A stretch of DNA of 63,135 nt from Thermoplasmata archaeon (GTDB taxonomy: Archaea; Thermoplasmatota; Thermoplasmata; Thermoplasmatales; GCA-001856825), in the NCBI GenBank assembly GCA_021817415.1, contig JAKAUZ010000015.1, positions 1 to 63,135 of the forward strand, read 5' to 3'. Below the pieces are notes generated by a model. The model was not told the DNA's origin, searched no databases, and saw nothing but the letters and a program-made list of their open reading frames with translations. The position numbers and the translations under genes are program-made. Shown here piece by piece: positions 1 through 63,135 of this stretch (its first letter is position 1; each line of letters starts with the position of its first letter).

Positions 1-519
1 GAGGCCTATTTGAAGAAGAGCCTGCAATAGTGCCCCATTGATTATCCAGGAGAATCTTTTCCTAAGAATATCATCGTTCATCATTCCCTTCCCAGTCGCA
101 ATTAACAGTGACTGGGGGAATATTGTAAGGAATCCAGTTGCTACAACAGCGACTGCTACGACTATGACCGTATCCACTATGGGATTCCCTACGGACCAAA
201 TCCCCTCAATGTTCGCTAGATAGTAACCAGCAAGGGGTGTCAGAATAGAGGAAGCCGGGAGGAAGAATAATGTTGCCGGAAGCATCCTTTTCGCAACCGT
301 CTGACGCGTTTCCGCAGATACTTCCCTGAAAACGAATCTGAAAATTAGACCAAAAAAGACATCTATTCCGGTCCAGATTGCTCCCAGCAGCACGTGGTCG
401 TAGTCCAGTAGCAAAACGTTCCGCAGCGCGATTGCTGCTAGTGTTGCAGCGGTAGGGATGACTGTAACCAAGATGGCAGGTACGATTAGCCCTCCTTTAT
501 TTTCGCCTTTAGGTGTCAT
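1..519 (-). CDS. Membrane protein, paralogue of its neighbour (partial, runs off left edge)
   Basis: The 173 codons from ATG at 519 to the window edge are open, so the C-terminus is missing. The product has several hydrophobic segments and a GAIWTGIDVFFG motif (about residues 47-58) preceded by a His (YDHVLLGAIW). The same arrangement occurs in the gene upstream (FHAVSGSIWTGID), so the two are tandem paralogues. Start and upstream stop overlap as ATGA (516-519), implying translational coupling. The His-x3-G-x-IW motif resembles small haem- or copper-associated membrane families such as DUF2269/CopD, but I cannot assign a function; that resemblance is inference. Confidence 0.75.
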   Translation of the reverse strand, partial: MTPKGENKGGLIVPAILVTVIPTAATLAAIALRNVLLLDYDHVLLGAIWTGIDVFFGLIFRFVFREVSAETRQTVAKRMLPATLFFLPASSILTPLAGYYLANIEGIWSVGNPIVDTVIVVAVAVVATGFLTIFPQSLLIATGKGMMNDDILRKRFSWIINGALLQALLQIGL

Positions 520-1130
520 AGAGGAATCCCCGTTGCAAAATGGGCCATGACCAGTATTATGGCAATCTGAAGGACAAGCATGACGGCTGCAAGATTCAGG
601 TTGATCATGGTCAACCTTACGATCTTCTTGACATCTTTTGCCCCGTGCACTATTTCCAGGAATATCCTCAGTTCATTTGGAAGGAAGATCACGAATCCTA
701 CAACGATCATAGAGATAGCTATAATACCGGCAGCCTCGAAATACGAACTAAACAATGGTATCTTTAGTGAAAGTGCAACGTATATGCCTGCAGTTATTGT
801 TGCAGTCGCTATGGCGGGCATAAAGAATAGCATTATTGGTGTGAGGCGCATTGCAATTTCAGTCCTCTGATCTGGCCTCAAACCACGCATAATGTAGGCG
901 ATAAATATTCCCATGAAAAGGTCTATCCCTGTCCATATTGAACCGGATACTGCATGAAAGTACTCCAGGAAATAGAAGTTCCTGTAGAGTAGAATTACAA
1001 CTAGGAGAACAATTGGTACCAGCAGCATGGGTATACCTCTTCTCAATATCCTTGTCCAATCAACCGCGTTTGTTCTCAAATTTCCAGAACCCTTTTCAGC
1101 ATATTCAATTTTGTCTAAATCCGCTGTCAT
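516..1130 (-). CDS. Polytopic membrane protein of unknown function
   Basis: A 204-residue protein with a hydrophilic N-terminus (about 30 residues) and five to six predicted membrane helices beginning at RGIPMLLVPIVLLVVILLY. It contains FHAVSGSIWTGIDLFMG, shared with the downstream gene it overlaps by four bases (ATGA). The conserved His before the GxIWTGID motif could be a metal or haem ligand, by analogy with DUF2269/CopD-like proteins; this is inference. It is the first gene of a two-gene unit transcribed leftward. No soluble domain or signal peptide is visible. Confidence 0.75.
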   Translation of the reverse strand: MTADLDKIEYAEKGSGNLRTNAVDWTRILRRGIPMLLVPIVLLVVILLYRNFYFLEYFHAVSGSIWTGIDLFMGIFIAYIMRGLRPDQRTEIAMRLTPIMLFFMPAIATATITAGIYVALSLKIPLFSSYFEAAGIIAISMIVVGFVIFLPNELRIFLEIVHGAKDVKKIVRLTMINLNLAAVMLVLQIAIILVMAHFATGIPL

Positions 1131-1404
1131 AATTTAACTTTGCACTCCTTCGCTATTCTTAAATCTTGCTTTTACATCATTTTCGTAATTCTAAAGACAC
1201 AGTTTCGGTACGGCCATATGTTAGAAGCTGAGTGATGTCAAATTCAACTTCCAAAAAGATAAACTACTTCTGAAAATGCTAGCCAGAGGTTGACCTGTTT
1301 TTAATGAGCCATAAAAATTAAGTCGTTTTTACTCCGCCCACAGATCTCATTCACCTTTTGAAAGAACTTCAAAAAATTTTTAATGGAGTCAAGATTCTTC
1401 AATA

Positions 1405-1803
1405 GTGACTACCTGGCACAAAGTTGCCATGGCGTTGGGCGTTGCAGCTTCAGCACTGGACCTACTAGCAGGGGTCTTGACTCTGGTGTTCACCACTGGT
1501 TTTTCTTCATCAGCTTTCGTGGCTGTAATATTTTACGATTCCTTACCTATGCTCATCGCGGGAGTAGGGATAATTGCAGGACTGTCACTCTTGAGAAGGA
1601 GACAAGGAAATCAGTTAGGGGGTGCGGTGATCATCATTGCAGGACTGGTACCTATAGCTGTCCTATACGATGTCGTTAGGACGATAATCGTTTACGGTAG
1701 CGAATACATCCCTTTCCCGCTGTCCCTCATATATATGTTGCTGATTGTATTGCCGATGCTGATGGCAGTAGTTTGTGGAATCGCCCTGGCTAAAACGCGA
1801 TGA
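1405..1803 (+). CDS. Small four-helix membrane protein, unknown function
   Basis: A 132-residue protein starting at GTG 1405, almost entirely hydrophobic with four predicted membrane spans and a short basic loop (LLRRRQGNQ) after the second. An A/T-rich box at about 1372-1385 (AAAAAATTTTTAAT) lies about 25 bases before the GTG, fitting a leaderless transcript. The overlapping 98-residue frame starting at 1383 has no such composition and is rejected. It ends close to the convergent PadR-type gene. No family recognised. Confidence 0.7.
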   Translation: MTTWHKVAMALGVAASALDLLAGVLTLVFTTGFSSSAFVAVIFYDSLPMLIAGVGIIAGLSLLRRRQGNQLGGAVIIIAGLVPIAVLYDVVRTIIVYGSEYIPFPLSLIYMLLIVLPMLMAVVCGIALAKTR

Positions 1804-1822
1804 TCCTGTTTGAAGACAGCAT

Positions 1823-2728
1823 TTATGTCCCTAAAACATCCTTCTCGCAGTAGAACACGGTGGTACCCATCATATCGGTGCTCTTCTGATTCCGGGAGTA
1901 TTTTGTGAGAATTTTCTCAATATTCTCAGCACTAATTTCACTGTCCTGTTTGAAGAGCTGGTAATATAACTCCTCAACATACTCTGAGAAAAAGGGGTAC
2001 TCAGGTCTTTTTTCTTTCACCATTGTATTCTTGACCTGAGCAACGAACTTCCCTCCTGATCTGAGGATTCTCATTGCCTCATCTATGGTCTCATCCTCAG
2101 AAACTTGTGAGGGGAATCCCTCTATGATCACGTAATCGGTGAATCCATCCTTCAATGGGATGTCGTACCTCCACCCCTGCAGGACAGTCATATTCCTTCT
2201 CCGTTCAAAAATCTCCATTCCCGGTGGTGTTACTACGTATATTGCGTTCCGGGGAAATAAGTCGGTAAGAGAAAATATCAGCTGGTAGCAGGTAAGGGGG
2301 TCGTGATACGATAGTGCCAGAACAACAATTTCACCCTCTTTAGGTAAAGGGGAATCAAGCTGGGTAAAGGCATCGATGACCACCTTGCCAAAACCTGTGA
2401 AATCCTCTTTGTGACGCATGTAATTTACATATGATGTCATCAATAGACTTAGAGATTCCATTAGACTTGAGTTTAATGCCTCCGTTCCCTCCCTCCCCAT
2501 TGAATATAAATGTCTCCTTCCTCCATTAATGTTCTTTCCATTCTCTTCCCATCTTCCCTTCAGAAGCCCTTTCTCCTCCATTTCTTTCAAGATGATATAG
2601 AGGTGATTGGAATGACATTTTATTCCCTTCGATGAAAGTCTTTTCCACAGATCATATCCGTGTATCTCCTCTTCTTCAGAAAGGACGTTCAGTACATTTC
2701 TCTCAATATCCTTTAGCGAGTATGTCAT
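1823..2728 (-). CDS. PadR-family regulator fused to a methyltransferase-like domain
   Basis: A 301-residue protein. Residues 1 to about 110 form a PadR winged helix (starting MTYSLKDIERNVLNVL, with IHGYDLWKRL and the wing motif GGRRHLYSM). Residues about 120-300 look like a Rossmann or SAM-methyltransferase-type fold (EGEIVVLALSYHDP, NAIYVVTPPG, a C-terminal AMRILRSGGKFVAQVK resembling methyltransferase strand 6), without a clear glycine-rich SAM loop. I placed the start at ATG 2728 because PadR homology begins there and a CTTTATAAAG box lies about 34 bases upstream; the frame extends upstream to 2863 but that part looks unlike PadR proteins. The C-terminal domain may sense a ligand rather than catalyse. 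Confidence 0.75.
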   Translation of the reverse strand: MTYSLKDIERNVLNVLSEEEEIHGYDLWKRLSSKGIKCHSNHLYIILKEMEEKGLLKGRWEENGKNINGGRRHLYSMGREGTEALNSSLMESLSLLMTSYVNYMRHKEDFTGFGKVVIDAFTQLDSPLPKEGEIVVLALSYHDPLTCYQLIFSLTDLFPRNAIYVVTPPGMEIFERRRNMTVLQGWRYDIPLKDGFTDYVIIEGFPSQVSEDETIDEAMRILRSGGKFVAQVKNTMVKEKRPEYPFFSEYVEELYYQLFKQDSEISAENIEKILTKYSRNQKSTDMMGTTVFYCEKDVLGT

Positions 2729-2757
2729 ATGGTGTACGTACTGTCTAAGACTTACAC

Positions 2758-2767
2758 CTTTATAAAG
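2758..2767 (-). promoter_or_regulatory. TATA box of the PadR-fusion gene
   Basis: CTTTATAAAG, centred about 34 bases upstream of ATG 2728. It predicts initiation near 2737 and a very short leader, which supports the internal start chosen for the gene. Confidence 0.5.
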
Positions 2768-3159
2768 TTGCTCCACACAAAGGGAGCCAGAATGTAACCA
2801 AGGAAAGTGATGGGGACTAAGGTACACATGCTTGGTGTAATCTATTTGAGTGGCATTATTCACACTCCCTTAATCCATAGAAGACATGCTGTTCAGTACT
2901 CCAAGAAGGGAAGAAAACATGTGGGAGTAAAATATCTCCTGTGTTCTATTTATATACTCCTTATTAAATTCTTCAAGATGACCATGGCTAAAGTCCGGTA
3001 ATTTCTGCTCATGAAAGACTTGGCAGGGTAAGTGTTTGCCCTCAGTTTGAGGAAAGGTTTCGGTAGTCAAATTTTCATCTACGTTTTAGTCTGCATAACT
3101 CTTGGGCTGGTGGTGCATAATCGGTTTCAAATTATATTGAGATCATCGGAGGCAAAAGG
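2768..3159. other. Intergenic, no gene seen
   Basis: Short frames here have no recognisable composition. The stretch separates the PadR promoter from the decayed gene that begins near 3160. I see no repeat or RNA structure in it. Confidence 0.4.
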
Positions 3160-3907
3160 ATGGCAAAGACGAAGGATAAAGTGCTTACATCCGGCGGATT
3201 TGAGCTCTCGGTCGCACCTTACGGTGGGCTCCTTTCAACCTTCTAGGCATTGATTCTCTCTCCTGAAAGTTTTCCATCTTTCGTTCTCATGGTTACTGGC
3301 ATATTTGATTATGACGTTATTTATTTCATTTTGTCAAGGAGGAAGGAGTCCCCGGAACATAGTTCTAAGTGCGTACTCCAGTGACGCACCGCTTATCGCA
3401 GGATAGTATGCCTTCAAGTAGAACTTCAATTCTAATATTATCCAGCTGTTCCTCATTATGTTCATTTGTCTCCCCTTCACATTTGGCTCTATCGATTAAT
3501 TACAAAGAGGATTACAAAATGGCATCCGTTCCAATGCTCCCAGTCAGGAGGAGTTCGCATGAGATTATACGAATCCTATTCCCCAGCCGCACTTCTGAGG
3601 GCTTCCATATTCCTCATTAAGGGTTATAGTTCTGTACAACTTCTTACTCTATGTGACCCTAATGGCCTTTAAGGCATTTGCAATGTTTGGCGTATTATTA
3701 TTTATCTCACATCTTAGAGTATCTATCGGCCCAGAAAGGTAAAAAATAAAGCCTTTCAGTGCAATGAGTAAGTTCACATCAACGTTTTTCATTCCCCCAG
3801 TGGTGTTCTCTGTCGCGATCGTGTACTTTGGCTATTCCCCCACTCCCTCCATGATACAGCAGTATTTCCATCTTATTAGCTGGTATCCGAAAGGGTCGGG
3901 TATATAA
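3160..3907 (+). pseudogene. Decayed polytopic membrane protein (possible transporter)
   Basis: A coding trace begins at ATG 3160 (MAKTKDKVLTSGGFELSV), meets a TAG near 3245, shifts frame between about 3285 and 3330, then continues in one frame to TAA at 3905-3907. That second frame contains six in-frame stops (TAG, TAG, TAA, TGA, TGA, TAA), but the segments between them are hydrophobic and protein-like, for example IIQLFLIMFICLPFTFGSID and STFFIPPVVFSVAIVYFGY. The trace totals about 245 codons. The family cannot be named; a multi-helix transporter is a guess. It looks like an old inactivation rather than sequencing error. Confidence 0.55.
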
Positions 3908-4336
3908 TTGATTAATACTGCGCAGAGATTTTACTTAGGTAGTGACTATCCTGGCGTCGTCTCCTTCATTTCTTTCCGTCTTTCTTACATGAGATGCAGC
4001 AATTGGAAACAATTTCGGTTACACTTGAAAAGCAATTCGGATGAATTGACAGCAAAATCTTTGCTCCTTCTTCTAAGTACGTGAAAAAATTCCAATGATG
4101 ATCCACGTCCAGTGGAATGAGCTTAGATGAAGATTGAGCAAATCCTTCTTCCGTATCAAAGGATGTGTCATAGGGTTCAGGGTAATGGGCAAGTGTGGTG
4201 TATAGTTAATGAGCTAAATCTAGGTATGTCATTTGTTTGTACTTAGTAGCGTTTACTTATTTATTTATAAACGGGGCAGAATTGACATTGTCGAGAAACA
4301 CTAGAGCTGATGGGGGAAGACGAGAGGTGAAGATGG
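3908..4336. other. Intergenic with promoter of the following gene
   Basis: No gene seen. A TATA-like stretch TATTTATAAAC (about 4259-4269) and a Shine-Dalgarno-like GAGGTGA (4323-4329) precede ATG 4337, suggesting a leadered mRNA with a leader of about 45 bases, unlike most promoters in this window. Confidence 0.4.
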
Positions 4337-4846
4337 ATGGAGAATGACTTCGGGATAGGTAACTTGTTTGGGAGACGCTTTATAATGCTATCTTTGATAT
4401 ATTTCATCATAGGGACATTGTGGATGGGCCCACTTAACACTCTTATGCCCGGACCAAGTTCCGGATTGGCCGGTTCCGTTTACGATACTGCGCACTGGCA
4501 CGTCGTCTTCGTCGGATTCATAGCATTCTTCATAATTGGCTCGGTATACTACATCGCTCCCAGGATTGGAGGAAGGGATTTGTACAGCAGGAGGCTTGCA
4601 TCGTTACACTTTTGGGCATCTAACATTCTCTTCCCATTAGCAGTCGTTTTCTACGTAATGTTATCAATAGTCTATGAGTCTGTGCTGAACTCACCCAGTC
4701 TCAACACATCTAACTTGCCATCAGGATTGTTGATTGATTATATAATTGCTTTGGTCATTATGTTTGTAGGCATAGGCTTTCAGGGTCTTCTTGCATACAA
4801 CATATTCATGACAGTCAGAATTAAGCCTGTTACGGAGCATGCTTGA
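4337..4846 (+). CDS. Short haem-copper oxidase subunit I-like membrane protein
   Basis: A 169-residue protein with four predicted helices. The stretch from about residue 53, AHWHVVFVGFIAFFIIG followed by APRIGGRDLYSRRLASLHFW, resembles helices of cytochrome oxidase cbb3/NorB-type subunit I, where histidines bind haem. It is far shorter than a true subunit I (usually 450 or more residues), so it cannot hold both haems and the copper or iron site. Such stand-alone short homologues are known and may bind one haem or aid oxidase/NO reductase function. GAGGTGA is a good ribosome binding site. Similar short membrane protein at 22452-22862. Confidence 0.75.
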   Translation: MENDFGIGNLFGRRFIMLSLIYFIIGTLWMGPLNTLMPGPSSGLAGSVYDTAHWHVVFVGFIAFFIIGSVYYIAPRIGGRDLYSRRLASLHFWASNILFPLAVVFYVMLSIVYESVLNSPSLNTSNLPSGLLIDYIIALVIMFVGIGFQGLLAYNIFMTVRIKPVTEHA

Positions 4847-4880
4847 CTATTGCCAGGGAGGAATAAAAGGGTGATTTTTT

Positions 4881-6611
4881 GTGAAATTTGAAATCAGGGA
4901 CGGGATGAATGTATACTGGGATGCTGGGATAAAGATGGATGACGGTGTTGTATTGCGCGCAGATATATTCAGGCCGATAGAAGAAGGAAGATACCCTGCC
5001 ATACTGTCATACGGGCCGTACGGCAAAGGACTGCATTTTAAGGACGCAAATGCAGCTCAGTGGGATTATTTGGTGAGCAATTATCCTGAGATATATGAAG
5101 GTTCAAGTTGCAAATACATGAATCTTGAAACAGTGGACCCGGAGATGTGGGTGCATGATGGGTATGCAGTGATCAGGGTAGATTCAAGGGGTGCAGGAAG
5201 ATCGCCCGGGTTTCTAGATCCCCTTTCAGAAAGGGAAACTGAGGACCTTTACAACTGTATTGAATGGGCTGCAATCCAGGAATGGAGTAATGGCAAAGTG
5301 GGTCTTGCCGGCATATCATATTATGCTGTGAATCAGTGGACGGTAGCGTCTCGCAACCCTCCTCATCTCGCTGCCATGTGCCCATGGGAAGGTGCATCTG
5401 ATTTTTACAGGGAAGTTTCTCATCACGGAGGCTTGGCATCACTTAATTTTACTGGAATTTGGTACAGGAACAGTGTATTGAGAGTTCAGCATGGAGTCGG
5501 TGTAAGAGGACCAATAAGTTCTATGACAGGTGACTATGTGGCCGGACCAGAGACTCTGCCAGAAGATGAATTGAGGAGGAATAGGGTAGATATGGTGGAA
5601 TTGATTAAAGCTCATCCTTTTGATGATGAATTCCACAGAAAGAGATCGCCTGATTTTTCCAGGATAAATGTACCTCTTTTATCCTGCGGTAACTGGGGAG
5701 GCATGGGTCTTCATCTCAGAGGTAATACGGAGGGTTACGCGCTGTCATCATCAGAGGAGAAATGGTTGGAGATTCATGGCAGACCTCACTGGGCTGAATT
5801 CTATTCCAGATACGGCGTAACACTGATGAAACGTTTCTTTGAGCATTATCTCAAAGGTGTGAATAATGGGTTTGAAAAGATGTCAAGGGTCATGCTGTGG
5901 ATCAGGCATCCAGGCGGCAGGTATGTATTAAGAAATGAAAACGAATGGCCTATAGCAAGGACCGAATGGACAAAGCTATATCTGGATTCCAGCACTCATA
6001 CGTTATCATCTAGGATGCTTGATATGGAATCTGCTGCGGAGTACGAAGCTATGGGAAGTGGTTTGACATTTCTTTCCAATCCCCTGCCTGAGGATATGGA
6101 GATAACAGGCCCCGCATCGGCGAAGTTGTTCATATCCTCCTCTACTGTGGATGCAGATATCTTCCTTATTCTTAGGGCGTTCACACCTGATGTCAAAGAA
6201 GTTCACTTCTTCGATTTTCTGGATCCGCATACACCGATTGGCATGGGGTGGCTTCGTGCCTCGCACAGAAGACTAGATACACAAAAGAGTAAAGAATGGA
6301 GACCTTATCATACGCACGATAGGCAGGAGTTGCTTACCCCTGGGGAGATATATGAGCTTGACGTCGAGATATGGCCGACCTGCATAGCACTTCCTAGGGG
6401 ATTCAGACTAGGGCTGACAGTAAGGGGGAAGGATTACGAGTACGCTGGCGTACCTATAAGGGTCGGGGAATTCACATTGGCAGGAAGTGGACCCTTCCTA
6501 CATTCACGAGAAGCAATGAACAACTATTCAGGGAATGTAACTGTATACTCAGGGCCTCAATACAGTTCGAATGTGCTTCTCCCTGTCATACCTCAAAAAA
6601 ATCAAATGTAA
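4881..6611 (+). CDS. CocE/NonD-family (peptidase S15-like) alpha/beta hydrolase
   Basis: A 576-residue protein matching the X-Pro dipeptidyl-peptidase/cocaine esterase family. The N-terminal alpha/beta-hydrolase domain carries YPAILSYGPYGKG, GYAVIRVDSRGAGRSPG and the nucleophile elbow GISYYA (Ser146); the C-terminal jelly-roll domain begins near residue 390 (SNPLPEDMEITGPASAKLFIS). It probably hydrolyses an acyl, ester or proline-peptide bond; substrate unknown. GTG start at 4881, with GGTGA ten bases upstream. It lies 34 bases after the oxidase-like gene and may be co-transcribed. No signal peptide, so cytoplasmic. Confidence 0.88.
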   Translation: MKFEIRDGMNVYWDAGIKMDDGVVLRADIFRPIEEGRYPAILSYGPYGKGLHFKDANAAQWDYLVSNYPEIYEGSSCKYMNLETVDPEMWVHDGYAVIRVDSRGAGRSPGFLDPLSERETEDLYNCIEWAAIQEWSNGKVGLAGISYYAVNQWTVASRNPPHLAAMCPWEGASDFYREVSHHGGLASLNFTGIWYRNSVLRVQHGVGVRGPISSMTGDYVAGPETLPEDELRRNRVDMVELIKAHPFDDEFHRKRSPDFSRINVPLLSCGNWGGMGLHLRGNTEGYALSSSEEKWLEIHGRPHWAEFYSRYGVTLMKRFFEHYLKGVNNGFEKMSRVMLWIRHPGGRYVLRNENEWPIARTEWTKLYLDSSTHTLSSRMLDMESAAEYEAMGSGLTFLSNPLPEDMEITGPASAKLFISSSTVDADIFLILRAFTPDVKEVHFFDFLDPHTPIGMGWLRASHRRLDTQKSKEWRPYHTHDRQELLTPGEIYELDVEIWPTCIALPRGFRLGLTVRGKDYEYAGVPIRVGEFTLAGSGPFLHSREAMNNYSGNVTVYSGPQYSSNVLLPVIPQKNQM

Positions 6612-7224
6612 TAAGGATAAGAAACCTCTAGAGAAGCGCAGTCCATGAATTCCATCTATTTGTTTATCGTAACTATTCTGGGGCGTCCATGCGCATTGCA
6701 ATAGGTAATATCCATTAGTTCTTAACTACTTTACAATCTTCTTTTTAAAATCTCACAGGCCCTGTTATTCCATATCAAATTGGCAATCTATTCCTTAAAT
6801 AATATTCCGTTTCCCGAAATAAGAATCAACACTGTTGAGGGTTCGGTAGAGAGGAGTCTGTGATCCTTCTCTGCCCCCGAAGCAGAACTTTGAGATACAT
6901 AGAAAGTTGATTTGGAAATACCATTATTTGTATGTGCTGGAGTATCTTACAAATACAGAAAACATATGTTACGTATTCAAGTCCTAGAACATGCTAATGC
7001 TAGATTGGAGGACCAATAAGATCAACGATTTGCTTGGGGGCGGTCAGGAGCCCGTAAAGTCCATTCTGAGCCTCGTCGACCCGCTGGAGTGATACTATGG
7101 ATGGGACCCGTCTTTGAAACCGTCGAGGTCAAAGATCCATATTTTCAACTTCCTTTCATCATTCAGTGCCGTGTCCATGTGCGGTCGAAATGGGAAGTCC
7201 ATGCTACCAACGAGGAAGTCACTC
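6612..7224. other. Intergenic with faint coding relic
   Basis: No intact gene. One frame from ATG 6991 to TGA just before 7254 reads protein-like (DLLGGGQEPVKSILSLVDPL) but is broken by a TGA after 34 codons and overlaps the end of the next gene. I cannot assign a family; it may be chance. Confidence 0.3.
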
Positions 7225-8181
7225 TTATCCTTTAGCCCTGAATTCGAATGATTCATCTAGAAGGTTGATGAAATCAACCAATGGCCTAACAGATGCATTT
7301 ATGACTCCTGGTGACGAGTTTGTCCAGACTCGCATTTCATCTGCCGTCGCGAGATTGGGAAGGATGAATATGTATGCTCCGTACATGGCCTCTGGTGATG
7401 GAGTAAACAAATAGAATTCCCCGAACTTTGACATTATTCTCCGTTCCACTTCGCTCTTGACATTGGAATCGGAATAGAAGACTGCTAAAGCGGTGGGTAC
7501 CGCCCCTTCAAGCTTCTTGAGATTAACGGCCGGGAAAATGAAAAGCACGTTGTTTCTGGTCAGTCTCCTTAATCTTCTCCTTGCGGTCCTAACCGATATT
7601 CCGAGTTCGCCTGCTAGATCGGTGTAAGGCTTACGAGGGTTTTTTCTTAGAGATTTGATTATCTCCCAGTCGGTTTCTGTAAGGTGTATATTGACCTCCG
7701 GGAACCAGTTGTTCACTCTGGTGTAAACCTTTGAGTCCAGGATTGACCGAACAGGCTCGAGTACTTTCGCAAGGGATTTGTCATCCTTATGAGCGATCAG
7801 AACTCCTGCAGTATTTCCGAAGTAATCCACAATCCAAAGGACTCCGGGGATTGCCCTGAATTTTCTGAGCACATCTTCCTTCTCCCCTGCCAATGAGACA
7901 TCGAAGAAGAGGAAACTCGTTTGGTAACCAAAAACGGTTGGGTTAATCCCGAGTCTCCATCCCAGAATCATTCCTGCTGCATAGAGCGAGTCTATCCTAT
8001 TCCTGACTGTATTTTCTGTTGTGCCCAGTTTCTGCGCTACGATGGCGTATGACTTCCTAATGTCAGACTGCAACGAACGCCTAGACACATCTGCCACTAA
8101 CTCCCTAAGTATTCTGATGTCCAACCTATCCACAGGTAGAGCTCTCTTCTCTTTCGATCTACTTTGAATGGACCTGTCCAT
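7225..8181 (-). CDS. Lrp/AsnC-like regulator with two winged-helix domains
   Basis: A 318-residue protein. Residues about 15-70 form an AsnC-type helix-turn-helix (RLDIRILRELVADV, YAIVAQKLGTTENTVRNRIDSL); a second one lies near 168-215 (TETDWEIIKSLRKNPRKPYTDLAGELGISVRTARRRLRRL). Each is followed by an alpha/beta region resembling an Lrp/RAM ligand domain. Two-HTH proteins of this type are common in Thermoplasmata. The ATG at 8181 lies 27 bases from the shared TATA box at 8203-8213, fitting a leaderless transcript. It probably controls itself and the divergent membrane gene; the ligand is unknown. Confidence 0.8.
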   Translation of the reverse strand: MDRSIQSRSKEKRALPVDRLDIRILRELVADVSRRSLQSDIRKSYAIVAQKLGTTENTVRNRIDSLYAAGMILGWRLGINPTVFGYQTSFLFFDVSLAGEKEDVLRKFRAIPGVLWIVDYFGNTAGVLIAHKDDKSLAKVLEPVRSILDSKVYTRVNNWFPEVNIHLTETDWEIIKSLRKNPRKPYTDLAGELGISVRTARRRLRRLTRNNVLFIFPAVNLKKLEGAVPTALAVFYSDSNVKSEVERRIMSKFGEFYLFTPSPEAMYGAYIFILPNLATADEMRVWTNSSPGVINASVRPLVDFINLLDESFEFRAKG

Positions 8182-8202
8182 TTTACGAAGTTATGCTTAG
8201 GT

Positions 8203-8213
8203 AAATATATATA
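8203..8213. promoter_or_regulatory. Shared bidirectional TATA box
   Basis: AAATATATATA is nearly symmetric. Its centre is about 30 bases before ATG 8238 (plus strand) and 27 bases before ATG 8181 (minus strand), so one A/T box could serve two leaderless divergent transcripts, only one of which could be occupied at a time. Confidence 0.5.
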
Positions 8214-8237
8214 ATCTCCCCTTCCATTAAAAAGTAG

Positions 8238-8678
8238 ATGACCGCTGTTTCCGCTTCAAGTCCTGACACTTCGGTAGCGGTGACCTCATGGCACGCAACA
8301 ATTTTCTTTCAGTTTTTCGTGGCTCTGATTCAGGTCCTCCTTGCCGTCTGGTACACCATTGTAATGATTTCACCTGCCTCGGTTTCAGAGTACCTTCCTC
8401 ACGAACAGGCTCCTACAATTCTTATGATATCACGTTTCGTGGTAGCCGCAGCCATTTGGCTTCCAATAATGTACTTCACTTGGAAGCGAAACAGAATGGC
8501 CCTTCTTGCATCCATTATATATTCCACAGCTCTCCTTATAATCGTGCCAGTTCTAATTTCGAGCGGGAACGGTCACCCTGATTTTAGCGACTTAATCTTG
8601 TTCCCTGTAGACATACTTCTGGTGATATTCGGTTTGCTGACAATGATGAGATTGTCAAGGCCGTATGTGACTAAATAA
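8238..8678 (+). CDS. Four-helix membrane protein, unknown function
   Basis: A 146-residue protein with a polar, Ser/Thr-rich N-terminus (about 18 residues) and four predicted membrane helices (FFQFFVALIQVLLAVWYTIVM, FVVAAAIWLPIMYF, MALLASIIYSTALLIIVPVLI, LILFPVDILLVIFGLLTMM). The start ATG sits at the predicted transcription start. Its divergent pairing with the Lrp-like regulator suggests it is that regulator's target, perhaps an exporter component or sensor. No family recognised. Confidence 0.7.
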   Translation: MTAVSASSPDTSVAVTSWHATIFFQFFVALIQVLLAVWYTIVMISPASVSEYLPHEQAPTILMISRFVVAAAIWLPIMYFTWKRNRMALLASIIYSTALLIIVPVLISSGNGHPDFSDLILFPVDILLVIFGLLTMMRLSRPYVTK

Positions 8679-8814
8679 GCTCCTAGGCCCCCTTTTCTGC
8701 GCAGGATTCTAAGTCATTTATCATATTGAATAACAAGTCTCCTGTGGGAATATCTTTAATATTGATCCCACCCTCATTTATCAGTTTAGAAGATAGAGCT
8801 CCGCAAAATCACAA

Positions 8815-8889
8815 TAGCCCCGGGCAGATTCGAACTGCCGTCAACGGGTCCAGAACCCCAAAGGGGACACCACACCACGGGTGTTTCCT
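8815..8889 (-). pseudogene. Broken duplicate of tRNA-Gln(CUG)
   Basis: The first 40 bases (8815-8854) are identical to 29133-29172, the 3' half of the intact tRNA-Gln gene, including the T-arm and anticodon CTG. The 5' half has diverged: the acceptor would read ACACCCG against AGCCCCG, giving two mismatches, the anticodon stem has T-T and G-G oppositions, and the D-arm is unrecognisable. Similarity returns upstream (GAAGTCAT and TTTGCTATTA shared), so the duplication included the promoter side. Probably non-functional. Confidence 0.7.
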
Positions 8890-8939
8890 AATGTAATAAT
8901 GAAGTCATGAATATTTTTGCTATTAATGCTTATAAAGCG

Positions 8940-9580
8940 ATCCTCTCCAGATCACATACGATGCGCAGTACACCCAGAATGGGAGCGCAGGCACAGCCCT
9001 TAAGTCCGTGACTGACTACTCTTTCACTACATGACCGTATTCATCCAATTTCCTCTTTTATCTCTCCGAGTGATCATTTGCCTTACCCTCCAAGGTATTT
9101 AAGATTTTTAGTCCTCTTTCTCCATCTTTGATCCTCCTCACAACTGTTGACGCATACTCAGGTGCGGCTAAACTATTCTTTAACTTCTGGTGATCCTCAG
9201 GAACAACATTTCATTTGGATTAAGTATTTTTAAAGATACAAGCGTCTAATATGCACATGCAGAAACACATGATGAATCTCTGGAAATACAGAGGAGAACA
9301 ATGTCCATAGCTGTTTACGGCAGATCATATGATCCTGAACTCGAGTTGGAAGAAAGATGACAGACTCTTAGGATGACCATAGTGATTGCTAAAATGCTAA
9401 CTGTGCGCGAGCTTAAGGTAGTCGACTATACTTGGATTGTTTAACGTAAATATTGTTAAGTCAGTTCAACCCAGAAGATCATTCATTCTCTCACAGAAAA
9501 AGGAAAGAAGGTAGGGAAAAGAGTTGAAGACTTGGAGCGTTTCCTGTAACAGGTTGTATTCAAGATTCGTTCATCGAAAA
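8940..9580. other. Intergenic with a possible decayed regulator
   Basis: No intact gene. Around 9300-9555 short frames such as MTIVIAKMLTVRELKVVDYTW and, after a stop, VSSTQKIIHSLTEKGKKVGK look like pieces of a small winged-helix protein interrupted by stops. The reading is weak. A TATA-like TATTTTTAAAG lies near 9225. Confidence 0.3.
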
Positions 9581-10525
9581 TCAATATTCCACGATGAACT
9601 GGCTGAATATTTCCCCGAATTTATCTCCGTCAACTATTGTCTTCCCATACCTTTCTATCTCTTCCCTTGAAGGTGGGCCATCTAAATAGCCTGGTAGTTT
9701 CTCACCGAGTCTTTCCTCAAAAGTTGGGATTAGGGTGTTTTCATAGAACACTCCCAGAGGTATCTTATCATCTAGCTCGAACGATTTTGCGATAGCCTGC
9801 ATAATCTTTTCTTGAGCCTCATTTTCGTCATTTACTGTGGGATTCCAATCATCAGTCTTCAACTCATAGACTCTCTTGTTGTAGTAGTCGTATGTGTGGA
9901 TGTCGTCAAAAGTGACACAAGGCTGAAGTATGTCAATAAAAGCAGATCCTTTATGCCTTACCGCCTGCTTTATCGTTTCCTTCAGATGATTTATTCTTGA
10001 AGAATAGCTCCTTGCAACGAAGGTGTATCCTGACGTCACCGCGAGCGCAATTGGGTTCACTGAATCCTGAATATTGGGTTCGTTGAGTGCCTTTGGTTTC
10101 TCCCCTCTATGCAGCGTCGGTGCGGCTTGACCCTTGGTAAGAGCGTAGACTGTATTATCGTGCATCATCACGACCAAGTCAATGTTTCTCCTTCCAAGTG
10201 CCACAAAATGGCCAAGTCCAATCCCTAGGAGATCGCCGTCTCCGGCGTTCACAAGCACATTGAGAGAAGGATTGGAAAGCTTTATGCCTTGCGCGAATGG
10301 AAGGGGCCTTCCGTGAAGCGTATGGACGCCGGTGGTGTTGACGAAGTGAGCTGTTTTACCGGAGCATCCTATTCCTGAAATTACCACTGTCTCCGCTGGA
10401 TCTGTTTTCATTTCAGCCAGTGCCTGGTACATGGCAGCCACTATCCCAAAATTCCCACAGCCTGGACACCAGTCATTCCATACATCTGTCCTGTAATTAG
10501 CGGCAGTCAATTCTCTAGGCTCCAA
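9581..10525 (-). CDS. 2-oxoacid:ferredoxin oxidoreductase, beta subunit
   Basis: A 314-residue protein with the family's WCPGCGNFG motif near residue 18 (cluster-binding cysteines), ISGIGCSGK, and the thiamine-diphosphate motif GDGD (about residue 95) through [10 protein letters not shown]. With the alpha/gamma subunit it oxidatively decarboxylates pyruvate, 2-oxoglutarate or related acids to acyl-CoA, reducing ferredoxin. It overlaps the alpha gene by 11 bases and is the last gene of a three-gene operon; the likely electron acceptor, zinc ferredoxin, is encoded nearby at 14460-14891. The exact oxoacid cannot be read from the sequence. Confidence 0.93.
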
Positions 10526-12407
10526 GATTCAACACCTCCTTCGAGGATCCAGAAAGTACCCTCCTAATTGCTTCGACAAGTTCGCTTAGGTAGATTGGCC
10601 TGCCAGTAAATTTGACTACATGTTTTCTTAACTCGTGGCCAGTATTCAATCGTACCAAAATGCCTGCTTGGCCCTCATAGTTGCACTCAACATCTACGAC
10701 GTTTTCGGGACCGACATCCTCGAAGATGCTCTCGACAGACTTTTTCGGAAATGGAACGAAAGTCCTGATATGGAAATAAGATGCTTTTATTCCTTCGTTC
10801 CGGAGCTGTTCCAGTGCTTTTATCGCAACTCCCTTGACGAACCCCCATCCCAGCAGGACGATTTCAGGATCTTTATCTCCGTAAAGCGCGTGTCTCCTTT
10901 CTTCAGGTATACTTTCTTCTATCAAATTCATCTTGTCCATCCTCTTCGTCATCATCTTTATCCTGTTCTCCGAATCTTCGTCGATGTGTCCATTCTCATT
11001 ATGCTCATCTCCCGTATACCACATTCTTTCATCGCCGATGAACGCCCTCGGAGAAATTGACGAAGTAAAGTCAAATCTCTGGTATCCATCGCCTCCATTT
11101 TTCACCAAGTTCCCTCTTCGCACCTCTATCTTCGATACATCCGGCAGAGGGATTGAGGCAATCGAGTTTGCTAGGAACTTGTCCACCAGATGGATAACTG
11201 GTGTTTGAAACATTTCAGCGTAATTCAGCGCATCAACGGTGTCCCAGAACGCCTCTGAATGGTCCCCTGATGAAAGAACGATTCTTGGAAACTCACCATG
11301 GGATGCAAAGACCGAAGATAGTAGATCACTTTGGCCCCCCCTTGTAGGTTGGCCCGTGCTGGGTCCCCCTCGTTGATAATAGGTGACCAAAATGGGTGTC
11401 TCATTTATTCCAGCCCACCCAAGTCCTTCTGTCATTAGGTCAAATCCTGGGCCGCTCGTTGCACTTGCACTCCTTGTGCCTGTCAGGGAAGCCCCGATTG
11501 CGGAGGTAACAGCGGCAATCTCATCCTCTGTCTGGAACACCACAATTGAGCCACGATCGCCTCCAACCTTCTCATATTTTTCCAGAGTAAAGCTTTCGTC
11601 TGCTGCAGGAGTTATGGGATAGTAGGACTGGAATCTAACTCCTCCCATAAGTTTCGCCATTGCAACGAAATCATTTCCACTGGCGACCACCATTTTTCCA
11701 CGGCTCAAACTGCTCTTTCCAAGACTAGGACGTTTATATGAGAACGCCTGAAGCTGTCTCGCTATTATTTCTGAAAAAATCATGTTGTGTTTCAGAATTT
11801 CACCTGATCTGAATCTCTTTTTAAGCCCAAAAGCAAGACTGGAACTTTCCAGTCCAACCAACGACGCTATCGAGCCGATCAGGATGCTGCTAACATACCT
11901 GGAAGCCTGGGCAGCAATTACGCTGGCTTCCTGCTGAAGCGCTCTTAGAAGTGAACTATAACTTAATGCGACAACGTTAATCTGTCTCCTTTCACTCAGG
12001 TAAGTTGACAACTCCCCAAGCGTTCCCCCGATGCCGTTGGCTTTAAAGAATTCATTCAATCTCGTTTTCAATTCAGGTTCCATGCTCAGTATTGAACCGT
12101 ACTTTGCGTTATCCTCATCTTTGTTGTAGATGAGATATCCTCCCCTATCTATCTCCTGAAAATGCGTGAAGACTGTCTCAGCATCCATTGCACCCACGAG
12201 ATCGACCGGATATGACAGATGAAATGGGTTTTCAGCGCCTGAAACGGTCGCATGAACGTAGCTGTGCCTTCCCTTGATGTTAGAGAAATATTCCCTATCA
12301 GACAATATCCCGTAGCCTGATTTCGCAAAGGACCATGATAGGACTTCTGAGGTTGTTTCAAGTCCTCCACCCTGTGGCCCTCCCAGGATATAACGCAATT
12401 CCCCCAC
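10515..12407 (-). CDS. 2-oxoacid:ferredoxin oxidoreductase, fused gamma-alpha subunit
   Basis: A 630-residue protein. Residues 1 to about 200 form the gamma (catalytic-domain) part starting [22 protein letters not shown]; residues about 240-630 are the alpha part with [31 protein letters not shown] and [16 protein letters not shown]. This gamma-alpha fusion with a separate beta is the Sulfolobus/Thermoplasma arrangement of the two-subunit enzyme. Its start directly follows the stop of the Cys-rich gene (12408), and its end overlaps the beta gene, so the three are one operon. Confidence 0.93.
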
Positions 12408-12716
12408 TCAACTCACCGCCCCTACCTCTTCTGCTGCTACCCTATCGTACATGAACCTTGTCGCTATTAAATGGTGATTGGAGATATGCTTCATCGCCTC
12501 CTCCATCTCAAATATGGGTGCTTTGCAGTCAATGCAATAGATCCAACCGGTGCTCTCAAATACTAATGACAGGTCATCCATAGCCATTTTATTCACAGTA
12601 TCACAGTCAGTCGGCGTCTCATTGAATACTACTTTCCCTTGTTTTTCGCAGAATCCAATGTATCTATAAACGGAATGAGGTATATAGTGCTCGCAATCTT
12701 CACAACTCATATTCAT
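12408..12716 (-). CDS. Small Cys-rich protein leading the oxidoreductase operon
   Basis: A 102-residue protein from ATG 12716 (MNMSCEDCEHYIPHSV). It has CEDC, FCEKQ, DCDTV and YCIDCKAPIF, seven cysteines that could bind zinc or an Fe-S cluster, plus His residues near the C-terminus (HISNHH). I prefer ATG 12716 to the TTG at 12740 because a TATATAA-type box (12741-12750) is about 27 bases upstream, giving a leaderless mRNA. Its stop adjoins the next start, suggesting an accessory role in assembly or electron transfer of the oxidoreductase (inference). Confidence 0.75.
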   Translation of the reverse strand: MNMSCEDCEHYIPHSVYRYIGFCEKQGKVVFNETPTDCDTVNKMAMDDLSLVFESTGWIYCIDCKAPIFEMEEAMKHISNHHLIATRFMYDRVAAEEVGAVS

Positions 12717-12865
12717 CGTTATAACATACTCCTTAGGCAATTATATCTCTTTTGTAGTCTCTCACTTCCTGCTACCTAATAGCAAAATGTCACTTCGCAC
12801 ATAACACGACCTAAGAAACTGTGACATCCGTGAAAAATTGATATTAGTGGGAATCGCTTCCATAG

Positions 12866-14116
12866 TTAAGATAACATTAATTTAAGATCTGAATCGGAGT
12901 TCTCAAAGATATCTTCTTTTCCACTTATGTCATTTTTCTGTTTCGTCATCTCATTCAGCACAAGTATTTCTCCATCTGGCCGATTTATTGCCACGTATCC
13001 TTCTATCTTCCCATCGCTTAAATAAACTATTGAGAATGATAGATCTTCTATCCGCCCCCTTACTAACTGTTTACCTGAATTCACTGTATTGCCAGCGGAC
13101 TCCAAGTGAAGATCAAAAATATCTGACCAAACTGTTGAAATGAAATCGAATTTCTCATGCTTGCCAGCCATATTCCTGGCAGCAAGCTTGCCGGTATACA
13201 ATGCATTGTTCCAGTGCTCAACTCTCCTCATTTTCCCCGTGGAGGGGTCGAAAACATTCGCTACGTCTCCAGCAGAGTAGACGTCCCTGTGACTTGTCTC
13301 CAGATATTCGTTGACTTTTATGCCATTGTCTGTCTTAATTCCACTCTTGAGTGCAATCTCAATATTCGGTGTTATTCCTGCTGCTATCAACACAAAATCC
13401 GTTCCAATAGTTTCCCCTTTCTCTGTCACAGCTCCCACTATCTTTTCCTCTCCCAAAAATTCACGAATAGAATCTTCTAGACGGAAAGCGACCCCTTTCT
13501 TCTCGAAGTACTCCTTTATGAGTGCAGAGACGTGCTTGTCTAGGAAACCTCCCCATATATAACTCCTTTTTTCTACTATTGTTGGTTTTTTACCAAGGGT
13601 CGCCATACTTGCAGCGATTTCAACTCCAATAAAACCTCCTCCGATAATGAGTGGCTTCTTGGAAAAGGAGAGCTCCTCTTTTATTGAGTCAGCGTCAGCA
13701 AGTGACCGGAGATAATGTACTCCTTTCTTGTCTTCCCCTTTTATTCCAGCTCTCCGTGGGCTCCCACCTGTGGCTATGAGAGCCTTATCAAATTTTATGC
13801 TTTCTCCTCTTTCAAGATAGGCTACTTTCTCTACTGGGTCTATGTTTGTTACTCTGTTTCCAAGAATCACCTTAAGATTGTTCTTCATGTAGTAATCCTG
13901 GCTCATAAAAAATAGTGATTCCTTCCTCACTTGATCCCTGAGGTACTCCTTTGATAGGGGGGGTCGATCATATGGGTATTCATGATCCTCAGTTACAACT
14001 ATTATCTTCGAATTTTTTTCTATGGACAGGAGTTCCCTTATCGCAAAGTAAGACGACACACCACTTCCGATGATGAGATAATTACATTCGAATCTATCAT
14101 TCTGCATAAACCCCAC
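12866..14116 (-). CDS. FAD/NAD(P)-dependent ferredoxin reductase-like oxidoreductase
   Basis: A 416-residue flavoprotein of the pyridine nucleotide-disulfide family, closest in pattern to dioxygenase ferredoxin or rubredoxin reductases: FAD fold IIGSGVSSYFAIREL near residue 15, YDRPPLSKEYLRDQ, NAD fold IIGGGFIGVEIAASMATLG near residue 155, and VYSAGDVANVFDP near 280. It lacks the redox CxxC of disulfide reductases. Located between the oxidoreductase operon and the zinc ferredoxin, both leftward, it could transfer electrons between NAD(P)H and ferredoxin; that link is inference from position. The first glycine-rich motif is slightly unusual (GSGVSS). Confidence 0.85.
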   Translation of the reverse strand: MGFMQNDRFECNYLIIGSGVSSYFAIRELLSIEKNSKIIVVTEDHEYPYDRPPLSKEYLRDQVRKESLFFMSQDYYMKNNLKVILGNRVTNIDPVEKVAYLERGESIKFDKALIATGGSPRRAGIKGEDKKGVHYLRSLADADSIKEELSFSKKPLIIGGGFIGVEIAASMATLGKKPTIVEKRSYIWGGFLDKHVSALIKEYFEKKGVAFRLEDSIREFLGEEKIVGAVTEKGETIGTDFVLIAAGITPNIEIALKSGIKTDNGIKVNEYLETSHRDVYSAGDVANVFDPSTGKMRRVEHWNNALYTGKLAARNMAGKHEKFDFISTVWSDIFDLHLESAGNTVNSGKQLVRGRIEDLSFSIVYLSDGKIEGYVAINRPDGEILVLNEMTKQKNDISGKEDIFENSDSDLKLMLS

Positions 14117-14459
14117 AAATATAGTAAAACAAATAATTACTTAACTAGTGCTTGAGGATATGTGCTACATTTTTGCTAATGGACCTATTGCCCGAGATTT
14201 GATTAGGGGCTGATAAATAAGTGTTTCCAGTACAGTTTGCAATCTAAGGAATTCCTTCATTTAATACAATCACTCTTTTCCAGCAAATTGATACCTAGAG
14301 TCAGAGACATTCTTCCAGCTTCAAACAAAATAACGATCGAGACTGTCCAAGAGGATTCACATCAGCGCTCAATTTACTATCTGGTATTCGTTATATTACA
14401 AGCACGATTGCAGCATTTCAAACATTGATGTAGAAGGGAGCTAGAAATTTAAAAAAAGA
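14117..14459. other. Intergenic, no gene seen
   Basis: A 63-codon frame at 14237-14428 has no protein-like composition. CCCGAG-N6-TTAGGG at 14191-14208 resembles the NO-island palindrome but has a six-base spacer and wrong distance to the gene start. Confidence 0.35.
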
Positions 14460-14891
14460 TTATTTCCTCATTGCCACTGATATTGCGTGGGTAGGGCATG
14501 CAGTCACACATGCGTTGCAATATATGCAATCCTGTTCCCGTACCATGTCCGTTTTGTCGGTTCTGTACTTTGCCCACAGTTCTGACCCTTTTTCAAGCAC
14601 TTTATCGTTCCCAGTACCTTTAACTCCAGGGTTTAAGAACCATTCATATACGTTTGTAGGGCATACATCCATGCAGGCCCCGTCCGCAATACAGGTCTCC
14701 CAATCAACTGCTACGTTAGTTCCGTGTATGCCCAATTTGGTGGGATATGGTTTGCCATCGGCATCATTTCTTTGCATCCCCTCCGCTCTCACTTCGTGTC
14801 CCTGATGCGACCCGGAGACTGGATATTCATTTGGTTTGTCAAAAAAGTCATCGTCAATGGGTTTTGGGTTATAATCTACTTCTCTTACCAT
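14460..14891 (-). CDS. zfx: Zinc-containing dicluster (7Fe) ferredoxin
   Basis: A 143-residue protein with an N-terminal zinc-binding extension (His in GSHQGHEVR and LGIHGTN) and two cluster motifs: CIADGACMDVCP, where Asp replaces a Cys as in [3Fe-4S] centres, and CIYCNACVTACP for [4Fe-4S]. This is the classic Sulfolobus/Thermoplasma ferredoxin, acceptor for 2-oxoacid oxidoreductases. Start at ATG 14891 is preferred because a TTATATA box (about 14909-14918) is about 24 bases upstream; the longer frame from 14951 adds an implausible N-terminus. Confidence 0.93.
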   Translation of the reverse strand: MVREVDYNPKPIDDDFFDKPNEYPVSGSHQGHEVRAEGMQRNDADGKPYPTKLGIHGTNVAVDWETCIADGACMDVCPTNVYEWFLNPGVKGTGNDKVLEKGSELWAKYRTDKTDMVREQDCIYCNACVTACPTHAISVAMRK

Positions 14892-14951
14892 CAGAATTAA
14901 TTGATATTGTATATAATAACATTTGGTGAGCTCCAAAATCACCAGGATCAC

Positions 14952-15274
14952 TTTGTTGGCTTCAAATATTACCCAATCTCTACGAAACTACTCCATTTTT
15001 GAGCGACCTGATTTATGATTAATTTGGTAAATTTCGCCTAGATGTAACATGGCAAAATCCTATTGAATGCATCAGACCTGATCTCCGTCGAGCTGCGTTA
15101 ATTTTTAAAGATTTTGGTTTTAAATGGTCGATCACCCTCGACTAGGATATTTCAGTTGTTAAAGGTCCGATTAGTCCCTAACTGACATTTTCTTATATGG
15201 TGAGCTTGGAAAACACTAAACTGATAGGGGTCAACTCTAAATATTCTCTCTCCATTTAATGCTCGCTGATAGTT
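14952..15274. other. Intergenic with promoter for the hemerythrin gene
   Basis: No gene seen. CTAAATATTC at about 15236-15245 may be the TATA box for ATG 15275. The island palindrome is absent here; only one half (TCCCTAACTG, near 15173) is present. Confidence 0.35.
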
Positions 15275-15787
15275 ATGAACGATCTCGTTGGGCTCCTCAT
15301 GATTGAACACAGTGCAATAAGACACATAAGTAAGTATTTCAACTTCAATAACGAGGATGATTTGGCAGGCTTCCACGAATATCTTAAAAATGTCCATATA
15401 GAGCTGGAGGAAAAAATAGTGTTCCCACTTCTCATATCAACAGATGATTATAGAAGCAAGGACCTTGCCCCTACTATTGATCAGTTGAAAGTAGATCATA
15501 AGTCAATAGATGACCTTGCAAGAAACATTTTGACACTCTGGGCCAATGAAGATAAGGTAACAGCTGTAGATAAAACAAAACTGTATTTCAGACTTTTGAA
15601 GGACCATAACAACAGCGAGGATAGCTCTATCTTTCTTCTCTGGAAAAATGTTGACGAAAAAGAGATGGTGACTGCAATGAAGGAGGCTGAAAATATAATT
15701 GACTCCTTTGGGCGGGAGTTATACACTGAACTGATGGCTCTTTCCCCTGCCGCGTATTCCTACCTGACTGCAACCCAAAAGAAATAA
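15275..15787 (+). CDS. Hemerythrin-like (HHE domain) protein 1
   Basis: A 170-residue helical protein with the diiron pattern of HHE domains: IEHSAIRHIS near residue 12, a helix with HIELEEKIVFPLL near 44 (H...E), VDHKSIDDL near 72 and LKDHNNSEDSSIFLLW near 112. It could bind O2 or NO or help repair iron-sulfur clusters, as YtfE/Ric proteins do. It is the leftmost of four such genes in 13 kb. Unlike two of the others it lacks the island palindrome, so it may be regulated differently. Confidence 0.85.
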   Translation: MNDLVGLLMIEHSAIRHISKYFNFNNEDDLAGFHEYLKNVHIELEEKIVFPLLISTDDYRSKDLAPTIDQLKVDHKSIDDLARNILTLWANEDKVTAVDKTKLYFRLLKDHNNSEDSSIFLLWKNVDEKEMVTAMKEAENIIDSFGRELYTELMALSPAAYSYLTATQKK

Positions 15788-16089
15788 AGGTTCCGCGGCT
15801 GGGCATATATGTTGATGGGCAGATGTGTAACTATAGAATATCTGCCCCCGGCAGGGATTTATTATTTTAACAATGATCAATGATTGAAGAATTAGGGATT
15901 TTATTTTAGAAATTGAAAATAGCATGATTCATAGAGTTTTAGTGAGCGTTAATAAGCCTTCTTAGAGGATACTCGTTGGATTCATTGATATCACATTCTG
16001 CAGAATAAAAGATAGCATACTGAGGCCCAATATGAGCGGTTTCTTCAGACCTACCTATTTTGCCTCTAATTCCATGTTAGTGTGATTTT
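15788..16089. other. Intergenic, no gene seen
   Basis: A/T-rich stretch between convergent genes. No repeat, RNA or coding signal recognised. Confidence 0.35.
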
Positions 16090-16338
16090 TTATTTAGAGA
16101 GAGGAACAAAATTGCCATAACGGTCTACTTCCCATTGTCCAGTAGGCAGTATTCTGTTGCAACAATTGCATATTACAAACCTTCCGGGATGTTGCCTAAT
16201 GTGCAAATCAAGCTTGATTCTATCAGGGAACCAGGCACCACAAAAACGCTTAAACTCATGATGGTGAGAAGGCTCAGCTGGTAGAAGGGGAGCTGAGATT
16301 AAAACCGTGCTGCTCATCTGTATCCCCTTCCATACCAA
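16090..16338 (-). CDS. Small Cys/His-containing protein, unknown
   Basis: An 82-residue frame starting at ATG 16338, two bases after the stop of the DUF1059 gene; an internal ATG at 16317 (MSSTVLISAP), preceded by GGGGA, may be the true start. The C-terminal half reads like a real protein: HHHEFKRFCGAWFPDRI, LHIRQHPGRFVICNCCNRILP and WEVDRYGNFVPL, with cysteines (CNCC) able to bind metal. It matches no family I know. Its position makes it the second gene of a palindrome-controlled operon. Confidence 0.55.
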   Translation of the reverse strand: MVWKGIQMSSTVLISAPLLPAEPSHHHEFKRFCGAWFPDRIKLDLHIRQHPGRFVICNCCNRILPTGQWEVDRYGNFVPLSK

Positions 16339-16340
16339 TC

Positions 16341-16520
16341 CTATCCCTTAATTGCTCTAGATATTTTGTCTTTAATTTCCGGCGTAATAGATTGTATATC
16401 ATGGCACCTCTTCCCGTGCGCCTTGATGATCTCTTCAATTTCTTCCCTTGTGGCAACTCCTCTCACTTCAAACCCGCATGCAAATCCCAAGTCACTGCAC
16501 TTAAAACTAAGTCCAGACAT
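16341..16520 (-). CDS. DUF1059-family mini-protein
   Basis: A 59-residue protein beginning MSGLSFKCSDLGFACGFE, followed by VRGVATREEIEEIIKAHGKR and CHDIQSITPEI. This is the DUF1059 pattern: three cysteines, CxDlGfxCxF, and the helical AxxxEEvxxxixxHaxxxH region. Function unknown. ATG 16520 has GGTGA eight bases upstream, and the island palindrome lies at 16567-16582 with a TATA-like ACTTATTCC between. Downstream gene starts two bases after the stop. The three cysteines could be a redox or metal site (inference). Confidence 0.8.
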   Translation of the reverse strand: MSGLSFKCSDLGFACGFEVRGVATREEIEEIIKAHGKRCHDIQSITPEIKDKISRAIKG

Positions 16521-16566
16521 CTCTTTTCACCGATTACATTATCCATTGCCATTGGAATAAGTTGCC

Positions 16567-16582
16567 CCCGAATTGTTTAGGG
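16567..16582 (-). promoter_or_regulatory. Island palindrome, DUF1059 promoter
   Basis: CCCGAATTGTTTAGGG, fitting CCCTAA-N4-TTAGGG with one base changed. Centre is 54.5 bases from ATG 16520 but only about 17 from the TATA-like box, so the promoter geometry is kept and the mRNA has a short leader with a GGTGA site. Confidence 0.65.
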
Positions 16583-16814
16583 GATGTCAAGAAGGTCACT
16601 TTAATTTTCTTGAACCAATCAGTTACAGTTCAACACCGGTGAATTAAAGAATTCGCTCGGCTATTACCAGAAATTGACGCTGATTTTTATTCCGGTTCAA
16701 AAGAGATCAAAATATTTCCTTTCTTGCAGGATTAGTGAGATGGAGGGAGGCTCATTTGATACCGGGCGGGTTGAAATTATACTTCACCTTCCTAATTAAC
16801 ATTAAATAAATAAT

Positions 16815-19037
16815 TTATGATGAATCCTCCTGCGGTCTCACCCCCTTTCGGAAGGTAAATAAGATGCCTAAACCAATGATAGCGAATCCAGCCATTGCAG
16901 TAACATCCCCGATCATTCTTAACCAGATTAAATCCCCAACTAAAGCAAGATGCCAGAATGGTGTAACTCCAGGGACAAGAGGTGACAGAGACTTCACGTA
17001 CCAGAATCCATATTTCAATTCAAACTCATATTGAAGTACGCCCAGTGGAAGGAGAGATAACAATGTCTGCAGAGAGAATCCGATTCCGTAGAGAACGGCC
17101 CCCCATCTCATATACTTCAGTTGACCATCCTTTAAGCCACCTGTCAGGTATGCTATCACCACCCACATCATAATTGATGGAAGGCCATAGGCCAGAGGAA
17201 ATGCCAGGTGTGCGTGTGCCATTACAACCTGCGTATCATGGAGGTAATAGTTCAAGAGGGGCATGTTCAGTAATCCGCCTCCAAAGGCTGCAGCACCAAT
17301 CCCTCCTCCAATTGCAGAAACTATCGTGAATATTAGAATAGTTTTCTGGAATTCGGTCTTGGCGTCAGTCTCTCTTCTAACCCACAACAATATGGCATAA
17401 ACTACCGCGAATCCTATTGCTATTGCCTCAAGAATTCCGACAATTGAACCTATGTATAGCCACACCTGCGGCTGGCCACCCCAGTAGTAATGGTGCGCCG
17501 TCCCTATCATTCCGGACACTATATCCGCAGTTGCATCCAGACCTATCAGGGCAGTCCCAAGTCTTACTGGGAAAAGTCCTGCTATAATGAGAAGCGTTAC
17601 TATTATCGTGACAATGATTGCAGGCCAGAAACCCTCTACGAAGGCATGTATCATGATCCACCTGAAGTATTCATCAACGGTGTAATTACCCCAGGGGTGG
17701 AATACAGGGAGTGCTCCCATCACGATCCCAAATCCGGTACCTGCCAGGGAAATACCAAGAACTTGGGTGAGAGGCCTGAGGTTTGGAATGGTTATCTTGG
17801 AGGCTTTAAAGAATAAGTAAGACATGTAGAAGACGAGCACTGCAATTACCAAAAGCCAGACAGTCCCTTGCGTTACAACATTCCTTCCCTGACCCCCAAA
17901 CATGAACCAGGGATCAAAGAAACCGTTATTGTAAGGTATGATCTGGAGATAATTTAGCATTATACCAAGGGCAGTCAGGAAACCGACACTAATGGTAGCA
18001 AGCATTACTCCCCAGGTCTGTCTCCTTGATAATTTCAAGCCAAAATAAGGTAAAACGAATAGAGAAAATACTACCCATGTTGCAACGATCCAGAGGACTG
18101 CAAGCGTGTAGTGCTCCGCATTGCCTATGTTAAAGGGTAGAATATTCAGAAGATTGATTCCGTAAAAAGTTGGGCTTGCGTAGAGATGGAAGATGTACTC
18201 ACCGAGCAGTCCCTGTACCGCAGCGGTAAGTCCTATTATAACCACGCCATACAAAGTCAACCTCTGAGTTTTCGTTGGTTTTGGAAGGGGAACAGGTTCT
18301 CTCGGATCATTCCAATACGACAGAAGCTTCATAAATACATAAGCGGCGAAAGGTAAAATACCGATGATGAACGCAAATGTCATAAGATCGGAAGAGACAA
18401 AAACATTTGAGTTAGGATGAAGAACCCCATTTGTGAATGGGTATCCGTTCGTATATCCCAGAAGAGATATCAAGGCAGTCCAGGTAAAGAATGCTGTCAG
18501 GTCAGTAACCACTGTCTTATTCGTAATGTAGTCTGGGATCAACCTGTTCTGTTCAGAGTTTTTCCCCAAATAGTTTTGATAGTAAGAGACGCTGTAGTTG
18601 AATGCACCCATGAATAAAGGTGAGACCGTCATTGTTTTTGAAGCTGAATTGAACGCTACGTGGAGGTAAGGTGATATGCTTTCGGCTTGTGATGTGTTGT
18701 TGGGATAGAATGGTTGTATGCCTAACCGTTCAGCTATGTAATTTTCATCTAACTGGATGGTGTATGATGTAAAATCAATACCAAAATAGCCTCCGAATCC
18801 TAGTACTGATCCGTAATCCGCAAGACCATATTTCTGATAAAGATACTTTCCGGAAGTTATTTCGTTCGAGGTAAAGATGGTCTGTCCATCTGATGTGACA
18901 ACTTTGTCTGGAACAGGGGGTAGATTTGAAAAGGTGTAGAAAGACATTGCAATCCAGATAACGTAAACTACCACGGTAGAGATGGCAACGATCATTGGCC
19001 ATTTGCTCTTCTTGCCTTTATAAATTTCAGCGGTCAC
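16815..19037 (-). CDS. norZ: Quinol-dependent nitric oxide reductase (qNOR)
   Basis: A 740-residue membrane enzyme reducing two NO to N2O with quinol electrons. The N-terminal extension (one helix near 13-33, an extracytoplasmic part to about 175) is typical of qNOR. Expected ligands are visible: His309 in GNAEHYTLAVLW and His610 for low-spin haem b, His608 (AHAHLAF) for haem b3, His464 (MIHAFVEGFW), His515 and His516 (GTAHHYYWGG) for non-haem iron, and Glu468. Start is GTG 19037, about 25 bases after a TTTTATTTAGG box, so leaderless. A variant of the island palindrome lies 43.5 bases upstream. Confidence 0.95.
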   Translation of the reverse strand: MTAEIYKGKKSKWPMIVAISTVVVYVIWIAMSFYTFSNLPPVPDKVVTSDGQTIFTSNEITSGKYLYQKYGLADYGSVLGFGGYFGIDFTSYTIQLDENYIAERLGIQPFYPNNTSQAESISPYLHVAFNSASKTMTVSPLFMGAFNYSVSYYQNYLGKNSEQNRLIPDYITNKTVVTDLTAFFTWTALISLLGYTNGYPFTNGVLHPNSNVFVSSDLMTFAFIIGILPFAAYVFMKLLSYWNDPREPVPLPKPTKTQRLTLYGVVIIGLTAAVQGLLGEYIFHLYASPTFYGINLLNILPFNIGNAEHYTLAVLWIVATWVVFSLFVLPYFGLKLSRRQTWGVMLATISVGFLTALGIMLNYLQIIPYNNGFFDPWFMFGGQGRNVVTQGTVWLLVIAVLVFYMSYLFFKASKITIPNLRPLTQVLGISLAGTGFGIVMGALPVFHPWGNYTVDEYFRWIMIHAFVEGFWPAIIVTIIVTLLIIAGLFPVRLGTALIGLDATADIVSGMIGTAHHYYWGGQPQVWLYIGSIVGILEAIAIGFAVVYAILLWVRRETDAKTEFQKTILIFTIVSAIGGGIGAAAFGGGLLNMPLLNYYLHDTQVVMAHAHLAFPLAYGLPSIMMWVVIAYLTGGLKDGQLKYMRWGAVLYGIGFSLQTLLSLLPLGVLQYEFELKYGFWYVKSLSPLVPGVTPFWHLALVGDLIWLRMIGDVTAMAGFAIIGLGILFTFRKGVRPQEDSS

Positions 19038-19073
19038 AATTGCAAAATGTACAGCCTAAATAAAAGGATGATA

Positions 19074-19087
19074 GCTAAAATATTAGC
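19074..19087 (-). promoter_or_regulatory. Variant island palindrome, norZ promoter
   Basis: GCTAAAATATTAGC, perfect five-base arms and a four-base spacer. It keeps the CTAA/TTAG core of the consensus but replaces outer C/G pairs with G/C. Its centre is 43.5 bases from the norZ GTG and about 18 from its TATA box, the same geometry as the other sites. It sits immediately beyond the stop of the regulator gene. Confidence 0.5.
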
Positions 19088-19702
19088 CTAAACTTTTCCC
19101 ATCATATGAGCATCTACTATTTTTTTGAGTGCCCTCCTCATTATAAGGTCTGCAGTCGCGGGTTTAATCGAAAATTTTTTAGCGATAGATGTCAGCGACG
19201 TCTTTCTTTTAACGTCAAAATACCCGTTTACAAGGGCGAAAAGGACTATTTCAGATTGTCTCGGAGTAAGACCAGACAACGTGGCATAGGGTATTTCTTC
19301 AAGGACGTTAAATTCAATTCCTTCAGTCTCAAATTCTTTCAGAATTCTTTTTAAGGAGTTTTTGTCGCTCAGGAGTCTATAGATCACAGTATCTTTACCC
19401 TGGGACCTTGCTGAAAGCACAACCGAATTGAGTTTCGCAAGAATCCTGCAGGAATCGCAGCTGGCTGAAAGGGCCAGTATCTTGTCTCTCCTTAAGGCAG
19501 ACACTTTGACTCCCTCTTGCCTGAGGGCAGCTGTGACATCCTTGTGATTCTGCCCTAGCTCTAGTAGATGGGACGACTCCTCTACTCCTATATTTAATTT
19601 TACTAGATTCGGGCTGAGCTTTAACCTTGAAATCACGTTGGTCACCATACAATTATCCCTTTTTACAGAGATGTCCACCTCTATCAGGCGTGCGGCTGAC
19701 AT
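19088..19702 (-). CDS. HTH_10 (Bat-type) regulator with CxxC, next to norZ
   Basis: A 204-residue protein. The N-terminal part (1-140) is an alpha/beta region containing SASCDSCRILAKL (Cys82, Cys85; also Cys18). The C-terminus (about 148-200) is the bacterio-opsin-activator HTH: LTPRQSEIVLFALVNGYFD followed by TSLTSIAKKFSIKPATADLIMRRA. It lies 50 bases upstream of norZ on the same strand. Haloarchaeal NarO, which controls denitrification genes, has the same HTH and a Cys-rich sensor, so this may sense NO or redox state through a metal at CxxC. It resembles the regulator at 28048-28680. Confidence 0.82.
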   Translation of the reverse strand: MSAARLIEVDISVKRDNCMVTNVISRLKLSPNLVKLNIGVEESSHLLELGQNHKDVTAALRQEGVKVSALRRDKILALSASCDSCRILAKLNSVVLSARSQGKDTVIYRLLSDKNSLKRILKEFETEGIEFNVLEEIPYATLSGLTPRQSEIVLFALVNGYFDVKRKTSLTSIAKKFSIKPATADLIMRRALKKIVDAHMMGKV

Positions 19703-19824
19703 TGAATTAACATCGGGATTAACTATTTCTGCATTTCCAGATTTAGATACTGTTGCAGATGCTACTTCAAGTTAAAAAATCTTGAAAGGAAAGGTTAATC
19801 CGGCCGTCGACATTGGGAATACAA

Positions 19825-20262
19825 GTGAGTGAACAAGACATCGAAGGGTATATGACAGAAGACCACTGGGAGGTCAATGAACAAATAAAGTCCCTGTTTT
19901 CTGGAGATGACAAACTCCAGTCCAAGCTACGGGATGAAATATTCCCGAGGCTTAGAAGACACATTTTCATCGAGGAAATTGCATTATTTCCGACATTGCC
20001 AGAGAGCGCAAAAGAAGAGGTGGAATACCTGGAAAAAGAACATGGTATGATTCTAGCTACGGTAAATCAGGCAATGAATTCCAAGAACTACAAAATCAGG
20101 AAAGAAAAGCTGCTGGATCTCTATGACCTATTAGTGGAGCACAACTCGTACGAAGAATCATTTATCTACGGTCATTTCCACGGGAAGGATGCCTCCACCA
20201 TCAGGAGCATAGGATTTCCTTCCCGTGAATGGAAGTCGCTCTATGAACGGACTTTTCCATGA
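19825..20262 (+). CDS. Hemerythrin-like (HHE domain) protein 2
   Basis: A protein of 145 residues with HHE diiron motifs: TEDHWEVNEQI near residue 14, LRRHIFIEEIALFPTL near 46, KEHGMILATV near 74 and LVEHNSYEESFIYGHFH near 108. I chose GTG 19825, which has GGGA six bases upstream, over the in-frame TTG at 19813. It is divergent from the HTH_10 regulator and has no clear copy of the island palindrome. Probable role: NO/O2 binding or iron-centre repair. Confidence 0.8.
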   Translation: MSEQDIEGYMTEDHWEVNEQIKSLFSGDDKLQSKLRDEIFPRLRRHIFIEEIALFPTLPESAKEEVEYLEKEHGMILATVNQAMNSKNYKIRKEKLLDLYDLLVEHNSYEESFIYGHFHGKDASTIRSIGFPSREWKSLYERTFP

Positions 20263-20382
20263 TTCCTGACCCCGAGAATTCTGGATTGGCGAACTTCTCT
20301 CCTCCATTCCTGCTTCAGGAGAAAGAGAAGCAATTTTATGAGGAAACTGTACCTCGGTTTAGGAGTTCTAAATCCCATATTT

Positions 20383-21015
20383 TTATGCACACTCCCCTCT
20401 GCTGATCTTAGCCTGGACCTCCTTGTGGTCCTCGTCTTTAGGTGCAGGCGACACGACGTGAATTGCCTCCATGTCGGTTCTGGCAACAATCCCTCTCCTT
20501 TTTCCTCTAGGAACTATGAGAATGCTGCCTGGCTCCAACTGAAACTCTTGGTCTCCCCCAGTTGCTGTCCCCGTCCCCTTGATGACAGCAAATATTAGAT
20601 CTACCTGAGGTGAATGAACTGGAATGCACTGACCGCCCTTAATATAAGTTAGAATGACCTTGTAGCTATCCCCCGAATATACACCAACTGGGCTAAACAT
20701 ATCATCCAAATAATGTCTTTCCGAATCCATACTTGTAAACTTAACACCGTCATGCAGCTCTGCAACTTGGCCCTTGACCAATATACTCTCATATGCTCCA
20801 TCCTCCCGCTCTTTTGAAGAATATGCTGATTCATCAATTGGGATGCCGTTATGCTTAATCTCTGCGATAAGATGTATTGGCTCACGGTCTGAAATTATCA
20901 GAATCTCTTCTCCTGGGTTTAATCCCTTGAATATTTCGACCACCTTATTATGCCTCTCAGTTGGTGTAGTTTCCCTGACATCAATTATCAGCTGCTTCCG
21001 ATTTTGGTGTTCCAT
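20383..21015 (-). CDS. DUF2249-cupin fusion protein
   Basis: A 210-residue protein. Residues about 8-80 match DUF2249 (LIIDVRETTPTERHNKVVEIFKGLNPGEEILIISDREP), a domain usually found with hemerythrins or NO-related proteins. Residues about 110-195 form a cupin barrel (GGQCIPVHSPQVDLIFAVIKGTG, LEPGSILIVPRGKRRG), with His in IPVHSPQVD as possible metal ligand. The ATG at 21015 is at the predicted transcription start: TATA-like ATTTAAAT is about 25 bases and the palindrome 42.5 bases upstream. Likely cytoplasmic metal-binding or NO-related protein; exact activity unknown. Confidence 0.82.
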   Translation of the reverse strand: MEHQNRKQLIIDVRETTPTERHNKVVEIFKGLNPGEEILIISDREPIHLIAEIKHNGIPIDESAYSSKEREDGAYESILVKGQVAELHDGVKFTSMDSERHYLDDMFSPVGVYSGDSYKVILTYIKGGQCIPVHSPQVDLIFAVIKGTGTATGGDQEFQLEPGSILIVPRGKRRGIVARTDMEAIHVVSPAPKDEDHKEVQAKISRGECA

Positions 21016-21049
21016 AAGGTGTTACACTCGGAAATAATTTAAATGCGTT

Positions 21050-21065
21050 CCCTTAATTATTAGGG
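21050..21065 (-). promoter_or_regulatory. Island palindrome, DUF2249-cupin promoter
   Basis: CCCTTAATTATTAGGG, within a longer symmetric TTCCC...GGGAA (21048-21067). Centre is 42.5 bases from ATG 21015 and about 17 from the TATA-like ATTTAAAT. Confidence 0.7.
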
Positions 21066-21142
21066 AATAGAATAATTATGAAACCCACAGACTAGCAGGC
21101 AGGAGAAGATAACGAAAGACGGAATGCTGGAACAGTCTATTT

Positions 21143-22300
21143 CTAGTAAGCAGGCGTTGGTGCGGGGGACGGTGAGATGATCCTCCTGAGATTGAAAACA
21201 AATGCAAGTATTGCAATTATCAAGACGTATCCGGATAGATATGAGACAAAATTCAGAATATAGCCAGAACCGAAGCCTAAGTCTCCATACACTCTCATCG
21301 TGGTCGCTATTGTAATGATTAGAATGGGTGAAAACGTTACCCTATCCTGAACGGCGTTCTTTTTCAACGTCATCGGGAATATTATCGGACTATGTGCTAT
21401 AATGAAAGTGCCAATAAATCCAAGAGCGATAGAATGTGTTGCTGCATCTAATATGTCCTCAGAGGTGGTTAATTGAAATGCAAAGAGTGCTATGCCAATG
21501 AATAACCAAGAATAAGCAACTATTACACCAGTCCTCAGATAAGTTTGAAACTTCCCCCTTCTGGGACTACTGTGAAACGATGGATCGAATCTCAGAGCCG
21601 TCAGAATCATGAGGAGGAGAATAATTATCGACGAGCCCATTATTAAGCTCCGGCCAAAATATTGAGGATATTCCACAGAAGCAAAAGCGGTTAGCACGAT
21701 GATCCAAGAGAGCGCTGCCTGGAGTCCTATAACTTTCCTGCCCATTCCACGAATAAATCCAAGCTCGACTCTTTCAGCTACTATGTATATGATGGGGAAT
21801 AGTAAGGCCAGATACGTAAGCTGGATGTTCATCCAGATCGTAGAGCTCATATTTGCAATTGCGGTAAGGGCGATAGCAGCAACAGACGCACCAAACATCC
21901 ACCGTATCCCGGCTACACTATGGCCCATTTTACTGGTCAGAAAGTGGAGAAAAAGAATAGAAGATATGATGACGAATATTAGTCCGATATCAACTAGAAC
22001 AGGATTGTTCATTAAGTATCCCGTAGAAACAATTACAGTACCGGAAAAGAGGAAAAAGATGATTGGCCTGGAAATTTTGAACGTGTTCAAGAACTTGAAC
22101 TTCTCCATGCTTTCTAGCTTTTCAGTGATAAGAAGACCTCCTATGACTCCAAAGATCATGATATCCGGGTGGAACAATATATCATCCGCCAGAGAGGAGC
22201 TGGCCTCATAACCAGAAGAGAGTGCTAGAGAAGAGAGTCCGATCAAAATGCCAATGACGAGTGACAGTGCTGAAAAAACCAGCCCTATATAAACAATCAA
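21143..22300 (-). CDS. NnrS-like polytopic membrane protein
   Basis: A 385-residue protein with about twelve hydrophobic segments. Features recalling NnrS (a haem/copper membrane protein protecting against NO stress) are FHPDIMIFGVIGGLLI near residue 43, a central FPIIYIVAERVELG and DAATHSIALGFIGTFIIAHSPIIFP near 290, with the conserved histidines. The start is a TTG at 22300 preceded by AAAGGAC; no other start lies between it and an upstream stop. The leader is about 47 bases, since the TATA-like GATTAAATG is near 22372. Function in NO tolerance is inferred from family likeness and neighbours. Confidence 0.7.
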   Translation of the reverse strand: MIVYIGLVFSALSLVIGILIGLSSLALSSGYEASSSLADDILFHPDIMIFGVIGGLLITEKLESMEKFKFLNTFKISRPIIFFLFSGTVIVSTGYLMNNPVLVDIGLIFVIISSILFLHFLTSKMGHSVAGIRWMFGASVAAIALTAIANMSSTIWMNIQLTYLALLFPIIYIVAERVELGFIRGMGRKVIGLQAALSWIIVLTAFASVEYPQYFGRSLIMGSSIIILLLMILTALRFDPSFHSSPRRGKFQTYLRTGVIVAYSWLFIGIALFAFQLTTSEDILDAATHSIALGFIGTFIIAHSPIIFPMTLKKNAVQDRVTFSPILIITIATTMRVYGDLGFGSGYILNFVSYLSGYVLIIAILAFVFNLRRIISPSPAPTPAY

Positions 22301-22381
22301 GTGAGGTCCTTTATCGAATTCCTTTAAGGTGCGGTTGTTTGCTGACGTGACTGTTTATCCGGAAGTACATTTAATCCTAAC

Positions 22382-22397
22382 CCCTAAGATATTAGGA
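22382..22397 (-). promoter_or_regulatory. Island palindrome, NnrS-like promoter
   Basis: CCCTAAGATATTAGGA. Centre is about 17 bases upstream of the TATA-like GATTAAATG (near 22372), as in the other sites, although the gene itself starts farther downstream because of a leader. Confidence 0.65.
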
Positions 22398-22451
22398 CGA
22401 TTCGGATTACCTCCCGTCCCTCGGCAGCATTAATGTGGGAAGATGATATAA

Positions 22452-22862
22452 TCAGGCCAGCCTGGTGGACGAAAGATCTATCAAATGGATAAGTGTCGCA
22501 ATTACCAGAAGAGTGAGACCTGATATGACAAGGTAAATTTCTGAGAACCCATTTAATCCAATAAAGGTGGCTATAGTACCCGTATTCAGTGAAATGATTT
22601 CGGATACGATCAACGAGTGCCTGAATTCTTTCTTGTTGCCATAGGAAGGCATCATTATATTGGTAATGCCGAATACCATTGAACCAACAAATCCAAACAG
22701 CCATAAAATGTAGATGGCATCCCTGTTTAGAGTTACAAAGGGTAGAAAGCTAATGATCATTGCAATCAGTCCAGCGAGAAGATACAGAAAAGCCTCTGTG
22801 GTGAATACAAGGTTCAGTTTAATATATCCGCCGCTCAGATTAGGTGACCTGCTAGCGCTCAT
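22452..22862 (-). CDS. Short NorB/cbb3-like four-helix membrane protein
   Basis: A 136-residue protein with four helices. The motif LWLFGFVGSMVFGITNIMMPSYGNKKEF resembles helices of NorB/CcoN or NnrS-type proteins, but it is too short to be an enzyme alone and its characteristic His residues are few. It lies 151 bases upstream of the NnrS-like gene, same strand, with its own palindrome and TATA box (AGTTTAAAAT). It might be a small partner of NorZ or of the NnrS-like protein (inference). Confidence 0.7.
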   Translation of the reverse strand: MSASRSPNLSGGYIKLNLVFTTEAFLYLLAGLIAMIISFLPFVTLNRDAIYILWLFGFVGSMVFGITNIMMPSYGNKKEFRHSLIVSEIISLNTGTIATFIGLNGFSEIYLVISGLTLLVIATLIHLIDLSSTRLA

Positions 22863-22903
22863 AGAACTGTGGTCTCAATTATCATCGAATATTTTAAACT
22901 CGT

Positions 22904-22919
22904 CCCTAAAACCTTAGGA
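22904..22919 (-). promoter_or_regulatory. Island palindrome, promoter of 136-residue membrane gene
   Basis: CCCTAAAACCTTAGGA, centre 49.5 bases from ATG 22862 and about 16.5 from the TATA-like AGTTTAAAAT. Lies 34 bases from the next palindrome, which serves the divergent hemerythrin gene. Confidence 0.7.
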
Positions 22920-22953
22920 ATGTGGGATGAACTGCATTTCAATTGTCCTGAGT

Positions 22954-22969
22954 CCCTTAAGGAATAGGG
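22954..22969 (+). promoter_or_regulatory. Island palindrome, hemerythrin 3 promoter
   Basis: CCCTTAAGGAATAGGG, centre 42.5 bases from ATG 23004 and about 18 from the TATA-like TAATAAAGG (22976-22984). One site per direction serves this divergent promoter region. Confidence 0.7.
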
Positions 22970-23003
22970 ATTAGGTAATAAAGGCGAAACCTCATCGCAA
23001 TAT

Positions 23004-23477
23004 ATGAAACCAAGAGTTTTGCCTTTAAAAGACCTTATGGTTGAATTGGAGGAGGAGCATGATGCTATATCCAGTGCAGTCAGCCAGGCGGAAAATGAAG
23101 TTGAAAAGTCAAATTACCAAAATGGTGCTGAAATTTCTAGGAAAGTGGTTGATTTGCTTTCACAACATACGATAGACGAGCAAAGCTCCCTTTTAGGATA
23201 TCTCATAAAGAAGCTCGGAAGGGATAGGTCTAAAAGGGACATAGAAATTATGAGGGTTCAGACACAGATAATGAATCTTGCAAAGAAGATATCTAAAACA
23301 TTTGCGCAAGGCGGGAGAGCAGAAGCGGCTGACATAAAGAATCTAAGATTTTTGCTTATGAAGCAATTCATGCATGAGAAAGCATTATTCGAGCAGGCTT
23401 CCTCTTTTATTGATACCGAATTAAAGGAAGAGTATTTCCAGGAAGTTGACAGATATGTCAATGAAGGTGGGAAGTGA
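23004..23477 (+). CDS. Hemerythrin-like (HHE domain) protein 3
   Basis: A 157-residue helical protein with the expected pattern: LEEEHDAISSAVSQAE near residue 14, LLSQHTIDEQSSLLGYLI near 52 (H...E), and FLLMKQFMHEKALFEQAS near 118-128 (H...E). The third and second motifs are weaker than in the other three HHE proteins. The ATG at 23004 coincides with the predicted transcription start (TATA centre 25 bases upstream), and the island palindrome is 42.5 bases upstream. Likely an NO/O2-binding or iron-repair protein under NO control. Confidence 0.78.
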   Translation: MKPRVLPLKDLMVELEEEHDAISSAVSQAENEVEKSNYQNGAEISRKVVDLLSQHTIDEQSSLLGYLIKKLGRDRSKRDIEIMRVQTQIMNLAKKISKTFAQGGRAEAADIKNLRFLLMKQFMHEKALFEQASSFIDTELKEEYFQEVDRYVNEGGK

Positions 23478-23686
23478 GAGAGAGCAACGCAATATCTTTT
23501 TCAAATTATTATTCTTTAATTCTTTTTATATGGTTTGAAGTCACTGGTTCAATATCCGCTTCGCTATGAAGGAAAGGTCAATTCCTACGTGCTCTGCTTA
23601 GGCAATTGATTAAACATATTGAAATATCTTTAATCGCAACGATTCGATTTTTCTACTTTGGAAAATGAAAGGAAAAACAGAATTAA

Positions 23687-25378
23687 TCATTGCTTACTGG
23701 TGTCAGTTTCAGGTTCGTAGTCTATCCATTCCCTCATGCTTGCAATCAGGTACCCTTTTGCCTGTTCAAAGGTTAAAAACGGTGGCATTGGTTTCAAGTT
23801 TGGATCAGTGATTGCCTCTAGAAGGAACGGTCCTTTACTTTCTAACATGGTACTCACTCCGTTCCTGATTTCCTTGCTGTCTCTTATCGTCAGTGAATCT
23901 ATTTCGTAAGCTCTTGCAAGAAGGGAAAAATCGGGATTCACAAGGTCGACACCCCACTCAGGATAACCCATAACCTCCTGCTCATATTTTATCATAGCAA
24001 GCTTGCTGTTGTTGAATACAACAATCTTCATTGGGAGATTATATTTCTTGACCGTCGAGAGCTCCATTGCAGTCATTGCCAGTCCTCCATCTCCCACAGC
24101 TGATATGACCTGCCTTCCTGTGGACAATGACACTCCTACTGCGCCAGGCAACGCACACCCCATTGACGCCAGTGCGCCGGAAAAGAGGAATCTTTGCCCA
24201 GCAGACGCTCCGAAATGCCTTGCAATCCAGACAGTTGTATTGCCGGTATCTGTGACTATTACAGCATCCTTATCGGCATACTCAGAGAGTGCTCTCGAAA
24301 GAAGGGCTGGATTGGTTGTTCTGGTTTCCCTCTCCTCGATTTTCCTCAGTTCATTCCTCCAGGCATTCATTGATCTTTCGAACTCAAGGTAATACTTGCT
24401 TTCCTTTTCTTGCACTGAATTAATCACCGAATTCAGGAAATGATGAGCGTCCGAATTGATTGGCACATCAACTGGCAACTCATTCCCGAGATTACCAGGA
24501 TCGGTGTCGACCTGAATCATCTTGATATCACGAGGAATGAACTTCCGATAGGGAAAGGTCGATCCTATCTCTATGATAAGGTCTGACCCATTGATTGCCT
24601 CCACAGACGGACGGGAGCCTAGGAGGCCAAGTCCACCAAACACCTGCTTGGAATCGTCTGAAAATATGCCCTTACCAAGCAGTGCATATATGATAGGTGC
24701 TCCAATTCTCTCTGAAAATGTCTCCAAGCTCTCCCTCTCACTAAGAGCCCCCCTTCCTATCAATAAAACAGGGTGTCTGCTGCTGTTGATTAATTTTAAA
24801 GCGGCACTCATATCGTAAGCTATGGTTCCTGAGACTATTTCAGTATTCACAATTCTTGGCAGTTCCACCTTCTTCATCAAAATGTTTACCGGAAAGTTGA
24901 GATGAGATACTCCTCTCAACCTTTTGGCTTCCCTTATTGCCTTGGAGATAAGATTCGGGGCAGTTAAAGGATCAATGACCATCTTATTGAAAACTGCTAC
25001 GTCATCGAAGAGTTTTACCAGGTTCACTTCCTGATGATAATCCTCCCCATAGAGATCGCTGCTAACCTGTCCGGTAATGGCTATGACTGGGACCTTGTCA
25101 GTCTTTGCATCGTACAATCCATTGATCAAATGAATCGACCCTGGTCCAGATGTCCCGAAGCATGCGGCAAGGTTTCCGTTGAACTTGGCATCGAAGGAAG
25201 CTGCGAAAGCCCCTCCCTCTTCGTGACGGACCTGTATATATTTTAGGGATTGACTTCTGCGAACTGTTTCAACAAATGGATCAATTGAGTCTCCGGGCAC
25301 CCCATATGCTCTCTTTACCCCTCCCATTAACAGAAAATCAACCAGTATATCTGCTACTGTCTTTCTCATGAACATCAC
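23687..25378 (-). CDS. Pyruvate oxidase-like thiamine-diphosphate enzyme
   Basis: A 563-residue TPP/FAD-type enzyme of the POX/acetolactate synthase family. Residues 1-170 carry the pyrimidine-binding domain (VRHEEGGAFAAS, Glu near 54; GTSGPGSIHLINGLYDAKTDKVPVIAITGQ; YHQEVNLVKLFDDVAVFN), then a central FAD-type domain, then the pyrophosphate domain with GDGGLAMTAMELSTVKKYN...FNNSKLAMI. Phrases such as GLYDAK and the FQEV-like segment favour pyruvate oxidase over acetolactate synthase. Electrons could go to quinone (PoxB type) or O2. Under island-palindrome control, it may supply electrons for NorZ (inference). Weak TATA suggests activator dependence. Confidence 0.8.
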   Translation of the reverse strand: MMFMRKTVADILVDFLLMGGVKRAYGVPGDSIDPFVETVRRSQSLKYIQVRHEEGGAFAASFDAKFNGNLAACFGTSGPGSIHLINGLYDAKTDKVPVIAITGQVSSDLYGEDYHQEVNLVKLFDDVAVFNKMVIDPLTAPNLISKAIREAKRLRGVSHLNFPVNILMKKVELPRIVNTEIVSGTIAYDMSAALKLINSSRHPVLLIGRGALSERESLETFSERIGAPIIYALLGKGIFSDDSKQVFGGLGLLGSRPSVEAINGSDLIIEIGSTFPYRKFIPRDIKMIQVDTDPGNLGNELPVDVPINSDAHHFLNSVINSVQEKESKYYLEFERSMNAWRNELRKIEERETRTTNPALLSRALSEYADKDAVIVTDTGNTTVWIARHFGASAGQRFLFSGALASMGCALPGAVGVSLSTGRQVISAVGDGGLAMTAMELSTVKKYNLPMKIVVFNNSKLAMIKYEQEVMGYPEWGVDLVNPDFSLLARAYEIDSLTIRDSKEIRNGVSTMLESKGPFLLEAITDPNLKPMPPFLTFEQAKGYLIASMREWIDYEPETDTSKQ

Positions 25379-25413
25379 GTGTCATTAAGTAAGTCAGAGT
25401 GTACATCCATAAT

Positions 25414-25429
25414 CCCTACACTGTTAGGG
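25414..25429 (-). promoter_or_regulatory. Island palindrome, pyruvate oxidase promoter
   Basis: CCCTACACTGTTAGGG, centre 43.5 bases from the ATG at 25378. The TATA region behind it is poor (ATTATGGATG), fitting dependence on an activator. Confidence 0.68.
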
Positions 25430-25578
25430 TTCAATCCCAAAGAAATGAAATCCATGATTTTTTGACAAAGGCTTTCTAACAATGTCTGCTAACATTTTTT
25501 AAAAGTTCTTTTTCAATTTACAAATATGATTTATTGACGATATACTATCGGGAATACTAAGATGAGGAGAGGAATTCG

Positions 25579-26028
25579 ATGAGAATAGATTATGAGAGAC
25601 TTGAACCAAATGCAGTGAAAGCAATACTTGGTTTGAAGGAATTTGTGAGGACAACAGGCCTAGATGAATCGCTTATCGGCTTGATTGAAATCAGATCTTC
25701 CCAGATAAATGGATGCGCTTACTGTCTGGACATGCATACTCAGGACGCAACCGCAATGGGGGAAAAGGAACAGCGCATTTTCTGCATTAGCGCGTGGAGA
25801 GATGCACCCTTCTTTTCAGATAGGGAAAAGGTGGCTCTGGAGTTCACCGAAGCAGTTACAAGAATATCTGAAAATGGAGTTGATGATGATCTCTACAACA
25901 GGGTTAGGACTCATTTCAATGAACGGGAATTCATCGGTTTGGTGATGGCAATAAATACAATAAACTGCTGGAACAGGATTTCAATATCGTGTGGGCTGAC
26001 CGCCGGAATGTATAAGCGGAGTCCTTAA
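25579..26028 (+). CDS. AhpD-like alkylhydroperoxidase (carboxymuconolactone decarboxylase family)
   Basis: A 149-residue helical protein with the AhpD signature: SSQINGCAYCLDMHTQDA, giving a CxxC (Cys46, Cys49) and His53. Such proteins reduce peroxides or act as disulfide carriers. The upstream region (25431-25578) has a GAGGAG ribosome site but no palindrome; the closest one belongs to the divergent gene. It may defend against oxidants arising with NO, or against H2O2 if the neighbouring oxidase makes it (inference). Confidence 0.85.
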   Translation: MRIDYERLEPNAVKAILGLKEFVRTTGLDESLIGLIEIRSSQINGCAYCLDMHTQDATAMGEKEQRIFCISAWRDAPFFSDREKVALEFTEAVTRISENGVDDDLYNRVRTHFNEREFIGLVMAINTINCWNRISISCGLTAGMYKRSP

Positions 26029-26067
26029 ACTGAGGATGCACGTTAGAATATTCAACTGGGAACAATT

Positions 26068-27399
26068 TCAGGTCGAATCCACAAATATGCCCTTGTGAAA
26101 TAATGAGAACGTCCAGTCAGTTAGCACCTCGAATTTATTCCTGATAGTAGATATCCTCCAAAGATGAATGAAGCGCCAAAGGAACCACGCCGTGAATCCT
26201 GTTAGTATAACTCCATTGGAGAATTTGCAGATCCCTGTGAATCTTCCGGCGGACAGAAATGTCCCATGATCGTGATACCTGAATCTTGTCCCTAAATTTT
26301 TCCCGTTAAATTCTTCCGCAAGTCTCACTCCTAGGTACTTTCCCTCCTGGACAGCGGCAGCGGCAGTTTGCGGTGGAGGCGACTCACCTTCCCCCAAGAA
26401 TGGCAAGGCAGAGTCCCCGATTGCATAGACCTCAGCTAATGATGCAACTCTCAGGCGATTGTCAACTGCAAGCCTGTCTCCATTTCTTTCATTTAGTTTC
26501 CTCTTTAGCGAGGAAACAACGGAGCTTGTCTTGATTCCAGCAGTCCAGAAAACATTCCTTGTCTGTATATGATTTCCATCAGATAATATCACTTCAGACT
26601 CCGCAACTTCTATCACTTTTTTGCCAAGTAATAACTCTACCCCTTTTCTCTTCAGTATATTAGCCAGTTTTTCGGAAAACTCTCCGCCGATACCGCTCAT
26701 CAGTTTATCATTGGCCTCTATCAGGACGATCCGTGGAATCAAACTTCTTACCCTGTGATTTCTGTTCAGATCGTCTACGAATTCCAGAAGGGACGTAGAG
26801 AGCTCGACACCCGTAGCACCCCCACCAATTATCACAAATGTTAGGAGAGAACCCACGCTACTACCACTGTTAATCCTTGAGACTGCTTCTTTGTAAGATT
26901 CTAGTACCCTATTCCTTGCCTTCTCACCGTCTTTTATGCTCTTAAGCGGTAGGCTGTGTTCCTTGACCCCAGGTATACCGAAGTCATTACTTTCAGAGCC
27001 CAGTGCAATTATAAGACGGTCGTAATGAACGGTGCCCTTTGTAGTTACAACCTCATTCCTCTCTGGAATTATTTCGGTAGTATCAGCCTCAATGAACCTA
27101 TAACCAAAGTCTTCAATCGTGCAACAGATGGGTGATGAAACATGGTACCCATAGACCTTTCCAGTGGCAACTTCATACAAAAGCGGAGAAAACATCATGT
27201 AGTTTCTAGAATTTATCGCGATAAGTTCAATCGCTTTCTTGGAGTCCTTCTTTATTCTCCTATTAAATGCAGTTATGAAAGAAGAACCAGCAAAGCCGGT
27301 CCCAAGTACAACAATACTAAGTTTCCCTTCTCTTCTCTCCCTCCCGGCCTCTGTGCAATCAACTGAATCATTTTGTGTTTCCCTAATGGAAATTGACAT
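26068..27399 (-). CDS. Type II NADH dehydrogenase (NDH-2-like)
   Basis: A 443-residue flavoprotein with an FAD fold LSIVVLGTGFAGSSFITAF (about residue 28), NAD-binding FVIIGGGATGVELSTSLLEF near 150, and VYAIGDSALPF near 310, as in NDH-2 enzymes that oxidise NADH and reduce quinone. A hydrophobic C-terminal stretch (GVILTGFTAWFLWRFIHL) fits membrane attachment. ATG 27399 (MSISIRETQ) is preferred to 27417: TATA-like AAGTATTTTGAA is about 25 bases and the palindrome exactly 42.5 bases upstream. Could feed quinol to NorZ. Confidence 0.88.
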   Translation of the reverse strand: MSISIRETQNDSVDCTEAGRERREGKLSIVVLGTGFAGSSFITAFNRRIKKDSKKAIELIAINSRNYMMFSPLLYEVATGKVYGYHVSSPICCTIEDFGYRFIEADTTEIIPERNEVVTTKGTVHYDRLIIALGSESNDFGIPGVKEHSLPLKSIKDGEKARNRVLESYKEAVSRINSGSSVGSLLTFVIIGGGATGVELSTSLLEFVDDLNRNHRVRSLIPRIVLIEANDKLMSGIGGEFSEKLANILKRKGVELLLGKKVIEVAESEVILSDGNHIQTRNVFWTAGIKTSSVVSSLKRKLNERNGDRLAVDNRLRVASLAEVYAIGDSALPFLGEGESPPPQTAAAAVQEGKYLGVRLAEEFNGKNLGTRFRYHDHGTFLSAGRFTGICKFSNGVILTGFTAWFLWRFIHLWRISTIRNKFEVLTDWTFSLFHKGIFVDST

Positions 27400-27433
27400 A
27401 GAGCATAATTGAACCATTCAAAATACTTCTAAT

Positions 27434-27449
27434 CCCGAAAAGGATAGGG
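27434..27449 (-). promoter_or_regulatory. Island palindrome, NDH-2 promoter
   Basis: CCCGAAAAGGATAGGG, centre 42.5 bases from ATG 27399 and about 16 from the TATA-like box. Part of a divergent pair with 27490-27505. Confidence 0.68.
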
Positions 27450-27489
27450 ATAGCTTCCTGACCGCTTGATATCAACTGCCAAATCCTAT

Positions 27490-27505
27490 CCCTTAGCATT
27501 TTGGG
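27490..27505 (+). promoter_or_regulatory. Island palindrome, hemerythrin 4 promoter
   Basis: CCCTTAGCATTTTGGG, centre 42.5 bases from ATG 27540. The TATA region is weak. The two palindromes of this divergent region are 56 bases apart, one per promoter. Confidence 0.65.
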
Positions 27506-27539
27506 ATTATGACCAATAGCAACCATTTGTTCAATCATC

Positions 27540-28004
27540 ATGGTTCATCAAAGCAGTATACTGGACAAAGAGCATGCCGAATTACTTGAGCAACTTGAGG
27601 ATGCTTCTTTGAAGAATAACGGGGTATCGGAACTATTCAAGGAAATGCATTCAAAGTTCCTGGTACATCTAGCGAAGGAAAATGAGACCATACTTCCCCT
27701 TTTATCATACGTCAAGGCGGTCTCAGATGGAAAGGTCATCGGTGAGGATCAGAATTACATAAACGCTGGAGAGAAATTCAGAAAAGATTATGATAAAATG
27801 GTCTCGGAGCATAGAAAAATGCGGGATCTGATTGGAAAGGTTGAGGAGAAGTTGAAAGTTCATCCAAATGCTCAGCTATCAAGGCTTGTCGGTTTTTTAT
27901 TGGAACATATTGAGCTCGAAGAAGAATTCCTTTATCCTTCGGCGAGGATGGCGGCAAAGACAATTAGACTTGAACACGAACTCAAGGGTATGGCAGTTAG
28001 ATAA
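27540..28004 (+). CDS. Hemerythrin-like (HHE domain) protein 4
   Basis: A 154-residue helical protein with the clearest diiron pattern of the four: LDKEHAELLEQLE near residue 11, HSKFLVHLAKENETILPLL near 38-50, VSEHRKMRDLIG near 86 and LLEHIELEEEFLYPSA near 122-135. ATG 27540 is at the predicted start of transcription. It is divergent from the NDH-2 gene and has its own palindrome. Likely binds NO or O2 at a diiron centre or assists Fe-S repair. Confidence 0.85.
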   Translation: MVHQSSILDKEHAELLEQLEDASLKNNGVSELFKEMHSKFLVHLAKENETILPLLSYVKAVSDGKVIGEDQNYINAGEKFRKDYDKMVSEHRKMRDLIGKVEEKLKVHPNAQLSRLVGFLLEHIELEEEFLYPSARMAAKTIRLEHELKGMAVR

Positions 28005-28047
28005 ATATCCATTGGCTAGACATTCCAGAGCGTATCTAGGGGTGAAA

Positions 28048-28680
28048 TTAGCTCTCTTTCTTCTTGAAATAGGAAGAAATGATGTTCTTTTCTGCCCTCC
28101 TGAGTATCTCTGCAAGAGTGACGTAGGATACATTTAGCCTCTTGGAAAGCCCTTCCAGATTGATTTTCTTTGGATATTCAAAAAAACCCAACTCAAGTGC
28201 AGTCTTTACCACAAATTCCTGTCTAGCTGTTATATCCCCTTTCTTGCTAAGGCGACTCTTCTTGAGAAGTTCAAATTTCACTCCATCTTCCTCCAGCCTA
28301 TGCAGAAAGGAAGAGACCGTTTTCTCATCCGGGACAAGCCATTGCATTGTCATGTTTCCTGCTTCGTCCGATCGTGCTTGAGTCAGGAACAGATCCCACT
28401 TGTGGATCTCCCTGCAGATTGCACACTCATCAGCGTTGACAATAGCAGTCGCATGATAATCATCCATTATTTTCAGATGTTCCTCGCTTGAAGGTTTGCT
28501 CATGTTGAGATCATTTGAAAGACCTTCTACCTGACCTTCAGGCGAAAAAATTTCAACCAGATCTTTGACTCCCTCAGAGCTTGCTCTGATATCTCTAATC
28601 CTAATTTCAGCGGAATGAGTTTGAACAAGATTTCTTATCCATTCCACAGGCGTTTTGAATCTTAACTCGAGTTCTATCAC
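28048..28680 (-). CDS. HTH_10 (Bat-type) regulator with CxxC, island right end
   Basis: A 210-residue paralogue of 19088-19702. The sensor region carries NADECAICREIHKWD (Cys86, Cys89), at about the same place as Cys82/Cys85 in the other. The C-terminus has the HTH_10: ITARQEFVVKTALELGFFEYP followed by INLEGLSKRLNVSYVTLAEILRRA. CxxC plus nearby His suggests metal, haem or Fe-S sensing. No palindrome lies upstream, so it is not obviously self-regulated. Together with the other protein it is the best candidate to bind the island palindrome. Confidence 0.82.
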   Translation of the reverse strand: MIELELRFKTPVEWIRNLVQTHSAEIRIRDIRASSEGVKDLVEIFSPEGQVEGLSNDLNMSKPSSEEHLKIMDDYHATAIVNADECAICREIHKWDLFLTQARSDEAGNMTMQWLVPDEKTVSSFLHRLEEDGVKFELLKKSRLSKKGDITARQEFVVKTALELGFFEYPKKINLEGLSKRLNVSYVTLAEILRRAEKNIISSYFKKKES

Positions 28681-29132
28681 TAGTATCAGATTAATTATCA
28701 GAATATACTATTTAAGAAAGAAGTAGCACGGCACTCCTTTCACTTATTGTTACCCCCTGCAGGGCAAGGGATCAGAAAAGGGATCGCGTGGCGTTGTTTG
28801 TTGGTATTTTAAATGATTCTTTCGGCTAAATACCTACATTCGATTCCTTTAAATATTTTAACCTGGATTTATTCTACCAATTCTGGTGACTTAGATAACA
28901 CTTTTTAAGTTAACAGGAAGGGGTGATCTTTTCTATCCACTTTTAAGTATTAAATGTCCATTTTATAATTCCCAAAGGACAACTGCAATCTGATAGGATT
29001 CTATGGCAGTGTTTTGGGGATTCTCCTTCATAAAACCCCGATTTGGTAATCGTTGGATGTTTGTTATCCTTGCCTCAGAATGCGATCGTGTTCGAACTCA
29101 ATTTTAATGAGTTGTTCGCTTAATTACTTAAG
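28681..29132. other. Intergenic, no gene seen
   Basis: A/T-rich with scattered stops in all frames. It holds the promoter of the leftward regulator at its start and the 3' flank of tRNA-Gln at its end. Nothing else recognised. Confidence 0.35.
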
Positions 29133-29205
29133 TAGCCCCGGGCAGATTCGAACTGCCGTCAACGGGTCCAGAGCCCGCTATGCTTGGCCACTACACCACG
29201 GGGCT
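29133..29205 (-). tRNA. tRNA-Gln (anticodon CUG)
   Basis: A full cloverleaf can be drawn: acceptor AGCCCCG with CGGGGCT, anticodon stem GCGGG/CCCGT around loop CTCTGGA (anticodon CTG, reads CAG), T-arm GGCAG-TTCGAAT-CTGCC and discriminator A. CCA is not encoded and no intron is visible. Its 3' half is repeated exactly at 8815-8854. Confidence 0.93.
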
Positions 29206-29421
29206 TTTCAGCTGTAATCGTGAAGTCATAGATATTGTTTGCTATTACTGCTTGTCAAGGGAGGTTCTTCCTTAATTTTTTGGATGTCTCGGTTGCAGTT
29301 GAGTTCATGAGACGTAAACTTCCTTTCTTAACTGGTTCCAACGCGTTCCTGCCACGATTTCCATCGGAATTCCTAAAAATGTATTTATAGTGGCTATGAA
29401 ATGTATCAGTGTGCAATGTAA

Positions 29422-30555
29422 ATGGATTTCAACATTCCAGATGATGCTAAATCTATAAGGGATAAGGTCAGTGACTTTATGACAAGGGAGGTTGTCCCTC
29501 TTATTAGTAAACTGGAAAGAGATAGTTCTGTAATGGTTGATATTTTCAAGAAAATGGGAAAACTTGGACTACTGGGTATTACCATACCAGAGGAATTCGG
29601 AGGATCTGGAATGGATTTCCTGACTTTAGGAATTGTTTTGGAAGAGGTCTCATATTTTTCTGGCTCCCTAGCACTTTCATATGGGGCTCACTCCAACTTA
29701 GTAATGGATAATATATTCAGAAATGGGTCCGCAGAGCAGCGAGAGGAGTTTATTCCTCCTATGGTAAAGGGAGAACGCATTGGTTCACTATGTCTTACAG
29801 AACCTGGAGGAGGGTCCGATGCCATTGGTAGTATGAAGACAAGCTATGTTAGCGCTGGAGATGCGTATGTTCTGAACGGTACGAAGACTTTCATCACCAA
29901 TGCTCCATTGGCGGGAACATTTCTGATCTATGCAAGAAACGGGAATAATTATTCCGCTTTCGTCGCAAAAAAGGAGGACGGAATTGAAACCCCTCGTCAG
30001 TTTGAAAAACTTGGGGTGAGAGGATCGCCTACGGGGGACGTTGTGATGAAGGACGTCTCTATTCCACTGGACAGGGTACTCGGAAGAGAGGGAGAGGGTA
30101 AGAAGATAATTTATGGAGGACTCAATGCTGAAAGGGCCATATTCGCTTTCATGCCTCTAGGGCTTGCGAGAAGAGCCCTTGACGAATCAATCAGGTACTC
30201 ACAAGTACGTGAGCAATTTGGAAATCACCTGTCAGAATTTGAGCTTATTCAGGAGAAAATAGCATATATGTTTACAAAAATAGAGGCGGCAAGGTTGCTT
30301 GCATACAAAGCTGCCAAGATGGCTGGAGAAAACGTGAAGGATCCGTCTTACGCAGCTGCATCAATAATGAACGCCTCAGAAATGGCCACGCAGGTGACCA
30401 AAGATGCACTTCAAATCTTTGGAGGATATGGATACTCTACGGATTTTCCAGTAGAACGGTTATTCAGAGACTCTATTATTGCAGAGATAGGGGCAGGAAC
30501 TACGGAGATTAGGAAAATAGTGATAGCAAGGTATATCCTTGGAAAATTCCATTAA
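29422..30555 (+). CDS. Acyl-CoA dehydrogenase
   Basis: A 377-residue flavoprotein oxidising acyl-CoA to enoyl-CoA. Family signatures are present: LCLTEPGGGSDAIGSMKT (near residue 130), RGSPTGDVVMKDVSIP, and the C-terminal IFGGYGYSTDFPVERLFRD followed by GAGTTEIRKIVIAR. TATA-like TATTTATAG lies about 35 bases before ATG 29422. It begins a set of rightward acyl-CoA metabolism genes. Chain-length preference cannot be read; the catalytic Glu was not located with certainty. Confidence 0.92.
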   Translation: MDFNIPDDAKSIRDKVSDFMTREVVPLISKLERDSSVMVDIFKKMGKLGLLGITIPEEFGGSGMDFLTLGIVLEEVSYFSGSLALSYGAHSNLVMDNIFRNGSAEQREEFIPPMVKGERIGSLCLTEPGGGSDAIGSMKTSYVSAGDAYVLNGTKTFITNAPLAGTFLIYARNGNNYSAFVAKKEDGIETPRQFEKLGVRGSPTGDVVMKDVSIPLDRVLGREGEGKKIIYGGLNAERAIFAFMPLGLARRALDESIRYSQVREQFGNHLSEFELIQEKIAYMFTKIEAARLLAYKAAKMAGENVKDPSYAAASIMNASEMATQVTKDALQIFGGYGYSTDFPVERLFRDSIIAEIGAGTTEIRKIVIARYILGKFH

Positions 30556-30718
30556 CATTCTATAAAGGAGAAACTGCCGTTCTCGGATTCCGGGGACACA
30601 GGTTAAGATGCTATATGTGCAAATTGGTTTAATTCAGTCGTGGATTAGTCTAAATTAACTGTTTAGGCAATGGAGATTCTTTTATACCTGTTTTTCAATA
30701 GTCAGTAGTGATGTTGTA

Positions 30719-32185
30719 ATGTTTAACATCGCCCATATAATGGATTTGTCTGTTGATAAGTGGAAAAATAAGACTTTTCTTGTATTCAACGGGAGGAAAA
30801 TAACTTACAAGGATTTCGGCGATCGCGTGGAGGAATGGGTTGCATTTCTCCGATCTAAACAAATAAACAGAGGGGACATAGTTGCTGTATTTTCCAAGAA
30901 CCGCCCTGAAATGCTTGAATTGTGGATGGCACTAAGCCGGCTGGGGGCCGTTTATTCCCCATATAATTACAATCTCAAGTCCACTGAAATCCAGTCATTG
31001 ATCAACAACTCGTCTCCATCAATTCTCTTCACTGATTCATCCCTCCCAGAGATTTCTGGAACTGAGGTGATCAATTTCGACACAGTGGAGATAAAAGGCT
31101 CTGACAGTACAGTCGAAAATACCGATTCCGAGGATATGTGCACTCTCCTCTACACTTCAGGAACTGAAGCTATGCCTAAAGGGGTTATGAACACCCATTT
31201 GAACTGGTACTCAGCCCTTATGAGTTCCATTTATGATCTGGAATGGAAAAATGACGATGTATTCCTTCTTAGTATCCCGATTTATCACGTCGCTGGTCTT
31301 TACACATTCCTCGGGTTCATGAACGTGGGGGGCACAATCCTAATTGAATCCGTCCCAAACCCTTCAGAGATAATTTCATTGATAAATGAGTTCAGGGTCA
31401 CCTACCTCATATTCCCGCCAACAGTATACATTGCTCTCTCCCAAATAGCGAAGGAACCGTTCTCCTCCGTCAAGAAGTGCATTAGCTTTGGCGCCTTCAT
31501 AAGCGAGTCTCAATTTGATGCTGTTTCGAAAGTTTTTCCAAATGTGAGGTGGAGAAATTATTATGGAATGACTGAAACCACCCCAATGGGAACCACTCTT
31601 CAACCAGAGGATTTTGAGAAAAGAAAGGAATCGATAGGAAAACCTCATATCAACATTTCAATCAAATTGTTGAGGGATGATGGCAGCGAAACGAAACCGG
31701 GGGAAGTTGGAGAAATTTGCATGAAAGGTCCATCAGTGGCGAAGGGATATTTCAGAGATGATGACAAGACCCGCGAAACATTCCATGAAGGATGGGTTCA
31801 CTCTGGCGATCTGGCAAAAATGGATGATGAAGGTTTTCTCTATTTTGTGGACAGAAAGAAGGATATGGTCCGGACAGGTGGTGAGAACGTATCATCGGTT
31901 GAGGTTGAACGTGAAATTCTAACATACAGACCGGTTGCGGAAGCTGCAGTCGTTGGATTACCTCATCCCTATTGGATGGAAGCTGTGACTGCTTTTGTAA
32001 CGCCAAAACGTGACCAGAAAATAAATGAGACGGAACTGGCCGAATACCTGAAAGGGAGAATGGCAGGATACAAATTACCCAAGAAAATAATTGTTCTCGA
32101 ATCGCTACCACACAGCGCAAGCGGAAAGCTCCTCAAGAGGGAACTCAAAAAGATGTATGCGGATTCCTATACTGAAAGTAAATGA
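30719..32185 (+). CDS. AMP-forming acyl-CoA synthetase 1
   Basis: A 488-residue ANL-superfamily enzyme activating a carboxylic acid to acyl-CoA. It contains YYGMTETTPMG, HSGDLAKMDDEGFLYFVDRKKDMVRTGGENV and the C-terminal lysine region SASGKLLKRELK. The P-loop-like motif reads LLYTSGTEAMPKGV, where most members have TSGTTGxPKG, so ATP handling or specificity may differ. TTTTATACC lies about 35 bases upstream. Its stop overlaps the MaoC start (ATGA). Confidence 0.9.
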   Translation: MFNIAHIMDLSVDKWKNKTFLVFNGRKITYKDFGDRVEEWVAFLRSKQINRGDIVAVFSKNRPEMLELWMALSRLGAVYSPYNYNLKSTEIQSLINNSSPSILFTDSSLPEISGTEVINFDTVEIKGSDSTVENTDSEDMCTLLYTSGTEAMPKGVMNTHLNWYSALMSSIYDLEWKNDDVFLLSIPIYHVAGLYTFLGFMNVGGTILIESVPNPSEIISLINEFRVTYLIFPPTVYIALSQIAKEPFSSVKKCISFGAFISESQFDAVSKVFPNVRWRNYYGMTETTPMGTTLQPEDFEKRKESIGKPHINISIKLLRDDGSETKPGEVGEICMKGPSVAKGYFRDDDKTRETFHEGWVHSGDLAKMDDEGFLYFVDRKKDMVRTGGENVSSVEVEREILTYRPVAEAAVVGLPHPYWMEAVTAFVTPKRDQKINETELAEYLKGRMAGYKLPKKIIVLESLPHSASGKLLKRELKKMYADSYTESK

Positions 32186-32622
32186 AGGATGGGATTTGCG
32201 TGGAAATAGTCACGGATGGCAGAACAATAACAGAGACAGACATAGTAATGTTTTCTTACTTCACGGGAGACTGGACATACCTCCACACTGATGCTGAAGC
32301 CTCGAAGGTGAGTATTTTTGGCGAGAGGGTGGCACATGGGTATCTCACTCTCTCCATATCACTGGGGCTCGTTGTAAGGTCTGGAGCCATTGACGTGAAA
32401 AAGTTCATTGCACTCATATCCATTGAAAGCGTGAAGTTTCTGAATCCTGTAAAGATTGGCGATACCTTGAAAGTTGCATACACAATAACTAAGGAAGATG
32501 ACAGGGGGAATCGGGTAAAAGTCACAACAAAGGCTAGAACTATCAACCAGAAGAATCAGACGGTGATGGAATTTAAAACAGTCCATCTTGAAAGAACTGA
32601 GGGGGAAGGGGGAAAATTATGA
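32182..32622 (+). CDS. MaoC-family (R)-specific enoyl-CoA hydratase-like protein
   Basis: A 146-residue hot-dog protein with the hydratase motif FTGDWTYLHTDAEAS (Asp and His about five residues apart near 28-34) and the FGERVAHGYLTLS region. It would hydrate enoyl-CoA made by the dehydrogenase. It overlaps both neighbours by four bases (ATGA at each end), so it is tightly co-translated with the synthetase and thiolase genes. Confidence 0.85.
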   Translation: MKDGICVEIVTDGRTITETDIVMFSYFTGDWTYLHTDAEASKVSIFGERVAHGYLTLSISLGLVVRSGAIDVKKFIALISIESVKFLNPVKIGDTLKVAYTITKEDDRGNRVKVTTKARTINQKNQTVMEFKTVHLERTEGEGGKL

Positions 32623-33872
32623 AATCATATTTGCAACTCAAAAATGAAGGTGGGAGGGTTGCTATTGTCGGGACAGGACAGACGAAGTTCGAGGCCAGGA
32701 TTCCTGGAATGACTTACTACGAGCTAGCGTTTCAGGCAGCAAAGAACGCTTTAGCAGATGCCAACATTGAACCAGGAATGATTGATTCAGTGGTCTATGG
32801 AATCTACAACGATCTGTTCGAGAGACAGATTATGCCCGACACGTACATACATGACTACCTTGGTATGTATGGCAAACCGGGCACGAGGATCACGACAGGA
32901 GGGGCTACGGGAGGATATGCTTTCAGGGCAGCATACGCGGACGTTGCCTCAGGTCTTTCCGACATTGCAATGGTAGTAGGCGTAGAGAAGGCACAGGATT
33001 GCTATGACTGGGCACAGGGAAAAACGACCCCTGAGGTGCTCAAGTCAATTGCTTACAGTGCGGACATGACGTGGGAATTTCCACTCGGCGTATCTGCAGC
33101 GTCATCCTACGCAGTACTTGCTTCCGCCCACATGAAGAAATACGGGACGACAGAGGAACAGGCCGCCATGGTCAGTGTGAAGAACCACGGGAATGCCTTG
33201 AACAATCCTTTCGCCCAGAGTCCGATGAGGATTACTGTTGATGACGTCATGTCGTCTAGGATTATATCCTACCCGTTCAAACTGCTTGATAGTTCCCTTT
33301 ACACTGAAGGTGCGTATGTGCTTATTATCATGAACGAGAAAAAGGTGAGAGAGATCGGCGTAAAGGACCCAGTATGGGTGAAAGGAATTGGCTCCTCTAA
33401 TGATAAATCATTTACTGGCCTTCGGTCGTCTATCGACAAACTTGGTAAGTTTGGTGATATTGCTGATCTGAGGAATCATTACAAAGCTGCTGAAGAGGCA
33501 TACAGGATGGCGGGTATCAGCAATCCAAGAAAGGAAATAGATGTTGCAGAACTTCACGATGCTTTCAGCTTCACAGAAATCCAAGCTTATGAAGCAATGG
33601 GTTTCTGTGAGAGAGGTAAAGGAGGATTGTTCGTTGAGGAGGGGACCGCGTCAATGGGAGGGGATTTACCTGTTTCCCCGTCAGGAGGACTTCTGGGCGC
33701 CGGTCATGCTGTTGGTGCTACGGGGGTAATGCAGATAGGAGAAATCGCAAACCAGATCAGACATAAAGCTGGGAGAAGGCAGATTGAAATTAGGAATAAT
33801 AACGGACTTGCCCATTCCATTGGAGGTCCAGGGTCATCTTATTGTACAGTTACCATTCTAGGAGGGAACTAG
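32619..33872 (+). CDS. Thiolase-family protein (SCP-x-like) lacking the usual nucleophile Cys
   Basis: A 417-residue thiolase-fold protein. Where catalytic thiolases have an N-terminal ...CASG... nucleophile, this reads ITTGGATGGYAFRAAY (near residue 90) with no Cys. The later ELHDAFSFTE, GAGHAVGATGVMQI and GGPGSSYC segments are present. Archaeal homologues with this TGGATG form are common beside DUF35 proteins, so it may act in a complex or use another residue; whether it cleaves 3-oxoacyl-CoA is uncertain. It overlaps the MaoC gene and is followed by the DUF35 gene two bases later. Confidence 0.85.
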   Translation: MKSYLQLKNEGGRVAIVGTGQTKFEARIPGMTYYELAFQAAKNALADANIEPGMIDSVVYGIYNDLFERQIMPDTYIHDYLGMYGKPGTRITTGGATGGYAFRAAYADVASGLSDIAMVVGVEKAQDCYDWAQGKTTPEVLKSIAYSADMTWEFPLGVSAASSYAVLASAHMKKYGTTEEQAAMVSVKNHGNALNNPFAQSPMRITVDDVMSSRIISYPFKLLDSSLYTEGAYVLIIMNEKKVREIGVKDPVWVKGIGSSNDKSFTGLRSSIDKLGKFGDIADLRNHYKAAEEAYRMAGISNPRKEIDVAELHDAFSFTEIQAYEAMGFCERGKGGLFVEEGTASMGGDLPVSPSGGLLGAGHAVGATGVMQIGEIANQIRHKAGRRQIEIRNNNGLAHSIGGPGSSYCTVTILGGN

Positions 33873-33874
33873 TA

Positions 33875-34432
33875 ATGAGAGAATCCACAAAGAAGGCAAA
33901 GGAAGTACTGGGAAGGGAACTGAAATCTCGCCCACTTGAGAGCCTGATAGACGATATGATACTTAAAAAAATCACTGGAAATCCATCCGTCCTTGAAAGT
34001 GAAAAGTATTTCGAGGTTCCAGATAAAATGGTCATGTTTTACAAATACAGTTATGGCCAACAGTCAAGGTTCTTCAAGGAGTTGAAGGACAATGCAGCTC
34101 TTTATGGAGCAAGGTGTAGGAAATGTGGAATCGTTTATTTCCCCCCTAGGGCCCAATGCTCTGAGTGTTACTCTGATACGGAATGGACCCCAGTGAGTAA
34201 TGAGGGAGTTGTTGTGTCAAGCACCACGGTGTGGTACACGACATCAGAATTTTTTGACAGGACACCCTATGCGGTCGGATACGTGAGGCCCACGGACGCA
34301 AACACCGCAATGCTTCAAAGGATTGACCTCAAGGGCAGAGAGTTCATTGAACCTGGAGAGAAAGTGATAGCGGTTTTCAAGAGGGAAAGGTTTGGGACTG
34401 TTTCAGATTTCTGGTACGAAATTAAGGAGTGA
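33875..34432 (+). CDS. DUF35 OB-fold/zinc-ribbon acyl-CoA-binding protein
   Basis: A 185-residue protein with a rubredoxin-like zinc ribbon (CRKCGIVYFPPRAQCSEC, about residues 87-104) followed by an OB-fold. Such proteins bridge or channel acyl-CoA for archaeal thiolases. The N-terminal 80 residues are an extension of unknown role. ATG 33875 follows the thiolase stop by two bases with GGAGG upstream; the frame reaches back to 33842 but that part overlaps thiolase coding. Its pairing with the thiolase supports a complex. Confidence 0.85.
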   Translation: MRESTKKAKEVLGRELKSRPLESLIDDMILKKITGNPSVLESEKYFEVPDKMVMFYKYSYGQQSRFFKELKDNAALYGARCRKCGIVYFPPRAQCSECYSDTEWTPVSNEGVVVSSTTVWYTTSEFFDRTPYAVGYVRPTDANTAMLQRIDLKGREFIEPGEKVIAVFKRERFGTVSDFWYEIKE

Positions 34433-34437
34433 TTTGC

Positions 34438-35958
34438 GTGGTGAATGTTAATTTGGTCCAACTGCTTAGCCGCTCTCTTACAGAGAAGGAAGGTGACTCG
34501 ATATCTTTTTACGGGTACAGCTACGCGGGAAAGGATGTAATGAGGATATCTCTATCAGTTTCATCATATCTTTCGGAAAGCGGAGTTGTACCAGGAGATA
34601 TTGTAGCAGTGGACATGTTCAACAGACCGGAACTCCTCTTCATCATATTTGGGTCCTGGATTGCTGGAGCCACGGTAACTCCAATAAATGTCCATCTTAA
34701 GACTGAGGAGATTCTCTACCAGCTCGCGGATTCAGGTGCCAAAATCCTGTTCTCTGAATCGTCTCTCTCGGAGAGAGTAACGGGAGCGTTGAAAAGTCAA
34801 GCTGGGGAAGTTAAGGATGTGACATTGGACCTTGAAGGAAATGATAGACAGGGAAATGTCTATAAGGACGTATTCGACCGCGAAATGGAATATGGCAAAC
34901 CATTTCAGAATCCAGACGACCTTTTCATAATATATACGTCAGGTACCACAGGAAGACCGAAGGGGGCTGTCCTCACCTCCAATAACGTATACAGGGAAGC
35001 TTTGCAGCTGCAGCACGTAATAAACATCAAAAAGGAAGATAAAATGATAATAATTCTCCCCCTCTTTCACGTTAATAATCTTATGTTCAGCATAGCCACG
35101 CTGATGAGGGGAGGCTCCCTCATAATAATGAGAAAGTTCGATATCAAAGAATTTTTCCAGCAGGTTTCAAGGTACAGACCAACTCTGTTCTCCGCAGTTC
35201 CCACGATTTATAAAATGCTGATAGATTCTTGGACAGAGGAAAATGGAAGGGCGCTTTCATCACTCGAAACGGGAATATGCGGTGCTGCGCCCATGCCTGT
35301 GAAATGGTTTAACGATTTTGAGCGCATTTACCGGATAAAGATAATTGAGGGTTACGGACTCACGGAAGGAACAGTGGCATCCACAATAAACCCTCGTTAT
35401 GCGCAAAGAAAGGTTGGTTCAATAGGCATCCCTTTCCCGGGACAGGATGTCAGGATATTTTCTGACAACGACGAAGAGCTCCCTCCCGGAGAAATCGGCG
35501 AGATAGTGATAAGGGGACCCAATGTGATGAAAGGATATCTCAACAAAGACAAAGAGACGGAGGTGACCCTCAAGAATGGATGGCTTCATTCAGGAGATAT
35601 CGGGTACATGGACAACGATGGCTATTTTTACATAGTTGACAGGAAAAAGGATATGATAATAAGGGGGGGAGAGAACATTTTTCCAAAGGAAGTTGAGGAT
35701 ACGTTGCTGAAATTTCCGGGGATATCCGAAGCGGCTGTGATTGGAGTTCCTGACGAACTGTACGGGGAAGAAGTCATGGCATTCGTGGTGACACAGGAGA
35801 GAGGGATAAGAGAGAAGGACATACTGGAATTTTGCGTCAAAACCATGGCTAGTTATAAATGTCCAAAGAGGATTGAATTTATAAGTGAGATTCCAAAGAA
35901 TTCGATCGGAAAGGTTCAGAAGACTGAACTAAGGAAACTAGTCTCAACCCGGAAGTGA
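34438..35958 (+). CDS. AMP-forming acyl-CoA synthetase 2
   Basis: An ANL-superfamily ligase of about 506 residues with canonical motifs IIYTSGTTGRPKGAVLT, EGYGLTEGT, LHSGDIGYMDNDGYFYIVDRKKDMIIRGGENIFP and the final Lys region NSIGKVQKTEL. GTG 34438 is preferred because GGAG (34426-34429) sits about nine bases upstream; GTG 34429 and 34441 are alternatives. It differs from the first synthetase in having a standard P-loop. It ends the acyl-CoA operon. Confidence 0.88.
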   Translation: MVNVNLVQLLSRSLTEKEGDSISFYGYSYAGKDVMRISLSVSSYLSESGVVPGDIVAVDMFNRPELLFIIFGSWIAGATVTPINVHLKTEEILYQLADSGAKILFSESSLSERVTGALKSQAGEVKDVTLDLEGNDRQGNVYKDVFDREMEYGKPFQNPDDLFIIYTSGTTGRPKGAVLTSNNVYREALQLQHVINIKKEDKMIIILPLFHVNNLMFSIATLMRGGSLIIMRKFDIKEFFQQVSRYRPTLFSAVPTIYKMLIDSWTEENGRALSSLETGICGAAPMPVKWFNDFERIYRIKIIEGYGLTEGTVASTINPRYAQRKVGSIGIPFPGQDVRIFSDNDEELPPGEIGEIVIRGPNVMKGYLNKDKETEVTLKNGWLHSGDIGYMDNDGYFYIVDRKKDMIIRGGENIFPKEVEDTLLKFPGISEAAVIGVPDELYGEEVMAFVVTQERGIREKDILEFCVKTMASYKCPKRIEFISEIPKNSIGKVQKTELRKLVSTRK

Positions 35959-35963
35959 TTGAT

Positions 35964-35973
35964 TCCTTTTTTA
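35964..35973 (+). terminator. T-rich terminator after the acyl-CoA operon
   Basis: TCCTTTTTTATT-type pyrimidine run just after the stop of the second synthetase, consistent with archaeal T-run termination. No hairpin is needed or seen. Confidence 0.4.
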
Positions 35974-36162
35974 TTGGTCTGGGAGTCGAACAGAGCGTCC
36001 TTCCAACCTAATTGCCTAAGGCAGGTTTGGCGCTCTAACTGAACCCAGGCGAACGGAATAATTTTAGGGCAGGAGAAAAAATTGTTCTTGAGAGCAGTAC
36101 GTTCTCAGGTAGCGATTAAGTTAAATAATTTTGAGTGCTATGGGAGAAAAGAGTGGGTCTTG

Positions 36163-36882
36163 ATGGAGAAGGGAGATATTATCAGGTTGCAATTCGACAG
36201 TTACTCAGATGATGGTAAATTAGTTGAGACAACCGATGAAAAAAAGGCAAAGGATTCAGGAATTTACGATGAGCATGCTTCATACAAACCTGTTGTTACC
36301 ATAATAGGATCTGGAAGGTTGCTTAAAGGATTAGAGGAGAGCCTAATTTCGGCAAAGGAAGGCGAAGATAAGGAGGTAACAATCGCTCCAGAACAAGCTT
36401 TTGGAGTCAGAGACACCAATAATGTAAAAGTCATGTCAATGAGGGAGTTTGAGAGGAGGGAAATCGAACCGGAGCTAGGAAAGGTCGTCAAGATCGGAGA
36501 CAGATACGGGAGGATCATAACCGTGACTCCGGGCAGGGTAGTAGTTGATTTCAATCACCCCCTGGCGGGGAAGTCCCTTAAATATCAATACAAGGTACTC
36601 GAGAAAATCGAGAAGGAAACTGAAAAAATAAGGGCAATCATCGAAATTAATTACTCGAAGGATATTGATAAATTCAAAATACACAATGGAGAGGAGATAA
36701 CTATTACGATACCTGATTCAGCGAAAATTGATGATTCTTGGCCACTAGCAAAATTTGCAATTGTAGGTGGGATAAGGGAGCTCGTCGCAAACAAAACAGT
36801 AGTGATAAAGGAAATTTTTGAAAAGAGGATTGAAGAGAAAAAAGAGGAGGCAATGGAAACCAAGGAAGCACCGCCCTCTTGA
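36163..36882 (+). CDS. FKBP-type peptidyl-prolyl isomerase (long archaeal form)
   Basis: A 239-residue protein with the FKBP/SlyD core split by an insert domain: MEKGDIIRLQFDSYSDDGKLVETT, VVTIIGSGRLLKGLEESLISAKEGE and KEVTIAPEQAFGVRD, then a C-terminal extension ending in a charged Glu/Lys tail. It isomerises prolyl bonds and acts as a chaperone. ATG 36163 is preferred to 36082 because FKBP homology starts there. The aRF1 gene starts 14-17 bases after its stop, so they form an operon. Confidence 0.9.
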   Translation: MEKGDIIRLQFDSYSDDGKLVETTDEKKAKDSGIYDEHASYKPVVTIIGSGRLLKGLEESLISAKEGEDKEVTIAPEQAFGVRDTNNVKVMSMREFERREIEPELGKVVKIGDRYGRIITVTPGRVVVDFNHPLAGKSLKYQYKVLEKIEKETEKIRAIIEINYSKDIDKFKIHNGEEITITIPDSAKIDDSWPLAKFAIVGGIRELVANKTVVIKEIFEKRIEEKKEEAMETKEAPPS

Positions 36883-36898
36883 TTCTCTTGGAGTCATG

Positions 36899-38137
36899 AT
36901 GTCGCAACTAGAAGAAAATAAGAAGGAAATAGAAAAAGCACTGAAGGAATACCAGTTCAAGAAATACGTTACTGAGATCAGGAAACTTGAGGGGAGAGGG
37001 ACAGAACTTATTTCCGTTTACGTCCCCCCGGGGAGGCAGATCAGTGATGTAATTGCGTACCTCAGGGACGAATACTCAACATCCACCAATATCAAAAGCA
37101 AGACAACTAGGAAAAATGTAACTTCTGCCATAGAGAGCATAATGAGCAAGCTGAAGTACTACCGTTCCCCTCCTGAGAACGGCCTGGCGGTTTTCGTTGG
37201 TTATGTTCCATCAAAGGGAGACCAGAGCGAAATGGTATCCTATTTCATCGAGCCGCCACAACAGATTACCAGTTTCTTATATCGATGCGACTCAAAGTTC
37301 TACCTGGGTCCGATTCTACCAATGCTTGAACATAAGGATGTCTATGGGCTCATTGTCATAGATAGGGCCGAAGCGACGATTGGACTCTTAAAAGGGGCAA
37401 GAATAGAAGTAATTGAAAACAAGGAATCGCAGGTCCCCAGCAAGCATCACCAAGGAGGGCAGAGCTCGCGAAGATATGAAAGATTAATCGAAATTGCAGC
37501 CCACGAATTTTTCACGAAAATTGGGGGAATTGCATCTGCAGCTTTCCTGAAAGAACCTGATTTGAAAGGTGTTCTTATAGGAGGTCCAGGGTCTACAAAG
37601 GAATTCTTTTACAAAAAAGAATACCTTCAGTATCAAATCCAGCAAAAAGTAGTTGACCTGTATGACGTGGGGTATACGAATGAGTACGGGTTGAAGGAGC
37701 TTGTTGAGAAAGCGAGCGAAACATTGGATCAACTTGAGGTGGCAAAGGAGAAGAGGATCATAGAGAGGCTTCTGGTGGAGATAAAGAAAGGTTCCGGGCT
37801 GGCTGCCTACGGTGACGTTGAGATAATGAAATATTTAAAGGAAGGAAAAGTTGACACGCTGATCATCTCAAAAGGTTTGAAAAAGTTCCAGTTCAAGTAC
37901 AGGTGCGAAAATGACGGGGAAGAACTTACGGAGATTTCACAGGAGGAAAAGGTGCATAACTGCCAGAAGTGCAATTCCCAAATGGTTCCAGTTGAGAAGG
38001 TGGATCTGATAGAGGAATATATTGAACTGGGGCAGAAGAGCGATTCAAAGATTGAGCTGGTTAGCGACGAATCTGACGAAGGGTCCCTATTCCTCAGGGC
38101 ATTTGGTGGCATTGGAGCCATATTGCGATATTCTTGA
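36899..38137 (+). CDS. prf1: Peptide chain release factor aRF1
   Basis: A 412-residue class I release factor recognising all stop codons. Stop-codon recognition motif TNIKSKTTRKNV is near residue 54, the hydrolysis motif HHQGGQSSRRYERL near residue 185, and the C-terminal domain includes a zinc-type CENDGEEL...CQKCNSQMV. Length is usual for archaea. Start is one of two adjacent ATGs (36896, 36899) after TTGGAG; the frame upstream overlaps the FKBP gene and is not coding. Confidence 0.95.
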   Translation: MSQLEENKKEIEKALKEYQFKKYVTEIRKLEGRGTELISVYVPPGRQISDVIAYLRDEYSTSTNIKSKTTRKNVTSAIESIMSKLKYYRSPPENGLAVFVGYVPSKGDQSEMVSYFIEPPQQITSFLYRCDSKFYLGPILPMLEHKDVYGLIVIDRAEATIGLLKGARIEVIENKESQVPSKHHQGGQSSRRYERLIEIAAHEFFTKIGGIASAAFLKEPDLKGVLIGGPGSTKEFFYKKEYLQYQIQQKVVDLYDVGYTNEYGLKELVEKASETLDQLEVAKEKRIIERLLVEIKKGSGLAAYGDVEIMKYLKEGKVDTLIISKGLKKFQFKYRCENDGEELTEISQEEKVHNCQKCNSQMVPVEKVDLIEEYIELGQKSDSKIELVSDESDEGSLFLRAFGGIGAILRYS

Positions 38138-38290
38138 AAGAAAACCACTGAAGGCATTACCAATTTTCCATTTAATTGCTGTCATTTTATATCTAACTAA
38201 TAAACGTGAAAAGTGAAAATTTCTCTCTCTGGGAAAGGAGGTAACGATATAACCCTCTATGAATAATGTACCATAATATTCAAGTACGTA

Positions 38291-40246
38291 GTGAAAACTG
38301 AACTCCTTATGGACTATAAAAAGTTCCTTGGAATCTTCATTTTTATCGCTTTAATCGCATCACCCATGTTATACCTACATAGCGCCCATGGGACTGCGTG
38401 GACAGGCCCCGAACCAACTCCAACTAACCTTGTTCTATACCTTCACAATTCCTCAAAAGGAGTCCCAGTTGGTGCCGTGACTTATTTAAATGTACTCTCC
38501 ACCGTCAACGATACGTTTTCCCCGTGGACCAATTCAGGAGAGGTCACAACCGGGATGCACTATGTATCTGAATCATTCGTAGTCTCTCCCCAACTAGCTT
38601 CCTCGCTGGTCTTCAATGGTACAATTTACGCAGGTTTATACATGAACCAGACTGGGAGTTCCCCGACGGGTGGATCGACAACTGTGTATGTGTACTCGGT
38701 GACCGCAGACGGACAGAAATCAATACTTGGTTCATACACTAATTCGAACTCCCTTATTCCAACAGGTTCGAAACCCAGTGGGACGCCCGTCCTTCTCAGG
38801 GGGCCCACACTCAACGAGACCGTTCCAACTAACGATACTGTCATGGTGGACATTAACGTGACTGGAAGTTCTTCGGAGCATTATGGAATCTGGTGGGGAA
38901 GGGTCAACGGCACCTATTATCAGAGCAGCATCTTCCTTCCTGTCAGTACCTATTTGACGGTGTCTCAGGTACTAGTTAAAAATTTCAGCGGACAAAATGT
39001 CACCCTTCTCCCTGAAAATGTCAATAACACCACCCTAACTATTTTGGCAACGGTTGAAGATCCTTTGGGTGCTTACGATTTCCAAGAACATCAGGTAGAC
39101 TTCTCAGTGCTGAATACTTCTGGGATGGTAATTTTTAGTTCCAAGATGAAACCGTATCCAGGTCTTTCCCCTCCTTACGCCTCAGGTCAGACATACATAC
39201 TCTCCTACAATTATTCCTCCCTAGTACCTGGGGAATACTATTTCAGAGTAAACTCCACCGACAATACCGATCATAATTATTTGAACGTGAGTACTTCACC
39301 CTCCTACTTCGGGAGAGGTGCATCATCCTCTGTGTTGATCACGGTTGGCCTTCCACCTGTGTCCATTACTGCTAAGGTCCTGGATGAAAGGGGAGCAGTT
39401 GCCGTAGGCGCTGATGTCAGGGTCTCAGAGAGCGGGATGCTGGCTGCGATTAACACCACGAATGGAACGGGGGAAGCAGGGTTTATGCTTTCCCCTGGCG
39501 CAACCTACACCTTCACCGTCAGGTGGCAACAAATCGTTGTGGGGTCATTCAATGAAACTGTTTCAAATGTATCTCGCAATTTCACCCTTTATGCCCACAT
39601 AATATATCCCACGTTCAGTGTGAGATCTCCCGGCGGGTTACCTGTTCCATATGCCCTCATTACATTGATACATCCAAACGGCAGCGTCTTTCCATTAATT
39701 GTCACAAGCGTTAACGGAACTTTTGCCCTTTCGCAGGTACCCTCAGGGACTTATGTCATCAGCATAATATACGACGACACGGAAATTCTTTCATCATTCC
39801 CAGTGGCCGTAACAAGTGACAATGTCACTACGATAACAGTTCAGGATGTCTATTCGCTCACAATTGAAACCAAGACAGTCTCCGGATCGCCTCTACCAGG
39901 TGTGTTTGTGCAGGCAATGAATGAGACCACCGGAGCTGTCATAGCGTCTGGGATCACCGAATCCGACGGCAAACTTCAGTTTCTGGTGCCAGCTGGCTCT
40001 TATGTTGTCACAGGAAGCTTGGTTTCCACATACGATATGACCCCGGTCAAACAGACCAATCAGCAAACAATCCAAGTTTCATCCACAAAGATCGACGTTA
40101 TAACTTTCACCGATGCTTATCCTTCATTCTTCGCAACCGCCCTATTCCAGATCATTCTGGTGATTGTGTTACTCGTAGCGATCATCGTTTTTCTTTCAAC
40201 AATGCTCATTCGCAATGGAGGGAGGCAGAGAAGAAGGTTCAGATGA
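38291..40246 (+). CDS. Membrane-anchored surface protein with carboxypeptidase-regulatory-like repeats
   Basis: A 651-residue extracellular protein: N-terminal signal sequence (LGIFIFIALIASPMLYL), a large Ser/Thr/Asn-rich domain with many N-x-S/T sites, two or three beta-sandwich repeats at about 350-590 (for example ITAKVLDERGAVAVGADVRV and TVSGSPLPGVFVQAMNETTG) and a C-terminal helix followed by RRRFR. The repeats resemble carboxypeptidase D regulatory domains. GTG 38291 or ATG 38309 may be the start. It may be a surface-layer or adhesion protein; no enzyme is visible. Confidence 0.7.
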   Translation: MKTELLMDYKKFLGIFIFIALIASPMLYLHSAHGTAWTGPEPTPTNLVLYLHNSSKGVPVGAVTYLNVLSTVNDTFSPWTNSGEVTTGMHYVSESFVVSPQLASSLVFNGTIYAGLYMNQTGSSPTGGSTTVYVYSVTADGQKSILGSYTNSNSLIPTGSKPSGTPVLLRGPTLNETVPTNDTVMVDINVTGSSSEHYGIWWGRVNGTYYQSSIFLPVSTYLTVSQVLVKNFSGQNVTLLPENVNNTTLTILATVEDPLGAYDFQEHQVDFSVLNTSGMVIFSSKMKPYPGLSPPYASGQTYILSYNYSSLVPGEYYFRVNSTDNTDHNYLNVSTSPSYFGRGASSSVLITVGLPPVSITAKVLDERGAVAVGADVRVSESGMLAAINTTNGTGEAGFMLSPGATYTFTVRWQQIVVGSFNETVSNVSRNFTLYAHIIYPTFSVRSPGGLPVPYALITLIHPNGSVFPLIVTSVNGTFALSQVPSGTYVISIIYDDTEILSSFPVAVTSDNVTTITVQDVYSLTIETKTVSGSPLPGVFVQAMNETTGAVIASGITESDGKLQFLVPAGSYVVTGSLVSTYDMTPVKQTNQQTIQVSSTKIDVITFTDAYPSFFATALFQIILVIVLLVAIIVFLSTMLIRNGGRQRRRFR

Positions 40247-40407
40247 AATAAGAAACATATCCCATCCTTCTTCAAATGACGTTGCTGAATCGACAGTATA
40301 GCACTTGACTGGTAGCCAAAATGGTCTCTGCGGCTATGGGGTGTTTAGAGTATTCTACATTCCATTCTTCGTGATAAAGGTTAAAAATTGAAAAGATATA
40401 TTGTTCC

Positions 40408-43083
40408 ATGGCTGGAGATAAAAAATATATCTACACTTTTGAAGAAGGATCAAAGGAGATGAAGAATCTTCTTGGTGGAAAAGGTGCCGGGCTTGCTGAG
40501 ATGACAAGGATAGGCCTTAGAACCCCACCAGGTTTTACGATCACAACAGAAGCCTGTAATTTCTATTTTCAAAATGGGAGACTGCCGGAAGGATTGTGGG
40601 ATGATGTAGTGAAATCTATGGGAAACTTGGAAAGCAGAACTGGGAGAAAATTTGGTGGTTCCCCCAAGATTTTACTCGTTTCCGTAAGATCTGGCGCTCC
40701 AGTCTCCATGCCAGGGATGCTTGATACAGTTCTAAACCTTGGGCTCAACAGTGTGAATGTGGACGTTCTTGCAGCTGAGACCGGAAATCAGAGATTTGCT
40801 TGGGATTCCTACAGAAGATTCGTCCAGATGTTCGGCAGGATAGTCCTTGGGATCAATGGCAGGAAATTTGATGATATCCTTGAACTGAAAAAAACGGAAA
40901 GAAACGTGAAGAATGACTATGAGCTTTCCATAGGAGACTGGCAAGACATAGTTAAAGAATTCAGGGAAATAATTAAAAGCGAAGGGAAGGAATTACCAGA
41001 TGACCCATATGAACAATTGTCACTCGCAATCAACGCAATATTCGACTCTTGGAAGAATGAACGTGCCGTAGTGTACAGGAAAATTAACAATATTCCAGAC
41101 TCTCTCGGGACTGCAGTCTCGGTGGTGACTATGGTTTATGGTAACACCGGAACTAACTCTGCAACGGGAGTATGTTTCACAAGGGACCCAAATACGGGCG
41201 AAAAGAAGCTATACGGGGAGTATCTGGTGAATGCCCAAGGAGAAGACGTGGTCGCAGGAATAAGAACGCCTTCACCCATAGAAAAACTCAAGGCAGAGAT
41301 ACCAAAATCATACGATGACCTAGAAAGATCAGCGGAAATACTGGAATCACATTACAAGGACGTCCAGGATATAGAATTCACGATTCAGGATGGTACATTC
41401 TACTTGCTCCAGACAAGGAGTGCAAAGAGGAGCGCATTCGCTGCTGTAAAAATAGCAATCGACTTTCTAAAAGAGAAGAAGGTGTCACCCAGCCAAGCAG
41501 TGAATATGGTGGAACCATTTCAAATTGACCAGCTTCTTCACCCCCAGGTGAACATAACGGTGGCGGGGAATCCGATCGCTAAGGGCTTAGCTGCCAGCCC
41601 TGGCGCCGGAAGTGGAAAAATCGTCCTTCAACCAGATGAAGCTGTCACCATGAACCAAAATGGGGAAAAAGTTGTACTGGTCAGGAACGAGACGCTTGCG
41701 GACGATGTTCACGGGATAGCTGTTTCCCAGGCAGTTCTGACCGCTAGAGGAGGAATGACGTCTCACGCAGCAGTTGTGGCAAGGGCAATGGGGAAACCGG
41801 CAATAGTTGGATCAGAAGACGTGAAGATCGAACTTGGGGAAAGGACAGTACGATTCAGGGGCATTGAGCTTAAAGAGCATGAAGAGATCACGGTTGATGG
41901 AACGACAGGCCTCGTATTCAAAGGAAAGGTTCCACTCATCGCTCCCGAGCTGGGGAATGAGTTCCAGGAATTTATGAAAGTGTGCAAAAGAGTGAAGAAG
42001 CTTGGTGTACTCGCCAATGCTAATACTCCGGAAGAAGCACTGCTTGCCAGAAAGAACGGTGCTGAAGGGATAGGGCTAGCGAGGACCGAGAGGATGTTCC
42101 TTGGCGCTGATAGGATACCAGTCATGAGAGAGATGATTATGTCTGATAACTATGAGGCACGGAAGAAGCTGCTGGAAAAGTTACTTCCTCTCCAGTACAA
42201 CGATTTTGTTGAGTTCTTCAGGACCATGGATGGCTTCCCAGTCATAATTAGACTTCTTGACCCTCCCTTGCATGAGTTCCTTCCAAAGAAGGAGGATCTT
42301 ATGGTTGAGTTGACTGAACTCAAATACGAACTCAAGAGTAGAAATACAAAGAGGAAGGATAAGGTAAGGAAAACGGTTGCCGAGAAAGAGGGGATTTTGA
42401 AGAAGGTGAATGCCCTGTCTGAATTCAATCCCATGATAGGATTCAGAGGAATCAGGGTTGGAGTTGTTTACCCTGAAATCTATGAGATGCAGACGAGGGC
42501 AATAATAAGGGCAGCATTAAAGGTGAAAGAGGAAGGCAAAACTGTCATCCCAGAAATAATGATACCGCTAACCATAGAAAAGAGGGAGCTGGCCACTGTA
42601 AGGGACAGACTTATCCCAGTGATTCAGGAAGAATTGAAAGGGAAGGACCTTACTTACAAATTCGGGACAATGATAGAGACCCCAAGAGGTGCTCTTATGG
42701 CAGGGGAAATAGCTGAAACTGCCGAATTTTTCAGTTTCGGGACTAACGACCTGACTCAGATGACACTCGGCTTCTCAAGGGATGATGTTGAAGCGACATT
42801 CCTGCCAAAATATCTGGAACTTGGAATCTTCCCCAAAAATCCGTTTGAGAGTCTTGATAGAAGCGGAGTTGGCGAACTCATGAGAATCTGCACGGAGAGA
42901 GGTATAAAGAAAAGACCAGAAATAGAGATAGGAATTTGCGGTGAACATGGGGGCGATCCAGACTCAGTAAAATTCTGTCACGAGATTGGTCTGAAATATG
43001 TGTCAGCATCCCCTTTCAGAATACCGATAGCAATTCTGGCTGCTGCTCAGGCAAATTCCTCCAATTACAAGGGTGATTATTGA
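40408..43083 (+). CDS. ppdK: Pyruvate, phosphate dikinase
   Basis: An 891-residue enzyme interconverting pyruvate + ATP + Pi and PEP + AMP + PPi. N-terminal ATP-grasp part has LLGGKGAGLAEM and VSVRSGAPVSMPGMLDTVLNLG; the swivelling domain has the phosphohistidine loop LTARGGMTSHAAVVARAMG; the C-terminal TIM barrel has MIETPRGALMAG, FSFGTNDLTQMTLG and GICGEHGGDP with the catalytic Cys. An ATG 25 bases after TTAAAAATTG suggests a leaderless mRNA. The enolase gene starts right after its stop, placing two neighbouring lower-glycolysis/gluconeogenesis steps in one operon. Confidence 0.96.
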   Translation: MAGDKKYIYTFEEGSKEMKNLLGGKGAGLAEMTRIGLRTPPGFTITTEACNFYFQNGRLPEGLWDDVVKSMGNLESRTGRKFGGSPKILLVSVRSGAPVSMPGMLDTVLNLGLNSVNVDVLAAETGNQRFAWDSYRRFVQMFGRIVLGINGRKFDDILELKKTERNVKNDYELSIGDWQDIVKEFREIIKSEGKELPDDPYEQLSLAINAIFDSWKNERAVVYRKINNIPDSLGTAVSVVTMVYGNTGTNSATGVCFTRDPNTGEKKLYGEYLVNAQGEDVVAGIRTPSPIEKLKAEIPKSYDDLERSAEILESHYKDVQDIEFTIQDGTFYLLQTRSAKRSAFAAVKIAIDFLKEKKVSPSQAVNMVEPFQIDQLLHPQVNITVAGNPIAKGLAASPGAGSGKIVLQPDEAVTMNQNGEKVVLVRNETLADDVHGIAVSQAVLTARGGMTSHAAVVARAMGKPAIVGSEDVKIELGERTVRFRGIELKEHEEITVDGTTGLVFKGKVPLIAPELGNEFQEFMKVCKRVKKLGVLANANTPEEALLARKNGAEGIGLARTERMFLGADRIPVMREMIMSDNYEARKKLLEKLLPLQYNDFVEFFRTMDGFPVIIRLLDPPLHEFLPKKEDLMVELTELKYELKSRNTKRKDKVRKTVAEKEGILKKVNALSEFNPMIGFRGIRVGVVYPEIYEMQTRAIIRAALKVKEEGKTVIPEIMIPLTIEKRELATVRDRLIPVIQEELKGKDLTYKFGTMIETPRGALMAGEIAETAEFFSFGTNDLTQMTLGFSRDDVEATFLPKYLELGIFPKNPFESLDRSGVGELMRICTERGIKKRPEIEIGICGEHGGDPDSVKFCHEIGLKYVSASPFRIPIAILAAAQANSSNYKGDY

Positions 43084-44289
43084 ATGTCAGAAATTGTCGA
43101 TGGAAGGATCAGGAAAATTCTGGATTCGCGAGGGAACCCTACCGTGGAAGTTGAAGTGTATACAGGTTTAGGTAGAGGAGTTTCAGCAGCACCAAGCGGA
43201 GCTTCGAAAGGGGCAACTGAAGTCAAGGACTATCCTGACGGGGGAGTGGACGCCTCCGTCAATATTTTCAAGAAAAAGGTGCTTAAGGAATTGCGAGGAC
43301 TTGAAGCAACTGATCAGGAAGAGATAGATAGAAAGCTTGAGGAGATAGATGGGACGGCAGATTTTTCAAGGATTGGCGGGAACCTAGCGGTAGCCATTTC
43401 GATGGCAAATGCATTCGCCGCAGCGGATGAACTTGGAATCCCTCTCTTCAGGCACCTAGGTGGATTAAACTATTCCATGCCTATTCCACTGGGAAACGTT
43501 GTGGGAGGAGGGGCTCATGCAGTAAATGGGACAACGATTCAGGAATTCCTGGTGGCATCTCACTCCCGAGACATATTTGATGCGATAAGAACTAACTCTC
43601 TTGTTCATAAGAAAATAAAGGAGATGGCCACCAAGGAAATGAACACGCCACTTGGAATGGGAGACGAGAAGGCCTGGGTGCTCCCTTTCGGAGATGAAAA
43701 GGTTATAAATATGATAGCTCAGGCAGTTTCGGAAGTTTCAGACTCCACCTCCCTGAAAATAGAGAAGGGGATGGATCTCGCAGCTTCCAATTACTTCAAG
43801 GATGGCAGGTATCAGTACAGGGACAGGAAACTGGATAAGGATGAACAGGTGTCCTTCGTTGAATCCATCATAAATGATCATGGTTTCACCATCATAGAGG
43901 ATCCTTTTGATGAGGAGGATTTTGAATCGTTCGCGGAACTTACAAAGAGGGTTGGAAACAAGGCAATGATTATTGGGGACGACCTTTATACCACGAACTA
44001 TGACAGACTGAAAAAGGGGATTGAAATGAAGGCAACAAATGCAATTTTACTAAAACCAAACCAGGTCGGAACAGTTTCCAGGTTGCTTAGAACATGGAGA
44101 CTGGCCAAGACAAATGGATTCGGCTCTGTCGTTTCCCACCGGAGTGGCGAGACGGATGATTTCTTCATATCCCATCTTGGAGTTGCAATTGGTGCCAACT
44201 ACCTCAAGGCAGGGACGGTCGGCGGGGAAAGAATAGCAAAATTAAATGAACTCGTAAGAATTCAGGAAGAGATAGGTGTAATCAGATGA
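43084..44289 (+). CDS. eno: Enolase
   Basis: A 401-residue enzyme interconverting 2-phosphoglycerate and PEP. Motifs are RKILDSRGNPTVEVEV, NGTTIQEFLVA, the metal site DPFDEEDFESF, LLKPNQVGTVSR (catalytic Lys) and SHRSGETDDFFISHLGVA. It is a little shorter than bacterial enolase (about 430). It starts directly after the PPDK stop and overlaps rpsB by four bases (ATGA). Confidence 0.96.
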   Translation: MSEIVDGRIRKILDSRGNPTVEVEVYTGLGRGVSAAPSGASKGATEVKDYPDGGVDASVNIFKKKVLKELRGLEATDQEEIDRKLEEIDGTADFSRIGGNLAVAISMANAFAAADELGIPLFRHLGGLNYSMPIPLGNVVGGGAHAVNGTTIQEFLVASHSRDIFDAIRTNSLVHKKIKEMATKEMNTPLGMGDEKAWVLPFGDEKVINMIAQAVSEVSDSTSLKIEKGMDLAASNYFKDGRYQYRDRKLDKDEQVSFVESIINDHGFTIIEDPFDEEDFESFAELTKRVGNKAMIIGDDLYTTNYDRLKKGIEMKATNAILLKPNQVGTVSRLLRTWRLAKTNGFGSVVSHRSGETDDFFISHLGVAIGANYLKAGTVGGERIAKLNELVRIQEEIGVIR

Positions 44290-44870
44290 GTGATCTACTG
44301 ATATCGGAAGAAGCGTATAGGAACTCTGCAATTCATATTGGAACAAAAATAAGAAGTGCAGACATGAAGAGATTCACCGCTTATGTGAATAAGGAAGGGT
44401 TGAATATACTGGATATTAAGAAGATAGATGAGAGGATCAAGGTTGCTGCTAAATTCCTTTCAAAATATGATCCGAGCGGGATTGTTTTTGTTGCCTCAAG
44501 AGAATATGCAAAGAAACCGGTGAAAGCAGCGGCTGCAGCAATTTCAGCCAAGGCACTTACTGAGAGGTTCATACCTGGTTCATTTACAAACCCAGACATC
44601 CCACTGTACACGGAGCCTGACGTGATAGTAGTTAACGACCCAGCAACAGATAGCCAAGCACTGAGAGAGGCTGTCGCCAATGGTGTACCGGTGGTTGCCC
44701 TTTGCCATACCAACAACAGCACATCTTTTGTAGATTTAGTACTTCCAGGAAATAACAAGGGGAGGGAAAGCCTTGCCCTGATATATTACCTCCTTACGAA
44801 AGAAATTCTCAAATTGAAAGAAAAGGATACTAGCCAGATCAAACAGGAGGATTTCCTCGCAGAGTTATGA
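44286..44870 (+). CDS. rpsB: Small ribosomal subunit protein uS2
   Basis: A 194-residue S2 protein of the archaeal short type, with IGTKIRSADMKRFTAYVN, FVASREYAKKPVKAAA, EPDVIVVNDPATDSQALREA and VPVVALCHTNNSTSFVDLVLPGNNKGRESLALIYYLL. It lies in the frequent archaeal enolase-S2-MEMO order and overlaps both neighbours by four bases. A highly conserved core gene. Confidence 0.96.
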   Translation: MSDLLISEEAYRNSAIHIGTKIRSADMKRFTAYVNKEGLNILDIKKIDERIKVAAKFLSKYDPSGIVFVASREYAKKPVKAAAAAISAKALTERFIPGSFTNPDIPLYTEPDVIVVNDPATDSQALREAVANGVPVVALCHTNNSTSFVDLVLPGNNKGRESLALIYYLLTKEILKLKEKDTSQIKQEDFLAEL

Positions 44871-45673
44871 GAAGACCGTATGTAGCTGGAACCTTCTACC
44901 CTTACGATCCGGAGGAACTGAAGGAAAAGATAGTATGGTCTTTTACCCATTCATATGGCCCAGGTTATATCTCTGACGTAGCTGAGAATTCTCCAAGAAT
45001 GGGTATTATTTCACCACATGCCGGTTATGACTACAGTGGTCCTGTAGCCGCTTTTTCATTCAATGCTCTGGCAAATTCCGGACGCTATGACTATTTTATA
45101 ATAATAGGCCCGAACCATACTGGTCTTGGGAGTCCAATTTCTGTCGGGTCCGAGGATTATATGACCCCGCTGGGGAAGGCCAAAATTAGGGAAGATGTTG
45201 TTACCGAAATCACTGATGATTACATCAAAGTTGATAATCTCGCCCACCTGAGGGAGCATTCGGTGGAAGTCCAGATACCTTTTCTCCAGTACATTTATGG
45301 AGATGTTGACATAGTTCCCATTGTGATGATGGACCAAAGCATGGAAGCTGCAGAAAGACTCAAATCCAGGTTTTCTAAATTGAAAGGCAATTACGCCATA
45401 ATCGCAAGTTCAGACCTGAACCACTACCTCCCACTTAACAAACTGAAACAGCTTGATGGATATTTTTCAAAGGCAATACTCACACGGGATTATAAGGCAA
45501 TATACAGATACGTATATTCTGAAGAAATAACTGCGTGCGGCTTCGGTCCAATCGTGACTTTGATGCTTGCTAATTCTGGAAAAATAGAACTTCTGAAATT
45601 ATCAAATTCAATCGAAATAAATGGCGGAAGTGAAGGTGTTGGCTACGCCTCATTCTCAATATTCAGGAAATAA
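44867..45673 (+). CDS. MEMO1-family protein (AmmeMemoRadiSam system B)
   Basis: A 268-residue protein of the Memo family: ISPHAGYDYSGPVAAF near residue 49, GPNHTGLGSPI near 81, REHSVEVQIPFLQY near 126, SSDLNHYLP near 190 and CGFGPIV near 225. The conserved His and Cys residues form the presumed metal site, and human MEMO1 has been linked to redox chemistry. Its cellular role in archaea is unknown. Overlap with rpsB (ATGA) shows co-translation. Confidence 0.93.
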   Translation: MRRPYVAGTFYPYDPEELKEKIVWSFTHSYGPGYISDVAENSPRMGIISPHAGYDYSGPVAAFSFNALANSGRYDYFIIIGPNHTGLGSPISVGSEDYMTPLGKAKIREDVVTEITDDYIKVDNLAHLREHSVEVQIPFLQYIYGDVDIVPIVMMDQSMEAAERLKSRFSKLKGNYAIIASSDLNHYLPLNKLKQLDGYFSKAILTRDYKAIYRYVYSEEITACGFGPIVTLMLANSGKIELLKLSNSIEINGGSEGVGYASFSIFRK

Positions 45674-46079
45674 ACGATTTTCATTATCAACAATGAACAA
45701 TCGATTTCAAAGTCGTTAATCCCTTCTTTCTTCATTTCTATTTACTGAAAGACGCTAAAAATCATCCTTTCAGGGATAGTTTGAATATTCCGCTTCTGTT
45801 GGAAGCTAGCATAGTACCGCTGATAACTTCCAGTCATTTCTCCATTCCAAAATATTCACTTCAAATAAGATACTGTTAGAATAGAGCTTCTCCCTGGTTT
45901 TTCCTTTCCTATTATTTATGGGTGTATACAACATCAACTGCTGCCGAAATGGAGAGGCCAATTCTAGAGTGAATTATAATGTGATTAAGTGGCACGTCAT
46001 ATCATTATGTTTATTTTCTCCGCATCAAATAATTGTTTCCCGGAAATGTTTCATACGTTCTCTTCCCTTCTAGCTGGAG
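45674..46079. other. Intergenic between convergent operons
   Basis: A/T-rich, no gene or repeat seen. Stops are frequent in every frame. Confidence 0.35.
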
Positions 46080-46997
46080 CTACAGTATAATCCCTTCACT
46101 TGGTCCCGCAATTGCAGTAATTTTCTTCCTCACTGCATAATTCTTTCTCATCACCCAAAAATCGAAGACAGAAGTCTCCCGGGCGTGAATGATTCTATTT
46201 TCTCCGGGAATTTCAATATGTTGGTACGGAAAAAGCGGAGTGGTAAGGAAAAGTCGTGGATTTCTCAGAGTCTCGATGGACTGCAGATCCGTCGTCCTAT
46301 TTCCCTCAATGAATTTTTTCCGCAATAATTCCTTTCCCTTTATTATCTCCGAATAATCTGATGAATAATCGTCGATTTCCTTCAGGAAGATTGTCTCTCC
46401 GTAAATTCCAGACAGGCCATTCCTTGAGACTCCAGCTTCCAAGTATATCATTTCCTTTGGTACAAATTTTCCAGGGACATGCCATAGTTCCAAGGTATTC
46501 GCATCCCCGGAGACTATCAGTTTATACTGTAACACAAAATCGCTGTTGCATAATTCTCTTTGCAGCACCTTTGATATCTCCCGTTCTGTCATCCCCTTAT
46601 TCAGAATGCCCAGAGCGTTGCTCATCAATGCACTCAGGTCCTTGGAGATTGTCTCAAGTCCCTTTATTTCATCATTGAATGGGTATTTAAATGCATTCTC
46701 CACTGCATAATCGTCTTTTTCGCATTTCCTGATGGAATAAACCAATGTTGGACACTTAATACTGGACTCATCCTTAATGCCCACATAAGTCTGGTCCACT
46801 TCGCTTGGTCCAACTAGGTCTATTCCATCGGCACGGATTAGTACCCCATCTGCACGATTGTCACTACAGAAATAATTGTAAAGCGGACTTTCCTTAGGAA
46901 TATAATAATCTGAGCTGGCGTTTGAGCGAATCAAACGTCCTCTAAGTTCCCTGTATCCCGTTTCTCCTTCACCCTCAACATGATGGTGTATTACCAC
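46080..46997 (-). CDS. Degenerate peptidase M24-like (pita-bread) protein
   Basis: About 305 residues. ALGILNKGMTEREISKVLQREL and KLIVSGDANTLELWHVPGKFV, then MIYLEAGVSRNGLSGIYGETIFL, follow the aminopeptidase P/M24 fold. The metal ligands look lost: the usual DxGa and sDitR aspartates align with LEAGV and GETIF, and no GHGIG-type His is found. It may be a binding or scaffold protein. The start is uncertain: GTG 46997 gives VVIHHHVEGEG, while the frame reaches back to 47078, overlapping the upstream gene by 41 bases. Last of a four-gene operon. Confidence 0.65.
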   Translation of the reverse strand: MVIHHHVEGEGETGYRELRGRLIRSNASSDYYIPKESPLYNYFCSDNRADGVLIRADGIDLVGPSEVDQTYVGIKDESSIKCPTLVYSIRKCEKDDYAVENAFKYPFNDEIKGLETISKDLSALMSNALGILNKGMTEREISKVLQRELCNSDFVLQYKLIVSGDANTLELWHVPGKFVPKEMIYLEAGVSRNGLSGIYGETIFLKEIDDYSSDYSEIIKGKELLRKKFIEGNRTTDLQSIETLRNPRLFLTTPLFPYQHIEIPGENRIIHARETSVFDFWVMRKNYAVRKKITAIAGPSEGIIL

Positions 46998-47037
46998 AAT
47001 AAAGTAACGATTGACGAAATTCAACTGGAGCGGAATT

Positions 47038-47625
47038 CTATATAAAATATTTAGTGAACACGAAAAATAGGTATCCAATAGAGAATGCGATTATTAAAAA
47101 AGAGACAGACATAGCAGTGTATGGGTTAAATTTTCTCCTTCCCACTGTCAGTGCAAATAGTGGTGCCGAAAAAAATCCTAGCAGGGGAGCGACGGAATCT
47201 ATAGTCAACACCCTTCTGGCAACAAGAAACGTCAGGATTAGCAGGCTGGCCACTGACCCTATGATTGCATCCAGCAGAATTTTTGACTGTCTTTCTGAAC
47301 TTCTCAGATAGAGTGAATTGACTGTCGAAAATGATGTAAAAGAAACTATGAAAGACAAAAAGGTGAATCCGGTTGCAAGAATGGAAGTGGAAGGATTCAT
47401 CAGGAAAATGGAACTCCCCTTGAAGAGGAAATAAAGGTCCAGAGACACTATAACCAGCAAGTTCATCGGGACAACTATTTCTGCGATCTCAAAATAAATT
47501 GAACTTGGAACAGAGAAGTTTCTTTTGTAATTTCGATATAGAACGATTGCAATGTAATAAACCAATAAGCCCAAGAATAAGAACGGCAACCATTCAATGA
47601 GTTTATGAACGCTGAAAAAAAGCAT
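47038..47625 (-). CDS. Polytopic membrane protein of the surface operon
   Basis: A 195-residue protein with six predicted helices, beginning LFFSVHKLIEWLPFLFLGLLVYYIAIVLYRNYKRN. It starts on the last base of the upstream secreted-protein gene, so they are co-translated. It could anchor or export the surface protein. No family recognised. Confidence 0.7.
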   Translation of the reverse strand: MLFFSVHKLIEWLPFLFLGLLVYYIAIVLYRNYKRNFSVPSSIYFEIAEIVVPMNLLVIVSLDLYFLFKGSSIFLMNPSTSILATGFTFLSFIVSFTSFSTVNSLYLRSSERQSKILLDAIIGSVASLLILTFLVARRVLTIDSVAPLLGFFSAPLFALTVGRRKFNPYTAMSVSFLIIAFSIGYLFFVFTKYFI

Positions 47626-50192
47626 CAGAACACCGCTGCAAAGGGGTAGCTGTTAATAATTTCTATATACATATTATAAATTATTACCACAGAGTTCTCA
47701 GAGTTAGAGATATTACCTGGATATAGTATCAACTTAAAGTGATAGTATGAGTCATTAAATGAATTAATTTCAAACTGTATTGTTATCAATATGCTCTGGT
47801 TGGAGTCAAGATTCGCAGGTATGTGAGGATTAATCATGCTTCCATTTGGATACTGCCTGAATTCAAGTTGGGTTCCATTGCTTATGAAGTAAAGTGAAAG
47901 GGTGTTTATGCTTGAACTGTTGGTTGAATTTATGTAAAGAGCATAAGCGGAAAAGTTCTGGGACAAAGTTGAATTTATGTAAAGCGCTTGGTATATGTAT
48001 CCGAACTTAGAACTGTCGAGACATGTCCAGGATGCAATTCCATTGTACGATAATGCAACTGTTCCATTCACGGATAAAGCTGCAAAGTATATCGGAGAAC
48101 TTGTGTTGATATCAAACGTGATTGCCGTTCCATGACCGTCAGGGAATGGAGGAGGACCAGTTGGAGTGAACGATCCACTCTTAAGTCCGTTGCCCGTCAG
48201 GGAAGGACCCTCATAAATGGGGGAATCGATCTGGTATTTCAGGATATGAAGTCTCTGGGTGAAGTTGACACCATACCCAATAGTTATTCCAATAGCTCCG
48301 GTCAGATTTCCCGTAAAGTATGGCTTCCATGAATGTTTCCCGGGATACTGCGCATAATAAACGTTTCCTCCGGACGTAAGAGCGTAGACAAACCCATTAG
48401 ATTGTCCATTAGCCGATGAGAATCCAACTGTTGAAATAAAATTGTAACTTGACAACTTGGAATTTATTATTCCCCACTGCCCAGATCCCCCTCTTCTTGG
48501 GTCCAGTGACAGCAGAAGGCCATCGTATGCAGTGAAGAAGAAATATTCCTTTCCAGCAGGACCAGCCCCTACGTTAGTGGTTACAGACGTCCATGGACCT
48601 GCTCCAAAATTTAATGGATCGTTGGTCCATAAAGCGGAGACATTGAACCACGTGCCGTTCTGCATGTTGTAGATATATGCGCAGCCTGATAGGGTGAGCA
48701 GTACTACGTATGAAACAAGGGTCCCGCCATTAGAATAATTCATTGCTGCGATACTTGTCACCTCCCCAACATTTGGAAACTTTTCCCTAACGGATGGGAG
48801 TTCGGTTATCTGGTTTGTTGAGGCAAAATCCACGAAAACATTTCCAGAACTATCAGTCCAGAAGATGTTGCCCTGATCATCAGAATAAATGTCCACGCCC
48901 CACGTAGACTGAAGAATCATTGTTGCGTTAGTTTCTGACGGGCTTATCCTGGCACTGTGGGTTGATTGACCTGCATATATTCCGTCGAGGCTCTCGAAAG
49001 TGTACGACGGCATGACTCCGTCTGGAGGATAGTTCCTTACAATAATTGTTGTCCAATAATCTGTTGATGATGCACCATCAGTCGTAACTGCAATTCCTCC
49101 GCCAGCATAACCCATGCCTTTCGATCTTTCTTCAAGTGTCCCGTAACCATCAAGATATAGGTTATTTGAAGATGATTTATAGAGAGAAAGAGTGTCATTT
49201 CCATCAATTGCCGACAGTTGGTACCATTGATCCACGGCGGTAACATAGTCCCCAGAATAATTCAAGATTTGAGTGGAAGTGGCACCGTATGGATAGTAAC
49301 CGATAAGGTCATATTCATTTGGTGCGACATTTCTGTGGTCAAGTCTAAACACGTAAAAGTTCCCGGAGGAAATGCTGTTAACATTGGTAAGCAGATCTGT
49401 CAGTGGACTGCTTCCTGTTAAGTAGACCCTTATCTGCGCAATATAGGAATCAGGTAGGTTGAGGGATGGAGAGGAAGCGACAACTATTCCGTTTGAAGTC
49501 CAGGTATCGGCGTTTGCATTACCATTGTTCACGCTTCCTGATATTGCATATTCATACGGGGCAGGAGCATTAATCACAACAGAAGGCCCTTTTCCTTGAG
49601 TACCCGTCTGCTTTACTGGCATCAGCGAATTGCCATTATCGTAGAATAAGAAGACATTCCTTCCATTATCAGCATAACCAAATTTTGAACTAGGGTCAAG
49701 ATATGAATTAATACCCCAGTATTGACTCCAGTCAACTGTCCGAGAGAGGAATGCCATAAAGATTGTCGTTTCACCATTTGCCTTGATCTGAACAGACGAC
49801 ATGTTCACCCATACATTGGAAGAAAGCGCATGAGATGAGTTATTAGACTCAATCCACGCAGGAAGCACTTCATTTCCGTAAAGACTTCCAATTGCTGAAA
49901 TAGAGCTGTAAAATCTGACATTTGATACATTCTCATTGAGGTATTGCTGGAATTTTTGCCAGTTCACGTTCAAAAGCATCTGGAAATTTTTAGGTGTAGA
50001 ATAACTTTGATTGTTCCATATCTTTATGGGAATATATGGAGTACTGTTGTTATATGTGATGCTTGCACTAATACCATTTCCAGTGATGATGCTCGTGTTA
50101 GAGATTATTACGTCCGATTCTGCCCCACCTAGGATCATAGTGGCTATCAGGAATATGACTAGAATCTTGCCCTTCCAGGGGTTGAAATTCAT
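47625..50192 (-). CDS. Large secreted protein with DUF2341-like domain
   Basis: An 855-residue protein with a signal peptide (KILVIFLIATMILGGAES) and no C-terminal anchor. The region from about residue 53, YIPIKIWNNQSYSTPKNFQMLLNVNW to LPAWIESNNSS and VWVNMSSV, follows the DUF2341 pattern seen in archaeal surface proteins; the next 150 residues resemble a lectin-like beta-sandwich, and 420-700 has repeats suggesting a propeller. It is rich in N-x-S/T sites. Located between the pilin-like and membrane genes, it may be an adhesin or tip protein of a surface structure (inference). Confidence 0.75.
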   Translation of the reverse strand: MNFNPWKGKILVIFLIATMILGGAESDVIISNTSIITGNGISASITYNNSTPYIPIKIWNNQSYSTPKNFQMLLNVNWQKFQQYLNENVSNVRFYSSISAIGSLYGNEVLPAWIESNNSSHALSSNVWVNMSSVQIKANGETTIFMAFLSRTVDWSQYWGINSYLDPSSKFGYADNGRNVFLFYDNGNSLMPVKQTGTQGKGPSVVINAPAPYEYAISGSVNNGNANADTWTSNGIVVASSPSLNLPDSYIAQIRVYLTGSSPLTDLLTNVNSISSGNFYVFRLDHRNVAPNEYDLIGYYPYGATSTQILNYSGDYVTAVDQWYQLSAIDGNDTLSLYKSSSNNLYLDGYGTLEERSKGMGYAGGGIAVTTDGASSTDYWTTIIVRNYPPDGVMPSYTFESLDGIYAGQSTHSARISPSETNATMILQSTWGVDIYSDDQGNIFWTDSSGNVFVDFASTNQITELPSVREKFPNVGEVTSIAAMNYSNGGTLVSYVVLLTLSGCAYIYNMQNGTWFNVSALWTNDPLNFGAGPWTSVTTNVGAGPAGKEYFFFTAYDGLLLSLDPRRGGSGQWGIINSKLSSYNFISTVGFSSANGQSNGFVYALTSGGNVYYAQYPGKHSWKPYFTGNLTGAIGITIGYGVNFTQRLHILKYQIDSPIYEGPSLTGNGLKSGSFTPTGPPPFPDGHGTAITFDINTSSPIYFAALSVNGTVALSYNGIASWTCLDSSKFGYIYQALYINSTLSQNFSAYALYINSTNSSSINTLSLYFISNGTQLEFRQYPNGSMINPHIPANLDSNQSILITIQFEINSFNDSYYHFKLILYPGNISNSENSVVIIYNMYIEIINSYPFAAVF

Positions 50193-50210
50193 AAAAATAA
50201 AAAGATTAAA

Positions 50211-50771
50211 TTAATCTACTGTGAACTGGAAGGTCAGCTGTCCGGATCCAGCCGCGGCGTTTTCAGATACGAATGAAAAGTAGAGAACGTTTCCTGTTGT
50301 GGAAATTGGAATGGGTCCATCTGGCGATGAATATGGTGTCAGTGACGAGAGACCGGATAAAGAGACGGGGCTCGTGCTTACGTACATAGACACCCCAGTC
50401 GGAAGACTTCCATTGATCCAGAGATTAACGGCATACTTTCCACTGTCCCACCCAGATGAATTATATATCTCTAGCACATTTAGAAGGTATACATTCGATG
50501 AACCTGTCACTGAATTGATGGTTATAGTTCCTGCCGGTATGTAATAATTGGATCCTATGGCTTGTGCGGTCGCAGAAATCAATCCAAGGTTGGACGCTAC
50601 ACCATAATTAGGACCTTCTGCAAGATATATACTGGGAGACTGTGCAGAACCTGAAATCGGGTACACATCGCTAATAACCACTGTTGCAGTTACTAGAGCG
50701 GGAACGACCAGCGCAAGCAAAATAGCAAGCGATGTCATCCTCTTAAGTCTATTATTATTTCGTACGAACAT
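50211..50771 (-). CDS. Pilin- or archaellin-like secreted protein
   Basis: A 186-residue protein starting MFVRNNNRLKRM with a basic N-terminus, then a hydrophobic helix (TSLAILLALVVPALVTATVVI) and a Ser/Gly/Thr-rich beta domain with few charges, ending QLTFQFTVD. This matches archaeal type IV pilin-like or simple secreted proteins; a class III signal peptide (K/R before the helix) is possible. It is first in the leftward operon. ATG 50771 is chosen over 50789. Confidence 0.65.
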   Translation of the reverse strand: MFVRNNNRLKRMTSLAILLALVVPALVTATVVISDVYPISGSAQSPSIYLAEGPNYGVASNLGLISATAQAIGSNYYIPAGTITINSVTGSSNVYLLNVLEIYNSSGWDSGKYAVNLWINGSLPTGVSMYVSTSPVSLSGLSSLTPYSSPDGPIPISTTGNVLYFSFVSENAAAGSGQLTFQFTVD

Positions 50772-51011
50772 CAAACGGTAGTTTTGCACGTTATAAAAAT
50801 ATTTCGAAAAAATAAGCAGGAAACTCTATTTTGTTGCTGATAATGGTCCAAAATTCCCTCTTATATTCCGCAATGATATAAATATGCTAATTGCCTACAA
50901 AAACGGCCGTTACTGGGTATCCTGTCTGTTAAATTACTGAAGTATTTTGGAAAGTATACCTTGCTAATTAATATTTGACAAGCAACAAAAAAACCATATA
51001 CATTAAAAAAA

Positions 51012-53489
51012 ATGAAACCGAAGGAGAATTTAAAAATTATGGGAAAATTAACTGCGGTATTGGGTGGCACTTTTGCCGCTTTAGTAATTTCATACTATTT
51101 TCTTTCTGGTGCGTTCAGCCCGCTCATTAACTGGCTAGCGCCTACTCTGGGATATAGATTTATTATAATCCTCGGACTCGTATACCTGTTGTTCGGGAAT
51201 CCATTGCAAAGTGCCGGATTATTTGTCACTTGGGTTGTGCTAGGTATCATTGTTGGTCTTGGGGCCAGAAAACTGGGGAGGGGAATCTCCTCTGCCTTAT
51301 TAGTCTACGGGATAACCTTTGCAATATTTGTTATCTCTCTCATTTCCTTCATACCTTTTCTGTCGCACAATTATTCCGGGCTAACTACTACGGTTAATAA
51401 TATCCCACCGGGTACTAATATTGCAACGATACTGAGCGAGCCCGTAATAAGCAATTCTTATAATATTTTGCAGTCTTTTCTGCGTACAGGAACGGCTGGG
51501 GGAAAGGGCGGAAACCCGTTTGCGCTTATTGGATCCTTCTTAGAGGGAGCTATCTTATCATTCGTGATCTTCTTAGTTGTTAGTGCAATAGTCGGTTTTT
51601 TCGCATCCAAGGGATTCAAGATCAAGAGAAAACAGATGAAGGCATCAGATGCCGAGGAGACCCCTAAAGAAACAAAGATGGAGAATACAGATGAGGAGAA
51701 CTCTACGAAATATCTGGTTCTGTTCGTGGTTGCCGTACTGGCTTTTTCAGGAATCTACATTGCCGCAGAGAATGGATCTTCATTTTCGCAGGCATTGGGA
51801 GCAAACAATCTCCAGGTCACTGCATCTTCATTCCCCATTTCACTCAATGACCAGATGTCTGCTCATAATAATGCACTTTCGCTGGTTATGCCTTCATTTT
51901 CCGCCACTAGAACTGGCAATGATCATCTATTAGATTCCTACAGCATAGTAGGAAAGGGAATGAGTCCTTCAACGGTGCCCACGATAAATGGTGCAGTTGG
52001 AGCTGCTTTGTCTCTCGTTTCTGGAGAGGGAAACGTCACCAATATTTATGGAATGGTTTCTGCAAACAATCAGGCGGGCGGCTTGCTGTCAGGGTATGAA
52101 GGGACGGGGAATATTTTCTCGGTCCTTTTCCTGCAGGAAAATATAGGAGGTATATCTCTTCCCTTAGGGCTGAATTCTGGAAATATCACTAATGGTATCT
52201 CCACTTCTAATCTTCTTTCTCTTGTTCCAGGGTATTTGTACGTAACTGCATATGAAGGTACTTATGCATCTTCTTCGGCAAAGGCGTTATCTGAATCAAC
52301 AAGGATTGCTAATTCGCTTGGAGTACCTGGGTTGAACCAGCTTATTTATTTTCAGATAAACAGCAATAGTTCAAAAATAATAACATACTACATATTCTCT
52401 GCAGAGCCTGCGTTTTCCAGCACAGCCAAGAAAATTGGAAGTCTGACGGGAAGCTTCTTCCAGTCCAACGGGATAATGCCATTGTTTGTCAATTCAGTAA
52501 CGAACCCTTATATCAATATGTCTGGTACTAAAGAAACGCCATCTACCTCAATTCTTGCGATCGGGCAGGTAAATGTCAATAATCTTAAAGAACTCCTTCC
52601 TGCAAATATAACTAGCGCTGCATTCACTAGCAATATAACTGCAAGTTTCGCTGTCTCAGCTCAATTTTGGGATTATGCGATTCATTCTGAGTATGATGGT
52701 AGGGCGATCCTATTCTCCAGTCTTTTCAACTATAACACTGAAGTTACAATGACGTCAGGACCTGATTTCGCATTAGTTTCCGGGGGAGCCTCAACATCAA
52801 GTAGCCCCACTTTCAGCCTTTCGTCGTATAAATTCAATACTGTGACTGACAATTATTCAGCACTGAAATCCTCCGGATACAATTTATCTGGCAATATCAC
52901 CAATGTGACAACAGGAACTCAGATAAGCCTGTCAGATTACTCGGTACTTGGAGGAAGGAATTACACTCCTGACCTGGATCTACTGACCAATGTGAAAGAA
53001 ATAGGTTACAGGAAGTATCTCATTGATTTCACTGTTTCTGACATTTCAAACACTGGCATCTCCAGTACATCCGTGAACCTGAATTCCTTCCTCAACAACT
53101 ATAAGGTATCAGCCGCGACGATTGTACCCATAAATCCATCAAACTTCTCTATTGGACCCGGACAAACAATTCATTTCGAAGTCAAATTACTTCTACTGAA
53201 TCCCGGTGCTTACGTCTTCAGGAATGTGCTTCTAACTTATGATTACAACGGAACTTACATAACTGAAAGTTTCAACCAGTTTGTAATTTATGCTCCCGCA
53301 CCCTCAGTCTCATACGCAGTTACGTCCACGCTGTCCCAATCGTTTTCATTGATTGGATTAGGGTTATTGGGGAGCCCCATTGTAGGTCCGCTAAATCCTC
53401 TCGAAATCCTTTTCCTGCTTCTGGTGCTGTTGGATGCATTCTTGGAGTACAGGAATTTCAGCAAGAGAAAGAAGGAGAAAAGAGAGTGA
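51012..53489 (+). CDS. Large membrane-anchored extracellular protein
   Basis: An 825-residue protein. Residues about 12-230 hold five or six helices, the linker at 235-260 is highly charged (ASDAEETPKETKMENTDEEN), a further helix follows at about 240-258, then a roughly 500-residue Ser/Asn/Gly-rich domain with many glycosylation sites, and a C-terminal helix (GPLNPLEILFLLLVLLDAFLEY) before a basic tail. It is divergent from the pilin-like operon with about 220 bases between, suggesting a shared surface function. No known domain recognised. Confidence 0.7.
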   Translation: MKPKENLKIMGKLTAVLGGTFAALVISYYFLSGAFSPLINWLAPTLGYRFIIILGLVYLLFGNPLQSAGLFVTWVVLGIIVGLGARKLGRGISSALLVYGITFAIFVISLISFIPFLSHNYSGLTTTVNNIPPGTNIATILSEPVISNSYNILQSFLRTGTAGGKGGNPFALIGSFLEGAILSFVIFLVVSAIVGFFASKGFKIKRKQMKASDAEETPKETKMENTDEENSTKYLVLFVVAVLAFSGIYIAAENGSSFSQALGANNLQVTASSFPISLNDQMSAHNNALSLVMPSFSATRTGNDHLLDSYSIVGKGMSPSTVPTINGAVGAALSLVSGEGNVTNIYGMVSANNQAGGLLSGYEGTGNIFSVLFLQENIGGISLPLGLNSGNITNGISTSNLLSLVPGYLYVTAYEGTYASSSAKALSESTRIANSLGVPGLNQLIYFQINSNSSKIITYYIFSAEPAFSSTAKKIGSLTGSFFQSNGIMPLFVNSVTNPYINMSGTKETPSTSILAIGQVNVNNLKELLPANITSAAFTSNITASFAVSAQFWDYAIHSEYDGRAILFSSLFNYNTEVTMTSGPDFALVSGGASTSSSPTFSLSSYKFNTVTDNYSALKSSGYNLSGNITNVTTGTQISLSDYSVLGGRNYTPDLDLLTNVKEIGYRKYLIDFTVSDISNTGISSTSVNLNSFLNNYKVSAATIVPINPSNFSIGPGQTIHFEVKLLLLNPGAYVFRNVLLTYDYNGTYITESFNQFVIYAPAPSVSYAVTSTLSQSFSLIGLGLLGSPIVGPLNPLEILFLLLVLLDAFLEYRNFSKRKKEKRE

Positions 53490-53903
53490 TCCTCTTCCGC
53501 CGTCAAATACCTAAAAACTTATATGCACCGCCCAAGACCTAAACTGATTCCTGAGTGAAAGTACTTTTTCTTAACAATCCCTTTTTCTAACCTTTGTGAT
53601 TTCTAAGTTTGAAAGATGATAGAATTGAGCCTCAAAGGGATAAAACGCGTAAAATTCAATTAAGACTATTTGAAAATAGAGAAGAAACCTAATGGCGGCA
53701 TAGAAATAATGCAATGCATTAAAGCAATCTCAATTACTGTGAATTCCTAACAAATTAATTTCAGTAATCATTGTTCTATTTACAAAATGATTGAGGAGGT
53801 CGGTCTTTGACGCAATGAATGTTACAGTTTCGGTCTAACTTGAGATTTTTTGTGTTCCTCTCTTTTCAAAATATTAATATGTAATTGAAACATCATTGTA
53901 TTA
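53490..53903. other. Intergenic, no gene seen
   Basis: Frequent stops, no repeat. The TATA-like TATTAATATG (about 53871-53880) belongs to the following gene. Confidence 0.35.
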
Positions 53904-55061
53904 ATGACCGGTAAGGTTTTAGACGGAAACGTGGTTGACGATGTATCTTTTGGGGCAATTGTGCAAATTCGTGATCAATTGCTAGGTATGCAGCGTGAAG
54001 GGAAAAAGGTATACAGACTGGAATCGGGTGATCCATCATTCAAAATGCCTGAGCACGTAGCTAAAGGGATAGAGGATGCGATAAGAAGAGACAAGACGCA
54101 TTATACGGACTCAACCGGTATACCTGAATTGAGGGAAGCGATTGCGCATAAATTGAGGGAAAAGAATAATATTAAGACTGCTACACAGGAGAATGTTTTT
54201 GTTACCAATGGTGGAATGAATGGCCTTTATGTCGCATTCAGGTCACTTATTTCCCCTGGGGATGAAGTGATCATCCCGAATCCAATGTGGACAGAAATCG
54301 CCGAGATAATAAAACTTTCAGGAGGAAAACCGGTTTACATACCGATCGAACGCTATACAAACCTTGATGACGCCATCTCGCACAAGAAGGTGAAAGCAGT
54401 GTTCGTTAATTCTCCCCATAATCCAACAGGTAAGGTATTCAGTATGGAAGAAATTACGAAAATAGTCGATTACGCAAAACGGGAGAACATTTTCGTAGTG
54501 AGCGATGAAGCCTATGAGGACGTGATATATGATGGTACCAATCACTTAAGTCCTGGTTCAATCTACGAGGATACCATTTCCTTATATTCCATGTCAAAGA
54601 GCTTTGCGATGAGTGGATTAAGGCTTGGATACGTTCACACTAATAATTCAAAGATAATGGAAAGAATGAAGAAAATGTTGAGATGCACCATTAACGGGGT
54701 CAACTCGATTACACAGTATGGAGCCATTGCAGCGCTCAATGGCCCACAGGATGTGATTGAGGAAATGAGAAAAGAGTATCAGGTCAGGAGGGACCTGATA
54801 TATAGCGGAGTAAAGGACTCAAAGTATCTTGACCCATATTACCCAAGGGGTGCATTCTATCTTTGGGCCAGGCTGAAAAAATACCCTCAAGGTATCAAGG
54901 ACGCCTGGGGATTCTCCAAATATCTACTCGAGAAAACAGCAGTTGGAAGTACACCGGGCCCCGTATTTGGACCCTATAACGAGGACTACATAAGATTCGC
55001 ATTCAGCGCAAATACAGATGACATCCGGCAGGCAGCAGAATTGATAAAAAACCTGGATTAA
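53904..55061 (+). CDS. Class I/II (fold type I) PLP aminotransferase
   Basis: A 385-residue enzyme of the aspartate aminotransferase superfamily. Signatures are NGGMNGLYVAFRSLISPGDEV, NSPHNPTGKVFSME, VSDEAYEDVIYDG and the PLP-lysine motif SMSKSFAMSGLRLGY (about 236), and the C-terminal Arg in YIRFAFSAN. Substrate cannot be fixed; aromatic, aspartate or alanine transamination are possible. It is followed by an operator-rich region and the RraA-like gene. Confidence 0.92.
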   Translation: MTGKVLDGNVVDDVSFGAIVQIRDQLLGMQREGKKVYRLESGDPSFKMPEHVAKGIEDAIRRDKTHYTDSTGIPELREAIAHKLREKNNIKTATQENVFVTNGGMNGLYVAFRSLISPGDEVIIPNPMWTEIAEIIKLSGGKPVYIPIERYTNLDDAISHKKVKAVFVNSPHNPTGKVFSMEEITKIVDYAKRENIFVVSDEAYEDVIYDGTNHLSPGSIYEDTISLYSMSKSFAMSGLRLGYVHTNNSKIMERMKKMLRCTINGVNSITQYGAIAALNGPQDVIEEMRKEYQVRRDLIYSGVKDSKYLDPYYPRGAFYLWARLKKYPQGIKDAWGFSKYLLEKTAVGSTPGPVFGPYNEDYIRFAFSANTDDIRQAAELIKNLD

Positions 55062-55123
55062 CCGAATTGAAGTTGTGATGAAGGAAAATGATGGGTTCTG
55101 ATTTCCCCTATATCTCTATTTTC

Positions 55124-55193
55124 CTTATTCTAAGTAATAAGATATATATTAATACGACAATTACTTATTAAGTAACGTAAATATGGTTACTTA
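55124..55193. promoter_or_regulatory. Cluster of TAAGTAA inverted repeats
   Basis: Three interleaved inverted repeats: CTTATT-N6-AATAAG (55124-55141), the perfect TTACTTA-T-TAAGTAA (55161-55175) and TAAGTAAC-N9-GTTACTTA (55169-55193). They lie 105-175 bases upstream of the RraA-like gene. A single TAAGTAAC also occurs about 90 bases upstream of the aldehyde dehydrogenase gene (near 58754-58761). Confidence 0.55.
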
Positions 55194-55297
55194 TATTACT
55201 AAATTATGTAATATAAAAGACTACTCCTTTCATTGCTTTCTATGCCGAACAATGTTGAGTTAAGCAAAATTTATTAGCATATAAAATTTTCAAAAAC

Positions 55298-56005
55298 GTG
55301 AATAATGATGAAGTCAATTCGATTTTTTCAACTATTTCTACTCCAAATATAGCGGATTCATGTGTCCGCCTTAAGATTCCTATTAAGGTAGCACCTCCAG
55401 GAATAAAGCCATTGATCCCGGGAATGAAACTCGCCGGTAAAGTTCTTCCGGTACATCATAGAGGTAGTGTAGATATTTTTATAGAGAAGATCTCAGATGC
55501 ATCTCAAGGGGACATCCTTGTGATTGACAACGGAGGGAGAAATGATGAAGGGTGCATTGGTGATCTTACTGTGTATGAAGCCAAAGTATGCGGAGTAGGT
55601 GGAATAATAGTATGGGGAAGACACAGAGATACCGGAGAAATCATCAAGACCGGTGTTCCTGTCTTCAGTTATGGTGCTCATCCCGTGGGGCCGGTAAGAA
55701 CAGACGAGCGGGAATCTCTAGATACATTCGTTGCGACGTTTGGACATTTCTCCGTTACAGCGAGCGACGTTGCCTTTGCAGATGATGACGGAGTTATTTT
55801 TGTTCCACAGATTAAGGTAAAGGAGGTTCTGAATACCGCTTCAACCATAAATTCAATTGAAACAAAAGAGGCGGAGGAAATACAGAAGGGGAATCGACTT
55901 TTTTATCAGCTTGATTTTCAGCATTACCTAGAACAGAGGAGTGCTGATCCCTCATACACGCTTAGAAAGCATTTGAAAAAGCGGGGCGGAGCAATAGAAG
56001 AATAG
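55298..56005 (+). CDS. RraA-like family protein
   Basis: A 235-residue protein of the RraA/HMG-aldolase family: STPNIADSCVRL near residue 13, MKLAGKVLPVHHRGSVD, GDILVIDNGGRNDEGCIGDLTVYEAKVCGVGGIIVWGRHRD (the core RraA motif GG..d.a.iGdl.. and G-x-x-x-W-G-RxxD near 108). Members include HMG/CHA aldolases and RNase E inhibitors; in archaea a carbon-acid lyase is more likely than RNA regulation. GTG 55298 follows a TATA-like ATTTATTAGC and CATATAAAAT. Downstream of the repeat cluster. Confidence 0.85.
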   Translation: MNNDEVNSIFSTISTPNIADSCVRLKIPIKVAPPGIKPLIPGMKLAGKVLPVHHRGSVDIFIEKISDASQGDILVIDNGGRNDEGCIGDLTVYEAKVCGVGGIIVWGRHRDTGEIIKTGVPVFSYGAHPVGPVRTDERESLDTFVATFGHFSVTASDVAFADDDGVIFVPQIKVKEVLNTASTINSIETKEAEEIQKGNRLFYQLDFQHYLEQRSADPSYTLRKHLKKRGGAIEE

Positions 56006-57176
56006 AAGAAATTTTGACAATATTACGGAGATTTACGCTAGTTCGATTTTACACTCTGGTAACAGGCAAGTGAATGGCATTACTCAATTAAAAGAATCAT
56101 ATTAATATGCTGTCGTACTAAAGGAATACACTTATCAATTCGTAAGGATATCTAGCTTCGGTCATCTTCATATTTCTGACGAAAAATGGCATCATGTTAA
56201 CCGCGAAAATGACAGGCCATAATAAAGGAATACACTTATCAATTCGTAAGGATATCTAGCTTCGGTCATCTTCATATTTCTGACGAAAAATGGCATCATG
56301 TTAACCGCGAAAATGACAGGCCATAATGTTTGTTGATTTGTTCCGGGGAGTTAACCAGTTATTTGCATAGAATCTCAAATATCTCAACATAGAATTGATG
56401 TTCCATCCTTCGATTTTGATAGGCTGTTTTCCTTCTACAGGCGAATATCCTTGAGTAATTTCTGAGTATTGTTAAAGCGACCTCCCGTGATTTCGAGATT
56501 TATCCAGAAATGGTTATCCAGCCAAACCGCAATCATCAATTTACTGATTTCCACTCCTTCTTATAGGAACGGGAACTTGCAACTTTCTTCAAGCTCCTTC
56601 CCTCACTGCATGATCTGATGTTGTATAACGTGTGTTATACGTCCTAAAGTTTCAGACCAAGTTGATATCCTGCCCAAATATGGCGTATTTTAGGGGCTCA
56701 CGAGTAATATTGTACGAGATTCCGAAATAAAGTTTGCAACTCGAATTTCTATTAATTCACGGATACGGGAAATCGGTATTTTTATTCACTGTCTATTTAA
56801 AATTAAAAAGAGGCCCCTGAAGTTCCAAATATGAATTAAGACCTGTAGCCTGTCAAAAATTCTACCCAGAATTGCGTTATTTTAGAGGTAAGCTTAAGAT
56901 AGCAAGTCTAAATCGAGTCTTTCGTTAATTAAATCTCAACGGTCACGTTATTTATAGAATGGAGTTAGATATTTACCTTAACTAAAATGTGTTTCTTATT
57001 ATTTTACCAAAGCAATTTAATAATTTTGTGAAGCTCGAAGGACATAAACAAAACGCAATATTGACTGTCAAGTTATTTCTCATTCTGAGTAACGGTATAA
57101 ACTTTACAATTGATTTCCTTATCTCCGAGGTCGTAATTGCTGGGCATAAGAGGAGAGATATTAAAGATAAAGAGAG
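56006..57176. other. Large intergenic region with tandem duplication and a coding relic
   Basis: About 1.2 kb without an intact gene. It holds the 104-base tandem repeat at 56119-56326. On the minus strand, 56301-56471 is open for 56 codons and reads protein-like (KIEGWNINSMLRYLRFYANN) but ends in the tandem repeat and is bounded by stops; possibly a decayed mobile-element protein, not identified. Confidence 0.35.
56119..56326. repeat. Exact 104-base tandem direct duplication
   Basis: Two adjacent identical copies, 56119-56222 and 56223-56326, each starting TAAAGGAATACACTTATC and ending GACAGGCCATAA. No difference between copies was found, so the duplication is recent or maintained. It lies in non-coding DNA. 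Confidence 0.9.
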
Positions 57177-58670
57177 TCATACATTTTTGAACAGATTATC
57201 ATTGACTGTAGGTATCGTTAGTTCTTTCCCCGAATATTCTACATACACATTCTTAAGTTTCAGATATTCCTCGATTCCGTACTTACTTCCTTCTCCACCC
57301 TGCCCTGTGAGTCTAAAACCGGTATGATAGCCTTGTGAAGCTTCGGGACCTGGCATATTTATGTACAATTCTCCGAAACGAATGGAATCCGCGAATTTGA
57401 ATATAACTTCCGGATTTTCTGTAAATAAATAGGATGCTAATCCATACTTCGAATCATTTGCGAGTGACAACGTCTCCCCGATTTCTGAAATAGGCATTGC
57501 AGCAATTACTGGACTGAATATTTCCTCTTGGAACAACGTTGATTTTTGGTCCGAATTCTCAATTATGGTCGGCTCGTAGAAATAACCTTCAGAATATCTT
57601 TCATCCAGGTTCGGTCTCTTTCCTCCATAAAGAATTTTAGAGCCACTATCCACGGCATTCTTGACCAGTTCATCTGTAGCATTAAGTGCACCCTTGTTTA
57701 TTAATGGGCCCATGTCAGAAGTGTGAGGGTCTCCAACCTTCAACCCCTTCGTGACCCTGATGAATTTATCAATGAATTCAGTGTAAATGTCCTTATGAAC
57801 ATACAATCGTTCTGCAGCGATGCAGGACTGGCCTGAATTCCAGAATTTTGCCCATATCAACGATTTCAGAGCATTCTTAATGTTAGCATCTTTCCAGACA
57901 ATGAATGGAGCCTTCCCACCCAATTCGAGAATTAGTTTCGCCATGTTTGCTGATGCTTTTTGCATAATTCTTTGACCTGTCACGGTGGAACCCGTCATTG
58001 TGATCAATGATACCTTACTATGCGCTACTATGTGGTCACCGATTTCACTCCCCCGTCCAGTAACCATCCCCAGTACACCCCGCGGTATTCCTGCTTCCAC
58101 AAATTTTCTCACAATCCACTCTGCAGTAAAAGGAGTATCGCTGCTTGGCTTCAAAATCACGGTATTTCCAGTGAGTAAGGCTGGTGCAATCTTCCTTGCA
58201 ACCATACCAGCAGGAAAATTCCACGGCGTTATTGCAACCACAACTCCGTACGGTATCTTGTACTGAAATATCTTCCTTGTCGCGCTGGTGCCTTCAACAA
58301 GGTCTCCAGTTATTTTCCTGGCAAATTCTGCATAATACTGCAATTGGTCTATGACGCCATCCACTTCTTCCTCTGCCTGTCTCACTACTTTTCCATTCTC
58401 AAGGATTAGCAGCTCTTCCAGTTCCTTCCTGTTCGCCTCAATAAGATCCTTCGCTTTGTAAATGTACTTTGATCTTGTCGAGCTTCCAAGCTGGTTCCAC
58501 TCATCAAAGCTTCCCTCAGCAGCGTCAACGGCAGCGTTTACATCTTCTTTCTTTCCTGCAGGAAAATAGCCCAAAACCTTACCATTAACCGGATTGTATT
58601 TCTTCAATTTTTCATTGTCATTTGCTGCAACCCATTCGCCATTTATAAGCATCTTCATTTCTCTATCCAT
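57177..58670 (-). CDS. Aldehyde dehydrogenase, probably glyceraldehyde dehydrogenase
   Basis: A 497-residue NAD(P)-dependent ALDH-superfamily enzyme. Catalytic motifs are TPWNFPAGM, GSTVTGQ (cofactor loop), LELGGKAPFIV (Glu near 259) and FWNSGQSCIAAER (Cys near 292). In Thermoplasma and Picrophilus such enzymes oxidise glyceraldehyde to glycerate in the non-phosphorylative Entner-Doudoroff pathway; that substrate is inferred from the lineage. ATG 58670 is about 25 bases after a TTTTTTATCATATAG box, so leaderless. TAAGTAACG lies about 85 bases upstream. Confidence 0.85.
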   Translation of the reverse strand: MDREMKMLINGEWVAANDNEKLKKYNPVNGKVLGYFPAGKKEDVNAAVDAAEGSFDEWNQLGSSTRSKYIYKAKDLIEANRKELEELLILENGKVVRQAEEEVDGVIDQLQYYAEFARKITGDLVEGTSATRKIFQYKIPYGVVVAITPWNFPAGMVARKIAPALLTGNTVILKPSSDTPFTAEWIVRKFVEAGIPRGVLGMVTGRGSEIGDHIVAHSKVSLITMTGSTVTGQRIMQKASANMAKLILELGGKAPFIVWKDANIKNALKSLIWAKFWNSGQSCIAAERLYVHKDIYTEFIDKFIRVTKGLKVGDPHTSDMGPLINKGALNATDELVKNAVDSGSKILYGGKRPNLDERYSEGYFYEPTIIENSDQKSTLFQEEIFSPVIAAMPISEIGETLSLANDSKYGLASYLFTENPEVIFKFADSIRFGELYINMPGPEASQGYHTGFRLTGQGGEGSKYGIEEYLKLKNVYVEYSGKELTIPTVNDNLFKNV

Positions 58671-59052
58671 AATTAGTTCAAGAGCTCTATATGATAAAAA
58701 AGTTATGAACTCGTGATTTTCTAAAATTTCCTTTTTGCCTTAATTTTAAATGGTAAGTAACGTTATTGCAATAATCAAATAAGGCATTCTAATATATTTA
58801 TATTTCAGATAGATTTAATAACCTTTGCTGTTAAGTTAAAAATGTGGATAATTCGTCAGCGAAGGGCGATTATCCTTAAAGTTTGTGGGAGGAGCCTCCT
58901 GCATAAAACTATCATATGAGAAGGGATTATGGAAATAACCCAGACTGAAAAATTTCTCAATCCACTATTACGAAATTAGCGATGATCTAGAAGCGGATAA
59001 ATAGACTATTCCCGGTAGTAATATTCAAAAACCAGAAAAGTATATCTTTTGA
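58671..59052. other. Divergent promoter region (ALDH / alpha-glucosidase)
   Basis: No gene. It holds the ALDH TATA-like box near 58696, a TAAGTAACGTTATT element (58754-58767, with palindromic TAACGTTA) shared with the repeats before the RraA-like gene, and the start region of the GH31 gene. Confidence 0.4.
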
Positions 59053-61347
59053 ATGCTAGATATTTCCCTTGATAAAAAGCTCCTTGATTTCGAGAAAATT
59101 TTTGGACTGGATATTGCCAAGGATTCTGTGGGTTATACAATCCTGAGGGATAATACGGACACGAAAAATCGGGTCCCTCTCGATAAACCTAACCCCATTG
59201 CCGGACCAGTCTCTGACTTCAAGGTTACTGGCAATTCAATACAGGTTCTTTTCAGGAATGGGTCTGCGGTCCTGTCCATTACCCAGGAAGATACGGTCCA
59301 TTTGTTCTGGACAACTGGAAATGGCCCTGTAGTAGCAAATAACGATTATAGATTTGATGATGTTAAATTTGATACTGGCAAGCTGGTAGTTCTCTCCAAG
59401 GACATAAGAATTGAAATTTCAGATAGATTGGATTATTTTTACAGAAACGAACTATTAAGATCCGAGTTCCTTCCTGATCTTGGGTCGCCTTTAATCCTGA
59501 GAGCCAGAATTCGGGATGATAGCATAATTAATGGAACAGGAGAGCGCTCCTTCCCTCTCAACCTCAGGAACAGAAAACTCAGCCTCTGGAATCACGATGC
59601 CGATGGAAGCTATGGGGAAGGTGCAGATCCTCTTTACATAAACATCCCGATTCTTCTCGATGTAAGAAATGATTCATGTTACTCAATATTTTTCAATAAT
59701 TCCTCGAAGGCAGTTTTTGACTTATGTTCCAATGAAAAGGATATTGTAAGAACCGAATTTATGGGGGGAATTCTAGACTATACGATAACCTTCGGGACCT
59801 TGAAGGATATTTCCAGACGGATGAGCGATATTCTAGGGAAAGCATTGCTTCCCCCAAAATGGGCTCTGGGATATCACCAGTCAAGGTACAGCTACAATTC
59901 ACAGGAAGAAGTAGAGGAAGTTCTTGATAAGTTCCATGAAATGGGGCTTCCGCTGTCTGCCATCTATCTGGACATAGATTATATGGATGGTTACAAGGTC
60001 TTCACTTTAAACAAAGAAAAATTCCCTGACCTTAAGAGCTTGTCTGAAAAGATGGGCAGGAATGGAGTGAAACTGGTTGCCATTTTGGATCCAGGCGTTA
60101 AATGGGACACCAATTTCTCAGTTTATAAGGAGGGCATCAATGGAAGCTACTTTATCAAGGACCCGGAGGGGAATGTCATTAGAGGGCCGGTATGGCCCGG
60201 TAATGCCGCATTTCCTGATTTTTCAGATTCAAAAACTAGGGAATGGTGGGCCGGCAAATACACTTTTTTCAAGGAAAATGGCATAACAGGTGTCTGGCAT
60301 GACATGAATGAACCTGCTATTTTCGTTTTCTGGGGCGATAATAGTCTTCCACTCATGGCGGTCCAGAAAGAAGGTTATCATTATTTAGTCCATAACAAGT
60401 ACGGGTTGCAGATGTCGGTGGCAGGTTACGCCGGCCTTAGCAGACTTTCAGAGGAGAGACCGTTCATATTGAGCAGGTCAGGGTGGGCTGGAATCCAAAA
60501 ATATGCATTTGTCTGGACAGGGGATACTGCTAGTTCATGGAAAGTACTGAAGCAGACTGTGCCTACAATCTTGAATCTTGGTTTATCTGGCATTCCTTTT
60601 AGTGGCGTTGATATCGGCGGTTTCAGTGGAAATCCTTCGGAAGAACTGTTTCTGAGATGGTTCGAACTTGGGTCGGTTCTCCCACTCTTCAGAAATCATT
60701 CAGCTAAGGGGACGAATAGACGTGAGCCATGGGTCTTCAGCAAAATGGGACAAGAAGTCATCAGAAAATATCTGAAACTAAGATATATGATGATACCATA
60801 TTTCCTATCTGTCTCTTATGAGTCCCATACCTTAGGATACCCGTTTATCAGGCCAATAAACATGGAATTTCCTGACCTTTACTCTGACGAAACATTCATG
60901 ATTGGTGGAAGTCTGCTTGCGGCTCCTATTTTAAGGAAGGGTTTAAAGAAGATCAGGATCACACTTCCAGAAGGCAAATGGTATTATTTCTGGGACGATA
61001 CTATATGCGAAGGTTATGTAGATGTGAATGTGGAACTTGGGGATCTTCCATTGTTCGTGAGGGAAGGGTCGATCATTCCATTAGATAGGGAAGGTAGAGA
61101 GTTTCACGTTTATCCTGGGAATCTTGAGCGCTTTGTTTTTTACGACGATGATGGCAGGCAGAAGCCTACTTTCATAAAGATGGAGTTCAGAATGAAAGAA
61201 ACAAATGGTATTTTCACAGTGGAGTGGGCCTACGAAGGAAACTTGAATGACGGCCAAACAGAGCTAAAATTCGTTATACACAGAGATGGTACCGAGAAAA
61301 TAATCACGTCCAGGCTACAGGACAAGACCTTAACTTATACTCAATAA
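59053..61347 (+). CDS. malA: GH31 alpha-glucosidase
   Basis: A 764-residue glycoside hydrolase family 31 enzyme releasing glucose from maltose, isomaltose or starch fragments. The N-terminal beta-sandwich (1-250) carries INGTGERSFPLNLRN; the TIM barrel has LPLSAIYLDIDYMDGYKVF, the nucleophile motif GVWHDMNEP (Asp417), FILSRSGWAG and FVWTGDTASSW (acid/base Asp491). No signal peptide, so cytoplasmic. Its stop overlaps the convergent GH13 gene by 18 bases. The pair would degrade alpha-glucans together. Confidence 0.93.
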   Translation: MLDISLDKKLLDFEKIFGLDIAKDSVGYTILRDNTDTKNRVPLDKPNPIAGPVSDFKVTGNSIQVLFRNGSAVLSITQEDTVHLFWTTGNGPVVANNDYRFDDVKFDTGKLVVLSKDIRIEISDRLDYFYRNELLRSEFLPDLGSPLILRARIRDDSIINGTGERSFPLNLRNRKLSLWNHDADGSYGEGADPLYINIPILLDVRNDSCYSIFFNNSSKAVFDLCSNEKDIVRTEFMGGILDYTITFGTLKDISRRMSDILGKALLPPKWALGYHQSRYSYNSQEEVEEVLDKFHEMGLPLSAIYLDIDYMDGYKVFTLNKEKFPDLKSLSEKMGRNGVKLVAILDPGVKWDTNFSVYKEGINGSYFIKDPEGNVIRGPVWPGNAAFPDFSDSKTREWWAGKYTFFKENGITGVWHDMNEPAIFVFWGDNSLPLMAVQKEGYHYLVHNKYGLQMSVAGYAGLSRLSEERPFILSRSGWAGIQKYAFVWTGDTASSWKVLKQTVPTILNLGLSGIPFSGVDIGGFSGNPSEELFLRWFELGSVLPLFRNHSAKGTNRREPWVFSKMGQEVIRKYLKLRYMMIPYFLSVSYESHTLGYPFIRPINMEFPDLYSDETFMIGGSLLAAPILRKGLKKIRITLPEGKWYYFWDDTICEGYVDVNVELGDLPLFVREGSIIPLDREGREFHVYPGNLERFVFYDDDGRQKPTFIKMEFRMKETNGIFTVEWAYEGNLNDGQTELKFVIHRDGTEKIITSRLQDKTLTYTQ

Positions 61348-63135
61348 TTCAAGAACAAAACCTTCTTTCTTGATGGAAATTTCCCCTTTCCCTGTCCAGA
61401 AGTATTTCCTTCCTATCAGTACGGTACCAAGGATCTTGATGTGAATGTCGTCGTTACCAAAATAAAAGTTCAGACGTTGGTTCCTGGATATTTTGGAAAT
61501 TCCTTGGATTCCTCTAGAATTCAGTTCAGTCAACGTTCCGTATTTCATTATCTCATTATCTCTTCGCAGTGCCGTAAGTTTCTTAAAGAAATTTAAGGTT
61601 CTTGGATTCATTTTGTTCCACTGAAAAGTCCTTCTACAGTCCGGATCTTTCCCACCCTCCATTCCTATTTCATCCCCGTAGTAAATTAGAGAATAACCGT
61701 TCATTATGAACAGAAAGGTATAGGCCATTAATGCACCATCCAAATCTCCATTGAAATAAGTCCTTATCCTTTCAATATCGTGCGAACTTAGAAGATTCAT
61801 ACAATTATCTGCTTTCCTTCCATATATAAATAAGAACTCATGATAAGATTGAAGGAACTGCCTTACAGTTATTTTTTTAGCTATTAGAGAGAGCATCAGG
61901 TCACGAAGGAAATAATTCGTTATGCCGTCGTAGTAGCCATCAAAGGCATAAATCGGAGACCCACACCAAACCTCTCCTATATGGAGCACTTTTCTGTTCG
62001 ACGACATCAGACTTTGAATGAACGCTTTTGGAAGTGAATTCCCCACATCATATCTTATTCCATCAATCTTGAATTCATTCACCCAGTACTCCAGCACGTC
62101 CTTCAGATAGGTCGTGACGGCTCTGTTCCTCAGATTCAGTTTTGGAAGCATTCCATATCCCATAAAAGTCTCATATGAAGGGAATTCACCTTTACCCTTT
62201 ACAAAGTCGAAATGTCCCTTGAATCTTTTGAAGACATCATTGTGAAAAATGTAAAAATTGAAGTGGCTACTTTCCCTCTTCTTCCGGAGGACATCCTTAA
62301 AGAACGGATGGTAGGTTGAGGTATGGTTGAAGACCATATCCATCATGATCTTGATTCCATTTTTATGCGCTTTTTCAACTAGCTCCTTAAAATTATTTTT
62401 TCCCCCCAGCATTGGGTCAATCTGGTAGTAATCGTCCACATCATAACGATGATTAGAATGACTCTTGAAGATGGGATTGATGTATATGTATTCCACATTA
62501 AGCATCCTAAGATAGTCAAGCTTTTCTATTATACCCTTTAAATTTCCCCCGAAAAATGAATTAAATTTCGGGATTGAGTTCCAGTCAGTCAATATTTTAT
62601 TTCTTTTATAAGCAGGTGTGAAGAATCTATCCGGAAAGATCTGGTAGATTATTTTCGATGCACCCTTTTTGACGGGGCTTTTGCGTCTTCCATTAATATG
62701 AATGATTTCATTATCAATTATAAGTGTGAATGCTTTTTTTTCCTCTTCAACAAAATAGTATATTATTCCGTATTTTCTCATAATTTTCTCCACAGTGACA
62801 TTTGCAGAATCTTCATGCTCCAGTTTAATGGTTATTGGTTTAGATGAATAAATAAAGTATATTACCATTCCTGCTGAAAAATAACTTGACCTGATGCTAA
62901 AAAAATGGCCCTTACATTTCACCATTTTTCTAGTCTTTTTCCCTGAAGGACAATACTGGTTCCGGAATATTCTGTAATCATAAATGCCTGGTGGAAGCAA
63001 TAAATGTATCTTGAACCTGTTTTCTTCAGATAGAAATAAATTACCTTCTCCATTGCAATTTATAGTTCCCTCCGGGTAAAAGATGTCACTTTTTTGCGAT
63101 ATTTGGTCAGAAGTTACTGTTATCCCCCCTAAAGG
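61330..63135 (-). CDS. GH13 alpha-amylase-type enzyme, probably neopullulanase or cyclomaltodextrinase (partial, runs off right edge)
   Basis: At least 601 residues are open to the window edge, so the N-terminus is missing; the TTG at 63000 is only an internal codon. The first visible part (NLFLSEENRFKIHLLLPPGIYDYRIF) looks like the N-terminal E-set/CBM domain of cyclomaltodextrinases. GH13 regions are present: DMVFNHTS (I), FKIDGIRYDVGNS (II, nucleophile Asp), HIGEVW (III, Glu) and LLSSHDIERI (IV, transition-state Asp), near residues 255, 345, 383 and 447 of the visible part. No signal is visible. It overlaps the convergent GH31 gene by 18 bases. Confidence 0.9.
   Translation of the reverse strand, partial: PLGGITVTSDQISQKSDIFYPEGTINCNGEGNLFLSEENRFKIHLLLPPGIYDYRIFRNQYCPSGKKTRKMVKCKGHFFSIRSSYFSAGMVIYFIYSSKPITIKLEHEDSANVTVEKIMRKYGIIYYFVEEEKKAFTLIIDNEIIHINGRRKSPVKKGASKIIYQIFPDRFFTPAYKRNKILTDWNSIPKFNSFFGGNLKGIIEKLDYLRMLNVEYIYINPIFKSHSNHRYDVDDYYQIDPMLGGKNNFKELVEKAHKNGIKIMMDMVFNHTSTYHPFFKDVLRKKRESSHFNFYIFHNDVFKRFKGHFDFVKGKGEFPSYETFMGYGMLPKLNLRNRAVTTYLKDVLEYWVNEFKIDGIRYDVGNSLPKAFIQSLMSSNRKVLHIGEVWCGSPIYAFDGYYDGITNYFLRDLMLSLIAKKITVRQFLQSYHEFLFIYGRKADNCMNLLSSHDIERIRTYFNGDLDGALMAYTFLFIMNGYSLIYYGDEIGMEGGKDPDCRRTFQWNKMNPRTLNFFKKLTALRRDNEIMKYGTLTELNSRGIQGISKISRNQRLNFYFGNDDIHIKILGTVLIGRKYFWTGKGEISIKKEGFVLELLSIS

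Follow-up and report, generated by a model that had tools for sequence, protein, structure and literature searches.

A conserved palindrome and a candidate HTH_10 regulator mark a probable regulon in the Thermoplasmatales

Introduction

Denitrification genes of Haloferax mediterranei are preceded by the motif CGAAYATDKTYG, eight copies of which lie in a 12.5-kb cluster that also contains nirK, nor, DUF2249 genes and a gene for a bacterioopsin activator (PMC10062603, PMC11218638). Mutation of this motif reduced the activity of the nos and nor promoters (PMC10062603). In bacteria, nnrS and COG4309 are members of the NO regulons of NsrR, NnrR and DNR, which also use palindromic operators (PMC1274295). 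These bacterial systems depend on Rrf2 and CRP/FNR regulators, unrelated operators and bacterial promoters, whereas both regulator genes of the archaeal cluster described here have Pfam matches to HTH_10 only, and not to Rrf2 or CRP/FNR. For archaeal HTH_10 regulators, operators are known for few. NarO of Haloferax volcanii and DmsR are small regulators with an HTH_10-type DNA-binding domain, no PAS or GAF domains and cysteines in the sensor part. The regulator HTHa discussed below shares these features, but its targets differ.

The window analyzed here is a stretch of 63,135 nucleotides of contig JAKAUZ010000015.1 from a Thermoplasmata archaeon, for which an initial annotation had proposed a new palindromic operator, CCCTAA-N4-TTAGGG, that defines an NO-stress regulon. 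No earlier description of this operator or regulon was found in the open literature, outside which most subscription journals lie, and the open literature searched likewise yielded no NO-responsive regulator for Thermoplasmata.

The system is an archaeal HTH_10 arrangement of a kind that is already known, and new here are the extended arms, the different targets and the fixed spacing. As the operator of this regulon the palindrome can be called new, but the motif is not wholly new, since its core, C[T/G]AA-N4-TT[A/C]G, overlaps the haloarchaeal denitrification motif. The latter had been given in the initial annotation as CGAAC-N4-GTTCG, which is inexact; the published motif is CGAAYATDKTYG, which is CGAA-N4-TTCG-like (PMC10062603). 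Both cores are inverted repeats with 4-bp arms and a 4-bp center, and the haloarchaeal CGAA/TTCG arms coincide with CCCGAA...TTCGGG variants seen here, such as CCCGAAACTTTTCGGG at locus L089, while most sites here have CTAA. In contrast to the haloarchaeal motif, the arms are six bases long, have CCC/GGG on the outside and usually T at position 4, and the distance to the start codon is fixed at 42.5-43.5 bp, compared to 66-79 bp in haloarchaea. The core targets are also different: NnrS, hemerythrins and a DUF2249-cupin protein, with TPP and NDH-2 genes as further targets, and none of nar, nirK, nor and nos among them. The common core suggests an old HTH_10 recognition code of which the outer arms have changed.

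Genes and palindromic sites of the locus

The genes of the cluster are listed below; a DUF1059 gene (Pfam) is also part of it.

16815..19037, minus strand: norZ, quinol-type NO reductase of the NorB/COX1 family (PF22085, PF00115)
19088..19702, minus strand: HTHb, HTH_10 regulator of 204 aa (PF04967), candidate norZ regulator; adjoins norZ here and in genome G115
20383..21015, minus strand: DUF2249-cupin protein (PF10006, PF07883), core regulon member
21143..22300, minus strand: NnrS-family membrane protein (PF05940, 33.1 bits against a cutoff of 28)
22452..22862, minus strand: small membrane protein, no Pfam match; orthologues in most regulon clusters
23004..23477, plus strand: hemerythrin-like protein, no Pfam match of its own
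23687..25378, minus strand: TPP enzyme of the pyruvate oxidase or quinone-dependent pyruvate dehydrogenase type (best NCBIfam models, below their cutoffs)
25579..26028, plus strand: CMD/AhpD-family protein, linked in several clusters; without a close site here
26068..27399, minus strand: NDH-2-like pyridine nucleotide-disulphide oxidoreductase (PF07992; NDH2_C below cutoff)
27540..28004, plus strand: hemerythrin (PF01814)
28048..28680, minus strand: HTHa, HTH_10 regulator of 210 aa (PF04967), candidate binder of the eight operators by co-occurrence and synteny

A pattern search of the window found all eight palindromes at the coordinates that the initial annotation had given, and each of the eight cluster promoters has exactly one site. 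The putative operators, and the distinct palindrome of norZ, are as follows, with distances measured from the center of the site:

16567..16582, minus strand: operator CCCTAAACAATTCGGG of the DUF1059 gene (leftward, leadered), 54.5 bp before the ATG
21050..21065, minus strand: operator CCCTAATAATTAAGGG of the DUF2249-cupin gene, 42.5 bp before the ATG
22382..22397, minus strand: operator TCCTAATATCTTAGGG of nnrS (leadered)
22904..22919, minus strand: operator TCCTAAGGTTTTAGGG of the small membrane protein (leadered), 49.5 bp
22954..22969, plus strand: operator CCCTTAAGGAATAGGG of the hemerythrin-like gene 23004, 42.5 bp before the ATG
25414..25429, minus strand: operator CCCTAACAGTGTAGGG of the TPP enzyme gene, 43.5 bp before the GTG
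27434..27449, minus strand: operator CCCTATCCTTTTCGGG of the NDH-2-like gene, 42.5 bp before the ATG at 27399
27490..27505, plus strand: operator CCCTTAGCATTTTGGG of the hemerythrin gene 27540, 42.5 bp before the ATG
19073..19088, minus strand: distinct palindrome GGCTAATATTTTAGCT, probably the operator of the 19088 regulator, 43.5 bp before the norZ GTG

The positions thus stand, while an exact fit to CCCTAA-N4-TTAGGG does not: none of the eight sites is exact, five (16567, 21050, 22382, 22904 and 25414) carry one mismatch and three (22954, 27434 and 27490) carry two. This consensus was rejected in its exact form, and the consensus of the eight sites is CCC[T/G]AA-N4-TT[A/C]GGG.

Conservation in related genomes

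HTHa was searched for in 117 genomes of the order, and 20 neighborhoods were fetched. Close orthologues (58-78% identity) are present in 18 other genomes, next to weaker or broken copies, and the cultured Ferroplasma acidarmanus Fer1 is among the relatives found. In these relatives, the palindrome precedes orthologues of nnrS and of the DUF2249-cupin, hemerythrin, TPP, NDH-2 and DUF1059 genes, so the conservation before orthologous genes on which the initial annotation had made the operator depend is present. In 14 of 14 DUF2249-cupin genes tabulated (13 relatives and the window), the center precedes the start codon by exactly 42.5 bp; the distance is 42.5 or 43.5 bp in all 13 hem27540-type promoters of relatives, with the L093 promoter counted via its lower-scoring site and the ATG that follows. 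An orthologue of the hemerythrin-like gene 23004 has its site 42.5 bp upstream at L208, as in the window, and the DUF1059 orthologue at L085 has it 53.5 bp upstream.

Between genomes, the arms are 77-81% identical, compared to 27-29% for the 30 bp upstream and 36-37% for the DNA down to the ATG. The arms are thus conserved and the flanks are not, which indicates a footprint and not mere relatedness. With permuted matrices, a mean of 2.2 of 26 promoters had a site at 42.5 or 43.5 bp; a single permutation gave 22, presumably through a column order that still fitted the sites, and this control alone is therefore not decisive.

Sites before TPP or hemerythrin genes are also found about 25 kb from HTHa (G043) and on other contigs (G076, G090 and G091). 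These loci are unlinked to HTHa, and the element therefore works in trans. For TPP orthologues of at least 55% identity, a strong site is present in eight of ten genomes with HTHa and in neither of two without it. No site was found at more distant TPP genes (below 55% identity), and the TPP genes of G089 and G090 and the NnrS genes at L094/L095 are without a site of their own. Outside the order, G153, with an HTHa of 38% identity, keeps HTHa, hemerythrin, NnrS and DUF2249-cupin together, and its cupin gene has CCCTGAACTGTTCGGG centered 43.5 bp before the ATG. An altered operator, ACCTAAATATTTAGGC, lies at 42.5 bp before the DUF2249-cupin gene of G104 and may reflect specificity drift.

Proposed regulation and its signal

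The sites, their spacing, their conservation, their distribution in trans and their co-occurrence with HTHa are established computationally, and the palindrome is very probably a real palindromic control switch that defines a regulon. The best explanation as a whole, and a fairly likely one, is that the palindromes are operators of HTHa, which activates from upstream of the BRE/TATA region. At each promoter, an HTHa dimer would occupy a single 16-bp site immediately before this region. The center of the site is followed by a weak TATA-like element after about 17 bp and, in leaderless-type genes, by the start codon after 42.5-43.5 bp. From there the dimer would activate transcription, and the simplest way would be to assist TFB/TBP in loading onto a poor promoter. 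Its N-terminal half, with predicted tandem alpha/beta units and an invariant C-x2-C, may be the sensor, with NO or nitrosative/redox stress as the probable signal. The regulon would supply hemerythrins, NnrS, the DUF2249-cupin protein and the small membrane protein, and in some genomes it would add the pyruvate-oxidase-like TPP enzyme and the NDH-2-like dehydrogenase, which could bypass NO-sensitive Fe-S enzymes. norZ, although a neighbor, would form a separate unit that the paralogue HTHb (19088) controls and that has a palindrome of its own.

The gene content of the cluster gives NO about an even chance of being the main signal. The term "NO-stress regulon" in the initial annotation is supported in its second word, while its first is plausible from NnrS, DUF2249 and the hemerythrins. 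The NO-associated members nnrS (PF05940) and DUF2249 (PF10006) are both present in the cluster, and DUF2249 presumably corresponds to COG4309. The same HTHa-operator regulon could also respond to oxygen limitation or general redox stress, with the hemerythrins and NDH-2 serving oxygen handling or respiration, and this alternative has a substantial, if lesser, chance of being right. Hemerythrins, NDH-2 and pyruvate-oxidase-type enzymes are also oxygen and redox genes, norZ is missing from every HTHa genome except this one, and NarO, the HTH_10 regulator of haloarchaeal denitrification, has been called an oxygen sensor (PMC11218638); the most conserved members, NnrS and DUF2249 (COG4309), are on the other hand hallmarks of bacterial NO regulons (PMC1274295). 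As the operator is precisely described, the regulon is defined, a candidate binder is named and Ferroplasma acidarmanus Fer1 can serve as a cultured host, NO or redox sensing in archaea becomes directly testable.

Promoter geometry and mode of action

The six distances of 42.5-43.5 bp between site center and start codon given in the initial annotation are correct. Three genes have longer leaders: the DUF1059 gene (site at 16567), nnrS (22382) and the gene of the membrane protein (22904). Whether the promoter is leadered or of the leaderless type, an AT-rich TATA-like element lies at +15.5 to +18.5 from the site center, and the same offset that had been noted for the sites with longer leaders is thus confirmed. 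In the leaderless promoters, this strongly A/T-rich stretch precedes the start codon by about 25 bp, as would be expected of a weak TATA element. With the TATA-like element at this offset, the operator ends just upstream of the presumed BRE, at a fixed distance. A position just upstream of the BRE is the usual location of archaeal activator sites. This geometry argues that HTHa probably activates and does not repress; of the activator role proposed earlier, the site placement is observed, and activation itself is inferred from the geometry.

HTHa would act as a repressor if its site blocked the access of TFB/TBP, and since the site abuts the presumed BRE, such occlusion is conceivable. This is nevertheless unlikely: the site stops upstream of the TATA-like element without overlapping it, weak TATA-like elements favor an activated promoter, and the mutated haloarchaeal motif lowers promoter activity at nos and nor (PMC10062603). 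A spacing search over 22 genomes gave roughly 78, 75 and 56 listed rows for gaps of 34, 35 and 28, and the matches outside the clusters are mostly background.

norZ and its own palindrome

Among 399 genomes of the class, close norZ genes are found only in this genome and in G115, and no other genome with HTHa carries norZ. At both norZ loci, a 19088-type HTH_10 gene lies directly upstream. In G115, the palindrome GGCTAGCATACTAGAC (GGCTA...TAG) is centered 43.5 bp ahead of the norZ start codon, as in the window, and G115 has no close HTHa and no DUF2249-cupin gene. These two loci are suggestive of norZ and HTHb being a separate module with a palindrome of its own. The GCTAA-N4-TTAGC repeat reported at 19074 is present, but it is probably not a variant of the CCC operator, as had been assumed, since the palindrome of G115 norZ points to a different operator. 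Membership of norZ in the CCC-operator regulon was rejected in favor of a separate module, on the basis of both norZ loci and the gene content of G115.

It is quite improbable that a single operator family serves HTHa (28048) as well as HTHb (19088) and that norZ belongs to the same regulon. Both palindromes have a CTA...TAG core and the -43.5 position, and the two HTH_10 genes are neighbors here, but the outer arms are not CCC/GGG at either known norZ locus, G115 combines norZ and a 19088-type gene without a close HTHa or a DUF2249-cupin gene, and in relatives with CCC sites the cluster lacks a 19088 orthologue.

More tentatively, HTHa, as a small HTH_10 protein with a C-x2-C, may be the dedicated NO sensor-activator of a Thermoplasmata-wide NO-defense regulon, with HTHb independently controlling norZ via a different palindrome at the same -43.5. 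If true, two orthogonal operator specificities of one regulator family would be present at a single 12-kb locus.

HTHa as the candidate binder

The evidence from sequence makes it likely that HTHa (28048-28680) is the binder of the eight operators. Genomes with HTHa (n=22) have on average 3.41 sites with at most one mismatch, compared to 0.88 in those without it (n=95; Mann-Whitney p 2.5e-8, not corrected for phylogeny, and the relatives in these comparisons are not statistically independent). A full-length DUF2249-cupin gene is present in 16 of 117 genomes, and HTHa in 16 of these 16, with internal stops in the G114 copy. Sites and DUF2249-cupin gene track HTHa as far as a different order (38% identity). 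Both proteins proposed earlier as binders are HTH_10 proteins (PF04967: 67.6 bits for 28048 and 49.5 for 19088, cutoff 23.1); the candidacy of 28048 is strengthened, while that of 19088 is weakened for these sites, as co-occurrence and synteny track HTHa.

The recognition-helix region of HTHa is nearly invariant. HTHa has only two cysteines, C86 and C89 (C-x2-C), both of which are conserved without exception in the alignment of 22 proteins, HTHb among them, and the C-x2-C is present in most other HTH_10 proteins of the order examined. NarO has an N-terminal four-cysteine motif, CXnCXCX7C, which HTHa, with two cysteines, therefore cannot carry. In the AlphaFold2 model of HTHa (pLDDT 75), tandem alpha/beta units precede the HTH. 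A search of solved structures by the HTHa sequence found nothing, and the fold search gave weak matches only, of which Ta1207 (5m86, TM 0.50) was the best meaningful one.

Another, unlinked regulator could bind the sites, with HTHa as a mere neighbor. The promoter of HTHa has no good site in most genomes, and the usual hint of autoregulation is therefore missing; the co-occurrence and synteny of HTHa across genera, including outside the order, and the resemblance of the operator core to the haloarchaeal denitrification-gene motif, which is found with an HTH_10-type gene, make this alternative very unlikely. No strong site is present in the fetched DNA around the HTHa homologues of G106 (L096) and G101 (L097), and in G106 strong sites lie about 11 kb from there, by its cupin and NnrS genes. 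Most of the deep HTHa homologues of the class examined have no recognizable cluster or site nearby.

Several further HTHa-type genes were observed. This genome also has a degraded second 28048-type copy on a different contig (G000:C5:16638-17065; L017, L019), with 50-54% identity and internal stops. In G104, a distance of about 5 kb separates two HTHa paralogues that are both intact (47% and 61-62% identity; L095:6393-7013 and 11567-12187). HTHa homologues with several in-frame stops are found at G101:C1:508741-509313 and G114:C47:1163-1519; in G114, regulon genes and sites persist despite the broken HTHa, which suggests recent decay of the regulator or an assembly error. On a Desulfurococcales contig (L115), an HTH_10 protein at 9322-9708 is 36% identical to HTHa residues 82-210, and the subfamily therefore reaches beyond Thermoplasmata.

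Background of the palindrome

With at most two mismatches to CCCTAA-N4-TTAGGG, the window has 10 matches, compared to 2.49 +/- 1.59 in dinucleotide shuffles, of which 0 in 100 reached 10. Eight of these lie inside the 11-kb cluster; the other two, at 15214 and 39033 with two mismatches each, make the earlier statement that the sites occur nowhere else in the 63 kb nearly right. With a matrix built from the relatives only (window left out), all eight sites are within the top nine scores of the window, where a Markov null expects 0.6 (maximum 3 in 200). That the palindromes are due to chance or composition is thus practically excluded by the shuffles, the cross-species matrix, the fixed spacing and the footprint, even though none of the eight sites is exact.

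The genomic background was taken from pattern searches of the assembly (2.03 Mb, 89% complete), which gave seven matches with at most one mismatch, five of them in the cluster, and 41 with at most two, eight of them in the cluster. The remaining 33 are not above the window-shuffle rate scaled to the genome; the site is not enriched outside the cluster, as the initial annotation had expected. A genome-wide regulon outside the cluster is unsupported in this genome, because these two-mismatch sites are at background and the other two one-mismatch sites (C79:23385 and C84:42836) are not operator-placed.

A possible ninth, weaker site was found close to the cluster:

15214..15229, plus strand: CACTAAACTGATAGGG, two mismatches, 53.5 bp before the hemerythrin gene 15275

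A hemerythrin gene at L085 is likewise preceded by a CACTAAA... site. A cysteine-rich ORF of 82 aa with no Pfam match, at 16090-16338 on the minus strand of the window, lies between hemerythrin gene 15275 and the DUF1059 gene.
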